Made by a program: the position numbers and the translations under genes. Shown piece after piece: positions 1 to 59,120 of a stretch of 59,120 bases of DNA; the first letter of the stretch is position 1, and each line of letters begins with the position of its first letter. Under the pieces are notes generated by a model. That model was not told the DNA's origin. It searched no databases and saw only the letters and a program-made list of their open reading frames with translations. This DNA is from Rhizobiaceae bacterium (lineage in GTDB: Bacteria; Pseudomonadota; Alphaproteobacteria; Rhizobiales; Rhizobiaceae): contig JARGOF010000031.1 of NCBI GenBank assembly GCA_029212415.1, forward strand, positions 1 through 59,120, in the 5' to 3' direction.

Positions 1-1
1 G

Positions 2-1168
2 TCGGCACTTGAGGCCGCTCAGAAAGCAGTGGCGCTTTTCCGCAAACTGGCCGAGGCGCGGCCCGATGCCTTTACCTCGGAATTTGCAACCTCCCTGATC
101 AACCTTGCGAGCAGGCTTTCCGATCTGGGCCAGCGCGAGGCCGCACTTGAGACCGCTCAGAAAGCGGTGACGCTTTTCCGCAAACTGGCCGAGACACGGC
201 CCGATGCTTTTACGCCGGATCTGGCAACGTCCCTGCACAAACTTGCGAGCAGGCTGTCCGATCTGGGCCAGCGAGAGGCGGCACTTGAGGCCGCTCAGGA
301 AGCAATGGCGCTTTTCCGCAAACTGGCCGAGACACGGCCCGATGCTTTTACCCCGAATATGGCAGGCGCTTTGACCAATCTAGCGCGCCTGCTGTCCGGT
401 CTGGGTCAGCGAGAGGCAGCGCTTGAGGCCGCTCAGGAAGCGGTGGCGCTTTTCCGTAAACTGGCAGAGACGCGGCCCGATGCCTTTACCCCGGATTTGG
501 CAAGGTCCCTGGACAATCTTGCGAGCAGGCTCTTCGATCTAGGCCAGCGCGAGGCGGCACTTGAGGCCGGGCAGGAAGCGATGGCGCTTTTCCGCAAACT
601 GGCAGAGGCACGGCCCGATGCCTTTACCCCCGATCTGGCAGGCGCTCTGACCAACATTGCGAATAGGCTATCTGGTATGAGCCAGCAGAAGGCGGCACTT
701 GAGGCCGCTCAGAAAGCGGTGGCGCTTTACCGTAAACTGGCCAAGGCGCGACCCGACACCTTTGCCCCAGATCTGGCAGGCGCTCTGACCAATCTAGCGC
801 GCATGCTGTCCGACCTGGGCCAGCGAGAGGCGGCACTTGAGGCCACTCAGGAAGCCCTGGCGATCTATGGTAAACTGGCCGAGGCGCGGCCCGATGCCTT
901 TGCCCCAGATCTGGCAAGGTCACTTGGCTTGTTTTCGCAGATACTAATCAGACAAGACCGGAAAGTCGAAGCGAAAAGTGCGCTTCATGAGGCTATCACT
1001 CTGTTGTCCCAGCTATTTTTGAAGGCCCACACCTCATATCTTAGCCTCATGCAAACGCTCTGTCGGGATTACATAAAAACGTGCGAAGCCTTGAAACATG
1101 AACCGGACATGGAGCTTCTTTCTCCAATCATTGCCGTGTTTAATAATCTGCCGGACAAGCCCACCTGA
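2..1168 (+). CDS. TPR-repeat protein, C-terminal part (5' end outside window)
   Basis: The reading frame is open to the left edge, so the true start lies upstream. About six tandem units of 46 residues (138 bp) are visible, each carrying RKLAE-x-RPDAF, NLA-x-RLSDLGQRE and AALEAAQ-A motifs; this is the lengthened kinesin-light-chain type of tetratricopeptide repeat, a protein-binding superhelix. The units are nearly identical at DNA level, which indicates recent amplification or gene conversion. The last ~75 residues depart from the repeat and form a capping segment. In proteins of this class the N-terminus often carries an ATPase or effector domain (NACHT, NB-ARC, CHAT), but nothing of it is visible here, so the function is unknown. 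Confidence 0.8.
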   Translation, partial: SALEAAQKAVALFRKLAEARPDAFTSEFATSLINLASRLSDLGQREAALETAQKAVTLFRKLAETRPDAFTPDLATSLHKLASRLSDLGQREAALEAAQEAMALFRKLAETRPDAFTPNMAGALTNLARLLSGLGQREAALEAAQEAVALFRKLAETRPDAFTPDLARSLDNLASRLFDLGQREAALEAGQEAMALFRKLAEARPDAFTPDLAGALTNIANRLSGMSQQKAALEAAQKAVALYRKLAKARPDTFAPDLAGALTNLARMLSDLGQREAALEATQEALAIYGKLAEARPDAFAPDLARSLGLFSQILIRQDRKVEAKSALHEAITLLSQLFLKAHTSYLSLMQTLCRDYIKTCEALKHEPDMELLSPIIAVFNNLPDKPT

Positions 1169-1296
1169 CCGCCAATGCACGCAACTGCGTAATCGAAATT
1201 TACGGTAGTATTACGGTAGTTGGTATGGACGCCCCCAACGACTTCAAAATGAGCCATACTGGGTTGTGTCAAAGCAAATCAGTAGAGGAGACGTCC

Positions 1297-1390
1297 ATGA
1301 CCAACATTACAACAATCGGGTTGGATTTGGCAAAGTCGGTTTTTCAGATTCATTGTGCTGATCGGGATGGCCAGCGGGTGAAGCGCAACA
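1297..1390 (+). pseudogene. IS110-family transposase, N-terminal fragment
   Basis: ATG at 1297 follows a good ribosome site (GAGGAG, 1285-1290). The first 30 residues read MTNITTIGLDLAKSVFQIH and onward, the characteristic N-terminus of IS110/IS1111 DEDD transposases, including the first catalytic Asp in GLDLAK. The frame then runs straight into the terminal inverted repeat of the neighbouring RAYT element and stops at 1417-1419. The rest of the roughly 300-residue transposase is absent, so this is a dead remnant cut off by the insertion or by a later deletion. Confidence 0.8.
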
Positions 1391-2124
1391 TTACGGTGAC
1401 AGTTTACTCAATCCCTTAATCCCTTTATTCGGTTTCCTACCCCTCTTTTGCGCCATGAGAACCCGGCCCGTCTGCCTCTCCAGTATCTTCAGCCAATCCG
1501 TATCGCCAACAGGTCGGCCGATTGTCTCGGCCCGCCGCAACGGCGCATAGGAGGCATCTTCATCGAACGGTTCGCCCAGGTACTGAGTGAAATCACCCAC
1601 ACGCTCCAGCACGGGCACCACCTTTAAAACGCCATTGTCATGACCCGCCAGGTGGGCGCGGGCGCTCGACCATAGCCATTCCTCCGCGCGTCTGACCAGC
1701 CCTGCCCGCACGGGATTGAGTGTGACATAGCGGATGGCGTGGAACAGATGCGTTTCATCCACCGATCCATAGCGCCCCTGCCACAGATGTTCCGTGGTCC
1801 GCGCCCTTGCATTGATGGTGCCCGTATAGCGGCGATGCAGATCGGCAAAGGTCCGGCGAAGGCCATCTTCCTCGGACGGAACCAGAATGAAATGAACATG
1901 GTTTGGCATCAGGCAATAGGCCCATATTTCACATCGGGCGCGCGCTGCGCTCTCTGCCAGCATATCCAGATAGAGCGCATAGTCGGCTTCCTCGAAAAAC
2001 ACCTGTCCGCGCCTATTGCCCCGCTGGGTGACATGATGCGGCAGACCGGGAACGACAAGGCGAGCGATACGAGCCATGAGACAATTATGGTCTAATTAAG
2101 GGATTAAGTAAACTGTCACCGTAA
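1390..2124. mobile_element. RAYT element copy 1 with ~30-bp inverted ends
   Basis: A unit of about 734 bp is bounded by inverted repeats: the left end reads TTACGGTGACAGTTTACT, and the right end is its reverse complement, AGTAAACTGTCACCGTAA. The similarity extends about 30 bp with a single mismatch (CTCAATCCC against CTTAATCCC). The only gene is a Y1 (HUH) transposase on the minus strand whose stop codon lies inside the left end. It interrupts an IS110 fragment on the left and abuts a decayed RAYT copy on the right. Its organisation and size match copy 3 (3866-4599). Confidence 0.8.
1391..2077 (-). CDS. REP-associated tyrosine transposase (RAYT), copy 1
   Basis: A 228-residue protein of the Y1_Tnp / TnpA_REP family, single-strand endonucleases that act on palindromic REP-type ends. 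The HUH pair is His60 and His62 in MPNHVHFIL, and the candidate nucleophile is Tyr117 in [13 protein letters not shown]. The N-terminus MARIARLVVPGLPHHVTQRG is typical of the family. The last codons and the TAA are supplied by the terminal repeat of the element. All catalytic residues are present and the frame is intact, so it could be active. It shows close identity to copy 3. Confidence 0.88.
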   Translation of the reverse strand: MARIARLVVPGLPHHVTQRGNRRGQVFFEEADYALYLDMLAESAARARCEIWAYCLMPNHVHFILVPSEEDGLRRTFADLHRRYTGTINARARTTEHLWQGRYGSVDETHLFHAIRYVTLNPVRAGLVRRAEEWLWSSARAHLAGHDNGVLKVVPVLERVGDFTQYLGEPFDEDASYAPLRRAETIGRPVGDTDWLKILERQTGRVLMAQKRGRKPNKGIKGLSKLSP

Positions 2125-2432
2125 AGAAGCGCGTATAGCGGCGGTGCAGATCAGCAAAGGTTCGCCGCAGGCCATCTTCTTCAGACGGAACCAGAATGAT
2201 AGGGACATGGTTCGGCATCGGTCAGCAGGCCCCGTCTCGCGCATCGGGCGCGCTCAGCACCGTCTGCCAGCATATCCGTATACAGCGCATAGTCGATTCC
2301 TTCAAGGAACACCTGTCCCGCCTTTTGCCCCGCTGTGTGAGATGATGCGGTCAATCGAGACTGACGATGCGAGCGAGACTGGCAGTGAGACAGGTAGAGT
2401 TTAATTTCGGATTCCAGCAAACCGTCAGTGCA
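2125..2432 (-). pseudogene. decayed RAYT element copy 2 (N-terminal part)
   Basis: The sequence from 2130 to about 2400 aligns with the 5' half of the RAYT genes on the minus strand (recognisable DYALY-DMLA-GAERARC and GQVFLEG segments) but contains frameshifts and has lost the C-terminal half. A degraded right end (GGATTCCAGCAAACCGTC) near 2409-2426 resembles the element terminus. Its 3' half is missing where copy 1 abuts it, which suggests nested insertion followed by deletion. It cannot encode a transposase. Confidence 0.6.
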
Positions 2433-2734
2433 TTTTGTCCGCAATTCAAGCGTCGGCATGCAGGCACAGAACAACCGGATAAGCCGGTCTCAACGACCAT
2501 AGGGCAAAAATATGCAAGCGAGTGTCATACCAGAATCACGGAAGTTTCACGGGTTACCGGCAGACTGTTCGCTGTGAACGATGAAGAACAACCTACCCGA
2601 TGCAACTGGATGCTGAACGGGAGACTTTTGTATCAGCCATGGAATACATGTCGGAAACGACGAAGGGCAATATAATCAATGAAGGACATTATTTGAATTT
2701 CGAAACTTTTCACCAAACCTGAATGGAGTCGGAT
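2433..2734. other. intergenic stretch, nothing recognised
   Basis: About 300 bases between the decayed RAYT copy and the next gene. Open frames here lack family features. The promoter of the 2735 gene should lie in it, but no convincing -35/-10 pair stands out. Confidence 0.4.
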
Positions 2735-3724
2735 ATGCCGTTGGATGAAAAAGATACCATCGAATTGATGCGCCGCAGACTGGAAGAAGATGTCAAGTCT
2801 AATGTCGAGGGCGCCCTGTTCCGATACTATCGCAATGTCGGGTCCATCATTATTGCGGTCCTCGGCGCCGTTGGAATTTCAATCGGCTGGCCTGCATTGG
2901 TGAGTCACATCGATCTTGAAGTCAAAGATCAGATAAAAGCCCAGGTGAGCAAGCCCGTTGCGGATGCAAAAAAAGCTGCTGAAGAAGCAGAACAAATCGC
3001 AACCGTATCGCTGATTGGCCTGGAAACACAACAATCCAATCTCAATGCCTCCATTGGCCGGCTTGGTCCGAAATTTGATGATATCCAGGTGCGTTACGGA
3101 ACGGCCAGCGAACAGATAGAGAAACTGGAGGAGGCGACCGAGGAAATGCGCCAATTGACCGGTTTCCTGCGAAATCAGGCTCAGGCCGAACCGGTGAAAC
3201 GTGACGAGATCGTGGAACTGCAGACGCGCATCGGCAATGTGATTGATCAGATACAGGTTCTGGCTGACGTCGTTGAATCCTTGCAGGCCCCATCGGATTA
3301 CAGCACCCGGCTTGTGGAAACGAAGAAGATCCTCGGCGAAATCTCACTCGTCCAGCAGGCCGCGACCGATATCCTGGAATCCAAGATAAGCGACCCCCGT
3401 GCCAGTTCCACGGTCTATATACAATTTGCCGGTGGCAAACGATCCGATATTCAATTGGTCAGTGATATCCTGCGTGATGAAGGATGGCGCATTCCCGGTG
3501 AGGAACGGATCGAAACAGCAGCGGGCAAATCTGAAATTCGATATTATCATGATAGCGATAAAGCCGCCGCCGAGGTTCTGGCCGTCAATCTGACGGACGC
3601 CATGACTGACACTGGATTTGCAACTGCGAAAAAAATTGACATCAAGCGATTTGATGCCACCAATTTCAAGACGCCACCAGTAGAAGGTATCCTGGAAGTG
3701 TGGCTGCAAATCCCGCTGCGGTGA
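2735..3724 (+). CDS. hypothetical single-pass membrane protein with coiled coil
   Basis: I do not recognise this protein. From the ATG at 2735 it has 329 residues. The start is chosen because GGAG at 2725-2728 sits six bases upstream; an in-frame ATG at 2723 would add four residues. Around residues 37-58 is one hydrophobic segment (SIIIAVLGAVGISIGW). A long polar region of charged heptads (roughly 65-210) looks like coiled coil. The C-terminal ~100 residues (VYIQFAGGKRSDIQL, then EIRYYHDSDKAAAEVLA) resemble the small alpha/beta LytR_C-type fold. It stands alone between transposase copies, so it may be cargo or an old resident gene. Confidence 0.7.
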   Translation: MPLDEKDTIELMRRRLEEDVKSNVEGALFRYYRNVGSIIIAVLGAVGISIGWPALVSHIDLEVKDQIKAQVSKPVADAKKAAEEAEQIATVSLIGLETQQSNLNASIGRLGPKFDDIQVRYGTASEQIEKLEEATEEMRQLTGFLRNQAQAEPVKRDEIVELQTRIGNVIDQIQVLADVVESLQAPSDYSTRLVETKKILGEISLVQQAATDILESKISDPRASSTVYIQFAGGKRSDIQLVSDILRDEGWRIPGEERIETAAGKSEIRYYHDSDKAAAEVLAVNLTDAMTDTGFATAKKIDIKRFDATNFKTPPVEGILEVWLQIPLR

Positions 3725-3835
3725 AGCTGGAATTCTTGTGAAATCTTCCTTGGCAGGAATGGGCCGAAAGCGGTAATCGCCGACATGCTGCTTCCACTGC
3801 AAGGCTGGGCGTGCTCAGGCAAGCAGGAACCCCAT

Positions 3836-3854
3836 TTACGGTAGTTGGTATGGA
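3836..3854. repeat. 19-bp repeat shared with 1211-1229
   Basis: TTACGGTAGTTGGTATGGA occurs here, 11 bases before the left end of RAYT copy 3, and identically at 1211-1229 just upstream of the IS110 fragment. An inverted partial copy (AACTACCGTAAT, 4601-4612) lies just outside the right end of copy 3. This may be the remnant of an insertion-sequence end used as target by the RAYT elements. Confidence 0.6.
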
Positions 3855-3865
3855 ATTACGGTGGA

Positions 3866-4599
3866 ATTACGGTGACAGTTTACTCAATCCCTTTATTCGG
3901 CTTCCTGCCCCTCTTTTGTGGCATGAGAACCCGGCCCGTCTGCTTCTCCAGCATCTTCAGCCACTCCGTATCGCCAACAGGCCGACCGATTGTTTCGGCC
4001 CGCCTCAATGGCGCATAGGCAGTCTCTTCATCAAAAGGTTCACCCAGGAACTGCTGGAAATCACCCACACGCTCCAACACGGGCGCCACCTTTACAACGC
4101 CATTGTCATCGCCTGCCAGATGGGCGCGGGCGCTCGACCACGGCCAGTCTTCGGCGCGTTTGACCAGTCCTGCCCGCACGGGATTGAGTGTGACATAGCG
4201 GATGGCGTGGAACAGATGCGCTTCATCCATCACCACGGATCCATAGCGCCCCTGCCACAGATGTCCCGTGGTCCGCGCCCTGGCATTGATGTAGCCCGTA
4301 TAGCGGCGATGCAGATCGGCAAAGGTCCGGCGAAGGCCATCTTCCTCGGACGGAACCAGAATGAAATGAACATGGTTTGGCATCAGGCAATAGGCCCATA
4401 TTTCACATCGGGCGCGCGCTGCGCTCTCAGTCAGCATATCCAGATAGAGCGCATAGTCGGAATCTTCAAAAAACACCTGCCCGCGCCTGTTGCCCCTCTG
4501 GGTGACATGATGCGGGAGACCGGGAATGACAAGGCGAGCGATACGAGCCATATAATGATTATTTCATAATTTAGGGATTCAGTAAACTGTCACCGTAAT
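3866..4599. mobile_element. RAYT element copy 3
   Basis: 734 bp, the same size as copy 1. The ends ATTACGGTGACAGTTTACT (left) and its exact reverse complement at 4581-4599 form a perfect 19-bp terminal inverted repeat, extended imperfectly by the AATCCCT tract. The single gene is on the minus strand. A further short inverted repeat (TTACGGTAGTT / AACTACCGTAA) surrounds the element. Confidence 0.8.
3880..4551 (-). CDS. REP-associated tyrosine transposase (RAYT), copy 3
   Basis: A 223-residue protein nearly identical to copy 1. HUH residues His60 and His62 are in MPNHVHFIL. The candidate nucleophile is Tyr119 ([13 protein letters not shown]), shifted by a two-residue insertion after GRYGSV. 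It terminates five codons earlier than copy 1 because the TAA lies at the AATCCC tract of the end repeat. The frame is intact, so this copy may be a source of the others. Confidence 0.88.
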   Translation of the reverse strand: MARIARLVIPGLPHHVTQRGNRRGQVFFEDSDYALYLDMLTESAARARCEIWAYCLMPNHVHFILVPSEEDGLRRTFADLHRRYTGYINARARTTGHLWQGRYGSVVMDEAHLFHAIRYVTLNPVRAGLVKRAEDWPWSSARAHLAGDDNGVVKVAPVLERVGDFQQFLGEPFDEETAYAPLRRAETIGRPVGDTEWLKMLEKQTGRVLMPQKRGRKPNKGIE

Positions 4600-4705
4600 G
4601 AACTACCGTAATGTCCAAAGACGTAATTCTCGATCCGCTGGTCGAGCCTGGCGAGAGGACCATCAATCCCATCGCCAGGTTTGTATTGGGGTAAGTTGAG
4701 GCCCG

Positions 4706-5227
4706 CTATTGCTGACCTTGAATTGCGGTCGTTTCCACCAACGGCCGTTCCAGCCCGGATTTGCTTTCAAAATACGACAGAAACGCTGCAAGAAGATGGG
4801 CCATGAGAAGTGTCATGCCGACGTGCCCGATAAACGAAGATTGGGTGTATGTGCCGAAGTCCATCATGAAGCTCCGTCCAATAAAGGGTGCAAGGATACC
4901 TTGGGCAACGAACCAGAGAATCAAACCTGAGATGAGGCCGGTGAGCCAGACCCGTGCGGGCATAATCAAACGCGTTGCATAAACAAAAAGACCAAAGCCC
5001 AATGACCCAATCAAAAAATGAATTGGGAAGGCCACGGTTTTCGATATCTGCACGCCAGTCAGTTTTGCAGTGATCGCAATCACCAGATTTGAGGGCTGCA
5101 AAACCACATCAAACAAAACCGGTGATACAAACCAGGCGTATAGTTCGAAGACAACTTCTCCGATCAGACCGGCAAGGACGATCGCCAGGATGATCTGCGT
5201 TTTGGGACGTGCATTCAGGGATGACAT
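4706..5227 (-). CDS. hypothetical multi-pass membrane protein
   Basis: A 173-residue protein with about four hydrophobic segments: near residues 12-30 (ILAIVLAGLIGEVVFELYAW), 65-85 (FPIHFLIGSLGFGLFVYA), 93-112 (WLTGLISGLILWFVAQGIL) and 130-150 (GHVGMTLLMAHLLAAFLSYF). I do not recognise the family. It is flanked by two RAYT elements and has no operon partner; a 250-base gap with no visible feature precedes it. Confidence 0.6.
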   Translation of the reverse strand: MSSLNARPKTQIILAIVLAGLIGEVVFELYAWFVSPVLFDVVLQPSNLVIAITAKLTGVQISKTVAFPIHFLIGSLGFGLFVYATRLIMPARVWLTGLISGLILWFVAQGILAPFIGRSFMMDFGTYTQSSFIGHVGMTLLMAHLLAAFLSYFESKSGLERPLVETTAIQGQQ

Positions 5228-5474
5228 TGCGATCTTTCTTTGTGAGGAGAGGTGTTCAGAACGCAGCCAGTATCAACGAGGCATGGCGGGGGCAATTAAC
5301 GTTTGATCACAGCTGATCACTTCGCACGGAGTGAACAGGTGGCAAATTCCGGTTCTGAGTGGACGTGAAGATTGCGAGCGCGCCGGATTTGCCCGGACGT
5401 TGACGGATAAATGACAAAGAATTAACTCTTTCTGGACACCGGATTCGATTTTAATTATGCTTTCGGCAGATTTC

Positions 5475-6201
5475 ATTACGGTGACGCTTCATTCAATCCC
5501 TTTTTCGGCTTTCTGCCTGTCTTTTGCGGCATAAGAACCCGTCCCATCTGCTTCTCCAGCATCTTCAGCCACTCCGTGTCGCCGACAGGTCGGCCGATTG
5601 TTTCGGCCCGCATCAATGGTGCATAGGCAGCGTCTTCATCGATCGGTTCACCCAGGAACTTAGTGAAATCACCCACGCGCTCCAGCACGGGCGCCACCTT
5701 TACAACGCCATTGTCATCACCCGCCAGATGGGCACGGGCGCTCGACCACGGCCATTCCTCTGCGCGTTTGACCAGTCCTGCCCGCACAGGATTGAGCGTG
5801 ACATAGCGGATGGCTTGGAACAGATGCGTTTCATCCACCGATCCATAGCCCCCCCTGCCTCAGATGTCCCGTGGTCCGCGCCCTGGCATTGACGTCGCCC
5901 GCATAGCGGCGATGCAGATCGGCAAAGGTCCGGCGCAGGCCATCTGCCTCGGACGGAACCAGAATGATAGAGCATGGCTCGGCATCAGGCAGTAGGCCCA
6001 GATCGCGCATCGGGCGCGCTCGGCACTCTCGGCGAGCATATCCAGATACAGCGCATAGTCGGCTGCTTCAAAAAATACCTGCCCGCGCGGGTTGCCCCGC
6101 TGGGTGACATGATGCGGCAGACCGGGAACGACAAGGCGAGCGATACGAGCCATCAAACAATTGTGGTCTGATCTCGAGATCAAGAAAATCGTCACCACAA
6201 T
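5475..6201. mobile_element. RAYT element copy 4, diverged
   Basis: About 727 bp. The left end ATTACGGTGACGCTTC and the right end GAAAATCGTCACCACAAT keep the GGTGACG core of the inverted repeat but are otherwise diverged from copies 1 and 3. The gene inside is broken. This is the oldest-looking of the nearly full-length copies. Confidence 0.65.
5476..6153 (-). pseudogene. RAYT copy 4, frameshifted
   Basis: The gene begins MARIARLVVPGLPHHVTQRG at 6153 but loses frame at the catalytic motif: copies 1 and 3 read MPNHVHFIL, while here a small deletion near 5968-5974 gives MPSHALSFWF, destroying the second His. A second indel near 5849-5854 (a run of C) restores a frame for the C-terminal half (from 5838 on: [20 protein letters not shown], Tyr retained). 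Two frameshifts and loss of HxH mean it is not functional. Confidence 0.8.
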
Positions 6202-6681
6202 CAAAAAACCTAGTGTATTTCAATAGTTTCATCCACACTCGTCAACTATTTCAATCACACCGATGAATAATTCAGGCTAGCTTCAAATTCAGGAAAGAAG
6301 GCCTCTACAAATCAAGGGGCAATTCAGGGTTCTCATGGATAAAATACCTCATACAGATATCACATTGGAAAACCCAAATCTTTCATGAAGGCTCATTATG
6401 AAATGATTGACATACGTCAAAGGCACGATTGTCCTTCACTGTCAGTTTGCGTTCGGTGACTGAGCCACGCGTCCGATGAGCCTTCGTGCATTCCTGAAGA
6501 TCAAAGTTTCTGCGTCGATTATGCGGGTGGCAACAAGCGCGCCTTCGCGCCCTGCTTTGACGGGACGGGGAGATTATCGCGCACCTGCCGAAGGCGCTGT
6601 CGCGTACGCGACCGAAAGACGGGGTTCAAGCCACAGTTGGATATCTATTGTGAAACCCACGCATACGGAGAAACCGAAATC
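6202..6681. other. intergenic region upstream of dps
   Basis: About 480 bases between RAYT copy 4 and dps. No family-like coding is visible. It contains an FNR-type palindrome at 6407-6420 and, from 6530 to 6640, a GC-rich stretch. The first 200 bases are AT-rich. Confidence 0.45.
6407..6420. promoter_or_regulatory. FNR/FixK-like box
   Basis: TTGACATACGTCAA is a perfect palindrome of the TTGAC-N4-GTCAA type used by FNR/FixK-family regulators. It lies 260 bases before dps, which is far for direct control; it may belong to a promoter with a long leader or to a lost gene. Confidence 0.45.
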
Positions 6682-7131
6682 ATGACTGACAATTCCAAGA
6701 AAACCTGTGCCGACGCTCTGTCCAACGTTCTGGCAAACACCTACGTGCTTTATCTGAAAACACACAATTACCACTGGAATGTCGAAGGCTCGAACTTCCG
6801 TTCGCTGCACCTGATGTTTGAAGAGCAATATCAGGAAATGTGGACGGCCCTTGATGAAATCGCGGAGCGTATCCGGGCACTTGGCGAATATGCGCCAGGC
6901 ACTTACGAAAAGTTTGTCGAACTGGCAACAATCAAGGAAAATCAGGACATCCCTGTCGCCAAGGACATGTTGGCCGAGCTGCTGGCGGACAACGAGAAGA
7001 TCATTGCCATAATTGTGGAAGCCATCAAGGTTGCCCAGGATGCAGGCGATGAATCTTCCGCCGATCAGCTCATCGGTCGACAGACTGCGCATGAGAAAGC
7101 GGCATGGATGATGCGTTCAACGCTGGCTTGA
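6682..7131 (+). CDS. dps: Dps-family ferritin-like DNA-protection protein
   Basis: 149 residues, normal for Dps, which oxidises Fe(II) with peroxide, stores iron in a dodecamer and shields DNA. The intersubunit ferroxidase residues are all in register with E. coli Dps: His31, His43, Glu47 (Asp in E. coli), Asp58 and Glu62, with the expected spacings 12, 4, 11 and 4. The KTHNYHWNVEG motif is typical. The ATG at 6682 is preferred (GGAG at 6667-6670); an upstream in-frame start would add residues foreign to the family. It is a single gene with no partner. Confidence 0.92.
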   Translation: MTDNSKKTCADALSNVLANTYVLYLKTHNYHWNVEGSNFRSLHLMFEEQYQEMWTALDEIAERIRALGEYAPGTYEKFVELATIKENQDIPVAKDMLAELLADNEKIIAIIVEAIKVAQDAGDESSADQLIGRQTAHEKAAWMMRSTLA

Positions 7132-7270
7132 TTGAGCAGCGACACCAATCATTGTGACTGATAAATGGCCTTGGAGTCAGCCCTTCTGCAAGGCCGAATT
7201 AAGGCGCATGATAGAGTGGAGAACAGGTCGAGGCGGGCCTGACTGCGTTGGGTAGAGAAAGGAGTAATCC

Positions 7271-7510
7271 ATGAAAAACCACGAACTCCAACAGCGCGAT
7301 GGCGGCTGGACCTATGTAATCAATGGTCGCCATTCCCCCGTCTATGCCTCCCGCGAGGCGGCAATCGACGCGGCCAAGAGTGCCACATTTGACCAGGAAC
7401 TCGACGATGAGCTGGAAGAAGGACTGGAAGGCTCGTTCCCGGCGAGCGATCCGGTCTCTGTCACCCGTAGCAGCCACATCGGAGGCCCGGACAGAAGCAA
7501 GAAGGAATGA
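7271..7510 (+). CDS. small DUF2188-like protein with FPASDP tail
   Basis: 79 residues with a strong ribosome site (AAAGGAG, 7259-7265). The N-terminal half (DGGWTYVINGRHSPVYASREAA) resembles DUF2188, a small beta fold that follows the pattern W-V...A...S...EA. The acidic C-terminal segment ends in LEGSFPASDPVSVTR, a motif common in small stress-associated alphaproteobacterial proteins. Its function is unknown. It lies downstream of dps on the same strand but 140 bases apart. Confidence 0.7.
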   Translation: MKNHELQQRDGGWTYVINGRHSPVYASREAAIDAAKSATFDQELDDELEEGLEGSFPASDPVSVTRSSHIGGPDRSKKE

Positions 7511-7850
7511 ACCGGGCGGGACTATTGACCTTTGAAGAGGAGCCGGAACATCAGCAGAACGCGGACGGACCAAGTAAGATAGTGACCGGCAAAGAGAAGC
7601 GGCGCTTCGTCGTGGCCGCTGTCCGGCGCCATGGCGCTGATGAGGGCGTAAATCCCCAGCTTGGCATCGACCAGGCCACGCCCACCAGCGTCGGCAGCAT
7701 GGTGCGCAACGGGCGACCCGACTGAGCCCATGTCGCTGCCTATTGGATCCGAGCCGACTTGGTCTCATGGGTCATTCCATGTGTTCCTTGTCAAGCGTGG
7801 GGTCAAATTTGTGTTGCAGCCTCACCATAATTAGCATACTAACTGTTAGC
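7511..7850. other. intergenic region with possible membrane-protein remnant and MarR promoter
   Basis: 340 bases. On the minus strand from about 7690 to 7522, residues such as AKLGIYALISAMAP and FAGHYLTWSVRVLLMFRLLF look like the C-terminus of a membrane protein whose upstream part continues only in another frame (RTMLPTLVGVAWSM, near 7710). This suggests a frameshifted remnant; the family is not recognised. The right end holds the promoter and operator of the MarR gene. Confidence 0.35.
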
Positions 7851-7852
7851 AT
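7831..7852. promoter_or_regulatory. putative MarR operator over promoter
   Basis: TTAGCATACTAA (7831-7842) is an imperfect palindrome, and TTAGCAT is repeated at 7846-7852, overlapping the ATG. A TTGCAG element (7814-7819) 17 bases before TACTAA could be the -35/-10 pair, placing the operator on the promoter as expected for MarR autorepression. Confidence 0.45.
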
Positions 7853-8342
7853 GACAACAGACTCGTTCTCCCTGCATTATCTTCTGCACGCGGCTGCCCT
7901 CGTGGAGGAGAGGTTGCGCGAACGCCTCGCCGAAATCGGCCTCCGGCCCCGGCAGGCCCGCATCATCCAGGCTCTTTCCAAGATGGAACCCACCTCGCAG
8001 GTCAGCCTCGCGCGGGAATTCAGCATCACCTCAGCCAGCATGAGCACGATGACCGTGCGGCTGATTGAGGCGGGCGTCATCTCACGCGAACCGCATCCCG
8101 ACGAGGCGCGCAGCAACGTCCTGCGCCTCACCGAGCGCGGACGCGGGCTGCTGTCGCACATCCACGTCGCCTGGCGCGACATCGACGCCCTGATCGCGGA
8201 ACGGCTTGGGCCGGAGAATGCCGAGACGCTGGCGCTGCTGGCACACGACCTGCGCGACCGCCTCGGCGGCCACGTCCCCGGCGCGCGCAGCACGGAAACA
8301 CAAAGCACGCGCAAGGATGTCAACGGTGGGGCAACACTCTGA
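7851..8342 (+). CDS. MarR-family transcriptional regulator
   Basis: 163 residues from the ATG at 7851. It contains a winged helix: recognition region SLAREFSITSASMSTMTVRL, then the wing with the MarR-typical DEARSNVLRLTERGR (Asp and Arg of the beta-wing). MarR dimers repress drug or stress efflux genes and release on ligand binding. It lies directly upstream of macA/macB-like genes on the same strand, so it is the likely regulator of that pump. No Shine-Dalgarno is seen, so translation may be leaderless or weak. Base composition is GC-richer than the left part of the window, as for the following two genes. Confidence 0.85.
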   Translation: MTTDSFSLHYLLHAAALVEERLRERLAEIGLRPRQARIIQALSKMEPTSQVSLAREFSITSASMSTMTVRLIEAGVISREPHPDEARSNVLRLTERGRGLLSHIHVAWRDIDALIAERLGPENAETLALLAHDLRDRLGGHVPGARSTETQSTRKDVNGGATL

Positions 8343-8469
8343 CCTTGCAGCCGCAGCGCAAGAGCCTGACGTGAGCGAAGAGGCCTTGCGCAGCGCTTTG
8401 CCACTGGCAGGCAATCAGCAAGTCCCCTGTCTTTCAGCAAGTCCCCTGTCTTCGAAGCCGGAACCCGAC

Positions 8470-8565
8470 ATGCAACAGACAACCCTCATTCTCCTGATCC
8501 CTGCCGGCACCGCCGCGTTCGCCCAAACGGACAAGGTTTCCGCCCGAAAGGCCCTCAGTTCATGA
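8470..8565 (+). CDS. 31-residue signal-peptide-like ORF before macA
   Basis: The frame MQQTTLILLIPAGTAAFAQ followed by 12 residues looks like a cleavable signal peptide with an Ala-x-Ala site and then almost no mature protein. Its TGA overlaps the macA start (ATGA at 8562-8565), which suggests translational coupling. It may be the remnant of an exported or outer-membrane component reduced by deletion, or just a leader peptide. Confidence is low because of its length. Confidence 0.4.
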   Translation: MQQTTLILLIPAGTAAFAQTDKVSARKALSS

Positions 8566-9725
8566 AAAAGATGCGCATCCTCATTCCGCTGGTGTTGGTG
8601 GCGGCGGCGGCTGCTGGCTGGCTCTATTTCGCTCGCAGCGAAAATGCGACGCCCGTGACGACGGCTGCTGTCACCCGCGCCACGGTTGAGGAGACGGTGC
8701 TGGCCTCGGGCACCATGGAGGCCAAGCAATTGGTCAGCGTTGGAGCCCGGGTCTCGGGGCAGATCGAGACGCTGGCCGTCGCGCTCGGTGACGAAGTCCA
8801 GAAAGGCGATCTGATCGCGCAGATCGATAGCCAGGACCAGCAGAACGCCGTGCTGACGGCGAAGGCCAACCTGGCCAATATCAAGGCCGAGATCGCCGCC
8901 AAGAAGGCCAGCCTGGTCAAGGCCGAGCACGTTCTGGAGCGGCAAATCAAGCTGATGACCTCGGATTACGTTTCGACGGCGGATCTTGAGTCGGCGCAGG
9001 CCGATGTCGATGTCTACAAAGCTGAGCTCGACGCGCTGGCAGCACAGAAGGCAAGCGTCGAGGTCACGGTCTCGACGGCGCAGATTGCGCTTGAGCGAAC
9101 CAGGATCACCGCGCCGATCTCGGGCACGATCGTGGCAATAGTCAATGACGAGGGCCAGACGGTGAACGCCACGCAGAGCGCACCGACAATCGTAAAAATT
9201 GCCGAGCTGGACGAAATGGTGGTGAAGGCGGAAATTTCGGAGGCCGATGTGGTGCATGTGACGCCCGGCCAGCAGGTGATCTTCACCATCCTGGGCGAAC
9301 CCGATCACAAATTTACCGCCACCGTGCGCGATGTCGAGCCGGCACCCTCGGAAATCGAAACCAGCGACACGATCTCGACAGACGCAGCCATTTATTACAA
9401 TGGCTTGCTGGAAGTGGACAATCCCGACCACCTGCTGCGCATTGGCATGACGGCCGAAGTCTCGATCATTCTCGACAGGGCCGAGAATGTGCTGACCGTG
9501 CCATCCTCGGCACTTGCCAGGGGGCCGCAGGGCTACACGGTGAAGCTTTACGATCCGGCCAGCGGCGCCACCAGCGTTCAGGCGGTCGAGGTCGGGTTGA
9601 ACAACAAGGTCAGGGCCGAAATCAAATCAGGGCTGAACGAAGGTGACCTGGTGGTCACGGGCACCACCGTCACCGCGGCCAAGACGTCGCAAGACAATCC
9701 CCGCATGCCTCCGATGAGGCTGTGA
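8562..9725 (+). CDS. macA: MacA-like periplasmic adaptor (HlyD/RND-type membrane fusion protein)
   Basis: 387 residues. An N-terminal membrane anchor (residues 5-23, ILIPLVLVAAAAAGWLYF) is followed by the biotinyl-lipoyl half motifs (SVGARVSGQI near 60; TRITAPISGTIVAI near 185), an alpha-hairpin of ~60 residues between them (90-170) and beta-barrel domains. Such adaptors connect the MacB ATPase/permease with an outer-membrane channel of TolC type; no channel gene is present here. The gene ends one base before the macB start, so the two form an operon with the MarR gene. Confidence 0.88.
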   Translation: MKKMRILIPLVLVAAAAAGWLYFARSENATPVTTAAVTRATVEETVLASGTMEAKQLVSVGARVSGQIETLAVALGDEVQKGDLIAQIDSQDQQNAVLTAKANLANIKAEIAAKKASLVKAEHVLERQIKLMTSDYVSTADLESAQADVDVYKAELDALAAQKASVEVTVSTAQIALERTRITAPISGTIVAIVNDEGQTVNATQSAPTIVKIAELDEMVVKAEISEADVVHVTPGQQVIFTILGEPDHKFTATVRDVEPAPSEIETSDTISTDAAIYYNGLLEVDNPDHLLRIGMTAEVSIILDRAENVLTVPSSALARGPQGYTVKLYDPASGATSVQAVEVGLNNKVRAEIKSGLNEGDLVVTGTTVTAAKTSQDNPRMPPMRL

Positions 9726-9726
9726 G

Positions 9727-11673
9727 ATGGACGAGCCTCTGATTTCAGCCCGCGGGATCTCACGCAGCTTCCAGGCGGGCAAGGAGACAATCACCGTCCT
9801 GCGTGACGTCGACGTTGACATCTGGCCGGGCGAAATGGTGGCGATCATCGGGGCTTCGGGCTCGGGCAAATCGACGCTGATGAACATCCTCGGCTGCCTC
9901 GACCGCCCAAGCGCGGGCCATTACAGCTTTGCCGGTCAGGATGTCAGCCAACTCGATCCCGATCAGCTGGCTCAGCTGCGGCGCGAGCATTTCGGCTTCA
10001 TCTTCCAGCGCTATCAGCTGCTGCCCGATCTCGACGCAGTGAGCAATGTCGAGGTGCCCGCGATCTATACCGGGGAGAGCCGCGCTACCCGACATGCGCG
10101 CGCCACTGATCTGCTGGGTCAACTCGGCCTCGCCGAGCGGCTGGACCACCGCCCGGGCGAGCTTTCGGGTGGTCAACAGCAGCGGGTCTCGGTGGCACGT
10201 GCGCTGATGAATGGTGGCGAGGTGATCCTGGCCGACGAACCGACCGGGGCGCTCGATACGACAAGTTCGAAAGAAATGATCGATTTGCTGCTGGAGCTGA
10301 ACCGCAAGGGCCACACGATCGTCATGGTCACCCATGACCCGGAGGTCGCCCGGCACGCGCATCGCACGATCGAGATCAGTGACGGGCGGATCATCGCGGA
10401 TACGAGGACTGCCCCTGACGTTATCGCCAATGCCGCACGGCTGGAGCGCAGCCCCCTGAAACCGGGCGCAGGATCTGTCCTGTTGCGGTTGCGCGAGGCC
10501 TTTGACATGTCTCTCAAGGCTCTGCTGGCGCATCGGGTGCGTTCGGTGCTGACGATGCTGGGAATCATCATCGGCATCGCCTCGGTGGTGCTCGTGGTGG
10601 CGTTGGGAAACGGCACCCAGGAGAAGGTCCTCGACAATATCTCCTCGCTCGGGACCAGCACGATCACCGTGCGCTCGGGCACGGGATTCGGGGCGCGCGA
10701 CGTCAATAGGGTGCAAACGCTGATGCCTTCGGATGCCAATGCGCTGGCGCTGCAACCCTATGCCGACAGCGCCTCGCCCTCGGTCGCGACCAAACGCACG
10801 GTTGTCTATCGCAACACCTCCTCGGATGCCTCGATCAACGGGGTGAGCGGGGATTACTTTCAGGTCCACAATTACGTCACCGTGAGCGGCGCCACCTTCA
10901 GCTCCGAAGATGTCAAAGGCCGCACCCAGGTCGCGGTGATCGACGAGGATACGCGCGACACCTTCTTTGACGCTGATGTTGACCCGGTGGGCCAGGTGCT
11001 GCTGCTGGGCGGAATACCGGTGCGGGTGATCGGCGTGGTGCGTTCAAGCGGCGCAAGCTTCGGGCCGGAATCGCTCAATGTCTGGGTGCCCTATACCACG
11101 GTGATGGCGCGGATTTCGGGGCAGGATTACCTCGACAGCGTGGCCGTGCGTGTGAGCGACGATTACGATACGGCGCTCGCCCAGCAAGAGATCACCGATC
11201 TGCTGACCACCCGCCACGGCACAAAGGATTTCTTCCTGATCAATTCCGACACGATCCGCGAGACAATCACCTCCACCACCGAGACGCTGACACTTCTGGT
11301 GGCAATGATCGCGGTGATCTCGCTGATTGTCGGCGGGATCGGGGTGATGAACATCATGCTGGTCTCGGTGACCGAGCGCACCAAAGAGATCGGCGTGCGC
11401 ATCGCCATCGGGGCGCGGCGCTCGGATATCGTGGCGCAATTTCTGATCGAGGCAGTCCTGGTCTGCCTGACCGGCGGCGTGCTGGGGATCGCCGGGGCGC
11501 TGCTCGGCGGGCAGATGGTGGGTTATTTCTCCACCGATGTGCGGCTGAGCTTCTCGGCCACGGCAATCGTGGTGGCCTTCCTGTCCTCGACCCTGATCGG
11601 AATCACATTCGGCTTCCTGCCCGCGCGTGCGGCGGCCAGGCTCGACCCGGTGGTAGCACTCAACCGCGAGTAA
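9727..11673 (+). CDS. macB: MacB-like ABC efflux ATPase/permease
   Basis: 648 residues, the MacB length. The N-terminal ATPase has Walker A GASGSGKST (42-50), signature LSGGQ (146-150) and Walker B VILADE (166-171). One membrane helix near 270-295 is followed by a large periplasmic domain (about 300-515) and three C-terminal helices (520-640), the FtsX/MacB topology. It drives export of macrolide-like compounds, peptides or lipids from the periplasm through an outer-membrane partner. It starts one base after macA. Strong GC bias in third positions differs from the hipBA genes that follow, hinting at acquisition as a block. Confidence 0.9.
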   Translation: MDEPLISARGISRSFQAGKETITVLRDVDVDIWPGEMVAIIGASGSGKSTLMNILGCLDRPSAGHYSFAGQDVSQLDPDQLAQLRREHFGFIFQRYQLLPDLDAVSNVEVPAIYTGESRATRHARATDLLGQLGLAERLDHRPGELSGGQQQRVSVARALMNGGEVILADEPTGALDTTSSKEMIDLLLELNRKGHTIVMVTHDPEVARHAHRTIEISDGRIIADTRTAPDVIANAARLERSPLKPGAGSVLLRLREAFDMSLKALLAHRVRSVLTMLGIIIGIASVVLVVALGNGTQEKVLDNISSLGTSTITVRSGTGFGARDVNRVQTLMPSDANALALQPYADSASPSVATKRTVVYRNTSSDASINGVSGDYFQVHNYVTVSGATFSSEDVKGRTQVAVIDEDTRDTFFDADVDPVGQVLLLGGIPVRVIGVVRSSGASFGPESLNVWVPYTTVMARISGQDYLDSVAVRVSDDYDTALAQQEITDLLTTRHGTKDFFLINSDTIRETITSTTETLTLLVAMIAVISLIVGGIGVMNIMLVSVTERTKEIGVRIAIGARRSDIVAQFLIEAVLVCLTGGVLGIAGALLGGQMVGYFSTDVRLSFSATAIVVAFLSSTLIGITFGFLPARAAARLDPVVALNRE

Positions 11674-11745
11674 GCGAAACGGGGGGCGGCAGCTTTCCCT
11701 GCCTTGGCTCATCAAATCCTTTGAATCGTCAGCTTGCGTTCAGAT

Positions 11746-11865
11746 AAATGAACACAAAATACCTTACGTTCATTTTAATGGACACTCTTTTGACAGAGGA
11801 TGCAGGTTCGAGCTACAATGTCCAGTAAAATGAACCCATTTTGGATTATGTTCATTTTGGTGGAC
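11746..11865. promoter_or_regulatory. HipB operator array
   Basis: Three copies of GTTCATTTT-NN-TGGAC are present: direct at 11768-11783, inverted at 11820-11835 (GTCCAGTAAAATGAAC) and direct at 11850-11865; an inverted half-site AAATGAAC is at 11746-11753. The last full copy ends 14 bases before the hipB ATG. Repeated sites immediately upstream of a HipB-type gene fit cooperative autorepression. Confidence 0.65.
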
Positions 11866-11879
11866 CCGAAGAACGAAAC

Positions 11880-12212
11880 ATGAAGCGCAAAAGAAGCTAC
11901 TCACGTGTGACGCGTCACGCCTTGTCGATCTTCGGCAAGCTAATCCGTGTCGGGCGGATAGAACGAAATATGACGGCACAGGAGTTGGCTGACCGCGCCG
12001 GAATAAGCCGAACCACGCTTTACAATATCGAAAAGGGCGCTCCCGGCCCTGAAATCGGAATCGTTTTCGAAGTCGCTACGCTTGTTGGCGTCCGCCTGTT
12101 TGAACCCGACAGCAGACTGTTAACGATGCACGATGAGAGACTTAAGGAAAAGCTGACTTTGATGCCGCAAAGCGTCCGTCCTGCGAAACCGGAGGTTGAT
12201 GATGACTTCTGA
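11880..12212 (+). CDS. hipB: HipB-like XRE-family antitoxin/repressor
   Basis: 110 residues from the ATG at 11880. A helix-turn-helix of the Cro/C1 (XRE) type spans roughly residues 28-55 (MTAQELADRAGISRTTLYNI), with a C-terminal tail rich in charged residues. HipB dimers bind operators and neutralise the HipA kinase. The gene overlaps hipA by 11 bases at their junction (taking hipA from 12202), typical of a toxin-antitoxin pair. An array of GTTCATTTT-type sites lies immediately upstream. Confidence 0.85.
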   Translation: MKRKRSYSRVTRHALSIFGKLIRVGRIERNMTAQELADRAGISRTTLYNIEKGAPGPEIGIVFEVATLVGVRLFEPDSRLLTMHDERLKEKLTLMPQSVRPAKPEVDDDF

Positions 12213-13518
12213 TTTCACAGAACCGAATGAAGTCTATGTCTGGAACTGGTTGCCCGGCGAAACGGAACCCGTCGTTGCGGGACGGCTTGCGAAAGGTGGT
12301 GACCGGCTGTTCTTCAATTATGGCGCGCGTTATCGAAACCGCAAGAATGCCATTCCGATCTACGAGCCGGAACTACCGCTCGGTGCAGGGCTGATTGAAC
12401 CGCCAAATGGCCTGTCGATGGCAAGCTGCATTCGCGATGGCTCGCCCGATGCCTGGGGGCGCCGTGTCATCATCAACAAACTCACAGGACAGAAGCGCGC
12501 TGCCGGCAATGTCCCTGATATCAGTGAACTCACCTTCCTGCTGCAATCCGGCTCGGACCGTATCGGCGCGCTTGATTTTCAGGCATCTGCGACGGCATAC
12601 GTGCCACGCTTGGCGATGGAAGCTTCGCTGGATGAATTGCTGGCCGCAGCAGAGCGTATCGAAAAAGGCCTGCCCCTCACACCTGCACTGGAAAAAGCAT
12701 TGGAGCACGGCACCTCCATTGGTGGTGCGCGCCCCAAGGCCATGATTGTAGACGGCGAGAAGAAATTTATCACCAAGTTTTCAGCCCGTAACGACCTCTA
12801 CAGCGTTGTGAAAGCCGAATTCATCGCCATGCGGCTGGCAGCACAATGCGGATTGAATGTCGCGTCTGTGTCCCTGACCCGTGCCGCGAACAAAGACGTA
12901 CTGCTCATTGAGCGTTTTGATCGCATCAAGACAAACACGGGTTGGACGCGCCGCGCCATGGTATCGGCGCTGACCATGCTGGGCCTTGATGAAATGATGG
13001 CGCGTTACGCTTCATACGAGACGTTGGCCGAAATCATCAGACACCGTTTCTCAGACCCAAAGAAAACGCTGAAAGAGCTATATAGCAGGATTTGCTTCAA
13101 CATCCTCTGCGGCAACACAGACGATCATGCGCGGAACCATGCCGCATTCTGGGACGGCAAAATGCTGAACCTTACGCCTGCCTATGATATTTGCCCGCAA
13201 GGCCGCACCGGCAATGAGGCAACACAGGCAATGCTCATCAAAGGTGATGCGCGTTTCAGCACGCTGGCAACCTGTCTGTCAGCAGCTCCCGATTATCACC
13301 TGAGCGAGGGAGAAGCCTCTTCTATCATTGAGCGGCAAGTCACGACCATTGCCGAACAGTGGACCAATATTTGCGGAGAAGCTGATTTAAGTCGAACAGA
13401 CCAGGCACTGTTTGCGGGCAGACAATTCCTGAATGCTTATTGCCAAGACCAACTTGGAGACAATCATAAATGTCTAAAGGATACCTTCTCTCTGGCGCGT
13501 GCAAAAATTATGGCATGA
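12202..13518 (+). CDS. hipA: HipA-like Ser/Thr kinase toxin
   Basis: 438 residues. GGAGG at 12191-12195 favours the third in-frame start, ATG 12202. Features of HipA kinases are complete: the N-subdomain, the TSIGGARPK phosphate-binding loop (near residue 171; equivalent region to the autophosphorylated Ser loop), the catalytic NTDDHARNH loop (about 305-313) and the metal-binding Asp in TPAYDIC (about 329). E. coli HipA phosphorylates glutamyl-tRNA synthetase to induce dormancy; the target here cannot be told from sequence. All key residues are kept, so it is probably active. Confidence 0.88.
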   Translation: MTSDFTEPNEVYVWNWLPGETEPVVAGRLAKGGDRLFFNYGARYRNRKNAIPIYEPELPLGAGLIEPPNGLSMASCIRDGSPDAWGRRVIINKLTGQKRAAGNVPDISELTFLLQSGSDRIGALDFQASATAYVPRLAMEASLDELLAAAERIEKGLPLTPALEKALEHGTSIGGARPKAMIVDGEKKFITKFSARNDLYSVVKAEFIAMRLAAQCGLNVASVSLTRAANKDVLLIERFDRIKTNTGWTRRAMVSALTMLGLDEMMARYASYETLAEIIRHRFSDPKKTLKELYSRICFNILCGNTDDHARNHAAFWDGKMLNLTPAYDICPQGRTGNEATQAMLIKGDARFSTLATCLSAAPDYHLSEGEASSIIERQVTTIAEQWTNICGEADLSRTDQALFAGRQFLNAYCQDQLGDNHKCLKDTFSLARAKIMA

Positions 13519-13938
13519 CTTCTGCACCGGAAATATGAACCAAGAGACATGATCCACATGAGGATAAGGCAGAAGTTATGTTTTTGGGTGCGGTGTGGCC
13601 TCTGTAGCCAGCGTCGGCAAGAATGCGCGTGAGCGCTGCGCCGGTAAAATGCCTCAATCTCGGGGATCCGCTGTGAGACCGGTCAAGGCCTGCAGCCGGA
13701 TCTTGCCAAGGCAGGAGAATTATCCTGAAAGTCGGTTGCTATCTCTTTCAAGGCAGGCCGTTCATGCGTGATCCGAGGTACAGCAAAGCTTTCGGATCAG
13801 CTTGCATTCAACCATCCGGACTGCGACTATAATGCGATGATGCACATATACGCGACGACCAGAAAATACACGCCAGCCCCGACGGGAACGCGACCATCAA
13901 ACGCGAAACGTCAGGGCTGCAGGAGCCCCCGCCAGCCA
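13519..13938. other. intergenic region with possible transposase remnant
   Basis: 420 bases. On the minus strand at about 13640-13575 the frame reads ALTRILADAGYRGHTAP, which resembles the (A)D-x-GYRGH-x-AP motif of IS5/IS1182-type transposases; no flanking transposase sequence is clear. The remainder holds nothing recognised. A poorly conserved N-terminal extension of the next gene is open across 13768-13938 but is not believed to be translated. Confidence 0.35.
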
Positions 13939-14532
13939 ATGAAACATGTCCTCCAGGTCGCCGCCACCCTGCTCCTCCTCGCCCTGCCAGCCCATGCCCA
14001 GATCCGCGCCAAGGAAGTCGACAAGACCTACGCTATTTCGGGGACGACCGGCGCGGCACTCTACCAGTCGATTGGCGAACGCGGTCCGCGTCTTCGCGGC
14101 GGCGCATCAAGCGCCATTGCCCAGACGGATTTCGACCTGAAATGGGGCCGCGACTACAAGCGCGACGGCACGGACTGCGTGCTGGCCGCCGTGCGGCCAT
14201 TCCTGACCATCACCTATACGTTTCCGAAACCGGCAGAAAATCTGGCTCCGGACGTTGCCGCCCGCTGGCGCACCTTCATTGCCGGCATCCGCGTCCACGA
14301 AGCCGTGCATGGCGAATATATCACCGCCATGGCGCAGGACATTTTTGATACAACCCTTGGCTTCCGGCAGCCAAATGATCCGAGCTGCAAAAAGATCCGC
14401 AACGGTATTCAGGCGCCCCTCAAGGCCGCCTTCGCCAGCTACAAGGCCCGCACCCGCGCCTTCGAAGAGGCGGAGATGGGCGCCGGAGGCAATGTCCGGC
14501 GGCTGATCCTCGGCCTGGTCAACGGGCAGTAG
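13939..14532 (+). CDS. exported DUF922 putative zinc protease
   Basis: 197 residues from the ATG at 13939, chosen because it begins a clean signal peptide (MKHVLQVAATLLLLALPAHA). The mature part has the DUF922 pattern: the YTFPKP strand, ARWRTFIAGIRVHEAVHGEY with an HExxH-like zinc motif (HEAVH), and a Cys-containing segment (DPSCKKIRNGI). Family members are secreted, probably metal-dependent peptidases of uncertain role. The stop lies 33 bases from the convergent ugpC end. Confidence 0.8.
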   Translation: MKHVLQVAATLLLLALPAHAQIRAKEVDKTYAISGTTGAALYQSIGERGPRLRGGASSAIAQTDFDLKWGRDYKRDGTDCVLAAVRPFLTITYTFPKPAENLAPDVAARWRTFIAGIRVHEAVHGEYITAMAQDIFDTTLGFRQPNDPSCKKIRNGIQAPLKAAFASYKARTRAFEEAEMGAGGNVRRLILGLVNGQ

Positions 14533-14565
14533 CCAAAGCGCCCCTCAGCGGAAAAGCCGTTCGCC

Positions 14566-15588
14566 TCAGACTTCGCTGCGGCGGCCTGACGCATCAAATG
14601 CGAGAATATGGGCCTGATCGATGGCCAGCCCCATAGGCACGCCATCAGCGGGCAATGTGTCCGCGCCGTCAATGCGGACAACCAGCTTGTCGCCTGCGGC
14701 AGTAACACCGTGCACCAGCGTTTCCGCACCCAGCGGTTCGCAGAAGGCGACATCGAAATCAATCAGGCCCGCGCCGGGCGCCACCAGATCGATGTGTTCG
14801 GGCCTGATGCCGATGACTGCGCCGGGATCGAGTTCTTCCCGGCCCGGGCGGATTTCATGACTGAGAACATTCATCGGCGGCGAACCGATGAAGCCTGCGA
14901 CAAACAGGCTTGCCGGATTGGCGTAGACGTCCAGCGGCGCACCCACCTGCTCGGCCACGCCGGCGTTCATGACAATCATCCGGTCAGCCAGGGTCATGGC
15001 CTCCACCTGATCATGGGTCACATACATGGCTGTGACGCCCAGCTTGCGTTGCAGCGCCTTGATCTCCAGGCGCATCTGCACCCGCAGCTTGGCGTCGAGA
15101 TTGGAGAGCGGCTCATCAAACAGAAAGACAGCCGGTTTGCGCACGATGGCCCGGCCCATGGCGACGCGCTGGCGCTGGCCGCCGGACAATTGCCGTGGCT
15201 TGCGATCAAGATAGGGTTCCAGTTCAAGCATGCGCGCTGCTTCCTGGACCCGGGAATCGATCTCGGCCTTGGGGACCTTGGCGATTTTCAGCCCATAGGC
15301 CATATTGTCAAAGACGCTCATGTGCGGATAAAGCGCGTAGTTCTGGAACACCATGGCGATGTCGCGCTCGCGCGGCTCCAGATCGTTGACAATGCGATCG
15401 CCAATGCGAATGTCACCCGAGGTGATCGTCTCCAGGCCCGCGACCATGCGCAGGAGCGTTGACTTGCCACAGCCTGACGGTCCGACAATGACGATGAATT
15501 CGCCATCGCTGATCTCCGCATCTATGCCGTGAATGACCTCGGTGCGGCCGTAGTTCTTTTTAATCGCTTCAAGTCTGATTTCAGCCAT
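14566..15588 (-). CDS. ugpC: sn-glycerol-3-phosphate ABC transporter ATPase UgpC
   Basis: 340 residues, an MsmK/UgpC/MalK-type ATPase. Walker [10 protein letters not shown] (36-44), Q-loop [10 protein letters not shown], signature LSGGQRQRV, Walker [14 protein letters not shown] and a C-terminal OB-fold regulatory domain ([10 protein letters not shown]). It energises uptake of sn-glycerol-3-phosphate or its diesters. It is last in the operon ugpB-A-E-C, starting 6 bases after ugpE. Confidence 0.92.
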
Positions 15589-15594
15589 GGGAAC

Positions 15595-16440
15595 TCATTT
15601 CTCGCTTTCGACCAAACCTTTGACGAAGAGTTTCTGCATGCCGACCACTACCAGAACCGGCGGCAGCATCGCCAGCATGGCCGTCGCCATGATCACCGGC
15701 CATTCGACCGTCTGATCGCCGGTTGGAAGCATCTGCTTGATACCCATGATCACCGTGTTCATGGACGGATCGGTGGTGATCAGCAATGGCCAGAGATACT
15801 GGTTCCAGCCATAGATGAACAGGATGACGAACAGCGCCGCAATGTTGGTGCGCGACATCGGCAGCAGGATGTCGATGAAAAAGCGCACAGGCCCGGCGCC
15901 ATCAACGCGGGCAGCTTCAGTCAACTCATCGGGAATGGTCATGAACAATTGCCGGAACAGGAATGTCGCCGTTGCCGAGGCAATCAGTGGCAGGATCAGC
16001 CCGGTGTAGCTGTTGAGCAGGCCGAGGCTCGCCACCACTTCATAGGTGGGCACGATGCGAACCTCGACCGGCAGCATCAGCGTCATGAAGATCAGCCAGA
16101 AAAACAACATCCGGAAACGAAACTTGAAATAGACGATGGCATAGGCCGACAGCAAGGAAATGATGATCTTGCCGATGGTGATGCCGAGCGCCATGACCAG
16201 CGAGTTGAGCAGCATCTGCCACACCGGCGCCACGCCACCAGTCAGCAAGGCCTCCAGATAATTGTCGAAAAAATGCGGTCCCGGCAGCAAGGGCATGGGT
16301 GGCCGGATCAACTCTTCCTGGGTCACTGTCGAGGCGACAAAGGCAATCCAGATGGGGAAACAGATGACCGCAATGCCGACAATCAGGGCGGCGTGGGTCA
16401 GCCAGGTTCCGTATCCTCGTTTTTCGACCATGCCGCTCAT
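15595..16440 (-). CDS. ugpE: sn-glycerol-3-phosphate ABC transporter permease UgpE
   Basis: 281 residues with six membrane helices. The binding-protein-dependent permease EAA loop is [20 protein letters not shown] near residue 175, which contacts the ATPase. The ATG overlaps the ugpA stop by one base (TGATG), so the two permeases are translationally coupled. Confidence 0.92.
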
Positions 16441-17321
16441 CAGTAATGCACCCGTCGTTCAATAAAGCGGAACTGGACCACGGTCAGTATGCCGACCAGC
16501 ACCAGCAGCACGACCGATTGCGCCGCCGAGGATCCAAGATCCTGGCCGACGAAGCCATCGGCAAAAACCTTGTAGACGAGAATCGTCGTCGACTGCTGTG
16601 GCCCACCTTGCGTGATGGTGTGGATAACCCCGAAGGTATCAAAGAAGGCGTAAATGACGTTGACCACGAGCAGGAAAAATGTGGTCGGCGACAGCAGCGG
16701 AAAGATGATTGTCCAGAACCGGCGCCAGAAGCTGGCGCCGTCGATCGCCGCGGCCTCGATGACGCTTTTCGGGATCGCCTGCAGACCGGCGAGAAAAAAC
16801 AGGAAATTGTAGCTGATCTGTTTCCAGGCCGATGCCGCCACGACCAGCGCCATGGCCTGGCCGCCATCAAGATTGTGGTTCCACACGTAGCCAACCTGAA
16901 ACAGCATCCAGGCGATGATGCCGGTGAACGGATTGAACATGAAAAGCCACAGAACCCCGGCAATGGCAGGTGCGACCGCATAGGGCCAGATCAGCAGGGT
17001 TCTGTAAGCGCTCGATCCCTTGATGACGCGATCAGCCAGCACCGCAAGCCACAGGGCAAACGACATGGATGATACGGTTACCAGCACGGAGAAGATTGCC
17101 GTGGTGGAAAAGGATTCCAGATAATAACGGTTGCCGAAGAGATATTCGAAATTGCCCAGTCCGACGAACTGGGTCTTGAGACCGAATGGATCCGGGATGA
17201 AGGCGGACTGATAGATCGCCTGACCTGCCGGCCAGAAGAAAAACACGAATGTGACAAGCAACTGCGGCGCGACCAGCAGATAGGGCAGCCAACGGTTGTT
17301 AAAGACGACGCGTTTTTCCAT
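16440..17321 (-). CDS. ugpA: sn-glycerol-3-phosphate ABC transporter permease UgpA
   Basis: 293 residues with six membrane helices. The EAA loop reads [20 protein letters not shown] near residue 195. It partners UgpE in the transmembrane channel. It is separated from ugpB by 62 bases that hold a 10-bp hairpin, as often seen where the binding protein must be made in excess. Confidence 0.92.
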
Positions 17322-17346
17322 GGATCACCAAACGGCAGGTAAAGAT

Positions 17347-17372
17347 CGGCGGAGCATGTAACTGCTCCGCCG
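17347..17372 (-). terminator. hairpin between ugpB and ugpA
   Basis: A perfect 10-bp stem CGGCGGAGCA / TGCTCCGCCG has a six-base loop (TGTAAC) and no strong T-run on the minus strand. It likely stabilises the ugpB message or partially terminates transcription rather than ending it. Confidence 0.55.
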
Positions 17373-17383
17373 AAACAAGGCTT

Positions 17384-18694
17384 TTAGCGGTTTGCCTGCT
17401 CAAAACGACGAAGCAGTTCGTCGCCGCGCGAGACGGCTGAATCCAGCGCGTCCTTGGCGGATTTCGCTCCATTCCACACACCTTCGAGTTCTTCATCGAT
17501 GATGCCACGGATCTGGTCAAAGTTGCCAAGACGCAACCCCTTGGAATTGGCGGTTGGCGCCTTGCCGGTCATCTGGATGATGGAGATGTCCGTGCCGGGG
17601 TTTTCACCGTAGAAACCGGAGGCCTTGGTTGCTTCATAGGCCGCCATGGTGATCGGCAGATAACCGGTGTCCTGATGCCATTTGGCCTGGATATCGGAGC
17701 TCGAGAGGAAATTGAAGAACGCCGCGACGCCCTTGTATTCTTCCGCTGTCTGTCCTTCCAGAACCCAAAGGGATGCGCCACCGATGATGGTGTTTTGCGG
17801 CGCGCCTTCAACATCGCTCCAGTAAGGCAATGGCCGGATGGCGAAATCAAAGGTGGCTTCCTTCTTCACGCCGGCATAACCAGCCGAAGATTCGGTAAAC
17901 AGCGCACATTCACCAGCGCGGAATGGCGCGCCGCCTTCATTGCGACGGCCCGAATAGATGAATTTGCCGTCCTTGGCCCACTGACCAAGCGTATCGATGT
18001 GCTTGACCTGAACGTCGCCATTGAAGCTCAGTTCGGTATCAAGTCCGCCAAAACCGTTCTCTTTCGAAGCGAAGGGAACATTGTGATAGGCGGAGAGGTT
18101 TTCCAGATGCACCCAGCTCTGCCATGCGGTTGTCAGCGGGCATTTGGAACCCGATTCCTTCAACGCATCAAGAGCCGTTCCGACCATTTCCCAGGTCGAC
18201 AGATCCATTTCCGGATCAAGACCGGCGGCCTTGAGCGCGTCCTTGTTGACATAGAGGACCGGGGTCGATGAGTTGTAGGGCAGCGACAGCATCTGGCCGT
18301 CGGTGGTGGTGTAATACCCGGCAACCGCGGCAAGATAGACCGACTGATCGAAGGGCAGGCCTGAATCGGCCATGACTTCGTAGACCGGCTTGATCGCCCC
18401 CTCGGCGGCCATCATCGTGGCGGTGCCGACTTCGAAAACCTGGAGAACGTCGGGCTGCTCTCCGGCGCGGAATGCCGCAATACCGGCATTCAGCGTTTCG
18501 GAGTAGTTGCCCTTGTTGGTGGCGACCACAGTATAATCGGACTGAGAGGCGTTGAACTTGGCGACCTGCTCATCAAGAAGCTCTCCAAGACGACCGGTGA
18601 AGGCATGCCAGAATTCAATCTGCGTGGCAGCGCTGGCAGGCGCAACGCTTGACATTAGTGCGGCAACGAGGCCGGCGGCGATATATTTTTTCAT
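17384..18694 (-). CDS. ugpB: sn-glycerol-3-phosphate binding protein UgpB
   Basis: 436 residues from the ATG at 18694, which follows a strong GGAGG and begins a signal peptide (KKYIAAGLVAALMSSVAPASA). The mature protein matches UgpB closely: IEFWHAFTGRLGELLDEQV, NKGNYSETLNAGIAAFRAG, LQVFEVGTATMMAAEGAIKP and NSSTPVLYVNKDALKAAGLD, the residues lining the phosphodiester pocket. It is the first gene of the operon; conserved CGTTTTC repeats lie upstream. Confidence 0.93.
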   Translation of the reverse strand: MKKYIAAGLVAALMSSVAPASAATQIEFWHAFTGRLGELLDEQVAKFNASQSDYTVVATNKGNYSETLNAGIAAFRAGEQPDVLQVFEVGTATMMAAEGAIKPVYEVMADSGLPFDQSVYLAAVAGYYTTTDGQMLSLPYNSSTPVLYVNKDALKAAGLDPEMDLSTWEMVGTALDALKESGSKCPLTTAWQSWVHLENLSAYHNVPFASKENGFGGLDTELSFNGDVQVKHIDTLGQWAKDGKFIYSGRRNEGGAPFRAGECALFTESSAGYAGVKKEATFDFAIRPLPYWSDVEGAPQNTIIGGASLWVLEGQTAEEYKGVAAFFNFLSSSDIQAKWHQDTGYLPITMAAYEATKASGFYGENPGTDISIIQMTGKAPTANSKGLRLGNFDQIRGIIDEELEGVWNGAKSAKDALDSAVSRGDELLRRFEQANR

Positions 18695-19415
18695 GTGAAC
18701 TTCCTCCTTCAGGGGGAAACGCGTGAAAACGAACGTAACCCGAAAACGAAACGTAACCTCACGGGCTCTATCATGCAATTGAAAACAGTTTTGTGAATGC
18801 AACTGTTGAAAACGAACTAAAAGTGAACTTCACTGACATATGGCGGCGGCAATTTACGGGGGCGCCGCACTTGCAGAGAAAGTGCACACAGCCAGCGCCC
18901 CAAGATCGTTTATCAAAACCCTCTCTGGCCTTAACATAGCAGGAGGCCCGCACCCTGGCAGCGCCCAAAGGTCTGCGCTTTTCTTCTGATCATCCGTTGG
19001 TTGGGCACGGATCATCTGGTCCATTGCAATGGTGTCCGCGCCCGTTGTGGCGCTGACCCTGTACGTTTTGAGCATCGCGAATATACAGTCCCGGCATCCC
19101 AGCGCCCGCCGCAGCCGATGAGATAAATTGGCGCGGCCTCCAGCCCGCACGTCCATCAAAAAAGCCGGACACGGCCCTAACCTGCATCAGTCCGGGGCGT
19201 TTTGGAATCTGTTAGGTGTGCACCTCAGTCATTCTGGCCGCTTGAAAATCAAGTGGCCTTTCAATTGTTTTCCGCGGACGTTCCTCGGGCAATCGAACTG
19301 CTCGCGCAGGATGACCGTGCCCGGCAGCAACAGCTGCGTTCATGGGCTTTTGCGGGTGCGGCAACCCATGCCTGCCACCCGCCAAAACACGAAAATCTGG
19401 AAAGAGATCCGCTAT
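18695..19415. other. divergent intergenic region between ugpB and the betaine-binding protein gene
   Basis: 720 bases. The ugp side carries GAAAACGAACGTAAC (18725-18739) and GAAAACGAAACGTAAC (18742-18757), with a third partial copy GAAAACGAACTA at 18808-18819. The middle (18820-19300) shows no recognisable gene in any frame. Such a long stretch may hold two full regulatory regions. Confidence 0.5.
18725..18757. promoter_or_regulatory. CGTTTTC direct-repeat operator upstream of ugpB
   Basis: Two tandem copies of GAAAACGAA(A)CGTAAC, spaced by two bases and read on the minus strand as GTTACG(T)TTCGTTTTC, lie about 30-60 bases before the ugpB start; a partial third lies upstream. TTCG-rich direct repeats are typical of DeoR-family GlpR operators, which control glycerol-phosphate genes. 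Assignment to GlpR is inference. Confidence 0.45.
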
Positions 19416-20387
19416 ATGAAACGCTTTATATTAGGTGCTGCGCTCGCTGTACTCCTGGCCCCGACAGCCGCTTTGGCTGAGGAAAAATGCGGAGAAGTCA
19501 CGATTACCCAGATGAACTGGGATTCAGCCGCCATCGTTACGGCCGTATCAAAATTCCTGATGGAACAGGGCTATGGCTGCGACGTGACGGCCGTACCGTC
19601 CGACACAACACCTGCAATGACCTCGCTGTCTGAAAACAACGAGCCCGACATCGTCACCGAGCTGTGGACCAATTCCGCCGGCGATGCCTACAAGAAGCTG
19701 AAAGCTGACGGTAAGATTGCGGAACTGGGCAGCGTGCTTGATCCCGGCGGTGTCGAGGGCTGGTGGTTGCCGACCTATCTGGTCGATGCGCATCCGGAGC
19801 TTGCGACAATCGAAGGCGTGATGGCCCATCCTGAGCTGGTTGGCGGCATGTTCAACAATTGTCCTGACGGCTGGGGCTGCCGCATAGTCAACGACAACCT
19901 GATCCGTGCATTCCACCTGGAAGACAGAGGCTTCAAGGTCTTCAATCATGGTTCCGGCGAGACGCTGGCAACCTCGATGGCTGCCGCCTACCAGAGCAAA
20001 GAACCCTGGTTTGGTTATTATTGGGGCCCAACGACGCCGCTTGGCATGTTCGACATGACGAGCATCGATCTGGGTGAATACGACGAAGAGGCTTTTCTGG
20101 CGAGCCAGAACGCCGATGCGCCCAACCCCAAGCCATCAGCATTCGCGGCAGCGCCCGTGCTGACAATCGTGACCAAGGATTTCAAGGAATCCCATCCTGA
20201 CATTGCCACGCTGATGAGCCATGTCACCTTCAAGTCGGACACGATGAGCCAGCTCCTGGCCTGGAAGGAAGAAAACAACGCTTCCAATGAGGAAGCGGCT
20301 GTCTATTTCCTCAAGAACAATCCGGACGAGTGGAGCGGATGGATCAATGATTCCGCAAAGCAAAAGCTGGCCGCCTTGCTGAATTAG
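19416..20387 (+). CDS. proX: glycine-betaine/choline-type ABC substrate-binding protein
   Basis: 323 residues from the ATG at 19416, with signal peptide KRFILGAALAVLLAPTAALA. This is the OpuAC/ProX fold; Trp residues that would form the aromatic cage for a quaternary amine are present in TQMNWDSAAI, ELWTNSAG, GVEGWWLPTYL and YYWGPTTPLGMF. It captures betaine, choline or a related osmolyte in the periplasm. It precedes permease and ATPase genes on the same strand after a 200-base spacer with an imperfect hairpin. Confidence 0.85.
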   Translation: MKRFILGAALAVLLAPTAALAEEKCGEVTITQMNWDSAAIVTAVSKFLMEQGYGCDVTAVPSDTTPAMTSLSENNEPDIVTELWTNSAGDAYKKLKADGKIAELGSVLDPGGVEGWWLPTYLVDAHPELATIEGVMAHPELVGGMFNNCPDGWGCRIVNDNLIRAFHLEDRGFKVFNHGSGETLATSMAAAYQSKEPWFGYYWGPTTPLGMFDMTSIDLGEYDEEAFLASQNADAPNPKPSAFAAAPVLTIVTKDFKESHPDIATLMSHVTFKSDTMSQLLAWKEENNASNEEAAVYFLKNNPDEWSGWINDSAKQKLAALLN

Positions 20388-20502
20388 GCACGATCCGGTC
20401 GGCACTTTGAGTGCTGCCCTGACCGCCTGATGACGTCCACAGGGACGTTGCGGCAATAGGGCCCGTACAAAGACAGAGCCCAAAGTCGGGACCCAGAGAC
20501 GG

Positions 20503-20525
20503 GGCCGGGATCACATGATCCGGCC
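20503..20525 (+). terminator. imperfect hairpin between binding protein and permease
   Basis: GGCCGGGATCA pairs with TGATCCGGCC with one bulge and a two-base loop. There is no T-run, so a message-stability or attenuation role is more likely than full termination. Confidence 0.35.
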
Positions 20526-20608
20526 CTGCCATTGATTTGAAAAATTGAAAATATTGGCAATTACGGGGCCCGAGTGGAGCCGCCGTAATGTGCCTGAATG
20601 AGGGATGC

Positions 20609-21646
20609 ATGGCGACTTACGATTTCCTATTCGATTGGATGGGCTTGCGCAACTGGTGCGGCGACAGCGGTGACGACGGCGGCGGCATGACGTCAATGTC
20701 ACAACTGCTGGCGGAAACCTCTGGCGAAGATGTTGACGTCTCGCCATGGGAAACGCCCTTTCCATCCATGGATGCATTGCATGAAGCGTGCCCCTCATTT
20801 CCGCAATCGCGCGAGCTGACAAGCGGCCTCGAAGAGGGCTTTCTTTCAATCAAGGACAGCCTGAAGGTGGTCGTCGATCCACTCACCCAACCCCTGAGTT
20901 GGGCGCTCAACGAAGCACTGTGGATCATGCAGACGGTGCCCTGGTTCATCATGATTCCGCTGTTGATGCTGATCGCCTGGTCGGTGGCCCGATCGCTGAA
21001 ACTCGTCGGACTGGTGGCGATCTGTTTCGGGTTCCTCGGCTTTGTCGATTATTATGTCTACACGATGCAGACGCTGGCGATCATCTTCGTTTGTGCCCTG
21101 ACCTGCGTATTGTTCGGGGTCCCCATCGGTATTGCCATGTCGCGCAGCGACCGCGTTCAGCGCACCATGATCCCGATTCTGGACATGCTCCAGACCCTGC
21201 CGCCCTTTGTCTATCTGATCCCGTTGATTTTCCTGTTCTCGGTCACCGAGCCAAAGCTCTACGGTATCGCCATCATTCTCTATGCCATCGTTCCGGTGGT
21301 TCGCCTGACCGATCTTGGCATCAGGCTGGTCGATCCGGATGTGACAGAAGCGGCAGACGCCTTTGGCATGACCAAGCGGCAGAAATTGTTCAATGTGCAA
21401 ATTCCGTTGGCGCTGCCCAATATCATGGCGGGCGTCAACCAGACCATCATGATGAGCCTCGCGATGGTGGTTATCGCATCGCTGGTGTCTGCCCCCGGTC
21501 TGGGTGTGCTGGTGCTGCGCGGCATCCGATCACTGGAGCTCGGCGTCGGTCTGCTCTCCGGCCTGGGCATCGTGCTTTTGGCAATCATTCTCGACCGCGT
21601 GACCAAGGCGGCACTCGCCCGCATCAATATCAGTCAGTCAAGATAG
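20609..21646 (+). CDS. proW: glycine-betaine-type ABC transporter permease
   Basis: 345 residues from the ATG at 20609 (GAGGG upstream); an in-frame ATG at 20588 is possible. A soluble N-terminal extension of about 95 residues (with SMSQLLAETSGEDVDVSP) precedes the ProW-like core of about six helices. The EAA loop is TEAADAFGMTKRQKLFNVQIP, followed by LALPNIMAGVNQTIMMSLAMV, which is diagnostic for this family. It works with the proX- and proV-like products. Extended N-termini are known in ProW. Confidence 0.88.
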   Translation: MATYDFLFDWMGLRNWCGDSGDDGGGMTSMSQLLAETSGEDVDVSPWETPFPSMDALHEACPSFPQSRELTSGLEEGFLSIKDSLKVVVDPLTQPLSWALNEALWIMQTVPWFIMIPLLMLIAWSVARSLKLVGLVAICFGFLGFVDYYVYTMQTLAIIFVCALTCVLFGVPIGIAMSRSDRVQRTMIPILDMLQTLPPFVYLIPLIFLFSVTEPKLYGIAIILYAIVPVVRLTDLGIRLVDPDVTEAADAFGMTKRQKLFNVQIPLALPNIMAGVNQTIMMSLAMVVIASLVSAPGLGVLVLRGIRSLELGVGLLSGLGIVLLAIILDRVTKAALARINISQSR

Positions 21647-21658
21647 GAGGTAACGGAT

Positions 21659-22726
21659 ATGGACGATAACAAAATCAAGATCTCGATCCGCAATCTCTAC
21701 AAGGTTTTCGGAGACAACCCGGAAGTGGCCCTGCAGCAGGTCAAAGAGGGCATGAGCAAGAGCGAACTGCTGGAAAAGCACAATCATGTGCTTGGCCTCA
21801 ATGACATCAATGTCGACGTGCTCGCCGGCAAAACGACGGTCATCATGGGGCTTTCAGGATCCGGCAAATCAACGCTCATCCGACACCTCAACCGGCTCAT
21901 CGAGCCAACAGCGGGTGAGGTATGGGTCGAAGGCGAGAACATTCTGGAATTCAACGAAGCGCAGTTGCGGCAATTGCGGCAACACAGAATGTCGATGGTG
22001 TTCCAGAAATTCGCGCTCTTGCCGCATCGCACGGTCTTGCAAAACGCCGGCCTGGCGCCTTCCATCGACGGGCAGAGCGAACGCAAATATGCAGATGAGG
22101 CGCGCCGGTGGCTCGACCGTGTCGGGCTGCAGGGGCAAAGCGACCAATATCCCCATCAGCTGTCAGGCGGCATGCAGCAGCGGGTGGGCATTGCCCGTGC
22201 GCTGACCAGCAATTCCGACATCATGCTGATGGACGAGGCGTTTTCAGCCCTTGATCCGCTGATCCGCACCGACATGCAAAATCTCTTGAACGCGTTGCAG
22301 ACCGAGTTGCGGAAGACCGTGGTGTTCATCACGCATGATCTGGACGAGGCGTTGAAACTGGCAGACCATCTGGTCATCCTCAAGGATGGTTTTGTTGTCC
22401 AGCAGGGCGAACCGCAGCATATACTGCTCAATCCGGCGGATCCCTATATCGAGGATTTTGTCAGCGACATCAATCGCGCAAGGGTGTTGCGGGTCCGATC
22501 CGTGATGAAGAAGACACCAGACGCGCCGGGCGAACGGGCGGGCGAGATCGATCATGACGACACGCTGGAATCCGTGATTGCCCTGTCCGAGGGCGACACC
22601 GCCCTGAGCTACCGCGTGATGAAGGACGGCGCGCCGGTTGGCGTGCTGGACATGCGCAAACTGGTGCGTGCATTGGTCCCCTCGCAGCAGTCTGACGACC
22701 CCGAAAGCGCACGCCTTGGCGGCTGA
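21659..22726 (+). CDS. proV: glycine-betaine-type ABC transporter ATPase
   Basis: 355 residues. The N-terminal extension (VFGDNPEVAL, KHNHVLGLNDIN) is typical of ProV/OpuAA. Walker A GLSGSGKST is near residue 64, Q-loop FQKFALLPHRTVLQN, signature LSGGMQQRVGIARAL and Walker B IMLMDEAFSALDP. The C-terminal ~80 residues resemble a shortened CBS-like regulatory region. It begins 12 bases after the permease with AGGAGG upstream. Confidence 0.9.
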   Translation: MDDNKIKISIRNLYKVFGDNPEVALQQVKEGMSKSELLEKHNHVLGLNDINVDVLAGKTTVIMGLSGSGKSTLIRHLNRLIEPTAGEVWVEGENILEFNEAQLRQLRQHRMSMVFQKFALLPHRTVLQNAGLAPSIDGQSERKYADEARRWLDRVGLQGQSDQYPHQLSGGMQQRVGIARALTSNSDIMLMDEAFSALDPLIRTDMQNLLNALQTELRKTVVFITHDLDEALKLADHLVILKDGFVVQQGEPQHILLNPADPYIEDFVSDINRARVLRVRSVMKKTPDAPGERAGEIDHDDTLESVIALSEGDTALSYRVMKDGAPVGVLDMRKLVRALVPSQQSDDPESARLGG

Positions 22727-22769
22727 CGGGGCTGCGCTGCAAGTGCCCTGCCGCGCGGCGGGCGCGGCA

Positions 22770-23006
22770 TCACGATCTGCGGACCGAGTTTCCGCCGGCG
22801 ATGATGCGATTGATCTGCGCCGCAACGGCCGCGTGCATCACGCGGTCGGCTTGTGTGCCTTCGGCATTTTCGTGGGAGGCCGCTGCGTCCTCGAGCACGC
22901 CGATGATTTCGCTTTCAGGCAGGACCTGAGCGTCGTTCAGCGCAAGAAGCAAAGCCTCGCAAATGGACAGAGCTGCGATTCCTGAATGGGTGTCATGATC
23001 TGACAT
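22770..23006 (-). CDS. small conserved hypothetical protein
   Basis: 78 residues from the ATG at 23006, helical and Ala-rich (HSGIAALSICEALLLALNDA, then VLEDAAASHENAEG). Similar short proteins occur next to Crp/Fnr regulators in Rhizobiales. It diverges from the regulator at 23164 and shares the 158-base promoter region with its FNR-like box. The function is unknown. Confidence 0.6.
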   Translation of the reverse strand: MSDHDTHSGIAALSICEALLLALNDAQVLPESEIIGVLEDAAASHENAEGTQADRVMHAAVAAQINRIIAGGNSVRRS

Positions 23007-23093
23007 GGCGGGTCGCCTTCCGTGGTATACGCACCTGCAGAAGGATTCTGAGCAGCGCATGACGCAGACTTTCAAAGTATCTGCTATACTGCG

Positions 23094-23107
23094 CTGATCG
23101 ACATCAG
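23094..23107. promoter_or_regulatory. FNR-like box upstream of the Crp/Fnr gene
   Basis: CTGATCGACATCAG is a perfect palindrome with the CTGAT-N4-ATCAG layout of FNR-type sites. It is preceded by TATACT (about 23084-23089), a good -10 for the rightward gene, so binding downstream of the promoter would repress. Autoregulation is inferred. Confidence 0.45.
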
Positions 23108-23163
23108 TCATCGGTAAGGTTTTCATAGAAGGAGCTCGACTGTCTCCGAAGATTGGTCTGCAA

Positions 23164-23889
23164 TTGGAAAATACACCACTGGTCCGCAAGCTGGGCGCTT
23201 TCGTTGCCTTGTCGGATGCGGAGCTTTCCGTTCTGCAGAGGCTGCACAAGCGCAGGCGCAACTTTGTCGCCGGGCGTGATCTCTTCCATCAGGGGCAATC
23301 GGGTCAGGCCGCCTATATTCTGGCTTCCGGCTGGGCCTTTTCCTACAAGATCCTGCCCGATGGGCAGCGCCAGATTGTCGACTTCCAGATCCCCGGCGAT
23401 TTTCTGGGGCTGCGAAGCGTATTGCTGCATATCTCGGATCACAGCATCGAGCCGATCACCAATATCGAAGTGACGGAAGTCCTGGCTTCTGACCTATTGG
23501 AGGCGTTTTCGCAAACACCCCGGCTGGCCACGGCGATCCTGTGGGCCGCATCCCGCGATGAGGCGATGGTGGTCGAGCATCTGGTGAACATCGGGCGGCG
23601 CAATGCGGCCGAGCGCATGGCGCATTTCCTGCTCGAACTCGGGGCCAGGCTTGCACTTGTCGGCATGGGAAGCAGGGCGGGTTATGCCTGTCCCCTGACG
23701 CAATATCTTCTGGCCGACGCACTCGGACTGAGCGCTGTCCACGTCAATCGGGTGCTGCGACAATTACGCGATGCAGGCATGGTCACCTTTCGCGAAGGGT
23801 TTGTCACCTTCGACACCTACAACCGCTTGACGGAATTTGCAGATTTTGATCCGACCTATCTGGATCAGGTCAACCCGCTGCTGCGATAG
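23164..23889 (+). CDS. Crp/Fnr-family transcriptional regulator
   Basis: 241 residues. An N-terminal cyclic-nucleotide-binding beta-roll (about 15-125, with GQSGQAAYILASGWAFSYK and DFQIPGDFLGLRS) is followed by a dimer helix and a C-terminal winged helix (LTQYLLADALGLSAVHVNRVLRQL). No Cys cluster for an FeS centre is seen, so it is not an oxygen-sensing FNR. The start is uncertain: no ATG is available, TTG at 23164 fits the family N-terminus (NTPLVRKL), and a strong AAGGAG at about 23129-23134 points to a non-ATG start slightly upstream. Confidence 0.85.
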   Translation: MENTPLVRKLGAFVALSDAELSVLQRLHKRRRNFVAGRDLFHQGQSGQAAYILASGWAFSYKILPDGQRQIVDFQIPGDFLGLRSVLLHISDHSIEPITNIEVTEVLASDLLEAFSQTPRLATAILWAASRDEAMVVEHLVNIGRRNAAERMAHFLLELGARLALVGMGSRAGYACPLTQYLLADALGLSAVHVNRVLRQLRDAGMVTFREGFVTFDTYNRLTEFADFDPTYLDQVNPLLR

Positions 23890-24254
23890 CGCAGACCGTG
23901 CAATGGGGCAGACGGGCCGGCTTTTCCCAACCATCGAATGGTAGACAATCCGCGGCATCTTGAAATCGGTTTTGCCAATCAAGGCTTCCTGCCTTACATC
24001 TGCGCTTGCACCAGGCAGAACGTCTCCGGGTGGCTCTCAAACACGAGATCGTCTATCCCAAGCCGCATTCGGGCTGAGCCTTGCCGGAACCAGCTGAAAC
24101 TCCATTTCGGACATCGCCACTCAAGCGCATATATCGCCGATAGGGCGAAGGACAGCAGCAACGGGAGCATGTGTTATTGGGATTGCCTTGCAGGGCCGGT
24201 TGGGCAAAGGTGGTCGCCACTTCCTCAAGTCGGTTTGAAACGGGAGACGCCTTG
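23890..24254. other. intergenic region, nothing recognised
   Basis: 365 bases between the Crp/Fnr gene and the acyl-CoA synthetase gene. No family-like coding, strong palindrome or clear terminator was found. Confidence 0.4.
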
Positions 24255-26111
24255 ATGGCATATTTGGGTGATGAGCGCATTCAGACGCGCGAAGATATCG
24301 CGCGTTTCGAGGCGAAAATGACACTTGAACAGAGGCTGCCGGAGCGTAGCATTCTGGATGTGTTCACGGCCAGCGCGGCGCGCCATCCCGCTGCCACGGC
24401 CATCACCATGCTGATGACCGGCGCGCCTGACGAACAGCCCCGACGGGTGGACTACAGCCAGTTGCTGGGTATGGTCCGAGGGGCCGCCAATATGTTCTCG
24501 GAACTGGGGGGCCCGGCACCGGGCGTGGCCTATATGCTTCCCTCGCTGGTGGAAACCTATGTGACCCTGTGGGGCGCGGAGACGGTCGGTTATGCCGTGC
24601 CGATCAATTTTCTCTTGCAGGCCGACGCCATTGCAGAATTGCTCAAGGCAGCGGATGTGAAAATCCTGGTCGCCCTTGGTCCGCATCCTCAACTCGACAT
24701 CTGGGAAAAGGCGCTGCAGTTGCGCGATCAGGTTCCCGGTCTGATTCTTGTGCGTGTATCTCCCCCCGGAACGCCGGGCGAAGAGGGCGTGGTGGATTTT
24801 GGCGCCGCCTTGATGGCACAGCCGCATGATCATCTTGTCTTTGGCCAAGCGCGCAGCGGAGATGATGTTGCGGCCTATTTTCACACCGGTGGCACGACCG
24901 GCGTACCCAAACTCGTTGCGCATACGCATCGCAGCCAGTTGGTCGCCGGCTTTGGGGGCGCTGTCCTATGCGGTTACACCAGTGACGATGTGCTGACAGC
25001 AACGCTGCCGCTGTTTCATGTGGCCGGTACGATCGTCGCGGGACTGAGCGCCTTCATGGCCGGGGTGGAACTGGTCGTCATGTCGCCTGCCGGCCTGCGC
25101 AATCCGGCAATTGTGCAGGACTTTTGGCGCCTGGTGGCACAATACAAGGCAACATTGGTCGGCGGCGTGCCGACCGCGATTGGCGCTGTGCTGCAGGTTC
25201 CGGTGAAAGACAATGACATAAGCCGTTTGCGGGCGGGCCTCACCGGTGCGGCCTTGCTGCCGCCGGCTGTTGGCGCCCGTTTCAAGGACGTGACCGGGCG
25301 CAGGCTCCATGAAATTTTCGGCATGACCGAATCCTCAGGCCTGGTCAGCATTGATCCGCTGTGCGGTCCAGGCGCCGTCGGATCGGTTGGCTGGCCCCTG
25401 CCCTACACCGAGGTCGAGGTGTTGCGCCTGAACGCTGACGGCAGTGCAGGCGAGATTTGTGACCCGAATGAGATCGGCGTTCTGATGATAAGCGGTCCGC
25501 ATGTTTCACCCGGATACCGCGACCCCAGACACAATACAGGTGTCTTCGAAGGCAGATGGCTGAATTCCGGCGATCTTGGTTACAAGGACCTGGAAGGACG
25601 CGTTTACATCGCGGGGCGCTCAAAGGATCTGATCATCCGAAGCGGCCACAATATTGATCCCGCCATGATCGAAAACGCCATGGCCACACACCCGGCGGTG
25701 GCGCTTGCGGCTGCAGTCGGCATGCCCGACGCCTATGCGGGCGAATTGCCCCTATGCTTCGTGGAGTTGCACAAGGGTTCTTCGGTCAGCGATGAAGAAT
25801 TGCACGCGCATGCGCAAGCGTCGATTGACGAGCGTCCGGCATGGCCAAAACAGATCCACATCATCGACACCGTGCCTTTGACCTCCGTTGGCAAAATCTA
25901 CAAGCCCAGTCTGCGTTGCGAAGCGGCCAGATTGCATGTGGCCGACCTCGTTCACAATGCATTGGGGCTTCCAAAGGCTGTCGTCGACGTTGTGGACGGC
26001 GGCGCACGCGGCATGCGGGTGACAGTAACGCTTGCTGTGGACGATCGACCATCTGCTCCTGCTGTCGAGAAGGCACTGGCTGCCTATCTGTTCGAAGCCA
26101 AAGTGCAATAG
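24255..26111 (+). CDS. AMP-forming acyl-CoA synthetase
   Basis: 618 residues from the ATG at 24255. The ANL superfamily motifs are complete: A3 phosphate loop YFHTGGTTGVPKLVAHTHR (about residue 208), A5 IFGMTESSG, A7 LNSGDLGYKD, A8 GRSKDLIIRSGHNIDP and A10 VGKIYKPSLR with the catalytic Lys. It activates a carboxylic acid to its CoA thioester via acyl-AMP; the chain length is not readable. It is monocistronic, convergent with the AraC gene 26 bases downstream. Confidence 0.88.
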   Translation: MAYLGDERIQTREDIARFEAKMTLEQRLPERSILDVFTASAARHPAATAITMLMTGAPDEQPRRVDYSQLLGMVRGAANMFSELGGPAPGVAYMLPSLVETYVTLWGAETVGYAVPINFLLQADAIAELLKAADVKILVALGPHPQLDIWEKALQLRDQVPGLILVRVSPPGTPGEEGVVDFGAALMAQPHDHLVFGQARSGDDVAAYFHTGGTTGVPKLVAHTHRSQLVAGFGGAVLCGYTSDDVLTATLPLFHVAGTIVAGLSAFMAGVELVVMSPAGLRNPAIVQDFWRLVAQYKATLVGGVPTAIGAVLQVPVKDNDISRLRAGLTGAALLPPAVGARFKDVTGRRLHEIFGMTESSGLVSIDPLCGPGAVGSVGWPLPYTEVEVLRLNADGSAGEICDPNEIGVLMISGPHVSPGYRDPRHNTGVFEGRWLNSGDLGYKDLEGRVYIAGRSKDLIIRSGHNIDPAMIENAMATHPAVALAAAVGMPDAYAGELPLCFVELHKGSSVSDEELHAHAQASIDERPAWPKQIHIIDTVPLTSVGKIYKPSLRCEAARLHVADLVHNALGLPKAVVDVVDGGARGMRVTVTLAVDDRPSAPAVEKALAAYLFEAKVQ

Positions 26112-26137
26112 GCCCAGGCGGGCAGCCGATCGCAGTT

Positions 26138-27196
26138 TCATCCCGACGCTGGCTGCCCTTTGGCACGCGATCCCTGGCTCCTGCATTCTGTCGGCGACTG
26201 GTCATAGACGCGCTGGAACTCTCGATATAAATTTGACCGCGACAGGAAACCGGATCTCTCCGCAATGTTTGCCACGCTGTCATTTTCATTCACAAGGAGG
26301 TCCGCCGCATAGGCAAGCCTGAAAGTGTTGACGTATTGCGACACATTCATGCCCTTGGCCCGATTGACTGCGGCGGAGATATTGCGGGCAGGCAGATGCA
26401 GGCGCCTGGCGAGGCGTTGAACGGTAAGATTGGGGTCCAGAAAGAGCTGATCATTGCGCATGAGATCGTTCAGTCGGCCGAGAGTCTCGCACTCCGTTTC
26501 GTCCGCTTTGGAAATCACAGCAGCTTTGCGGCCAGGCTCGGACAGGATTGACGGCAATGTGACCAGAACAGCCAGCAGGAGAGCGATCAGCGGGACCGTT
26601 CCGTAGGAGATCAGTGCCGCTGCATGGGCGCCCTGGTTCAGCGCAAAATCAAAGGCAATCGCGGAGTCCAGAACCAGGGCAAATGCCAAAAGCCCGATAC
26701 CGCGCAGCATCCATTTGGACAGGCTGCGAGTCACGTCCAATCGGGCATAGGTCAACACATCGGGACCCTTTCGCCAGAGAAGCAACAAGGCAGCGCCATA
26801 GAACAGATAGCTGGCGCTGATGACCCAATCGAGCGGGCGCAGGTCCTCGAGAAAAAGCCGAAACAGGGCCAGGACGATGATGGGTGCTGCCAGATGACAG
26901 GCCATCATCTTGCGCAATGTCGGTGCGCCAACGGTGAGAGCGGCAAACCCCAGATACATCAAGGGACCCAGCAACAGGGGCAGCAAGCGTTGCACGGGTG
27001 TCATTATTTCGATTGCATAGCCGAACCGCAGCCCGACCAGAAGGGCTTCAACTGCGCAGAAAGCGGCCAGAGCGGAAAATATTGCCGTTGACCGCCTGAC
27101 GCCCAATTTTAGATGCCACAGCAGTACGGCAATCACGCAGAACAGAAGCGCTGTCAGCAGCGGCAATGGAAATTTGACGAGCGTCGGGTCGTCCAT
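26138..27196 (-). CDS. membrane-bound AraC-family regulator
   Basis: 352 residues. The N-terminal ~215 residues hold about seven hydrophobic helices (for example LLTALLFCVIAVLLWHLKLG and LLPLLLGPLMYLGFAAL). The C-terminal ~110 residues are an AraC DNA-binding domain with two helix-turn-helices (TVQRLARRLHLPARNISAAVN; SVANIAERSGFLSRSNLYREF). Such proteins sense a membrane or periplasmic signal. It is divergent from the hydrolase gene at 27336, its likely target. The leader carries a tandem 11-bp duplication (CCTCTTTCTGT twice, 27201-27222) that doubles the AAAGAGGA ribosome site. Confidence 0.85.
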   Translation of the reverse strand: MDDPTLVKFPLPLLTALLFCVIAVLLWHLKLGVRRSTAIFSALAAFCAVEALLVGLRFGYAIEIMTPVQRLLPLLLGPLMYLGFAALTVGAPTLRKMMACHLAAPIIVLALFRLFLEDLRPLDWVISASYLFYGAALLLLWRKGPDVLTYARLDVTRSLSKWMLRGIGLLAFALVLDSAIAFDFALNQGAHAAALISYGTVPLIALLLAVLVTLPSILSEPGRKAAVISKADETECETLGRLNDLMRNDQLFLDPNLTVQRLARRLHLPARNISAAVNRAKGMNVSQYVNTFRLAYAADLLVNENDSVANIAERSGFLSRSNLYREFQRVYDQSPTECRSQGSRAKGQPASG

Positions 27197-27335
27197 CTGT
27201 CCTCTTTCTGTCCTCTTTCTGTCTGGGCCTGTCCTACATCAGGATCAAGGACAGATATAGCCAGCAGGAACTGTTGTTTCAATTTGGTTTGACGCTCAAG
27301 TGTCAGGGCATCAACACCAAACCACGGAGACAACG

Positions 27336-28367
27336 ATGAAACGTTTTTTGCTGATTTTTGCTGCAGCACTTGCTGCCTGTATCATACCGGCGTCCGCTCA
27401 GACCTATCAGGCCGGCATGCGCGAGATGGCGATCCCTGCCCCTACAGGCCAACGTGATCTGACGGGTCTTTTATGGTTTCCGACCGAAGCCAAAGGCCCC
27501 TTGCGCAATGACTTTGACAGTGCCGTCTGGGTGGCAACGCCCGTCGTCAAGGATGCGCAACCCACAAGGGAGCCATTTCCGCTGGTGGTCCTGTCCCACG
27601 GCCTGTTCGGCAATGCCTATAATCAGGCATGGCTGGCAGCGGCGATGGCCAGACGGGGCTATGTTGTCGCCGCGATCAATCATCCCGGCACGTCCACGTT
27701 TTTGCGCGATCCAAATCAGCGGCGTCAACTCTGGCAGCGGCCAAAGGATATTTCCCGCGTGATTACCCATGCATTGGCATCACCAGAGTTGTCAGCGCTG
27801 GTCGATCCAGGCCGGATATTCATGGCCGGTCACTCGTTGGGAGGATTTACCGCGGCGGCTCTGGCTGGCGCGCGCTATGATGCGGCAGGATTGAAGCGCT
27901 TCTGTAACAAGGCCCCTGACGCCTTGACCTGCACTCTTCTGTCCGCGTGGGGCGTTGCGCGCACGCCCGAAGACCGCAGGCGGATGGAGGCCGATCTTTC
28001 CGACCCCCGGATCAAGGGCTTTGCGCTTTTCGACCTTGGCGGAACGCCAAGCTTTTCCAGGTCCAGCCTGAAGCAAGTCAGCACGCCGATGCTGGTTTTC
28101 GGCGCGCCGCTGATGGATTCAGGCCTGTCGCTCGACATCGAATCCCGTGCCCTGATCAAGGCCCTGCCGCCAGAGACCGCGACCTATATCGAGCCCGAAA
28201 CACTCTCCCACTTTGATTTTCTGGGCCAGTGCAAGTCGGGCGGATACGAGCTTTTGAAGCGGGAAGAACCGGGGGATGAGATCATCTGCCTGGATGGTGG
28301 CGCGCAGCGCGCAGCCAAACAGGACATGATCATCGCAATCGTCGACAGTTTTTTCTCACAACAATAG
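27336..28367 (+). CDS. exported alpha/beta hydrolase
   Basis: 343 residues from the ATG at 27336 with signal peptide KRFLLIFAAALAACIIPASA. This is the predicted dienelactone-hydrolase / PAF-acetylhydrolase-like group: oxyanion region PLVVLSHGLFGNAYNQAWLA, nucleophile Ser in FMAGHSLGGFTAA, and a C-terminal His candidate in LSHFDFLGQC. It is a periplasmic esterase or lipase of unknown substrate. It is divergent from the membrane AraC regulator with 139 bases between. Confidence 0.82.
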   Translation: MKRFLLIFAAALAACIIPASAQTYQAGMREMAIPAPTGQRDLTGLLWFPTEAKGPLRNDFDSAVWVATPVVKDAQPTREPFPLVVLSHGLFGNAYNQAWLAAAMARRGYVVAAINHPGTSTFLRDPNQRRQLWQRPKDISRVITHALASPELSALVDPGRIFMAGHSLGGFTAAALAGARYDAAGLKRFCNKAPDALTCTLLSAWGVARTPEDRRRMEADLSDPRIKGFALFDLGGTPSFSRSSLKQVSTPMLVFGAPLMDSGLSLDIESRALIKALPPETATYIEPETLSHFDFLGQCKSGGYELLKREEPGDEIICLDGGAQRAAKQDMIIAIVDSFFSQQ

Positions 28368-28407
28368 GAAATTGGCCGCGAGTGTCACCTGAGCGCACTG
28401 TTGCAAC

Positions 28408-28432
28408 GGCCCGAAAATGGCGCTTTCGGGCC
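28408..28432. terminator. hairpin downstream of hydrolase
   Basis: GGCCCGAAA and TTTCGGGCC form a 9-bp stem with a seven-base loop, 41 bases after the hydrolase stop. No T-run follows on the plus strand, so it may be factor-assisted or a message-stability hairpin. Confidence 0.4.
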
Positions 28433-28599
28433 AAAAGCACTGACGAGGATTTGAAAAACCGGACAGCAAGCGGCCCTTCGCTGCACTGGCAAAGGGTTCG
28501 GCACGGTCTGCGCGTCAGTGCCATTCGTCATTCCTGGCGTCATTTCTCGGCGACGCAACACGTGTGATACGTTTCATCCGACGTCAGACTGTCGGCACA

Positions 28600-29040
28600 T
28601 ATTTGTACCGAGCGAAAACGGGGGCGAAATTCATGCCTACATTGGCGATGAAGCAATCATCACGTGGCCGTTTGAGGCAGGCGCCCGGGAAGGCCGCTGT
28701 GTGCGCTGTTTCTTTGCGATTCAGGACGTCCTGGATGCCAATGCCGAGACCTATGAGAACCTGTTTGGCGTCAGGCCCCGAATCCGCGCAAGCCTGCACG
28801 GTGGACCGGTCATTGTCAGCGCGTGCGGCGATACCAAGAGGTCCATCGTTTATTACGGGGACACGATGAACACCTCCGCACGGCTCGAAGGCGAAGCCAA
28901 ACGTCTGGAAAAGGATCTGGTCATTTCCGCCGACCTGTTGCAGGCCATTCAACTGCCAGCGGACATTACCGTCGGAAATCCCTGTGCAGTGACATTGCGC
29001 GGCCACGATAGTCCGACGGCGCTGTTTGCCCTGTCAAAAC
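28600..29040 (+). pseudogene. class III adenylate/guanylate cyclase, C-terminal half
   Basis: From about 28615 the frame reads GEIHAYIGDEAIITWPFEAG, then RIRASLHGGPVIVSACGDTK, VYYGDTMNTSARLEGEAKRL and SADLLQAI, the second half of a class III cyclase catalytic domain (GDTVNxAARLE-like motif present). The N-terminal half with the first metal-binding Asp is missing, no sensory domain precedes it, and the frame runs on into the next gene without a proper stop. This is a remnant. Confidence 0.7.
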
Positions 29041-29274
29041 AGGTTCATTGCCAGGAACCAATGCGCAATCTGCGCAAGAATGATCTGAAGGAATGCGCGC
29101 GATCACGAAGCCGTGAACAGGCTTTATCATGCCCTGCCTCAACCCTACTTCGTGATCGTGTGCGAACGCGCTATAATACCAATGAGCCGAGATTTTGCTG
29201 TTTGTCGCCGCGCCGTTTTACCAAATGGACCGGTGTATCGACGAACAACCAATCGCCAATTTGGGGAAAGCCAA

Positions 29275-29757
29275 ATGACAGATTTCATCATCTCCCGCCG
29301 GGCCCTCCTCGCCGCTGCCGGTTCTGTCGTGGCGACCGGGATGTCGGGCCTGCCCGTCCGCGCTCAGGGGCTTGCCGCGACACCCACGATGCGAGGCGGT
29401 GCCAACAATTACCGCCCCGGTGCACCGATCGTCGATCGGATTGGCGGTGGTGGTTTCTGGATGATGGGCACAGTGCGCCGCGCCGGCGATGGTGCTCCGC
29501 TGGCCGGTCAACGCATTCAGGTCTGGGCACATACGACCGAGGGGCACGAGCGCGACCCGCACAGCCACGGCGCCACACTCACCGACGCCAACGGGGTGTT
29601 TCGCCTGGAGATGCCGCAGATCGTTCCTGCCTTCGGCCAACCCCATGGCCACCTCGCCTATGACGATGATGATTTTGAAACCGTCTTCCTGCGTCCCGTC
29701 ATGGCACGTGCCAGCGACACCAGCCTCAACGCGGACTTCGTGCTGCAGCCGGCCTGA
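29275..29757 (+). CDS. Tat-exported intradiol-dioxygenase-fold protein
   Basis: 160 residues from the ATG at 29275 (GGGGAAAG upstream). The N-terminus has a twin-arginine signal (SRRALLAAAGSVVATGM) ending at VRAQ. The mature domain resembles the intradiol ring-cleavage dioxygenase / transthyretin-like fold: GTVRRAGDGAPLAGQRIQVW, TEGHERDPHSHGATLTDANG and FGQPHGHLAYDDDDFETVFL. Several His could bind metal, but the canonical Tyr-Tyr-His-His set is not obvious, so catalysis is unproven. A ferric-reductase-like membrane gene follows five bases later. Confidence 0.75.
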   Translation: MTDFIISRRALLAAAGSVVATGMSGLPVRAQGLAATPTMRGGANNYRPGAPIVDRIGGGGFWMMGTVRRAGDGAPLAGQRIQVWAHTTEGHERDPHSHGATLTDANGVFRLEMPQIVPAFGQPHGHLAYDDDDFETVFLRPVMARASDTSLNADFVLQPA

Positions 29758-29762
29758 CCGCG

Positions 29763-30380
29763 GTGGATCTCAAACGGCCCTCCCGGACCCGTCAAACCCT
29801 CGTCTGGGCGGCGCTTGCGACCGCCGTTTCCGTGCCGATCGCCGCTGCGGCGGCAAGCCCGCTGCTTGCATGGCGTAATCCCGTCTATATAGCGGCCGGG
29901 TTCGCAGGCATTATTGCCCTTACGCTTCTGTTGGTTCAACCGCTTTTGGCGGGTGGGCTCCTGCCCGGCCTTTCTGCTCAGCGCGGGCGGCGGGCCCATC
30001 GCTGGATCGGCAGCCTTCTGGTCGGGATGGTTATCATCCATGTCGCAGGCCTTTGGATCACCAGCCCGCCTGACGTTATTGACGCTCTGCTCTTTGCATC
30101 GCCCACGCCGTTCTCAGCCTGGGGCGTCATCGCCATGTGGGCCCTTTTCACCACAGCGCTTCTGGCTGCATTGCGACGGCATTTGCTGCTGCGTCCGCTG
30201 GCCTGGCGTCGCGCCCATACGGCCCTCGCGGCAATGATCGTCGTGGGAAGCATTGTCCATGCGTTGCTGATCGAGGGAACGATGGAAACGCTGTCGAAAG
30301 TGGCACTTTGTGCGCTGGTCCTTGCGGCGACCGTGAAGGTGGTGGTTGACGTCAGCGCTCGTGCGAACCGAAAGCGCTAA
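29763..30380 (+). CDS. ferric-reductase-like transmembrane haem protein
   Basis: 205 residues from a GTG at 29763. About six hydrophobic helices carry paired His suited to b-haem (RAHRWIG, MVIIHVAGL, WRRAHTALAAM and SIVHALLIEG), the pattern of the ferric-reductase/YedZ membrane domain. There is no flavin or NAD domain, so electrons must pass on to a partner, presumably the exported protein encoded just upstream. Translational coupling is likely given the five-base gap. Confidence 0.75.
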   Translation: MDLKRPSRTRQTLVWAALATAVSVPIAAAAASPLLAWRNPVYIAAGFAGIIALTLLLVQPLLAGGLLPGLSAQRGRRAHRWIGSLLVGMVIIHVAGLWITSPPDVIDALLFASPTPFSAWGVIAMWALFTTALLAALRRHLLLRPLAWRRAHTALAAMIVVGSIVHALLIEGTMETLSKVALCALVLAATVKVVVDVSARANRKR

Positions 30381-30496
30381 AGCGCAAATTCTGAACTTAT
30401 CAACCCGTGCCCCCTGCGGGAAAGCGGACAAAGTGTGAATTGGCTGCGTCAACGCCAATGGCTGCATTTTGGAGTGGCCGCGGCTCATGCGGCAGG

Positions 30497-30510
30497 TTGA
30501 TATCGATCAA
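30497..30510. promoter_or_regulatory. FNR/FixK box upstream of arsR-type gene
   Basis: TTGATATCGATCAA matches the canonical TTGAT-N4-ATCAA anaerobox perfectly. It is followed at once by repeats of GCGCATA (30512-30518 and 30527-30533) that could be the ArsR operator. The position fits combined control of the operon starting at 30545. Confidence 0.6.
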
Positions 30511-30544
30511 AGCGCATATGCGGCAATGCGCATACGAAAGCTTC

Positions 30545-30832
30545 ATGCAAGAGATACTCAACGCCCTTTGTGATTCGACCCGTCGTGCCGCCCTCGCCAT
30601 CATCTGGGATGAGGACGAGCATTGCGTTTGTGAATTGATGGAACGGCTTGATGCAAGCCAGAGCCGCATGTCGCGCCACATGAAGGTGTTGCGCGAAGTT
30701 GGTCTCGTCGTCGACCGGCGCGATGCGCAATGGGTCCGTTTTCGACGAAACCCGGATATTGCGCCCGAAATCATGATGGTGATCTCCGCCGTTTTGAACG
30801 CAGAAAAAGTCTTCGAACAGGAAATGGCATGA
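30545..30832 (+). CDS. ArsR-family repressor
   Basis: 95 residues from the ATG at 30545 (an upstream ATG at 30518 would add nine). The winged helix contains EHCVCELMERLDASQSRMSR, with the CxC pair in the DNA-recognition helix characteristic of arsenite/antimonite-sensing ArsR. Metal binding there releases DNA. Its TGA overlaps the start of the permease gene (ATGA), so it heads that operon. Confidence 0.85.
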   Translation: MQEILNALCDSTRRAALAIIWDEDEHCVCELMERLDASQSRMSRHMKVLREVGLVVDRRDAQWVRFRRNPDIAPEIMMVISAVLNAEKVFEQEMA

Positions 30833-31887
30833 CCACCGAAACCCATGAATTTGTTCCGAATCACGAAACGCCGAACTGGGTCTGGTATGCGAGTATCCTC
30901 AGCGCTGCTGTCCTTGGCTGGCTGGCATACGGTCAGTTGGTCCCCTTCTCCCAATGGGTCACCGGTCTGTTCCCCGTTGCTCGCGACAGCCACACCGGCG
31001 AAGCGATCGCATTCTTCGCCTATGATGTTCCCAAGGTGCTGCTGCTTTTGACGGGTATCGTCTTTGTGACGGGTGTACTGCGCAGTTGGTTCAGCCCCGA
31101 GAAGACCCGCGCAATCCTTGCCGGCAAACGTGAGATATTGGGCTATCCGCTGGCCGCTTTACTGGGGGTGCTGACCCCGTTCTGCTCCTGCTCGTCGGTG
31201 CCGCTTTTCATCGGCTTTGTATCCGCAGGTGTCCCTTTGGGCGTGACCTTTTCTTTTCTGATCGCAGGTCCGATGGTTGGCCCTGTCGGGCTTGGGCTGC
31301 TCTATGGTCTGGTCGGGTGGCAAATCGCCACGATCTACCTTGTGTTCGGCTTCTCGATTGCCACGGTCGCAGGATACGTGATGGGCAAGATGGGGCTGGA
31401 ACGCTACCTGCAGGACTGGGTGCGTGAATTGAACGCCGGCCCGGTCGGTGACTTGCCCCAGATAGAAGTCACATTCGTCGACAGGTTGAAAATCGGCGTC
31501 GAGCAAGTCCGCGAAATTGTTGGCAAGGTCTGGGTCTGGGTGTTGATCGGCATCGGTATTGGCGCATTGATCCACGGCTATGTTCCCGAGGCGATGATGC
31601 TGAAGATCATGGGGGGCGATGCGTGGTGGTCGGTCCCTGCAGCGGTCGTCGTCGGCGTGCCGATGTATACCAATGCCGCAGGTGTCATCCCCATCGTAGA
31701 GGCGTTACTCGGCAAGGGCGCCGCTCTTGGCACGACACTCGCCTTCATGATGTCGGTGATCGCGCTGTCGCTGCCGGAAATGATCATTCTCAAACAGGTG
31801 CTGACGTTGCGGTTGATCGCGATCTTTATCGCCGTTGTCTCGGCTGGCATCCTGGCCACCGGCTATCTCTTCAACTTTCTACTGTAA
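30829..31887 (+). CDS. DUF318-type permease (ArsP-like)
   Basis: 352 residues with about 8-10 membrane helices. The family signature is TPFCSCSSVPLFIGFVSAGV with its Cys cluster, and a second half-motif VVGVPMYTNAAGVIPIVEAL. Members include ArsP, which exports trivalent organoarsenicals, but many are uncharacterised. The arsR-type gene overlapping its start and the thioredoxin-like gene 35 bases behind support a metalloid or thiol-reactive substrate. Confidence 0.85.
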   Translation: MTTETHEFVPNHETPNWVWYASILSAAVLGWLAYGQLVPFSQWVTGLFPVARDSHTGEAIAFFAYDVPKVLLLLTGIVFVTGVLRSWFSPEKTRAILAGKREILGYPLAALLGVLTPFCSCSSVPLFIGFVSAGVPLGVTFSFLIAGPMVGPVGLGLLYGLVGWQIATIYLVFGFSIATVAGYVMGKMGLERYLQDWVRELNAGPVGDLPQIEVTFVDRLKIGVEQVREIVGKVWVWVLIGIGIGALIHGYVPEAMMLKIMGGDAWWSVPAAVVVGVPMYTNAAGVIPIVEALLGKGAALGTTLAFMMSVIALSLPEMIILKQVLTLRLIAIFIAVVSAGILATGYLFNFLL

Positions 31888-31922
31888 CTGGATTCATTAT
31901 CCGCCTCCTGAAAGGACATCCC

Positions 31923-32159
31923 ATGAAATCTGTCAAAGTCTACGGGCCCGGCTGCAAGCGCTGCGCAACGACCGAGAAGATGGTGCGCGACGCGGCTGCA
32001 AAACTGGGCATCGATGTCGCCATCGAAAAGGTGACTGACGCCAAATCCATTGCAATGGCGGGCGTCATGTCAACACCCGGGATTGCCGTTGACGGCAAGC
32101 TCGTCCACGCGGGTGGACTTCCCGACCAGGCCAGACTGGAGCAATGGCTGGGAGCCTGA
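31923..32159 (+). CDS. small redox-active disulfide (thioredoxin-like) protein
   Basis: 78 residues beginning MKSVKVYGPGCKRCATTEKM, a CxxC active site (Cys11 and Cys14) on a minimal thioredoxin fold with a cis-Pro region in MSTPGIAVDGKLVHAG. Such proteins accompany DUF318 permeases. It may reduce or carry the metalloid or thiol substrate. RBS GAAAGGA lies upstream; it is the third gene of the arsR operon. Confidence 0.85.
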   Translation: MKSVKVYGPGCKRCATTEKMVRDAAAKLGIDVAIEKVTDAKSIAMAGVMSTPGIAVDGKLVHAGGLPDQARLEQWLGA

Positions 32160-32300
32160 GTTCCCGGATGTCGCCCTTGCAGAGTGTCAGACAGGTTTGA
32201 AGCTCTTGAGATTAATGCTCCACCCGCAGTGCCAATCCGCATTTTGAATTTGCAGCGCGCGCCTCCTGTGTTAGGCAAAACCTGAACAGCGAGAGCCATC

Positions 32301-33278
32301 ATGTCGGAAATCCTTGCGCTTGCGGGCGCCAATCTTGTTTCGCCGATCATCCTGTCATTTGCGCTGGGTCTGGCTGCTGCATTGGCGCGATCCGATTTGT
32401 CGATCCCCGAAGCCGTGGCAAAGGGCATGTCGATCTATCTGCTGTTCGCGATTGGCTTCAAGGGCGGCGCTTCGGTCGCGGCGCATGGCCTCGACGCCAC
32501 ATTGTTGATGGCCGTTGGCGCCGGCATTATTCTATCATTCGGCCTGCCGCTTCTTGCCTTTGCCATGCTGAAAATACTGACCGGATTCTCCCGGCTGGAT
32601 GCCGCTGCAGTGGCTGCACACTACGGGTCGATCAGCATTGTAACCTTTGTCGCCGCAACCTCGGTTCTTGAAGGCAAGGCCATCGATGCAGAGGGCTACA
32701 TGGTCGCCGTCGCCGCTGCGATGGAGGCACCGGCCATCCTTTCCGCCCTGTGGCTGGTCGCACGCAATGGCACGGGACGCGCCATGGAACCTGGACTGAT
32801 GCGAGAGATATTGCTCAACGGCTCCATCGTGTTGCTTGTCGGCAGCTTTGTCATCGGAATGGTGACGGGCGAGAAGGGGTTGGCCGAGATATCCTCATTC
32901 ATTGTATCGCCCTTCAAGGGCGTGTTGTGCCTGTTTCTGCTGGACATGGGGTTGGTCGCCGGACGCGGATTGCGGCAGTCGAAAAACGTTCTGGGACTGG
33001 GCGCCGTGGCGTTTGGCATCCTGATGCCGCTGGCGGGTGCATCGATTGGTCTGGCCATGGGTGTGATCATCGGCCTGTCCACGGGCGGTGTTGTGCTGTT
33101 GATGGTGCTGGCCGCTTCTGCATCCTATATTGCCGTGCCTGCGGCGATGCGTGTTGCATTGCCGGAGGCCAACCCGGCGATATATCTGACACTGTCCCTG
33201 GGTGTGACATTCCCCTTCAATCTTACCCTTGGAATCCCCTTGTATGTGGCACTGGCCACGCTGACGGTCGGAGGCTGA
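32301..33278 (+). CDS. sbtA: SbtA-type sodium/bicarbonate symporter
   Basis: 325 residues, all hydrophobic, with about ten helices. The SbtA (DUF897) signature segments are IYLLFAIGFKGGASVAAHG, AHYGSISIVTFVAA and YMVAVAAAMEAPAILSALWL. In cyanobacteria SbtA takes up bicarbonate with sodium. It stops one base before a PII-like gene, the cognate arrangement. A heterotroph would use it to supply bicarbonate for carboxylases. Confidence 0.88.
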   Translation: MSEILALAGANLVSPIILSFALGLAAALARSDLSIPEAVAKGMSIYLLFAIGFKGGASVAAHGLDATLLMAVGAGIILSFGLPLLAFAMLKILTGFSRLDAAAVAAHYGSISIVTFVAATSVLEGKAIDAEGYMVAVAAAMEAPAILSALWLVARNGTGRAMEPGLMREILLNGSIVLLVGSFVIGMVTGEKGLAEISSFIVSPFKGVLCLFLLDMGLVAGRGLRQSKNVLGLGAVAFGILMPLAGASIGLAMGVIIGLSTGGVVLLMVLAASASYIAVPAAMRVALPEANPAIYLTLSLGVTFPFNLTLGIPLYVALATLTVGG

Positions 33279-33279
33279 C

Positions 33280-33588
33280 ATGCAGACGCATACCGCAAAA
33301 CGCATCGAGATCGTGATAGAAAAGCCGCTGGAGGGGCGTCTGACAGATGCGCTCACCAAAGCCGGTGTGACAGGCTATACCGTGGTTCCGGTGCGCGGCG
33401 GATCGGGCCGCTCAGGACCCTGGACGCGCGAAGGCCAGGTTGGTCGCGCGGGAATGGTCATGGTGATCTGTCTGATCAAACCGGAACGGCTGGATGCGCT
33501 TCTGGAAGCCGCCTTTGCCGTGGTCGAGCGACATATCGGTATTGTGTCAGTCTCCGACGCACTGGTGTTGCGGGCAGACAGGTTCTGA
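33280..33588 (+). CDS. sbtB: SbtB-like PII-type regulator
   Basis: 102 residues with the PII trimer fold: RIEIVIEKPLEGRLTDALTKAG, a T-loop region (VPVRGGSGRSGPWTREGQVG) and the MVMVICLIKPERLDALLEAAF core. SbtB proteins bind adenine nucleotides, including cAMP, and gate SbtA. It has one base spacing from sbtA. The T-loop sequence differs from GlnB (no uridylylated Tyr motif). Confidence 0.82.
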   Translation: MQTHTAKRIEIVIEKPLEGRLTDALTKAGVTGYTVVPVRGGSGRSGPWTREGQVGRAGMVMVICLIKPERLDALLEAAFAVVERHIGIVSVSDALVLRADRF

Positions 33589-33691
33589 TTATTTTGGCGC
33601 TTGGCGGGCGGCCTGTCCTATCCGACCGCAACACAATCACGATCCACCACCTTCCTGCCGTCATGGCCGCAATGGCAAATTCCTCGGTTGC

Positions 33692-34000
33692 CTAGGCGCC
33701 GGGCGCACCTGAATGGTCCAGCAGGAATTCAAACCTTGGATCACTGCGCGCAACGGAAACGTTCTGAATATGCAGCGTTACGATCCCCTCCTGCACGAAG
33801 GGATCTTCCGCCACCCGCATTTCAATCGTCTGGCGATCGACATTGTGGGCAAGGATGACACCGCCGCCCTGTGGCTTCAGGCCGCCGACAACAAGGAAAA
33901 GCCCGTCTTCCAATCCCGCCGTGATCCATCGGTTGTGGGCTTCCATAAAGTCCCTTGCTTTGGTCTTGAGTTCAGTCAGCGTAAGTGTGATGATATACAT
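33692..34000 (-). CDS. YciI-like small protein
   Basis: 102 residues. The YCII-related dimeric alpha/beta-barrel includes AHNRWITAGLEDGLFLVVGG (His candidate), then LAHNVDRQTIEMRVAEDPFV. Members are putative small enzymes of unknown reaction. Its ATG overlaps the TetR stop by one base (TGATG), so it is co-expressed with that regulator. Confidence 0.78.
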   Translation of the reverse strand: MYIITLTLTELKTKARDFMEAHNRWITAGLEDGLFLVVGGLKPQGGGVILAHNVDRQTIEMRVAEDPFVQEGIVTLHIQNVSVARSDPRFEFLLDHSGAPGA

Positions 34001-34596
34001 CAGGAATTCCCCTGGATTGGTTTGATAACAGCCTCCGAAACGGCGTCCAGCCAGGCGAGCATCAGGTCAACCTCGGCCTCGAGAAACTGTTCGTCGGGAT
34101 AGACATTTGCCAAAGTTGCGACGCCTTGACTGCGTGCCAGAATATGCATGGCCAGCCTGTCGGCGTCTTTGGTCCGGCCCATCTCCATGAACCTTTGACG
34201 CAACCAAATGCGAAACAGGTCGAAGAGATGTCTGGCGCTTTCTTCACCGGGATGGCCAAGCTTGGAGAGCTCTGTAAAAAGCGTTCCGACCGGACATCCG
34301 TAGGCGCGGATTTTCTTTCTGTTCGTCAACAGGATATGGATAAAGTTCGCGACACATTGTTTGGCAGGCTGGCCCTCCTTGACCCACCCCTCAAGCATCT
34401 GGTGACGGTCTTTCAGCCGACGCTCCACCACTGCATTCAAGATCTCGTCCTTTGATTTGAAATGGTAGTAAAAGTTGCCCCGCGATATGCCGACGACCTC
34501 GGCCACATCGGCAAAGGATGTCAAATCAAAACCACGCTCATAGAAAAGCCGGTCAGCGGCTACGATGATTTTCTCTTTTGTTGCCGATGCGGCCAT
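34000..34596 (-). CDS. TetR-family regulator
   Basis: 198 residues from the ATG at 34596. The N-terminal helix-turn-helix is TSFADVAEVVGISRGNFYYHF; the C-terminal domain with KIRAYGCPVGTLFTELSKLG is of the YxaF/LmrA-type (TetR_C) group. It is coupled with the YciI gene. A perfect inverted repeat at 35005-35048, 400 bases upstream, is of a type TetR proteins bind, but the distance makes autocontrol uncertain. Confidence 0.85.
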   Translation of the reverse strand: MAASATKEKIIVAADRLFYERGFDLTSFADVAEVVGISRGNFYYHFKSKDEILNAVVERRLKDRHQMLEGWVKEGQPAKQCVANFIHILLTNRKKIRAYGCPVGTLFTELSKLGHPGEESARHLFDLFRIWLRQRFMEMGRTKDADRLAMHILARSQGVATLANVYPDEQFLEAEVDLMLAWLDAVSEAVIKPIQGNS

Positions 34597-35355
34597 GGTG
34601 TCGTTTCCCTCTCGATTCAGGCAGCAGTTTCCAGCGTATTGCAAGCCGTTGGATAATCCGCATATCGCGTTGCTCCACCACAACAAAAGATTCTCGCACC
34701 AATTCTGTCGAGCGCGGGTTTCTTGCGGCAACGGCGCACCGGATCGGGAATCGCCGGGAATGAGCTGGCGCCAGCCGGAACCTGCGGCCTGCGGCAATCG
34801 ACCTGTATCAATAGTCTGGTCATGACGGTCTCCGGACTATGCAGACAGGCATGATCACAAGCTGCAATGGCTGACATGCCATGCGCGACGTGGGACTGAG
34901 GGTCCGTCATAACGGTTCTCCGGTGACAACCACAAACCGCCACGGAAGCGGGCAACGCCGGAATGACAACGACAAGATTCCCATGCTGATATTCCATTCT
35001 CCAAATTAGGTCGTTTGTCCTAATCAAAATTAGGACAAACGACCTAATGTGTCAAATCAGAAAATTCTGCTCCTGAAAAGTGAGCGACGCTGTTGAAGCA
35101 ATTGATTGGTGTTCGCCGAAAAACCGGGGTTCACAGCGGTTGTTTCCCATTGAGGATCACCTGCCGGTGGTAAATCGTTTCGGTCAGCCCCTTCGATCTA
35201 CCAGTGGCACAGTGCTTGTTTGCCAAACTTCACGGCTGCGAGAGCCAACCTCGGCCTTGGTACCGCATACTCTGACATGGTGCGGAAGGCGAGCAAGGGC
35301 AACGGGAGCACCTCACCGGTTTCCGCCTTTAATTGGGTCTATGGCCGAGACACCC
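34597..35355. other. long intergenic region with a perfect palindrome
   Basis: 760 bases between the TetR gene and dctM (convergent-free side). Open frames on both strands (for example 35080-35367 plus and 34617-35027 minus) show no family features and unconvincing codon use. The outstanding structure is the 20-bp inverted repeat at 35005-35048. Confidence 0.5.
35005..35048. promoter_or_regulatory. perfect 20-bp inverted repeat
   Basis: ATTAGGTCGTTTGTCCTAAT and its exact reverse complement are separated by CAAA. Each arm is itself an imperfect palindrome (ATTAGG ... CCTAAT), so the site may be two stacked operators of a TetR-type regulator. No T-run follows, which argues against a terminator. 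Confidence 0.6.
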
Positions 35356-36675
35356 TTACCGGGCTGAAAGGGCTGCAATAGGGATGGTGATCATTTCCGG
35401 GAAGGCAATCAGCAGTGCTATGACGAGGATGTTGATCACGACGAATGGCAAGGCAGCCTTGTAGATATCACCGAAGCTTGTATCGGCCGGCGCCGCACCT
35501 TTCATGATGACCAGAAGAAGCCCCAGAGGCGGCGTCATCAGCGCCGTTTCCAGATTGATCAGCATCAGGATGGCAAACCAGATCGGATTGTATCCAAGAG
35601 AATTGATGATGGGCAGGAAGAAGGGGAATGTGATCAGCATGATCGCAATCTGGTCCATGAAACAGCCGAGGACCAGGACCACCAGCATCATGGAGACGAT
35701 CACCAGGGTCGGCTGGACATCCCAGGAGAAGACGGCGCCCAACAGACCGGTTGTCGCGCCCGAATAGGCCAGGATCTGGCTGAAACCCAAAGCGCCCGCA
35801 AGGATCGCGAACATCATGATGCTGATCCGCATGGTATCCATGAGAGAATCAATCATCATGCGCACGGAGAGCCGTCTGTAGAGCGCTGCGAGCAAAAACG
35901 AGCTGAGCGCACCCATCGCTGCCGCTTCGGTCGGTGTGGCGATGCCCAGGATGATAAGACCGGTGACCGAGAAGATGATGATGCCAAGCGGCAGCAGGTT
36001 TCTGGCCATGGCCGAGAGCGCCTCTGACCAGGTGGACAATGTTTCGCTTCCAGCCGGCGCCGCCTTGCTGTCGGCCATGCTGCGTATGATGATATAGAGC
36101 ACGTAGCCGGCCGCCATCATCAAACCCGGGATGATCGCGGCAATCAGGATTTTGGCGATTGAAAGTTTCGCAATGGAGGCCAGAACCACGGCAATGGCGC
36201 TGGGCGGGATCATCATCGCCAATCCGCCGGCAGCCATGATCGGCCCCATGCTCAGGTCGCGACTGTATCCGCGCTGCTCCATTTGCGGCAGCAGCAACTT
36301 GCCCAGCAAAGCGGTGTTCGCCATGGTCGAACCGGACAGGGCGGAGAACACGCTGCCTGATGCCATGGTCAGAAGGGAAAGCCTGCCCGGCAAGCGGCCA
36401 AGCAATTTGTCGAGGGCCTCTATGGCCTGCTTGCCGATGTTTGAATGCCAAAGCACCGTGCCCATCAGGATGAAGAGCGGTATGGGCACCAGGGCGAAGG
36501 AACTGACCGAACTGATCATGCTGATGATTTGTTGCTGGAAGGCGTTTCCACCGCCCTGCAAAAGAAAGACGCCGACAGAGGTGACGAGCAGAAATGCGAA
36601 TGCAATCGGCATTCCGATCATCATCAGGATCAGCAAACCGCCGAGTATGGCGCAGAATGTGAAAAGCCATTCCAT
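35356..36675 (-). CDS. dctM: TRAP transporter large permease DctM
   Basis: 439 residues with about twelve membrane helices, the DctM/SiaM length. Signature segments are SGSTMANTALLGKLLLPQME, MMIPPSAIAVVLASIAKLSI and TPPLGLLLVIMKGAAPADTS. It moves a carboxylate with sodium, fed by DctP. It is last gene of dctP-Q-M, 17 bases after dctQ. Confidence 0.92.
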   Translation of the reverse strand: MEWLFTFCAILGGLLILMMIGMPIAFAFLLVTSVGVFLLQGGGNAFQQQIISMISSVSSFALVPIPLFILMGTVLWHSNIGKQAIEALDKLLGRLPGRLSLLTMASGSVFSALSGSTMANTALLGKLLLPQMEQRGYSRDLSMGPIMAAGGLAMMIPPSAIAVVLASIAKLSIAKILIAAIIPGLMMAAGYVLYIIIRSMADSKAAPAGSETLSTWSEALSAMARNLLPLGIIIFSVTGLIILGIATPTEAAAMGALSSFLLAALYRRLSVRMMIDSLMDTMRISIMMFAILAGALGFSQILAYSGATTGLLGAVFSWDVQPTLVIVSMMLVVLVLGCFMDQIAIMLITFPFFLPIINSLGYNPIWFAILMLINLETALMTPPLGLLLVIMKGAAPADTSFGDIYKAALPFVVINILVIALLIAFPEMITIPIAALSAR

Positions 36676-36692
36676 CCGTTATTGCCTGACTT

Positions 36693-37190
36693 TCATGCGA
36701 CCGGACCGGAGGTTGTCGACGGTCCGTATCGTGCCGGGAAGAGCGTTTCGCGCAAATAGGTCAGAGATGTCAGCAAAAGGCCGAAAGAGACGACTGCCGG
36801 CAGAATATACCGTGGAATGGGGTGAATGCCGATGGTCTTCACATTCATCGCATAGTCCTGCAAGGCAAGTTTGCTTGCCCACCATGCAAGAAAGGCCAGA
36901 AGGCATGCACAGATGAATGCGATGATCCGTGCGAGTGGTTTTTTCAAATTTGCCGGAAGCGTTTCCGTTACCAGTTCCACCGCCACATGACCCTTTTCAC
37001 GGGCCAGCCATGGCATTCCGAGGAAAAGAATCCCCAAAAGCGCATGTTCACTGAATTCCAGTGACCAGGTCAGTGAATGTCCAATTGTCGAGCGCAGGAT
37101 CACGTCAGCGCCCACGCTGAACATGATGAGCACCAGCAATGCAGCGGCGACGGCGGCAAGAACATCAAGCAGGCGGTCAAAAAGAAACAT
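36693..37190 (-). CDS. dctQ: TRAP transporter small permease DctQ
   Basis: 165 residues with four membrane helices and the DctQ core motif (TWSLEFSEHALLGILFLGMP, then AREKGHVAVELVTETLP). It pairs with DctM. It is separated from dctP by 54 bases containing a hairpin. Confidence 0.9.
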   Translation of the reverse strand: MFLFDRLLDVLAAVAAALLVLIMFSVGADVILRSTIGHSLTWSLEFSEHALLGILFLGMPWLAREKGHVAVELVTETLPANLKKPLARIIAFICACLLAFLAWWASKLALQDYAMNVKTIGIHPIPRYILPAVVSFGLLLTSLTYLRETLFPARYGPSTTSGPVA

Positions 37191-37210
37191 GATTTCAGCC
37201 GAAATGAGAG

Positions 37211-37237
37211 GCGGTGCCGCCTGACAGGCGACACCGC
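37211..37237 (-). terminator. hairpin between dctP and dctQ
   Basis: GCGGTG and CGCCTG pair with CAGGCG and CACCGC around one mismatch. The stem lies just behind the binding-protein gene, as at ugpB/ugpA, so it probably raises dctP message relative to the permeases. Confidence 0.5.
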
Positions 37238-37244
37238 ACAGGAT

Positions 37245-38252
37245 CTATTTGGAAGCGAGGTCTTTCAGAGCCGCTCCACCTTCAGGGTCCTTGGCAAGAT
37301 AGGCTTCCCATCCGACCCTTTGGACCAGCTCCTGGAACTTGGCCGATTCTTCAGGCGACAGCGTGATGAATTCCATGCCTGCCTCTTTGAGAGCAGCATC
37401 CTCTGCTGCCAGTGACGCCGCATTGAACTCCTCAACGGCCGCCTCATAGATCGGCCCGATGCGCTCCAGTTCCGCCCGCACCTCGTCCGACAGCCCATCC
37501 CATTTGGCGCCATTGACCAGGATCGGTGCGTTGAGCGAATAGAAGGGCTCATCCAGCACATATTTCGTCACCTCGTGCAGACCCGGATGCATGATGCCGG
37601 TGTAGGTTGCCCCGAAGCCATCGACCACACCGCGTTCCAATGCAGCATAGGTATCGGCAAAGGGGATCGATACAGGCGTGCCGCCCAGAGCAGCTGTCAC
37701 ATCAGCCGTGGTTTGAGAGACGCGAATCTTCATTCCACTCAGATCGGCCTTTTCAACCGGCTCCTTGAGGTAAAAGCGGAATGCCGTCCCGGGCTGTCCG
37801 CCGCCGTTGGCGATATATTCCACATTGGCTTTCTGGCGATGAACGCCATGCATGAATTCAAACAGGCCGCTGGCGCGCATCTCGGCACCATTCTGGGTGG
37901 TATAGAGCAGCGCGAAGGTCTCCGGAACGGTTCCGGCATAATAGGGAACAGCAGCCATCATGATATCAATGATACCATTCTTGAGGCCATCGAACTGCTG
38001 CTGCGAAGGAATAACCTCCGGGCCACCCAGAATATTCACCTGAATCTTGCCGCCGCTTTCGCGTTCGACAACTTCCTTGAGAATCTGCACTGGTTTTGAC
38101 AACGGGCTCTGCGGCTCAAACGGGGTGACCGTTTTCAAAACAACGGCTTCCTGTGCCATGGCAGGAACAGCTGCCCCCGTCAGAAGCAGCGCCGCAACGG
38201 ATGCAATGACGCCTCTGCGCGAGATGTTTGTCAGGCTTTGTAGCGTTTTCAT
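37245..38252 (-). CDS. dctP: TRAP transporter substrate-binding protein DctP
   Basis: 335 residues with signal peptide ending AVPAMAQ; the SRRGVIAS stretch is weakly Tat-like. DctP-type features are SKPVQILKEVVERESGGKI and SGMKIRVSQTTADVTAALGG, where the Arg binds the substrate carboxylate in most TRAP systems, and PFADTYAALERGVVDGFG. Adjacent to the beta-keto acid cleavage enzyme gene, it likely captures the keto acid or its precursor. Confidence 0.9.
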   Translation of the reverse strand: MKTLQSLTNISRRGVIASVAALLLTGAAVPAMAQEAVVLKTVTPFEPQSPLSKPVQILKEVVERESGGKIQVNILGGPEVIPSQQQFDGLKNGIIDIMMAAVPYYAGTVPETFALLYTTQNGAEMRASGLFEFMHGVHRQKANVEYIANGGGQPGTAFRFYLKEPVEKADLSGMKIRVSQTTADVTAALGGTPVSIPFADTYAALERGVVDGFGATYTGIMHPGLHEVTKYVLDEPFYSLNAPILVNGAKWDGLSDEVRAELERIGPIYEAAVEEFNAASLAAEDAALKEAGMEFITLSPEESAKFQELVQRVGWEAYLAKDPEGGAALKDLASK

Positions 38253-38298
38253 GAATATCCTCCCTGGGATTTATGTGTGGATCAATACTTCAGATGCT

Positions 38299-39192
38299 TC
38301 AGTCGGGCAGCTCGAACATGGCGTGGGCTTCGGCCGGCGTGGCGATTTCACGACCAATGCTTTCGACCAGCTTGCGGGCAGCAGCAACAAGTTCGTGGTT
38401 ACGATGAGCGGCATTGCCGTTCGGAAGATAGATATTGTCTTCAAAGCCCACCCGGACCGTGTCGCAACCCATCGCAATGCCGAGTGCGGCCATGGTGAAT
38501 TGCGCCTTGCCTGCTCCAAGCACACCCCATTTTGCATTGGGGAACAGACGCTGCTGCTCATCAACCGAGTAGACCAGCGCGCGGGCCGTCGGAGGCGTGT
38601 TTCCGATACCGCCGCCGTGGAGCAGCCAGAGATTGCTGGCATTGCGGTCGATGATGCCTTCGTCCGCCAGCCGCGACAGCCGGTGGACAACATTGACTTC
38701 AGTCAGTTCAAATTCGACCGTGGAGCCCGATTTGTAGACATGCGGCAGAGTGGAACGCAGAAAATTGGGTGAATTGATATAGGGTGTTTCGCCGGGATAA
38801 CCGCCCTCGGGATGCCAGAAATCCATGGACCCCGCGGCGATGCCGTAAAGGTCCGGCTTGGGATCTATGTTGAGGAGCGCCAGACGTTCTTCATCGGAGG
38901 GCCATATCTGTTCACCGGTTTTTGGATCACGGCGCACGCCGATACCATTGGTCGTTTGCACCAGCAGATTGGTCTCGGCCCGAATACGCCGGATGATGTC
39001 CTCGTAAATCGCCAGATCGCCCGTATTGCGCCCTTCGGCATCACGGGCATGGACATGGATGATGGCCGCCCCTTCTTTTGCACAAAGCGCCGCATCCTCT
39101 GCGATCTCCGCCGGTGTGATCGGAACCTTCGCGCCTTCGCGATCCTTCTGCATCCCACCGTTTACGGCGACCACAATTGCAACTTTACCCAC
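38299..39192 (-). CDS. beta-keto acid cleavage enzyme (BKACE, DUF849)
   Basis: 297 residues from a GTG at 39192; AAGGAGA sits six bases upstream, whereas the upstream ATG (39207) would lie on that ribosome site. The metal-binding pair His46/His48 is in IIHVHARDAEGR, and other family segments are LVQTTNGIGVRRD, VEFELTEVNVVHRL and WGVLGAGKAQFTMAALGIAM. BKACE enzymes condense a beta-keto acid with acetyl-CoA and release acetoacetate plus the shortened CoA ester. The exact substrate is unknown. It diverges from the GntR gene and is followed by dctPQM. Confidence 0.85.
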   Translation of the reverse strand: MGKVAIVVAVNGGMQKDREGAKVPITPAEIAEDAALCAKEGAAIIHVHARDAEGRNTGDLAIYEDIIRRIRAETNLLVQTTNGIGVRRDPKTGEQIWPSDEERLALLNIDPKPDLYGIAAGSMDFWHPEGGYPGETPYINSPNFLRSTLPHVYKSGSTVEFELTEVNVVHRLSRLADEGIIDRNASNLWLLHGGGIGNTPPTARALVYSVDEQQRLFPNAKWGVLGAGKAQFTMAALGIAMGCDTVRVGFEDNIYLPNGNAAHRNHELVAAARKLVESIGREIATPAEAHAMFELPD

Positions 39193-39223
39193 TGATCTCT
39201 CCTTCATAGTTCTTGACCACAAC

Positions 39224-39241
39224 ATAATACGGAAATATTAT
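39224..39241. promoter_or_regulatory. inverted repeat between BKACE and GntR genes
   Basis: ATAATA-N6-TATTAT is a perfect 6-bp inverted repeat in the 97-base divergent promoter region. It is a candidate site for the GntR regulator encoded next to it, by position only. Confidence 0.35.
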
Positions 39242-39289
39242 ATGTAAACACCATTTTTATCGATCAAATGGAATTATTGGAGCGCTCAG

Positions 39290-39979
39290 ATGGAAGACAT
39301 CGCTGCCAAGGGAGCAGACACGCAGGCCGCCATCGCAGCAGAGACGATCTCGACAATGATCCTTTCAGGCGATTTGAAGGGTGGCGAGCGGCTGAATATC
39401 CGCGACCTGGTCAAACAGACCGGAATCGGTGCGACGCCACTGCGCGAAGGTGTCTCGCGACTGATCGATCGCGGCTTTGTGAAAGCCCTGGATCGCAGGG
39501 GTTTCCGCGTGACGGAGACCTCCGCAGAGGATCTCGAAGACATCATGCGCACGCGATTGCCACTGGAATCGGAAGCCTTGCGGCTGGCGATCGAAAAAGG
39601 TGACGATCAGTGGGAGGCGAAGATTGTCTCCACTTTGCACCGCCTGGTCAATTTCATGAATTGGGCACCCCATGACCCAAGGGAAGCCGCACTCGGATTC
39701 GATGCGGTTCACAAGGCCTTTCACACGGCCCTGATCTCGGCCTGCGGTTCAGAGCGCATGCTGGCCTTTCTCGACATGCTCTACGACCAGGGCTTTCGAT
39801 ATCGCCATCTGATGCTGACCCACCATGATCCACGACAGCGACTGCAGGGCGCGCAACGCATCGAGGAACACAATGTGCTGGCCGAACTGGCGATCAAGAG
39901 AAAACCTCGCGAAGCGGTGGAGGCGCTTCAACGTCACTTGAGTACCTTTTCCGGCGATGTCTTCAAAGACAAGTCCTGA
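39290..39979 (+). CDS. GntR-family (FadR/FCD type) regulator
   Basis: 229 residues. The N-terminal winged helix includes NIRDLVKQTGIGATPLREGVSRLIDRG; the C-terminal FCD helical domain has Asp/His ligand candidates (DAVHKAFHTALIS and RHLMLTHHDPRQRLQ). It is divergent from the BKACE-dctPQM operon and so its likely repressor, responding to the keto acid or a derivative. Confidence 0.86.
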   Translation: MEDIAAKGADTQAAIAAETISTMILSGDLKGGERLNIRDLVKQTGIGATPLREGVSRLIDRGFVKALDRRGFRVTETSAEDLEDIMRTRLPLESEALRLAIEKGDDQWEAKIVSTLHRLVNFMNWAPHDPREAALGFDAVHKAFHTALISACGSERMLAFLDMLYDQGFRYRHLMLTHHDPRQRLQGAQRIEEHNVLAELAIKRKPREAVEALQRHLSTFSGDVFKDKS

Positions 39980-40312
39980 TTGCCCGCATTGGCTGGTCTC
40001 AAGGGGGTAACGTTCCAACGAACATCATGGCCAATTGCGCCAATCGGCACCTGTGGACGGGCAAAGACTTTGCCAATGCCACCCCCTTGCCTATAATGAA
40101 CTTCATTCATTATATTTCTTTATCTCAATCATCACTTGAAATATAAGAGGGAGGCTGAGGTGCCGCCTTGACCCTCCTGTGGAAATAGCTTCAGTCCACG
40201 GACAGTTCCTGAGAGACGTTCTGCGGCTCAGATATTTACGCGCATACAAAACAATGAGTTACACCCACCTGCCTCATTCAACGGCAAGCCTCATCAACAC
40301 CGTGGAGAACGA
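39980..40312. other. intergenic region with TetR operator
   Basis: 333 bases between the GntR and TetR genes. Contains the palindrome at 40093-40113; otherwise AT-rich with nothing recognised. Confidence 0.5.
40093..40113. promoter_or_regulatory. TetR-type operator upstream of the AtuR-like gene
   Basis: ATAATGAA-CTTCA-TTCATTAT has perfect 8-bp arms with a five-base centre. The inner ATGAA-N5-TTCAT recurs at 43145-43159 in the promoter region of the catabolic operons, which suggests one regulator for both. Confidence 0.65.
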
Positions 40313-41014
40313 ATGACCAGTGTAACACCACGCAGACCGGTTTCGCGACTGTCACGAGAGCGGCGCATTGCCGACATCATGGCGGCGGGGCGCGAGGTCT
40401 TTCGGGAAAAAGGCTATGAAGATGCACCGCTGTCAGACATCGCCGAGAAAGCCAATGTCGTAGAAGGCAGCATCTATCGCTACTTCGATAACAAACGCGA
40501 TCTTCTCGTCAAGGTCATCGAGGTTTGGTATGAAGGCATGTTGGCCGACTATCAGGAACAGCTGTCGGGCATTCGCGGCACACGCAACCGACTGCGCTAC
40601 ATGATCTGGCGACACCTCAAAACCATCCACGACGAACCAGCACTGTGCAATCTGATGTTCCAGTTCTTGCGATCCGGCAAGGATTACAGCAAAACCGGGG
40701 TGTTTAACCTCAACAGGAATTATACCCGCCAAACCCTGGATATCATCAGTGAAGGGGTTCGAAAGGGCGAACTACGGGGCGATGTTTCGCTGCGGCTGGT
40801 GCGCGACATGATTTACGGCTGCGTGGAACACACCACATGGGCCTACCTGCGCGGTGAAGCCGATTTCGATGTTGAAAAAACAGCCGACGATGTCGTCGAA
40901 CTGGTGCTTAGTGGGCTTCAGGTGCGCTATACCGGCAGTCCGACAGGGCCGGATATTGCCACCAGACTGGAAAATGCCGTGGAGAAGCTGGAAGCGATGA
41001 CCGAAAAACCATAG
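40313..41014 (+). CDS. TetR-family regulator (AtuR-like by context)
   Basis: 233 residues. The N-terminal helix-turn-helix is PLSDIAEKANVVEGSIYRYFDNKRD; the C-terminal helical ligand domain has no assigned family. It lies convergent with the SDR/acyl-CoA dehydrogenase operon and upstream of the Atu-like cluster; the operator shared with that cluster supports a repressor role analogous to AtuR of Pseudomonas aeruginosa. Confidence 0.82.
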   Translation: MTSVTPRRPVSRLSRERRIADIMAAGREVFREKGYEDAPLSDIAEKANVVEGSIYRYFDNKRDLLVKVIEVWYEGMLADYQEQLSGIRGTRNRLRYMIWRHLKTIHDEPALCNLMFQFLRSGKDYSKTGVFNLNRNYTRQTLDIISEGVRKGELRGDVSLRLVRDMIYGCVEHTTWAYLRGEADFDVEKTADDVVELVLSGLQVRYTGSPTGPDIATRLENAVEKLEAMTEKP

Positions 41015-41026
41015 CAGGAAAAACTG

Positions 41027-41893
41027 TCAGTCCCCGGTTTTGAAATAGTCCGGCTTTCCGGTCGTCCAGGTCTCGCCCCAGAGCTGCCCGCCGCCGTCGA
41101 CGGTCAGCAACTCGCCGGTAATGAACCTGCCGGACGGGCCGCCCAGATACATGCACGCTTCGGCTATGTCCCAGGTGTTACCCGCCTGCATCATGGGGTT
41201 GGATTGAGGATAGGCGGCGCGCGCTTCAGGCGTATAGACCTTCCAACCTTCCGTTTCGATGGCGCCCGGCGCAATACAATTGACGCGGATGCCAAGTGGC
41301 GCCCATTCGACGGCCACACTTCGGGTCAGCCCGATGACGCCGGAGCGCGCAGCGATCGTATGCGCAACGCCATGCAGTCCGTGGTTGGTTACAACGACGA
41401 TGTTGACGATACTGCCCGGCTTGCCTGTGTCGCGCCACTTGCGCGCAGCCGACTGCATCATGAACCAGGTGCCATTGAGATTGGTGTTGACGACCGCGTT
41501 CCACCCTTTGACCGAGAAATCGATCGCGGCCTGCGGGAACTGCCCCCCGGCACTATTGACGAGAATGTCGACAGGGCCTTGCTCATGCCAAAGCGTTTCA
41601 AAAAAGCTCTCTACGGCTTCAGCATCGCGGATATCGACGCGCGCGCCATGACAATCCAGCCCTTTCTCGCGCATGGCGGCCACAAGCACATCAATTTTTT
41701 CCTGACTGCGACCTGATATGACAACCCTGGCGCCAAGCCTTCCAAAAAGCCAGGCTGTGGCGCGGCCGATGCCGCCTGCCCCGCCGGAAATGAGCACGGT
41801 TTTCCCCTGCAACGCACCGTCCGCATAGACGGTCGGGCAGGAAGCAAGATCGGCGTCAGAGAGGCCGAATTTTTCTTTGTCGTCTGCGCTCAT
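41027..41893 (-). CDS. SDR oxidoreductase, 2,4-dienoyl-CoA-reductase-like
   Basis: 288 residues. The NAD(P) site is GGAGGIGRATA; NSAGG and NTNLNGTW follow. The classical YxxxK is not conserved: the aligned segment is HTIAARSGV, with Thr and Arg where Tyr and Lys should be, and a His one position earlier as in peroxisomal DECR2. The SDR thus resembles dienoyl-CoA reductases more than alcohol dehydrogenases. Its start overlaps the acyl-CoA dehydrogenase stop (ATGA). It may correspond to AtuG/AtuB in role. Confidence 0.8.
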   Translation of the reverse strand: MSADDKEKFGLSDADLASCPTVYADGALQGKTVLISGGAGGIGRATAWLFGRLGARVVISGRSQEKIDVLVAAMREKGLDCHGARVDIRDAEAVESFFETLWHEQGPVDILVNSAGGQFPQAAIDFSVKGWNAVVNTNLNGTWFMMQSAARKWRDTGKPGSIVNIVVVTNHGLHGVAHTIAARSGVIGLTRSVAVEWAPLGIRVNCIAPGAIETEGWKVYTPEARAAYPQSNPMMQAGNTWDIAEACMYLGGPSGRFITGELLTVDGGGQLWGETWTTGKPDYFKTGD

Positions 41894-43104
41894 GTGTCCA
41901 TGTCTTTCAACAGTTCACCCGCGATAATCATCTTGCGCACTTCGGTGGTTCCTGCACCAATTTCCAAAAGCTTGATCGAGCGGAAGAGCCGGTTGATCTC
42001 CGATTCCCAGATATAACCATAGCCTCCGTGAACCTGAACGGCCAGATCAAGCACCTTGTGGACGGCTTCCGCCGTGAACATGACTGACGCGGCTGTCAAC
42101 TTGTGGATGTCGCCGCGTCCGCCGCCGCCAACCTCCAAAGGTGCGGCTGCGGCCAGAACCTTGTAGGTCAGTGCGCGCATGGCTTCGACCTCCACATACA
42201 TATCCGCCAACATGGACTGAACCATCTGGAACGAGCCGATCGGTTTGCCAAATTGCTTGCGCATCTTGGCATATTCTACAGACAGCTCGAGCGCCCGCTC
42301 TGCAATACCGAGACAAATCGGCGAAATCATCGCCCGCTCGAGATCAAGGCCGCTCATGACAATCGAGACGCCGCGATTTTCCTCGCCCACCAAGTTTTCC
42401 ACCGGGACCCGGCAATCCTCGAAGACCAGTTCAGCCGTCTGGCTGCCGCGGTATCCCATCTTGATGAGCTTCTGAGCCACCTTGAAACCCGGCATGTCCT
42501 TTTCCACGATAAAGGCGGATACACCACGGGAGCCTTTTTCCTTGTCGGTTTTCGCATAGACAAGGATGACGTCCGCTATCGGGCCGTTTGTAATGTATAT
42601 CTTCGAACCGTTGAGGACGTAATGGTCGCCTTCGCGGCGCGCGGTGGTCCGCATGGAGCCGATGGCATCCGAACCCGCACCCGGCTCGGTCAACGCCAAG
42701 GCACCCACTTTTTTGCCGGAACACATATCAGGAAGATATTTTCTGCGCTGTGCGTCATTGCCGTTTCGGTAAATGTTGTTGAGGCAAAGATTGTCATGGG
42801 CGACCCAGGACAGAGCCATTGCGTGATTCCACCTTGCCATGGCTTGCCCGACAAGACCGGCAGCCACAAGGTCCAGCCCGGCGCCGCCAAATTCTTCCGG
42901 TACAGTGATCCCAAAGAGGCCGTTATCGCCGATCTTTGGAAATGCGTCTTCAGGCCACCATTCATCCTTATCCATACGTTCGCACAGGGGATAAAGCTCA
43001 TTGCGGGAAAAACGATCCGCATTGTCGAGGATCATCTGTTGTTCCGTATCCAGATCGAAGCTGTTGGACCATTCATTCGCTCCATGGCGATCCTGCATTT
43101 TCAT
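41890..43104 (-). CDS. acyl-CoA dehydrogenase, isovaleryl/citronellyl-CoA type
   Basis: 404 residues of the FAD acyl-CoA dehydrogenase fold. The catalytic base is Glu256 in SGLDLERAM, the helix-G position seen in isovaleryl-CoA dehydrogenase rather than the C-terminal Glu of medium-chain enzymes. FAD/substrate motifs are LTEPGAGSDA, YITNGPIADV and the C-terminal QVHGGYGY. The branched-chain type fits a citronellyl-CoA or isovaleryl-CoA substrate. It is the first gene of a two-gene operon; the promoter has the ATGAA-N5-TTCAT site. Confidence 0.87.
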   Translation of the reverse strand: MKMQDRHGANEWSNSFDLDTEQQMILDNADRFSRNELYPLCERMDKDEWWPEDAFPKIGDNGLFGITVPEEFGGAGLDLVAAGLVGQAMARWNHAMALSWVAHDNLCLNNIYRNGNDAQRRKYLPDMCSGKKVGALALTEPGAGSDAIGSMRTTARREGDHYVLNGSKIYITNGPIADVILVYAKTDKEKGSRGVSAFIVEKDMPGFKVAQKLIKMGYRGSQTAELVFEDCRVPVENLVGEENRGVSIVMSGLDLERAMISPICLGIAERALELSVEYAKMRKQFGKPIGSFQMVQSMLADMYVEVEAMRALTYKVLAAAAPLEVGGGGRGDIHKLTAASVMFTAEAVHKVLDLAVQVHGGYGYIWESEINRLFRSIKLLEIGAGTTEVRKMIIAGELLKDMDT

Positions 43105-43144
43105 TCCTCCCGCTTGACTGGCGCTCAGTCAAAGATGCGCCTTA

Positions 43145-43159
43145 ATGAAATTACTTCAT
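43145..43159. promoter_or_regulatory. TetR-type operator in the divergent catabolic promoter
   Basis: ATGAA-ATTAC-TTCAT matches the inner half-sites and spacing of 40093-40113. It is 41 bases before the acyl-CoA dehydrogenase ATG. A one-mismatch version (ATGAA-TTCAA-ATCAT, 43267-43281) precedes the enoyl-CoA hydratase start on the other side. Confidence 0.65.
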
Positions 43160-43317
43160 CATAAACTTATCGGCAATATGTCAACCAATAAAATATAAAT
43201 AGCGGGCACATCAAGCGAAATTTGCCTTTCTTTCAAAATGCGCGGGATTGGATATTGACAATATTGATGAATTCAAATCATTTAGCGAAACGCAATAACA
43301 ATCAAGTAGGTGGAGTC

Positions 43318-44100
43318 GTGACAGATACAGTACTTGTCGAGCGTCGAGGCGCCGTGGTCTGGATAACGATCAACAGGCCCGAACGGCGCAATGCGCTGAA
43401 TGAAAGCGTGGCAAGCGGCATAGCAGCCGCTCTGGACGAAGCGGAAGCAAACGCCGAAGTTCGGGCTGTCGTTCTGACGGGTGCTGGAGACAAGGCCTTT
43501 TGTGCCGGTGGCGACCTTCAACTACAGGCGGATGGAACACCTTTCACAATCAATGCCGCTGATCCCCGGCATTATGTCGCCGCACTCCTGCGCCGTATGG
43601 ACGCCTGCCGTCTGCCGCTCGTTGCGCGCGTGAACGGCCACGCGCTCGCCGGAGGCTTCGGGCTGGTCTGCGCCTGCGACCTGGTGGTTGCCAGCGAAAA
43701 TGCGCTGATTGGCGTCACGGAAGTCAAGGTCGGGTTGTTTCCTGCGATGATACTGCCGTTCCTGTTGCGCACAGTACCCTACCGCCGAATCATGGAAATG
43801 TGCCTGACTGGCGAACCAATCCCCGCTGCAGACACTGTCATCGATGGCGTTGTCAACTATGCGGTTCCGGCCGAGGAACTTGATGACAAGCTGCAATGGC
43901 TGCTGGGGCGCATTACCGACAAGTCACCAACCGGCATCCGGCTCGGCAAACAGGGGCTGGCGAAAATTCGCGAAATGTCCACCGACGCCGCGCTCGAATA
44001 TGCGCAATTCATGTTGGCCAATATGGCGCGCACCAAGGACGCCGTCGAGGGTTTCCAGGCCTTCAACGAGAAGCGCGGCCCCAAGTGGACCGGGGAATGA
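43318..44100 (+). CDS. enoyl-CoA hydratase/isomerase (LiuC/AtuE-like)
   Basis: 260 residues from a GTG at 43318 behind AGGTGGAG; an ATG at 43267 is possible but overlaps a putative operator. Crotonase motifs are AFCAGGDLQ and ALAGGFGLVCACDLVVA, then VTEVKVGLFP. Of the two crotonase Glu, the first (GGGCEL in mitochondrial hydratase) is Gly here while the second (TEVKVG) remains, a pattern shared by methylglutaconyl/isohexenylglutaconyl-CoA hydratases. Its stop overlaps the AtuA start region (ATGA). Confidence 0.85.
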   Translation: MTDTVLVERRGAVVWITINRPERRNALNESVASGIAAALDEAEANAEVRAVVLTGAGDKAFCAGGDLQLQADGTPFTINAADPRHYVAALLRRMDACRLPLVARVNGHALAGGFGLVCACDLVVASENALIGVTEVKVGLFPAMILPFLLRTVPYRRIMEMCLTGEPIPAADTVIDGVVNYAVPAEELDDKLQWLLGRITDKSPTGIRLGKQGLAKIREMSTDAALEYAQFMLANMARTKDAVEGFQAFNEKRGPKWTGE

Positions 44101-44102
44101 CA

Positions 44103-45926
44103 ATGGCCGGCAAGGCAGTGCGCATTGGTTGCGGCGCGGGCTTTTGGGGCGATAGCCCTGAAGGGGCTGCGCAAATCGTGCGCTCTGGAAACGTCGATTA
44201 TCTGGTGATGGACTATCTGGCAGAGATCACCATGTCGATCCTCGCACGGATGAAGGGCAAACGTGCGGACCTTGGCTATGCGATTGATTTCGTCACTGCG
44301 GTCATGAAACCGCTTGCCCGGGAAATCGCCCAGAAGAATATCCGCGTTGTCACCAATGCCGGCGGCGTCAATCCGCAAGCTTGCCGCGACGCGCTGCTCG
44401 CGGTCTTCAAAGAGGTGGGTGTCGACCTCAAAGTTGCCGTCGTGCTGGGCGATGACCTGTCGGACCATGCGCACCGCTACCGCGAACAGGGCGTGAGGGA
44501 AATGTTTTCCGGCGCGCCGATGCCGGATCGGCTTGCCAGCGTCAGCGCCTATCTGGGCGCCTTTCCGATCGCCGCCGCACTCAATGCAGGCGCGGATATC
44601 GTCATCACGGGCCGGGCAGTGGATTCTGCCGTTGTCCTGGGGCCACTCATCCATGAATTCGGTTGGACGCCATCCGACTATGACACGCTGTCCGCCGGCA
44701 GTCTTGCCGGCCACCTTCTGGAATGTGGCCCGCAGGTCACCGGCGGTATCTTCACCGATTGGCATGACGTCAGCGGCTGGGATGATATGGGCTACCCCAT
44801 CGCCGAGTGTCATACCGACGGCAGCTTTATCGTCACCAAACCTGACAACACCGGCGGCCTGGTCACTCCGGCCTCAGTGGCCGAGCAGGTCGTTTATGAA
44901 GTCGGAGACCCCGCAAGCTACATCCTCCCGGATGTGATCGCAGACTGGAGCGCGATCCGGCTCGAACAGGTCGGGCCAGATCGCGTGAAGGTCAGCGGCG
45001 CCAAGGGACGACCGCCGACGGACAGCTACAAGGTCAGCGCCACCTATGCCGACGGTTACCGCGCCTATGTCACCATGGCGATCATCGGTCGCGATGCAGT
45101 CGCCAAGGCTCGAGCGACCGGCGAAGCCATTCTCAAACGCGCCAACCGCTTGATCACCAAAGCCGACTTTGCGGAATTTTCTGAAACCTCTGTCGAAATT
45201 CTCGGCAGCGAAGCCAATTACGGAGCGCAGGCGCGCCGGGCAGATACGCGGGAGGTTATCCTGAAGATCGCCGTCAGGCATCCGGTCAAGGACGCGCTGA
45301 AAATCTTTGCTCGGGAGATTTTTCAGTCGGCGACAGCAATGGCGCAGGGACTGACAGGATTTGCCGGTGGCAGACCAGAGCCGCAACCGGTCATCCGCCT
45401 GTTTTCCTTTACCTCCGCCAAACACGATATTCCAGTCACTGTCGCATTCGAAGGCCGAACCATTAAAGTGCCCCTTCATGTTCCCGACAAGGTCGATGGA
45501 GACGAGGCGCGAGCAATCACCCCGGGCCCGGTCGCGGTTCCGGCGGGTCCCCTTGCCACCGTTCCGCTCATTGCGCTTGCGCATGGCCGTAGCGGCGACA
45601 AGGGCGATATCGGCAACATCGGAATTCTGGCGCGAGAACCTGAATATCTGCCCTGGATCCGGCGCAGCGCCACCCCTGACGCCGTGCGCGAATACTTTGC
45701 CCATTTTGTCAAAGGCGATGTCGATCGATTTGAATGGCCTGGACTCAACGGCCTTAATTTTCTGCTCCATCAGGGGCTTGGAGGTGGTGGCATCGCCTCA
45801 CTTCGCCATGACCCGCAAGGCAAGGCACTGGCGGGCATCATGATGGACTTTCCGGTGGAGGTGCCTGTCGAATGGGTGACGCCGGGTGGAGCGTTGGAAG
45901 ACTGGCAGAAAGAGGCCATCGCATGA
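44103..45926 (+). CDS. acyclic terpene utilisation AtuA-like protein (DUF1446)
   Basis: 607 residues from the ATG at 44103 (GGGGA six bases upstream; ATG 44097 also possible). The DUF1446 N-terminal region has RIGCGAGFWGDSPEGA, VTNAGGVNPQAC and ITGRAVDSAVVLGPLIHEFG; a C-terminal domain starts near 490 (LIALAHGRSGDKGDIGNIG). AtuA is required for citronellol/geraniol catabolism in P. aeruginosa; its reaction is not settled. Immediate neighbours are carboxylase genes, as in the atu cluster. Confidence 0.87.
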   Translation: MAGKAVRIGCGAGFWGDSPEGAAQIVRSGNVDYLVMDYLAEITMSILARMKGKRADLGYAIDFVTAVMKPLAREIAQKNIRVVTNAGGVNPQACRDALLAVFKEVGVDLKVAVVLGDDLSDHAHRYREQGVREMFSGAPMPDRLASVSAYLGAFPIAAALNAGADIVITGRAVDSAVVLGPLIHEFGWTPSDYDTLSAGSLAGHLLECGPQVTGGIFTDWHDVSGWDDMGYPIAECHTDGSFIVTKPDNTGGLVTPASVAEQVVYEVGDPASYILPDVIADWSAIRLEQVGPDRVKVSGAKGRPPTDSYKVSATYADGYRAYVTMAIIGRDAVAKARATGEAILKRANRLITKADFAEFSETSVEILGSEANYGAQARRADTREVILKIAVRHPVKDALKIFAREIFQSATAMAQGLTGFAGGRPEPQPVIRLFSFTSAKHDIPVTVAFEGRTIKVPLHVPDKVDGDEARAITPGPVAVPAGPLATVPLIALAHGRSGDKGDIGNIGILAREPEYLPWIRRSATPDAVREYFAHFVKGDVDRFEWPGLNGLNFLLHQGLGGGGIASLRHDPQGKALAGIMMDFPVEVPVEWVTPGGALEDWQKEAIA

Positions 45927-47407
45927 GCAACCCACTATTCAACAAGGTTCTGGTGGCCAACCGCGGCGAAATCGCCTGTCGCATCATGCGGACGCTTTCG
46001 CAGATGGGGATTCCCACGGTCGCCATATATCATGCGGCGGAAACCAAGGCACGGCATGTGCAAATGGCGGACAAGGCCGTGGAAATTTACGGCGAAACAC
46101 CTGTTGCCGCCCATTTGGACATGGGCCAGATTATCGAGATCGCCCGCAATCTCGAGGTTGACGCCATCCATCCGGGCTATGGCTTTCTCTCGGAGAACGC
46201 CAACTTTGCAGCCGCTGTAGCGGACGCCGGCATGACTTTTATCGGACCGGACGCCGAGACGATCGCCTTGATGGGCGACAAGATTTCGGCCCGTAATTTT
46301 GCGGAAAAGCACAATGTTGCGGTTGCACCCTCTGTTATGCCGACAGATGATCTTGATGACTTCATCGAGAAGGCCGCCGGCATCGGCTATCCGCTTCTGA
46401 TAAAGGCGGCTGCCGGGGGCGGCGGCAAAGGCATGAGCATCGTTCGCGAGGCGGCAGCGCTTGTCGAGGCTGCCCGCGTCGCTTCCAGCGAGGCCCAACG
46501 CTATTTTGGTGACGGAAGAGTCTATGCAGAAACATATGTGGACCATCCCCGCCATATAGAAGTGCAGGTTCTGGGTGACGGCAAGGGCGGCGCCATTCAT
46601 CTTTTCGAGCGCGAATGTTCCGTACAGCGCCGCTTCCAGAAGATTATCGAAGAAGCCCCTGCGCCGAACCTTTCTGCCGAATTGCGCGATGAGATCTGCA
46701 CCTCGGCCACACGTCTTGCCGCAGCTGCCAACTACAAGAACGCCGGCACTGTTGAATATATCCTGGGGGCCGATGGGCGCTTCTTCTTCCTTGAGATGAA
46801 CACCCGGCTACAGGTGGAACACCCGGTCACTGAAATGATCACCGGTATCGATCTGGTGCATGCGCAAATCGAGATTGCAGCCGGCAAAGGGCTTCCCCTG
46901 CCCCAATCCGAAGTGCGCACCTCCGGTCACGCCGTGGAATGCAGGATCTGCGCAGAAAATCCCGAACAGGACTTCATGCCGGAGACCGGCGTCGTGCGGC
47001 ATCTCGGCGTACCGGAAGCAGAATGGCTGCGTTTCGAAAATGCGTTGACGCACGGGCAAAAGATCACCGCCGATTTCGACCCCATGCTGGCCAAACTCGT
47101 CGCCCATGGCCCCAACCGCGATGCAGCCATCGAGCGCTCGATTGCAGCCCTCGGCGAACTCGCACTTCTGGGCGTGAAAACGAATATCGATTATCTCGCG
47201 CGGCTCATCAACCACGATGCTTTCAGGGCAGCCGAGCTGCATACCGGTTTCATTGCTCAGCATCGGGACGACCTCGCACCCAAGGCATTGAATGAAACCG
47301 AGCGTGCACAGATTCTGGCCGCCGCCTTTCTCGGCTTTCGACAGACACGTGATCTCATCGTCGGCACACCGGAGCCGCATGCTGCAATCGGCGGATGGAG
47401 GAACTGA
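45923..47407 (+). CDS. biotin carboxylase subunit of acyl-CoA carboxylase
   Basis: 494 residues from the ATG at 45923, overlapping the AtuA stop (ATGA). Full biotin carboxylase motifs are KVLVANRGEIACRI, KAAAGGGGKGMSIV (ATP-grasp), FERECSVQRRFQKI and FLEMNTRLQVEHPVTE. It stops after the carboxylase domain; in MCC, PCC and AtuF alpha subunits the same chain continues for about 170 residues into the BT and biotin domains, which here are encoded by the next gene. It carboxylates biotin with ATP and bicarbonate. Confidence 0.88.
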   Translation: MSNPLFNKVLVANRGEIACRIMRTLSQMGIPTVAIYHAAETKARHVQMADKAVEIYGETPVAAHLDMGQIIEIARNLEVDAIHPGYGFLSENANFAAAVADAGMTFIGPDAETIALMGDKISARNFAEKHNVAVAPSVMPTDDLDDFIEKAAGIGYPLLIKAAAGGGGKGMSIVREAAALVEAARVASSEAQRYFGDGRVYAETYVDHPRHIEVQVLGDGKGGAIHLFERECSVQRRFQKIIEEAPAPNLSAELRDEICTSATRLAAAANYKNAGTVEYILGADGRFFFLEMNTRLQVEHPVTEMITGIDLVHAQIEIAAGKGLPLPQSEVRTSGHAVECRICAENPEQDFMPETGVVRHLGVPEAEWLRFENALTHGQKITADFDPMLAKLVAHGPNRDAAIERSIAALGELALLGVKTNIDYLARLINHDAFRAAELHTGFIAQHRDDLAPKALNETERAQILAAAFLGFRQTRDLIVGTPEPHAAIGGWRN

Positions 47408-47409
47408 CG

Positions 47410-47913
47410 ATGGGTTTCCAATTGATCCTTGATGGTGAGGAACACGACGTCGCCATTGTTCGGCGCAGGCCACATCTGGTCTTGCGCATTGATGGCATCG
47501 AGCACGAATTCTCCGAGATCGGCGGACCAGGCGACGGTCTGCATGCGTTGAAATCCGGCAAACATCCGATTGATTTCATCCGCGCCTCGGACAATGAGCG
47601 CCAGATCATTCGGCTCGGTGGACGGACGTTCGAAGTGGACCATATCGATCCATTCTCAGAAGGCATGGAGAGCGGTGGCAACAAGGATGCCGTGCGTTCG
47701 CCAATGCCCGGAACCGTCGTTTCCATCCAGTGCAAGGAAGGCGACACGGTGGTGCGTGGCACACCGCTGGTGACGATTGAAAGCATGAAGCTGCAGACCG
47801 TGTTGTCTGCCATGCGCGAAGGAACTGTGGCTGAAATATTGCGGGTCGAGGGCGAAACTTTCGAAAAAGACGCGATCATCGTCATGCTGGAACCAGAGAC
47901 AGAGAAGGCCTGA
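47410..47913 (+). CDS. separate biotin carrier subunit of the carboxylase
   Basis: 167 residues. The C-terminal biotinyl domain has SPMPGTVVSIQCKEGDTV and the biotin site ESMKLQ with Lys127. The N-terminal ~90 residues (LILDGEEHDVAIVRR) resemble part of the BT linker domain that binds the beta subunit. With the preceding gene it makes up one alpha subunit split in two. It starts two bases after the carboxylase stop. Confidence 0.85.
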   Translation: MGFQLILDGEEHDVAIVRRRPHLVLRIDGIEHEFSEIGGPGDGLHALKSGKHPIDFIRASDNERQIIRLGGRTFEVDHIDPFSEGMESGGNKDAVRSPMPGTVVSIQCKEGDTVVRGTPLVTIESMKLQTVLSAMREGTVAEILRVEGETFEKDAIIVMLEPETEKA

Positions 47914-47918
47914 CAGAC

Positions 47919-49526
47919 ATGCGCAAGATCCAATCCATGATCTCTACGGCTTCGCCCGATTTCCGCACCTACGATGCCCACAATCGGCGCATTCTGACGG
48001 AATTTCGCGAAAAGCAGGAGGCAGCACGCCATAGCCGCAAGCAACGCGACCTCGACCGGCTGGAAAAACAAGGCAAGATGCGTCCACGCGAGCGGATCGA
48101 AATGTTGCTCGATCCGGGTACGCCATTCCTCGAGCTGTCATCGCTGGCCGCCAATATGGCTTACGACGGCGGCTCACCCTCGGCCAGTTCCATCGTCGGC
48201 ATAGGCGTGGTCTCCGGCCGCGAGGTCATGATCCGCGCCGACGATCCGACCATCAAAGGCGGTGCATGGTATCCTTTGACCATCAAGAAGATCGTTCGCG
48301 CACTTGATATCGCCATCGAAAACCGCCTGCCTGTGATCCACCTTTGCGATAGCGCCGGCGGTTTCCTGCAACTGCAATCGGATTTGTTTCCTGACAAATT
48401 CATGGGCGGACGGATTTTCCGCAATCAATCCATTCTGTCCAAGATGGGCGTAAAACAATTGGCGCTCGTCTTCGGCCATTGCACCGCAGGCGGCGCCTAT
48501 ATTCCGGGCCTTTCGGATTACAATGTCATCGTGCGCGGCACCGGCGCGGTTTTCCTGGGCGGTCCGCCGCTCGTCAAGGCTGCGACCGGCGAAGAGGTGA
48601 GCGTCGAGGAACTGGGTGGTGCGGACATGCACACTTCAGTCTCCGGCTCGTGCGATTACCCCGCCTCAAGCGAAGCAGAAGCCATTCACATCGGGCGCGA
48701 AATCGTTGCTCAGTGGGAGCGCCCGAAGAAATGGGATTGCCAACGCGAAACGCCGGAAGATCCCGCCTACGACCCCGACGAGCTTTACGGCATCATTCCC
48801 GATGACATCAAAAAGCATTTCGACATGCGCGAGGTCATTGCGCGTATGGTCGACGGCAGCCGCTTCCACGAGTATCAGCCGAATTACGGCACGACATTGA
48901 TTTGCGGTTTCGCTCATATCTGGGGCTACAAGGTCGGCATTCTTGCCAATAATGGCGTGCTCTTCAATGATTCCTCGCTCAAGGGCGCCCATTTCATGGA
49001 GCTCTGCAACCAGAACAATACGCCGCTGGTCTTCCTGCAAAACATAACGGGATACATGATCGGGCGCGAATATGAGCGACGCGGCATTACCAAGGACGGC
49101 GCCAAGATGATCATGGCGCAGAGCTGTTCCCACGTGCCCAAATTCACCGTCATGTGTAACGGATCATTCGGCGCGGGCAATTACGGCATGTGCGGCCGCG
49201 CCTTTGACGGGCGCTTCATGTTCTGCTGGCCAAATCACCAGATCGGCGTCATGGGCGGTGACCAGGCCGCCAACACGCTTGCCGAGGTCAAGATCAACCA
49301 GATGAAACGCAATGGTGGCGTGGTTGATGAGGCAGAAGTCCAGAAACTCTCGGAAGAGACCCGCTCGGCCTATCAGGAGCAGCTTTCAGCCTACTATTCG
49401 ACATCGCAACTCTGGGATGACGGGATCATCGACCCGGTCGACACCCGCAATGCGCTCGGCGTCTCAATTTCCGCTTCCCTCAATGCGCCGCTCGGTGATC
49501 CGGGATACGGCGTTTTCAGGTTTTAG
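47919..49526 (+). CDS. carboxyltransferase (beta) subunit, geranyl/methylcrotonyl-CoA carboxylase type
   Basis: 535 residues, the crotonase-like carboxyltransferase fold in two halves. Motifs are GGSPSASSIVGIGVVSGREV, HCTAGGAYIPGLSDYNVIV, FLGGPPLVKAATGEEVSVEE and NITGYMIGREYERRGITKDG with GAGNYGMCGRAFD. It transfers the carboxyl from biotin to the gamma carbon of an alpha,beta-unsaturated acyl-CoA. AtuA next door favours a terpenoid acyl-CoA, but the acyl pocket was not modelled, so methylcrotonyl-CoA remains possible. Confidence 0.87.
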   Translation: MRKIQSMISTASPDFRTYDAHNRRILTEFREKQEAARHSRKQRDLDRLEKQGKMRPRERIEMLLDPGTPFLELSSLAANMAYDGGSPSASSIVGIGVVSGREVMIRADDPTIKGGAWYPLTIKKIVRALDIAIENRLPVIHLCDSAGGFLQLQSDLFPDKFMGGRIFRNQSILSKMGVKQLALVFGHCTAGGAYIPGLSDYNVIVRGTGAVFLGGPPLVKAATGEEVSVEELGGADMHTSVSGSCDYPASSEAEAIHIGREIVAQWERPKKWDCQRETPEDPAYDPDELYGIIPDDIKKHFDMREVIARMVDGSRFHEYQPNYGTTLICGFAHIWGYKVGILANNGVLFNDSSLKGAHFMELCNQNNTPLVFLQNITGYMIGREYERRGITKDGAKMIMAQSCSHVPKFTVMCNGSFGAGNYGMCGRAFDGRFMFCWPNHQIGVMGGDQAANTLAEVKINQMKRNGGVVDEAEVQKLSEETRSAYQEQLSAYYSTSQLWDDGIIDPVDTRNALGVSISASLNAPLGDPGYGVFRF

Positions 49527-49529
49527 CCG

Positions 49530-50132
49530 ATGGCCGAAGCAATCCGTTTCTATTTTGACTTTGCCTCACCCTATGCTTATTTCGCCAGCCGCGAGATTGA
49601 GAAAGTCGCTGCGGACTGTGATCGATCCGTCGAATGGAGGCCCGTTTTGCTTTGGGCCGTCCTCAAGGCCCACGAGATTGCGCCGCCGATGGATGCGCCG
49701 GTCAAACGCGACTATTTCTTCAAGGATATGGCGCGTTCCGCTCGTTTCTATGGCTTGCCCTACGAACAACCGGCGAAATTTCCTTTGTCGTCACATCTGG
49801 CAGCGCGGCTTTTCCACTTCATCGACAGGGATGACTCGCAGGCATCGATCACATTCGCGCGGCGGGTTTTTTCCACCTTTTTCGTCGAGGGCGGTGATAT
49901 CTCTGATGAAACAGTCATGACGGCGCTTGCAAGCGACGTCGGCTTGTCTTCAGAACTGGCCAAAGAAGGCATGAAGGGACCGCAGGGCCGCGCGCTGCTG
50001 GAATCGGCGGTGAGCGAAGCAATTGCAGATGGCGTGATCGGTTCTCCGTTTTTCATCGCCGACGGCGAGAAATATTTCGGTGCAGATCGTTTGTCACACC
50101 TTGCCCGGTTTCTGAAGGCGACACAAAAATGA
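49530..50132 (+). CDS. DsbA-family / 2-hydroxychromene-2-carboxylate isomerase-like protein
   Basis: 200 residues of the kappa-GST/HCCA isomerase group: FYFDFASPYAYFAS with the glutathione-contacting Ser13, GLPYEQPAKFP and GSPFFIADGEKYFG. HCCA isomerase acts in naphthalene breakdown using glutathione; its presence inside a branched acyl-CoA carboxylase operon, three bases after the beta subunit, is unusual. It may be a glutathione-dependent cis/trans isomerase for an unsaturated intermediate; that is inference. Confidence 0.82.
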   Translation: MAEAIRFYFDFASPYAYFASREIEKVAADCDRSVEWRPVLLWAVLKAHEIAPPMDAPVKRDYFFKDMARSARFYGLPYEQPAKFPLSSHLAARLFHFIDRDDSQASITFARRVFSTFFVEGGDISDETVMTALASDVGLSSELAKEGMKGPQGRALLESAVSEAIADGVIGSPFFIADGEKYFGADRLSHLARFLKATQK

Positions 50133-50241
50133 CATCGAGGCCCAAAAGATTTTCACGGGAAGCACCATTTTCATCGCGTCGATTGGATATGACGCGAGGG
50201 TTCACACTGCCCAGGCATGCTTGGCAAAAAGGATTGCATTG

Positions 50242-50892
50242 ATGAGCGAAGACACCTTGAAACCAACGCATTACATCAATTCGGATCACCCCGATATCCA
50301 AGGTTTCACGCAGGACCACGCAGGCACGGGGGATGACGTCTCCAAGGCTGTTAATCTCTATTACGCGGTCCGCGATGCGGTCCCGTACAATATCTATGCA
50401 TTCGCGCTTGATGAACCAAACTTCGTTGCCTCCAACGTTCTAAAGTCGGAAAATGCGTTTTGCGTTCCGAAGGCGGTCGCGCTCGCCGCTGTCGCCAGAG
50501 CCGCGGGAATTCCGTCCAAGGTTGGTTTTGCAGATGTGCGAAACCACATCACCACCCCGCGCGTCACCGAATTGATGGGCAATGACATTTTCCGTTGGCA
50601 CGCCTATACAGCACTCTATCTGGATGGAAACTGGGTAAAGGCGACGCCGGCATTCGATCTGGAACTTTGCCAGCGCCATGAGATGATGCCGCTGGATTTC
50701 AACGGACGTGATGACTCCATATTTCATCCTCATGATACCAAGGGGCGCCGTCATATGGAGTATCTCGCGTTTCACGGCGAATTCACCGACATGCCCTTTG
50801 AGACATTTGCGGGCGAAATGCGCGCCAGCTATTCGCGGATGCTTGAGGCATTTGCAAAGGACCGTGCCGAAAGGCGTATGTCAAAACACTGA
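50242..50892 (+). CDS. transglutaminase-like protein
   Basis: 216 residues from the ATG at 50242. The papain-like transglutaminase core is present with Cys74 (ENAFCVPKAVALAAVARAAG), His120 (RWHAYTALYLDGNWVK) and Asp139 (ATPAFD), in the right order and spacing. Transglutaminase-like proteins are mostly proteases or amidases. There is no signal peptide, so it is cytosolic. It lies 109 bases after the previous gene and 25 before the thiolase; its role in the pathway is unknown. Confidence 0.8.
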   Translation: MSEDTLKPTHYINSDHPDIQGFTQDHAGTGDDVSKAVNLYYAVRDAVPYNIYAFALDEPNFVASNVLKSENAFCVPKAVALAAVARAAGIPSKVGFADVRNHITTPRVTELMGNDIFRWHAYTALYLDGNWVKATPAFDLELCQRHEMMPLDFNGRDDSIFHPHDTKGRRHMEYLAFHGEFTDMPFETFAGEMRASYSRMLEAFAKDRAERRMSKH

Positions 50893-50917
50893 CAACAACC
50901 CGACAAAGAAGGTCATC

Positions 50918-52099
50918 ATGACACAGGCAGTTCACATTCTTGCAGGTAACCGCACTGCAATCGGCACTTTTGGCGGGTCACTTTCAGCGCAAGAACCCAG
51001 CGCGCTCGGTGCGTCTGTCGCTGTGGAAGCCATGAAACGCGCCTCTGTCGATCCGGCAGAGATCGGCCACGTGGTCTACGGCAATGTCATCCCGACCGGG
51101 CCGCATGACGCCTATTTGGGGCGGGCCGCTGCACTGGGTGCAGGCATTCCTGAAGAAGCGCCCGCAATGACGCTCAACCGCCTGTGCGGCAGTGGGGCTC
51201 AAGCCATTGTTTCTGTCGCCCAGAACATCATGCTTGGCGATTGCCAGGTGGGGCTTGCCGGAGGCACGGAAGTGATGAGCCGCGCTCCGCATTATCTCCA
51301 GGCCGGGCGGTTCGGGCAGAAGATGGGCGATGCGAAAATGATCGACGGGCTTACCGGCATTTTGACCGACCCTTTCGGCAGCGGCATCATGGGCGTCACT
51401 GCCGAAAATGTTTCCGAGAAGTACCATATCTGTCGGGAGGATCAGGACGCCTTTGCGCTTGAAAGCCAGCAGCGTGCCGCCCATGCGATCAGGAATGGGC
51501 ATTTCAAGACACAGATTTTGCCGCTTGAAGTAAAGGCCGGACGCACGTCGCATATTTTCGAAACGGATGAACACCCCAAGTCGGATACGACAATGGAAGG
51601 GCTTGCGGCGCTTAGGCCCGCCTTCAAAAAGGATGGCACAGTCACGGCTGGAAATTCCTCGGGCATCAATGACGGTGCGGCTGCGGTGGTCCTTGCCTCC
51701 GAAGACTACGTCAACCGCAACGGCGCAAAAACGCTCGGTCGTCTTGTAGGCTACGCCCATTCGGGTGTCGAACCCAGGATCATGGGTATCGGACCGGTGC
51801 CTGCTGTTCGCATGCTGCTTGAGCGGACAGGCCTGTCGCTTTCCGACATTGATGTCATCGAATCCAATGAAGCCTTTGCAGCACAGGCGCTTGCCGTCAG
51901 TCGCGAACTCAAGTTCGATCCGCAGAAGGTCAATCCTGACGGCGGCGCCGTCGCACTTGGCCATCCGGTCGGAGCAACAGGGGTCATTCTGAGCCTAAAA
52001 GCGCTTTACTATCTCGAGCGCACCGGCGGACGCTACGCTATTGTCACCATGTGTATCGGCGGCGGACAAGGTATCGCTCTGGCGTTTGAACGCGGATAA
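50918..52099 (+). CDS. thiolase (acetyl-CoA C-acyltransferase)
   Basis: 393 residues from the ATG at 50918 (AAAGAAGG upstream). The nucleophile is Cys90 in LNRLCGSGAQA, followed by SNEAFAAQA, GGAVALGHPVGATG with its His, and the second Cys in MCIGGGQG: a complete degradative thiolase site. It cleaves a 3-ketoacyl-CoA with CoA to give acetyl-CoA or propionyl-CoA. It is the last gene of the AtuA-carboxylase operon. Confidence 0.9.
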   Translation: MTQAVHILAGNRTAIGTFGGSLSAQEPSALGASVAVEAMKRASVDPAEIGHVVYGNVIPTGPHDAYLGRAAALGAGIPEEAPAMTLNRLCGSGAQAIVSVAQNIMLGDCQVGLAGGTEVMSRAPHYLQAGRFGQKMGDAKMIDGLTGILTDPFGSGIMGVTAENVSEKYHICREDQDAFALESQQRAAHAIRNGHFKTQILPLEVKAGRTSHIFETDEHPKSDTTMEGLAALRPAFKKDGTVTAGNSSGINDGAAAVVLASEDYVNRNGAKTLGRLVGYAHSGVEPRIMGIGPVPAVRMLLERTGLSLSDIDVIESNEAFAAQALAVSRELKFDPQKVNPDGGAVALGHPVGATGVILSLKALYYLERTGGRYAIVTMCIGGGQGIALAFERG

Positions 52100-52123
52100 T
52101 GGTCAACTCAAAGATAGCTACAC

Positions 52124-52822
52124 TCATCTTTTCTCGAGAATTTTCCATACACCGGTGCAGCTTGCGACGGGCCGACCGTCAACCGTGAAATCGCCACGCA
52201 TGAACATCAGCGATCGGGTCGATTTAGAGCATGTCTTGTTTTCATTGACCCACTCTGTTCGTGATCCAGTGAGTCGATCCGACAGGAAGGCGGTAAAGAG
52301 CGATGCTGTCGCATCGGTCGAGACGTCTGACGCAGCGGGCGGCCACTGGTCGCGAACCCTTCGGGCCAGTTGTTTTTTCGCCACTACCTACGTCGTTCCG
52401 CTTGCCCGTACCTTAAGGTACGCGCTTCGCGAACCGACTTGATCCTGACAAAAAAACAACTGGCAGAGTGAATCAATGAAAGCAAGACATGCTCTCTTGA
52501 CTTCAGGTTCAACCTCGACGACATCGCCACACAAAATGGCGTCGAGAAACCGGCAATCGAACTCGATGGTGAACATGGGCAGATTATCGCGTGACCAGCG
52601 GCCTGCGAAGCCAAGCGCTTCATCTGCAAACGACATGACAACGCCACCATGAGCCCGTTCATGTGAGTTGTCGTGACGGCTGTCTGTCTTCATGCAAAAA
52701 CGGACGCGCTTGCCAGCGGGCCGATAATAAAATGGACCTATGTGACGCGAGAAGCTCGTACCCTCCAGGACTTTCCAGCCGTCGCCGGGATGCCATTCTC
52801 CCGCGCTTTCATTTTCGATCAT
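52124..52822 (-). pseudogene. PaaI-type thioesterase interrupted by an insertion
   Basis: The ATG at 52822 overlaps the preceding enoyl-CoA hydratase stop (ATGA). The first ~108 residues are a hotdog thioesterase with the HERAHGGVVMSFADEALG catalytic segment, ending at VVEVEPEVK. A 270-bp palindromic element follows, and the missing C-terminus (STRSLMFMRGDFTVDGR and CTGVWKILEKR) resumes at about 52225 in the same frame, ending at 52124. Translation through the element stops at 52388 after ~35 unrelated residues, so the enzyme is probably inactive. Confidence 0.8.
52226..52495. mobile_element. 270-bp MITE-like palindromic element
   Basis: Terminal inverted repeats of 32 bp with three mismatches lie at 52226-52257 and 52464-52495; both begin AGAGCATGTCTTG read inward. 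Inside are a second 14-bp inverted repeat (GCCAGTTGTTTTTT at 52365-52378 against 52451-52464) and a central palindrome GTACCTTAAGGTAC (52408-52421). There is no coding capacity for a transposase. It splits a thioesterase gene precisely, which marks it as inserted; a clear target duplication is not evident beyond a possible 2-bp AA. Confidence 0.75.
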
Positions 52823-53592
52823 TTAGCCTTCTTTCGCGCAAAAAATGCTGCGATCTGTGCCTTCATTGCCGGCGCGCGGCCCAATTCACCCTGCAGGTCG
52901 CGCTCCATATCGAGCTGCTCATCCAGGTTAAGATGATGACTGGCCTCGATCAATCTTTTTGTCGATGCGACCGCGTCAGGATCGCGGCTCACAAGAATAT
53001 CGCAGATTGACCGGCACTCTGCTTCCAACTGAGCATCATCGACAACTTTCCAGATCAGCCCCCATTCGGACGCACGATCAGCAGAAACTTTCTCGCCCAG
53101 CAACATCATGGCAGATGCCTTGCCGCGCCCCATGGCATACGTCAGGAAGGCGGTATTGCCCGCATCCGGAACAAGCGCGATGCCGACAAAAGGCTCATAA
53201 AAATAGGCTGAACGGGCTGCGACCACGATATCGCAAGCCAACGCGATGCCGACAGAGGCGCCCGCACAAGGCCCATTGACCGCTGCGACAAATGGCAGGC
53301 GCGAGGCACGCATTGCCCGGATAACCGGGTTGAAGTGATTTTCGAGAACATCATCAAGCGCCGGTACATCGTCCGGCGAAATCGTCGAAAGATCATAACC
53401 GGCTCCAAACGCCCTGCCTTCTCCGGTCAGCATCACAGCGCGTACGGACGGATCAGCATCGCAGCGTTTGATGGCCGCCAGCAATTCATCCGCTGTCTGA
53501 TCGCGATAGGCATTGAGTTGCCTGGTCCGGCAAACTGCAATGCACGCCAACCCGTCTGAAATGGTCAGTTTGATATCCGCGTAATCAGCCAT
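52819..53592 (-). CDS. enoyl-CoA hydratase/isomerase family protein
   Basis: 257 residues from the ATG at 53592. Crotonase core: GRAFGAGYDLSTIS (oxyanion), AAVNGPCAGASVGIALACDI and YEPFVGIALVPDAGNTAFL, closest in pattern to PaaG-like isomerases (Asp in the P-x-x-G-x-x-Y-x-L region; neither hydratase Glu is clear). It overlaps the monooxygenase stop by eight bases and the thioesterase start by four. Confidence 0.82.
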   Translation of the reverse strand: MADYADIKLTISDGLACIAVCRTRQLNAYRDQTADELLAAIKRCDADPSVRAVMLTGEGRAFGAGYDLSTISPDDVPALDDVLENHFNPVIRAMRASRLPFVAAVNGPCAGASVGIALACDIVVAARSAYFYEPFVGIALVPDAGNTAFLTYAMGRGKASAMMLLGEKVSADRASEWGLIWKVVDDAQLEAECRSICDILVSRDPDAVASTKRLIEASHHLNLDEQLDMERDLQGELGRAPAMKAQIAAFFARKKAK

Positions 53593-54538
53593 TGCGTCCC
53601 TCAAATCCGGCGGCAGCATATTTGCACGCCTCATCATATTCGTGTTGAAGTCGTGTGCATAAATCGGATGCTGACGGGATATCGGAAATTGCGCCTATTC
53701 CCTGACCGGAGGCCCATAAATCGCGCCAGGGCTTGATATCATCGGTGGTCGACAAATTAAGCTCCGCAGCCGGGGTCAGATCGTCGGGATCGAGACCCGC
53801 TTCGACAAAACTTTCGCGCAGGAAATTGCCGGGAAGGCCGCTCACGCGGGGCGTCAGCACAATATCTTCAGCTTGCCCGGCGACCATCAATTCCTTGTGG
53901 CGCATGGGAGCAGAGCTTTCTTCGGTGGCTAAAAAGCGGCTGCCCATATAGGCCAGGTCTGCACCCATCAATTGTGCCGCGAGGACCTGGTGACCGGTCG
54001 CAACCGCTCCGCCCAGCAGAAGCGTTCCATCAAACAGGCGACGCAGATCCTGCATGAATGCAAATGGATTGAGCGTGCCGGCATGCCCACCAGCGCCATA
54101 GGTCACGGCGATCAATCCATCAGCACCGGCTTCGATCGCTTTTTCGGCAAACTTCATGTTGACGACGTCGTGAAAAACAAGGCCACCATAGTCATGAACA
54201 GCCCTGATCAGATCACGGTTGAGGCCAAGTGATGTGATGACCAATGGCACCTTGTGATCGATGGTTACAGCGAGATCGGCCTCAAGCCGCGCATTGCTGC
54301 GGTGAACGACAATGTTGACGCCGAAGGGCACATCGCAGTCTGCTTCAAACAATGCGCCTTCAATCTGGTCAAGCCAGGCCACATAGCCGTCGGTTCGCCG
54401 CTGGTTCAATACGGGAAAGGTGCCGACAACTCCGGATTTGCAACAGGCGATTACCAGTTCAGGTGTCGACGTCAAAAACATCGGGGAAGCAACAACAGGC
54501 AGAGAAAGTTTGCCTTCCCAACTCTTCGGTAAAGTCAT
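53585..54538 (-). CDS. nitronate monooxygenase-family FMN protein
   Basis: 317 residues, a TIM barrel of the NMO/2-nitropropane dioxygenase family. The N-terminal LPVVASPMFLTSTPELVIA, the catalytic His in YGAGGHAGTLNPF, and the FMN-phosphate segment LLGGAVATGHQVLAAQLMGA are present. These enzymes oxidise nitronates, but many in fatty-acid loci act on other small molecules or as enoyl reductases. It is the first gene of a three-gene operon ending in the broken thioesterase. Confidence 0.84.
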   Translation of the reverse strand: MTLPKSWEGKLSLPVVASPMFLTSTPELVIACCKSGVVGTFPVLNQRRTDGYVAWLDQIEGALFEADCDVPFGVNIVVHRSNARLEADLAVTIDHKVPLVITSLGLNRDLIRAVHDYGGLVFHDVVNMKFAEKAIEAGADGLIAVTYGAGGHAGTLNPFAFMQDLRRLFDGTLLLGGAVATGHQVLAAQLMGADLAYMGSRFLATEESSAPMRHKELMVAGQAEDIVLTPRVSGLPGNFLRESFVEAGLDPDDLTPAAELNLSTTDDIKPWRDLWASGQGIGAISDIPSASDLCTRLQHEYDEACKYAAAGFEGRNG

Positions 54539-54572
54539 GAGCTTGCCGCAAGGTTAGAGGAGATGGAAAAGA

Positions 54573-54594
54573 CACGGGCTCCAAAGAGCCCGTG
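54573..54594 (-). terminator. intrinsic terminator after livK
   Basis: CACGGGCTC and GAGCCCGTG form a 9-bp stem with a CAAA loop, followed on the minus strand by TCTTTTCC and on the plus strand by a T-run. It separates the Liv transporter genes from the monooxygenase operon. Confidence 0.75.
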
Positions 54595-54614
54595 CTGTTT
54601 TTCTTGCTGGCGTT

Positions 54615-55796
54615 CTAGAAGTCCATGAGTTCTGTTACGGCTTTCGACGCACCGGTCTTGGAATCAATCTCCACAACCAGCGTCTCTGTGGCAGCTATGT
54701 GCTTGTCCGACGAGAACGAGATCGGCTGTGTGATGCCATTGGTTTCGAATTTTTCACCCGAAGCCAACTTCTCGGAGATGCATGCACGTGTCAGGTCTTT
54801 TCCGCATGCCTCTGCAGCCTTGAACATGATCAGTGACGCAGCATAGGCCGTCAGTGAATAGCGGCTGAGGCCCTTGAATTCTTCTTCCGTCAGATGCTTC
54901 TTCGCCATCGCTTCAAAATGCTCTGCCCCTTTCGAACCGAGCGGAGAGACATAGTCACCGGAAAAATAGGTGAAGCCTGTCGGCTGCATCAATTTGACGA
55001 TCGGGGTAAGCTGTCCCGTAGGCACCGTGGCGATTTGCAAATCCATCTTGAATTTGGCGGCTTCCTTTGCCATGGCCGGAATTTCAGAAGTCACCCCACC
55101 GGCGATCAGAATGTTGACACCAGCGGCACGCATTTTCAGAATTTCCGCACCGAAATCCTTTTGCCCGCGCTTGAAGGTAAGCGGGTCCGCGTAATCGAGA
55201 TCAAAGTCCTTGATCGAGCGACTGAATGCAGCTTCGACTTGCTTTCCGAAATCATCGTCCTGACGAATGACGCCGATTTTGGGCGTCTTTCCATCCATCT
55301 TGTTCTCGATAATATATTTGATCTCCCCGAAGAGCAGATCCTCATAGGAAGCGCCGATCATGAAGATGGAGGGCTTGACCGGATTGACGGCCGGTTCGTA
55401 TGGCGAAAAGTTTACCATCGTCGGAATTGCCTGCTCCTCCAGAATCGGCAACGTCGCGGCAACACCGGCGCCCGCACCGGTCGTCAGCATGGCAAAGACA
55501 CCCTCGTCAATAAGCTTCTGAAGCGCCTGGACGGTATTGGCAGGCACATAGGCATCGTCTTCATCCTTGATGACGATCTTCCTGCCATTGATGCCGCCCT
55601 TTTCGTTCCATTCGGCAGCAGCGACGGTGTTTCCGTAAATCACCTGATAGGCAAGCGAGGCCGTGACAGGATGGGTAAGCGGCACGATATTGCCGAAAAC
55701 GACCTCGGTATCCGTGACACCCTGTTCGGCCATTGCGCCTGTCGCAAGCAAGCTGACGCCTGCCGCAAGTAGTGCTTTCCTGAATAACATTTTCAT
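54615..55796 (-). CDS. livK: branched-chain-type ABC substrate-binding protein
   Basis: 393 residues from the ATG at 55796, which follows AGGAGA and starts signal peptide KMLFRKALLAAGVSLLATGA. It is a periplasmic-binding-protein type I fold (VVFGNIVPLTHPVTASLAYQ, INGRKIVIKDEDDAYVPANT, VGVIRQDDDFGK-like). LivK-type proteins in catabolic loci often bind aromatic or branched acids rather than amino acids. Genes for the permeases and an acyl-CoA synthetase lie upstream in the same direction. Confidence 0.87.
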   Translation of the reverse strand: MKMLFRKALLAAGVSLLATGAMAEQGVTDTEVVFGNIVPLTHPVTASLAYQVIYGNTVAAAEWNEKGGINGRKIVIKDEDDAYVPANTVQALQKLIDEGVFAMLTTGAGAGVAATLPILEEQAIPTMVNFSPYEPAVNPVKPSIFMIGASYEDLLFGEIKYIIENKMDGKTPKIGVIRQDDDFGKQVEAAFSRSIKDFDLDYADPLTFKRGQKDFGAEILKMRAAGVNILIAGGVTSEIPAMAKEAAKFKMDLQIATVPTGQLTPIVKLMQPTGFTYFSGDYVSPLGSKGAEHFEAMAKKHLTEEEFKGLSRYSLTAYAASLIMFKAAEACGKDLTRACISEKLASGEKFETNGITQPISFSSDKHIAATETLVVEIDSKTGASKAVTELMDF

Positions 55797-55834
55797 TTTG
55801 TTCTCCTCTCGTTGCGTTCTCGTTTCGACCGCAC

Positions 55835-56881
55835 TCAAACGGAAAGCGGCCATCTGCTCCAGTAGCGCTTCATATTGCGCCAAACGCCCATCAGGCCGTC
55901 CGGCTCCAGACGAAGCGTCAGGATTATGACAAGGCCAATCAGAAGGCCTTTGATTTCCAATGCGCCACGCGACAGCACATCGCTTATCCCTGCCGGCAAC
56001 AGGCCAATGGCATCGCCAACGACTTCCGGCAAAAGGATGATAAATACGGCGCCGATAATGGCGCCTGCAACCGAACCGAGGCCACCGACGATGATCATTG
56101 CCAGAGCTTCGATCGCCAGCGTGACCGAAAAAATATCGACATTGATAAAACGGAACTGGAAGGCCATGAGCCCGCCCGCCAAACCAACAATGAACGAAGA
56201 GGCTGCGAAAGCAGTCAATTTGTAGGTCGTCAGGTTGATGCCCATTGCGCGGGCGGCAATATCCTGGTCACGGATTGCATTGAAAGCCCGGCCGACACGT
56301 GTACGCATGATATTGAGAACGCCAAGCGTTACCAGCGCCAGAATGCCGAGACAGAAATAGTACATTGTCGTTGGATCTGCCAGGTCGAAGCCGAAAAGCA
56401 CCGTGTCCTCGATCCGCACGCCGTAGGGGCCGTGGGTGATGGGTTCAGCAAACAGCAGGAACTGGGTGATGATGAAAGAAAAGGCCAGCGTGGTGATCGC
56501 CAGATAGAGCCCCTTCAGCCGCAATGACGGTATGCCGACAAGAAAACTCAGTGCCGCAGCCACAATACCTGCCATCGGCAATGCAAGCTCGGGCGGCCAG
56601 TTGTAGTCCGTAATCAGCAGTCCGGTCGTGTAGCAGCCTGCGGCCAGAAAACCTGACTGTCCAAGCGAAATCTGCCCGGTTGAGCCCGTCAATAGATTAA
56701 GCCCGATCGCCCCGACCGCAGCGATCAGAATACGGATTGCCAGACCAAGGACGAAAAGCCCCGAAAACGCCGGAAGAACAATCATCGCAGCCATCAAGGC
56801 CACGAGCCAGAACCAGACGACCGGATTGTCTGACAACGCGATGTGACGGGGATAGGATTCGATATGGTTTCCCGTACGCAT
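55835..56881 (-). CDS. livM: branched-chain-type ABC permease LivM
   Basis: 348 residues with about nine membrane helices; LivM motifs are LNLLTGSTGQISLGQSGFLA, IRDQDIAARAMGINLTTYK and IIVGGLGSVAGAIIGAV. Its ATG touches the livH stop (one-base overlap). The LivF/LivG ATPase genes are not seen in this window and would lie beyond the right edge or elsewhere. Confidence 0.9.
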   Translation of the reverse strand: MRTGNHIESYPRHIALSDNPVVWFWLVALMAAMIVLPAFSGLFVLGLAIRILIAAVGAIGLNLLTGSTGQISLGQSGFLAAGCYTTGLLITDYNWPPELALPMAGIVAAALSFLVGIPSLRLKGLYLAITTLAFSFIITQFLLFAEPITHGPYGVRIEDTVLFGFDLADPTTMYYFCLGILALVTLGVLNIMRTRVGRAFNAIRDQDIAARAMGINLTTYKLTAFAASSFIVGLAGGLMAFQFRFINVDIFSVTLAIEALAMIIVGGLGSVAGAIIGAVFIILLPEVVGDAIGLLPAGISDVLSRGALEIKGLLIGLVIILTLRLEPDGLMGVWRNMKRYWSRWPLSV

Positions 56882-57753
56882 CAGACACGCTCCAGTTCTT
56901 TTTCACCGAACAGCCCGTAGGGACGAACCATGAGGATGACGATGATGAGGATGAGACCGGAAATCTCCTTGAGTCCATTCCAGACATAACCGGCTGACAG
57001 CTCGCCGATCACGCCGATGATAAGGCCGCCGAAACCCGCTCCGATCGGCGAATCCAGACCACCGAGGATTGCTGCAGGGAAAGACTTGAGGCCGAAATGC
57101 CACATATCCGGCGCCCTGGCGAACAGCACTGAAACCATAACGCCCGCCAAACCCGAAACGATCGCTGATATGGCCCAGGCAAAACTGGACATTCGGCGGC
57201 TGTCGACGCCCATCAACAGCGCTGCTGTCTCATCCTGAGATGTTGCGCGCATCGCCATACCCACACGCGAGAAGCGGAAAAAGGCCCAGGTCATCAAGGA
57301 CACCGCAGCAAACAGGATCAGCACGGCCAATTGCTCGGTCAACAGAAAAACTGGCCCGATCTCAACAACGCCGCCCGAAAAGGGCACGCTGAAACCTTCA
57401 AATTCGTGTCCCCATACGAGGGTCGTCAGACTGCGAAGCGTGATCGCAATTCCAATGGTCACCATCACGATGGCGAAGATCGGCTGGCCGGTCATGGGCC
57501 GAATGAACAATCGTTCGACTGCCATACCGATGAGCGCTGCGAGCACGATGGTGGAGGGAACAAGCAACCAGAAGGGAAACAGCAATGTGTGCGTAAGCGT
57601 CCACGCGGTGTAGGCGACCAGCATCATCACCTCACCCTGCGCGAAATTCAGAACGCCGGTGGTGCGAAAAATGATGGCGAAGGACATGCCGATCAGCCCA
57701 TAGACCGAACCGATCACCAATCCGGACGCAACTAAATTCAGAAACAGGTCCAT
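56881..57753 (-). CDS. livH: branched-chain-type ABC permease LivH
   Basis: 290 residues from the ATG at 57753. About eight helices; LivH motifs are GSVYGLIGMSFAIIFRTTGV, LNFAQGEVMMLVAYTAW, AMRATSQDETAALLMGVDSR and FPAAILGGLDSPIGAGFGGL. It starts seven bases after the acyl-CoA synthetase stop and overlaps livM. Confidence 0.9.
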   Translation of the reverse strand: MDLFLNLVASGLVIGSVYGLIGMSFAIIFRTTGVLNFAQGEVMMLVAYTAWTLTHTLLFPFWLLVPSTIVLAALIGMAVERLFIRPMTGQPIFAIVMVTIGIAITLRSLTTLVWGHEFEGFSVPFSGGVVEIGPVFLLTEQLAVLILFAAVSLMTWAFFRFSRVGMAMRATSQDETAALLMGVDSRRMSSFAWAISAIVSGLAGVMVSVLFARAPDMWHFGLKSFPAAILGGLDSPIGAGFGGLIIGVIGELSAGYVWNGLKEISGLILIIVILMVRPYGLFGEKELERV

Positions 57754-57760
57754 TCGTGCC

Positions 57761-59119
57761 TCACCCTTGATACATCGCGTCGACAAGCGATTTGAATTTC
57801 TCTTCAATCACGGATCGTCGCACCTTCATCGTGGCGGTCACTTCGCCATCGTCGTGGTCGAGTTCCTTTGAAAGCAGTGTGAACTTGCGGATGTTCTCCA
57901 CCCGGGAGAACTCCGTATTGAGTATGTCAATCTCATCGGCGATCAGTTTGCGCACCTCTGCGCGTTCGGAAAGCGATTTGAAATTGGTGTAGGCAAGGCC
58001 TTGCTCCTGCGCCCACTTGCCCACGGTTTCGAAATCAACCTGAATCAATGCCGCCAGGAAATTGCGACGTTCGCCGATCAACACACACTCCCTGATGTAG
58101 GGACTATCCTTGGCGCGGTTCTCGATCAGAGAGGGCGTGATATTTTTCCCGCCCGACGTGATGATGATGTCCTTCTTGCGGTCGGTGACCGCGATCGAAT
58201 TGTCTGACCGGATTTCGCCAATATCACCCGTCTTCAGCCAATCTCCATCGAATGTGGACCTGGTTGCTTGCTCATCGTTCAGATAGCCATTGAAGACGGC
58301 TGGTGAGCGCACCAGAATTTCGCCGTCCTCGGCAATGCGGTGCTCGTAGCCTTCCATCGGCCGCCCGGACAGCCCCTTGCCGGTACAACCCCAATATTGG
58401 GTGTGGGAGATGCCGGAAAGCTCCGTCATGCCGTAGACCTGATAGACCTTGAGCCCGAGCGCCCAGAAAAACTCGAGCACTTCAGGCGATACCGTCGCGC
58501 CGCCGCAGAGCATTGTCCGAGCCTTGTTCAAACCGAGATATTTCTGCAGCGGGCGGAAACAGATCAGCCAGAGCACCAGGAACTGGAGCTGATCTGCCAT
58601 ACTGGCAAAACGGCCACCGTTTTCCTGACGCCGTGCGGCGATTTTCAGGCCAAGGGGAATGCTTCTGTCAATCACCCATTGCTGGAGCCGCGTTGCATCT
58701 TTCTTCTTCACCATGATGGAGTTCTGCATCTTCTCCCAGATGCGCGGTACACCCAGGAAGAAGCTTGGTGAAATTTCCCGCAGGTTTTCGGCGACCGTAT
58801 CGATACTCTCGCCAAAATTGACCGCAGAGCCATGGACAAGCTGCTGAACAGAAGAGCAAAGCCGTTCAGCCACGTGGCACAGGGGCAAATAGCAGACGAC
58901 CTCAATTCCCTTGCCGGCGATGTCATGCCTCTGACCAAGTTTGACCGCACCGAAAATCAGCCCCCGATGAGAAAGCATCGCACCTTTCGGCATAGCGGTG
59001 GTTCCGGACGTGTAGACGATCACTGCGGTATCTTCAGGTTTGACCTCCGCGATGCATCTTTCGAATTCATCGCCGTATTCATCCCGTTTCGACCGGCCGA
59101 GTTCGAGAACCTCATCGAA
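57761..59119 (-). CDS. long-chain acyl-CoA synthetase, 5'-truncated by window edge
   Basis: The frame is open to the right edge; 452 residues of the C-terminal part are visible. AMP-binding motifs are VIVYTSGTTAMPKGAMLSH, YQVYGMTELSGISHTQYWG, LKTGDIGEIRSDNSI and DRKKDIIITSGGKNITPSL. It belongs to the long-chain/bubblegum-like ACSL group (FLGVPRIWEKMQ motif). It likely activates the acid imported by the LivKMH system encoded directly downstream. Confidence 0.87.
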   Translation of the reverse strand, partial: FDEVLELGRSKRDEYGDEFERCIAEVKPEDTAVIVYTSGTTAMPKGAMLSHRGLIFGAVKLGQRHDIAGKGIEVVCYLPLCHVAERLCSSVQQLVHGSAVNFGESIDTVAENLREISPSFFLGVPRIWEKMQNSIMVKKKDATRLQQWVIDRSIPLGLKIAARRQENGGRFASMADQLQFLVLWLICFRPLQKYLGLNKARTMLCGGATVSPEVLEFFWALGLKVYQVYGMTELSGISHTQYWGCTGKGLSGRPMEGYEHRIAEDGEILVRSPAVFNGYLNDEQATRSTFDGDWLKTGDIGEIRSDNSIAVTDRKKDIIITSGGKNITPSLIENRAKDSPYIRECVLIGERRNFLAALIQVDFETVGKWAQEQGLAYTNFKSLSERAEVRKLIADEIDILNTEFSRVENIRKFTLLSKELDHDDGEVTATMKVRRSVIEEKFKSLVDAMYQG

Positions 59120-59120
59120 G

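Follow-up and report, generated by a model that had tools for sequence, protein, structure and literature searches.

Does this locus encode a further copy of a known carboxylase, either the 3-methylcrotonyl-CoA carboxylase (MCC) of leucine catabolism or the geranyl-CoA carboxylase (GCC) of citronellol/geraniol degradation, or an enzyme of another kind? Beta-methyl branches block beta-oxidation, and to our knowledge MCC and GCC are the only enzymes which handle them by gamma-carboxylation. An initial annotation of this DNA proposed an uncharacterised Atu-like variant rather than plain leucine catabolism, a view which our analysis supports through a glycine at the carboxylase gate, separate MCC and geranyl systems in the genome, and a conserved split pair of genes. 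Taking the explanation as a whole, we consider it rather probable that the operon is of the atu degradation type and acts on a beta-methyl-branched, isoprenoid-like acyl-CoA, with a gamma-carboxylating enzyme that forms a third class beside MCC and GCC and whose alpha chain underwent a single evolutionary split, within the BT domain. The window analysed is an entire contig (C45) of 59,120 nt, with the following features.

40093..40113, unstranded: palindrome TAATGAA-n-TTCATTA upstream of the TetR gene, a weak candidate autoregulatory operator
40313..41014, plus strand: TetR-family regulator (Pfam TetR_N, TetR_C_4), putative AtuR-like role
41027..41893, minus strand: SDR oxidoreductase (Pfam adh_short_C2), putatively in the AtuB/AtuG-like place
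41890..43104, minus strand: isovaleryl-CoA dehydrogenase (IVD)-like acyl-CoA dehydrogenase (by Pfam), putative AtuD-like role
43142..43161, minus strand: candidate TetR operator 1, TGATGA-N7-TCATTWA, on the dehydrogenase side
43265..43284, plus strand: candidate TetR operator 2, directly after a TTGACA box, on the hydratase side
43318..44100, plus strand: enoyl-CoA hydratase (ECH) family protein (Pfam ECH_1), putative AtuE/LiuC-like role
44103..45926, plus strand: AtuA, predicted acetate-releasing lyase (PF07287, AtuA, and C-terminal domain PF23544, AtuA_ferredoxin)
45923..47407, plus strand: biotin carboxylase (BC) chain (Pfam biotin carboxylase N, ATP and C domains), C-terminus ..GGWRN
47410..47913, plus strand: BT barrel and biotin carrier chain (BT/BCCP; Pfam Biotin_lipoyl), biotin motif ESMKL
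47919..49526, plus strand: carboxyltransferase (CT, beta subunit; Pfam Carboxyl_trans), MCC-like, Gly163 at the gate
49530..50132, plus strand: DsbA-fold protein (Pfam DSBA)
about 50245..50892, plus strand: transglutaminase-like protein (Pfam Transglut_core)
about 50918..52099, plus strand: BktB-like beta-ketothiolase (Pfam thiolase; NCBIfam subfamily PRK09051 over its cut-off)
52388..53637, minus strand: 4HBT thioesterase (Pfam 4HBT) and second hydratase (ECH2), possible accessory genes
53585..54538, minus strand: nitronate-monooxygenase-family protein (Pfam NMO)
54615..59119, minus strand: branched-chain-type ABC transporter (binding protein, two permeases) and truncated AMP-forming acyl-CoA ligase

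The gene coordinates of the initial annotation are borne out by the reading frames and Pfam domains. All of the atu families are present (AtuA, carboxylase alpha and beta, hydratase, acyl-CoA dehydrogenase, SDR, ligase and TetR), at the level of family and not of orthology to the Pseudomonas genes. The description of 43318–52099 as an Atu-like cluster holds for the gene set, which resembles atu, but the dehydrogenase and SDR genes lie just outside that interval and are divergent. Isovaleryl-CoA dehydrogenases are the closest solved relatives of the dehydrogenase, and among the NCBIfam matches listed none exceeded the cut-off for the ECH, AtuA, BC, carrier, CT, DsbA-like, transglutaminase-like, acyl-CoA dehydrogenase or SDR proteins. 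Across the 40 loci of the split-carboxylase clade, the IVD-like dehydrogenase occurs in 26 and the SDR gene in 25 (in genomes G034 and G142 it adjoins AtuA away from the split locus), followed by ECH2-like (17/40), TetR (16/40, within the fetched stretch), DsbA-like (14/40), transglutaminase-like (11/40), thiolase (7/40) and NMO (4/40) genes. A relative of the ABC binding protein is found in just 4 of the 40. The AMP-forming ligase is part of the convergent gene run and is interrupted by the contig end; on one Rhodospirillales contig (L128, L031) AtuA and BC are separated by this same ligase together with the permeases and the binding protein.

Candidate operators 1 and 2 are the sole two exact matches to their pattern in the 5.84 Mb genome, and both fall in the divergent promoter. 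In thirteen clade loci, the window included, the hydratase gene is preceded by an exact match, and 20 clade loci hold both flanking genes; in a separate count an exact match was present in 12 of 129 fetched loci. The palindrome at 40093..40113 fits the operator pattern with two mismatches, the same site being read on both strands, and about two matches of this kind would arise in the window by chance alone. No operator copy at up to two mismatches accompanies the transporter genes in the window.

The carboxyltransferase appears, from its alignments, to belong to the MCC/GCC gamma-carboxylase lineage rather than to propionyl-CoA carboxylase (PCC). Its match scores were 601.7 bits to human MCC, 599.2 to L. 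pneumophila MCC and 449.7 to geranyl-CoA carboxylase, against 254.5 for the best chain named solely as PCC, a chain not shown to be MCC (9tps was named PCC in one search and titled MCC in another). As regards the additional N-terminal helix that sets the beta subunit of the MCC/GCC lineage apart from PCC, the alignment with L. pneumophila MCC beta begins at residue 1 of the protein, but PCC chains too can be aligned from about residue 14; the Pfam Carboxyl_trans domain starts at residue 50. In place of the gating phenylalanine of MCC (human F191; gate residue roles in MCC/GCC, PMC4673880) the window protein has Gly163, and the split carboxyltransferases at large have Ala (31/38) or Gly (7/38). 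All 38 nevertheless keep the three-residue MCC insertion before the gate, with no gap relative to MCC. The 59 other MCC/GCC-family rows comprise 37 with Phe and no deletion and 22 with Gly, Ala or Ser and a three-residue deletion, so that a small gate residue on a loop of MCC length occurs in 38/38 split rows and 0/59 others. The substrate pocket looks more open than in the leucine-pathway MCC, though the two residues ahead of the gate, mostly HM or YM in the clade, could refill it.

For the carboxyltransferase tree 98 of 111 frames were retained, re-fetched copies and duplicates being removed (L046 and L047 carry a partial CT and were never part of the 111); split rows were labelled by identity of at least 60%, and the MCC-gate and GCC-gate rows by the gate itself. 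The 38 split rows form one clade (SH-aLRT 100), sister to 32 Phe-gate, MCC-type rows (support 90), and the 22 deletion-loop, GCC-gate rows make up a branch of their own (support 98), with the split clade outside it. Of 26 positions which distinguish the split rows from the MCC-type ones, there are 6 where the split rows carry the commonest deletion-loop residue and 8 where the MCC-type rows carry it, hence there is no general shift toward GCC outside the gate.

A second geranyl-CoA carboxylase, serving the established route for citronellol and geraniol and acting on no new substrate, is the alternative which fares best, and we judge it unlikely. It would account for the atu-like gene set and the GCC-like Gly/Ala gate; a 68% identical copy of the dehydrogenase adjoins a geranyl-type carboxylase at locus L117, so this dehydrogenase type is common to both settings, and in two genomes of one genus (G142 and G034) the split carboxylase and AtuA are present and the matches listed include no CT of the geranyl class. 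Such an enzyme would, however, have to stand outside the GCC-gate branch as sister to the MCC-type rows, lack the three-residue GCC deletion, and duplicate a geranyl-type carboxylase which the genome already holds, together with AtuA, on contig C52.

Less probable again is a second MCC for leucine or isovalerate, in which the alpha chain was split and the substrate left unchanged. Sequence closeness to MCC, the retained insertion, the IVD-like dehydrogenase and a DsbA-like gene in 3 of 12 MCC-type loci would all suit this reading. Against it stands the Gly/Ala gate of every clade row, given that the F191G substitution left MCC with essentially no activity on methylcrotonyl-CoA (PMC4673880). 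AtuA, moreover, is absent from all 12 MCC-type loci with context, and a separate MCC-type CT (50–53% identical) occurs in each of the five split-bearing genomes among the 144 sampled, with Phe at the gate in all four of these that were fetched. In the genome studied here this is a fused-alpha, Phe-gated carboxylase on contig C51, adjoining an acyl-CoA dehydrogenase. As the genome has separate Phe-gated MCC-type and geranyl-type carboxylases, the split enzyme constitutes a third system.

The initial annotation also took the absence of an HMG-CoA lyase gene as evidence against leucine catabolism. The absence stands, as none was detected in the 59,120-nt window or in the 40 fetched clade stretches, but the argument is weak, because 8 of 12 MCC-type loci with context and the genome's own MCC-type locus also have none nearby (4/12 do). 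The best HMG-CoA lyase match in the genome is on contig C25, beside what we take to be an HMG-CoA reductase. Neither of the two results which that annotation had named as counting against it appeared, these being an MCC-type pocket with HMG-CoA lyase nearby, and a known split enzyme of leucine degradation.

The split of the alpha subunit, proposed from this one stretch as a carboxylase-domain gene and a BT/biotin-domain gene, is confirmed as two separate genes, but the second does not hold the whole BT domain. The BC end and the BT/BCCP start lie on separate reading frames in all 37 readable clade loci, window included (L046, L047 and L079 were unreadable, the L079 stretch being without a BC gene; the printed carrier start of L032 is not a start codon), and the pair beside AtuA, which the annotation had suggested looking for in other genomes, is conserved. 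Although the window frames nearly abut (BC stop at 47407, carrier start at 47410), the relative frame is 1 in 24 loci, 2 in seven and 0 in six, with gaps of up to 42 bases, a variation which neither a sequencing frameshift nor programmed frameshifting could produce, so that an artefact has a negligible chance. Outside the clade an alpha frame was found in 31 of 38 MCC-type and geranyl-type loci (29 plus L112 and L115; the other seven had no BC in the fetched stretch), and it was fused in 31/31, with the biotin motif ending the BC frame. The biotin motif itself reads ESMK in 37/37 split chains versus EAMK in 31/31 fused chains.

By alignment the cut falls inside the BT domain, two residues past the hook tryptophan. 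The hook column is W in all 37 split BC chains, where it is the last Trp, two residues ahead of the stop; in fused chains it is W in 25 of 29, Phe in three and a gap in one. The BC chain thus appears to retain the BT helix region and hook, and the predicted model of the carrier chain has eight strands across residues 2–79 plus the biotin domain, and aligns full-length with PCC/MCC alpha chains. The carrier would supply an eight-stranded barrel expected to wrap the BT helix of the BC chain; with barrel and helix/hook so divided, we infer that the two chains would rebuild one alpha subunit through non-covalent contact. A permanently cut carrier subunit and a seemingly more open pocket together point to what is probably a third, unstudied branch of the family.

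AtuA is probably an acetate-releasing lyase, because its predicted fold matches that of a citramalate lyase: 9evf_A was the sole fold match below 1e-3 (E 2.8e-22; 15% identity, rmsd 5.5, TM 0.56 by query length), and the small subunit 9evf_B matched weakly (E 0.015). By sequence, the AtuA profile matched citramalate lyase 9erq at E 4.4e-9 and the single sequence at E 0.16; its C-terminal domain had no citramalate lyase match in the PDB, where an unrelated chain appeared at E 1.6. A profile match of residues about 21–82 to a fused and evidently unrelated RecA construct (E 1.4e-8) was discarded, being the sum of six weak repeats of which none passes alone. For Pseudomonas it is LiuE, rather than AtuA, to which the lyase step has been attributed (PMC4097962), and among titles and abstract openings of the open-licence literature we found no paper on the 9erq/9evf lyase. 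AtuA is present in 5/5 split-bearing genomes versus 38/144 of all those sampled. In ten clade genomes, chosen because their locus had no AtuA nearby or a weak match only (L030), a search found none in three (L034, L036 and L044, all MAGs), and in those of L032, L042 and L079 AtuA lies away from the split locus, within a geranyl-type cluster in L042. The idea that a MaoC hydratase and an HpcH/HpaI lyase replace AtuA at L032 and L042 was weakened, since both have AtuA elsewhere and a fused, Phe-gate locus outside the clade (L083) shares the same neighbours.

We infer a pathway in which the acid would be taken up and activated to its CoA ester, the IVD-like dehydrogenase would desaturate the acyl-CoA, and BC, BT/BCCP and CT would carboxylate the beta-methyl group. 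The ECH protein would then hydrate the carboxylated product and AtuA cleave off acetate, so that the blocking methyl branch would be converted into a 3-oxoacyl-CoA on which the thiolase could act. Our best guess at the substrate is a beta-methyl-branched acid larger than methylcrotonate. DSF degradation, considered as a substrate hint, offered nothing specific to the operon in what the source's accessible part describes (PMC9973270). A fuller scenario, which we put forward tentatively as somewhat short of an even chance, is that a third gamma-carboxylase lineage arose on the MCC side through two linked changes, loss of the gating Phe and fission of alpha in BT, with AtuA as its dedicated acetate-releasing lyase of citramalate lyase fold, giving a self-contained means of methyl-branch removal for a soluble branched acid outside the Liu and Atu pathways.

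If a conserved class with its own gate combination does stand beside MCC and GCC, it would widen the range of branched acids which bacteria can mineralise, and enzymes probably misannotated as belonging to leucine catabolism would be corrected. The cut, being conserved, offers a natural test of how BT joins alpha and beta subunits. Because AtuA matches a citramalate lyase of known structure, the dispute over which protein is the EC 4.1.3.26 lyase (LiuE or AtuA) becomes directly testable.

Amongst known systems, separate BC and BCCP, or BC and CT-BCCP, chains are found in bacterial acetyl-CoA carboxylase, two-subunit pyruvate carboxylase and archaeal ACC/PCC, but none of these, as far as the portions available to us describe them, is an MCC/GCC type cut inside the BT domain (PMC3199775, PMC5059739, PMC11077971), and titles and abstract openings of the open-licence literature yielded no report of a split MCC/GCC alpha subunit. 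LiuB/LiuD, the 3-methylcrotonyl-CoA carboxylase, provides the nearest CT relatives (about 50–57% identity) and shares the insertion loop, yet differs in its Phe gate, its unsplit alpha chain, the lack of AtuA and the HMG-CoA lyase missing from the clade stretches. With AtuC/AtuF and the Pseudomonas atu cluster the locus has in common the gene set, small gate residue, AtuA and a TetR-type regulator gene, and departs from them in its split alpha, its place on the MCC side of the tree, its MCC-length gate loop and its divergent dehydrogenase-SDR pair. Citramalate lyase CmlA/CmlB (9erq, 9evf) resembles AtuA in fold, and its reaction likewise releases acetate from a tertiary hydroxy acid, but at about 15% identity AtuA appears to have the small domain fused, and its substrate here would be a CoA ester.

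The window, which is the entire 59120-base contig C45 within a 5.84 Mb genome, carries an atu-like operon in which the alpha chain of an MCC/GCC-type carboxylase (MCC, 3-methylcrotonyl-CoA carboxylase; GCC, geranyl-CoA carboxylase) is encoded by two genes, one for biotin carboxylase (BC) and one for the BT domain and biotin carrier (BCCP), followed by the carboxyltransferase (CT). The genes are arranged as follows.

40313-41014, TetR regulator gene
41027-43104, minus strand, SDR and IVD-like acyl-CoA dehydrogenase (ACAD) genes, divergent from the plus-strand run
43318 (start), plus strand, enoyl-CoA hydratase family (ECH) gene, first of the run
44103 (start), plus strand, AtuA (PF07287) gene
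45923 (start), plus strand, BC gene
47410 (start), plus strand, BT/BCCP (carrier) gene
47919 (start), plus strand, CT gene
49530 (start), plus strand, DsbA-like gene
about 50245 (start), plus strand, transglutaminase-like gene
about 50918-52099, plus strand, thiolase gene
downstream, convergent run: 4HBT thioesterase, second hydratase, NMO-family protein, branched-chain-type ABC transporter, acyl-CoA ligase

AtuA and BC overlap by 4 bases, and 2 bases separate the BC stop from the carrier start. The ligase is truncated by the contig end, and the second hydratase and one permease of the convergent run bear putative names read off the sequence alone. A separate module at 35356-39979 (a TRAP transporter with DctM and DctP, a beta-keto acid cleavage enzyme and a GntR/FCD regulator) adjoins the operon and gave no sign of belonging to it.

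When 84,980 species genomes were scanned by pattern, 35 loci with a CT relative emerged, all at least 74% identical and, going by most record titles, from alpha- and gammaproteobacteria; as one of the six search peptides adjoins the gate (the CT position of human MCC F191, residue 163 in the window's CT), this set is not blind to the gate residue. Among 144 genomes of the class, searched separately, five (our own included) had a split-type CT at 67% identity or more, the remaining CT matches reaching at most 57% among the matches listed. Together with the window, the 35 loci and four from the class search form a clade of 40 loci, 37 of them with readable ends. The closest named CT relatives are Rhizobiaceae (locus L040, 100% CT identity; L014, Pararhizobium, 94%). 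Cultured organisms that carry the split genes include Paracoccus alkenifer and Gemmobacter megaterium. Two loci (L035 and L047) are titled Klebsiella pneumoniae MAG, by appearance a mislabelled environmental bin given their nearest clade relatives.

The initial annotation had singled out the split BC and BT/BCCP pair, and the pair is indeed kept in other genomes, the alpha chain being split in all 37 readable clade loci. The BC and carrier frames stand in three kinds of relation (24, 7 and 6 loci), with spacing from a 1-base overlap up to 42 bases, and every BC chain (37/37) ends in Trp-x-Asn. Outside the clade, an alpha frame was present in 31 of 38 MCC-type or geranyl-type loci and was fused in all 31, the other seven having no BC within the fetched stretch. 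The biotin motif also differs, being ESMK in 37/37 split chains versus EAMK in 31/31 fused chains. In the available extract of PMC4673880, BT is a helix inside an eight-stranded barrel, and a hook Trp is buried where the two beta-subunit domains meet. Alignment and modelling place the cut within BT, with the hook on one side and the barrel on the other, because the BC-terminal Trp falls on the hook column (W in 25 of 29 aligned fused chains), the match of the BC chain to MCC alpha continues past the BC domain as far as query residue 470, and the carrier model has eight strands (residues 2-79) ahead of the biotin domain. The carrier chain is 167 residues long, and the mean pLDDT of its model is 85.5, with a pTM of 0.46 that leaves barrel and biotin domain not fixed relative to each other. 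Foldseek aligned it at full length to PCC and MCC alpha chains (best E 6e-12, TM 0.45 by query), with an rmsd of about 14 that we put down to the loose domains. The two pieces would assemble into one subunit, the BC helix lying within the carrier barrel and the C-terminus of BC where alpha meets beta. An 18 kb stretch of class genome G067 (L079) carries carrier and CT genes without a BC gene, next to one FAD-binding and one glyoxalase-family protein.

Among solved structures, MCC scores highest against the CT (601.7 bits for the human enzyme, 599.2 for that of L. pneumophila), well ahead of GCC (449.7). At the gate column of a 98-CT alignment, the split rows have Ala (31/38) or Gly (7/38), and none has the loop deletion. 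Only two states occur among the other MCC/GCC-family rows (59): Phe without deletion (37) or a 3-residue deletion (22), the latter with Gly (18), Ala (3) or Ser (1) at the gate. According to the same extract of PMC4673880, MCC is marked by a 3-residue insertion and Phe jointly; Gly-to-Phe in GCC abolished geranyl-CoA activity, and Phe-to-Gly in MCC gained it while nearly abolishing methylcrotonyl-CoA activity. Judged from sequence, the split clade fits neither definition, because it combines an Ala/Gly gate with an undeleted loop. In a quick tree, built without bootstraps and with the gate columns included, the split CTs form a single long-stemmed branch (SH-aLRT 100) whose sister group comprises 32 Phe-gate rows (support 90), with five additional Phe-gate rows placed elsewhere. 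Twenty-six CT positions distinguish the split rows from the MCC-type rows; the commonest GCC-gate residue is shared by the split rows at six of them and by the MCC-type rows at eight, which shows no overall drift towards GCC outside the gate. In another locus (L097:6738-10023), a tandem pair of GCC-gate CT genes is accompanied by a single AtuA gene and a single fused alpha gene.

The split enzyme coexists with conventional ones. Our genome has three carboxylase systems: that of the window; on contig C51, a CT with Phe gate and fused alpha, whose neighbouring acyl-CoA dehydrogenase shares 45% identity with that of the window; and on contig C52, an AtuA with a GCC-gate CT and fused alpha. An MCC-type CT (50-53% identity) is present in all five split-bearing class genomes, with Phe at the gate in the four fetched (our own, G046, G067 and G142). 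In G142 the split and MCC-type CTs are the only ones above the search threshold, with AtuA present, and in G034, of the same genus, the third CT match is weaker than the GCC-class ones among the matches listed. The best HMG-CoA lyase match in our genome is on contig C25 (about 89826-90680; L006, L013), not in the MCC-type locus; it has a TGA two residues ahead of the stretch end, and its neighbour is presumably an HMG-CoA reductase.

PF07287 occurs in 38 of the 144 class genomes, including the five split-bearing ones. Within the fetched stretch AtuA was found in 26/40 clade loci (at only 37% identity in L030) versus 0/12 MCC-type loci with context. A genome-wide search of ten clade genomes (nine without AtuA near the locus, plus L030; L046 and L047 left out) found it in seven and not in three, all MAGs. 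AtuA frames from the 38 genomes fall mainly into two size classes (about 435-545 and 585-700 residues), two frames being longer; the smaller class perhaps lacks and the larger carries the fused C-terminal domain.

For EC 4.1.3.26, the step at which a lyase of the Atu pathway releases acetate, passages of PMC4097962 name LiuE and passages of PMC4847356, tentatively, AtuA, the latter assignment being called speculation in passages of PMC9973270. An AtuA profile matched 9erq (named AtuA family/citramalate lyase subunit A) at E 4.4e-9, the same search also listing a repeat-summed RecA construct (E 1.4e-8), and a single sequence reached 9erq at E 0.16 only. The sole fold match of the AtuA model (mean pLDDT 83.1, pTM 0.86) under E 1e-3 was 9evf_A, from a citramalate lyase structure that contains ADP and pyruvate (E 2.8e-22; TM 0.73 by target, 0.56 by query; rmsd 5.5); the small subunit 9evf_B (E 0.015, TM 0.65 by target) is taken to correspond putatively to the AtuA C-terminal domain. 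This fold match favours, without proving, AtuA over LiuE as the predicted lyase, an idea already known. Adjacent MaoC-type hydratase and HpcH/HpaI lyase genes near MCC-family carboxylases (L032:2147-3540, L042:2172-3580, L083:9273-10624) are possibly an alternative route that hydrates and then cleaves the carboxylated acyl-CoA.

The ACAD-ECH promoter region contains a motif, TGATGA-N7-TCATTWA, conserved against nine relatives. Its only two exact matches in our genome both fall in this region; tolerating one mismatch raises the count to nine, versus two for a reversed control pattern. The exact motif lies upstream of ECH in 13 clade loci (window included), and both flanking genes are present in 20. 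Allowing two mismatches gives five matches in the window, a count that 8/100 shuffles also reach; the palindrome found upstream of TetR therefore carries little weight. The layout of the candidate operators is as would be expected of a TetR repressor controlling divergent units.

GCC acts on the cis isomer of its substrate, and the DsbA-like protein might therefore, speculatively, isomerise the enoyl-CoA between cis and trans; its gene is also in 3/12 MCC-type loci, an argument against a function peculiar to this operon. The ABC transporter would take up the substrate. One region of the L031 contig holds SDR, ACAD, ECH, AtuA, TetR, ligase, two permeases, binding protein, BC, carrier, CT, DsbA-like, hydratase and thiolase genes, which ties transporter and ligase to the pathway in that locus; a binding-protein relative is found in only 4/40 clade loci. 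The order of reactions would follow the Atu pathway as outlined in the available parts of PMC4847356 and PMC4097962.

In the titles and abstract openings of the open-licence literature we found no description of a split MCC/GCC-type variant, and the suggestion of an uncharacterised variant is supported, with its substrate putative. It is a real, conserved variant: beside MCC and GCC stands a third class of this carboxylase type, its activity predicted, with fission inside BT and an atu-like operon.
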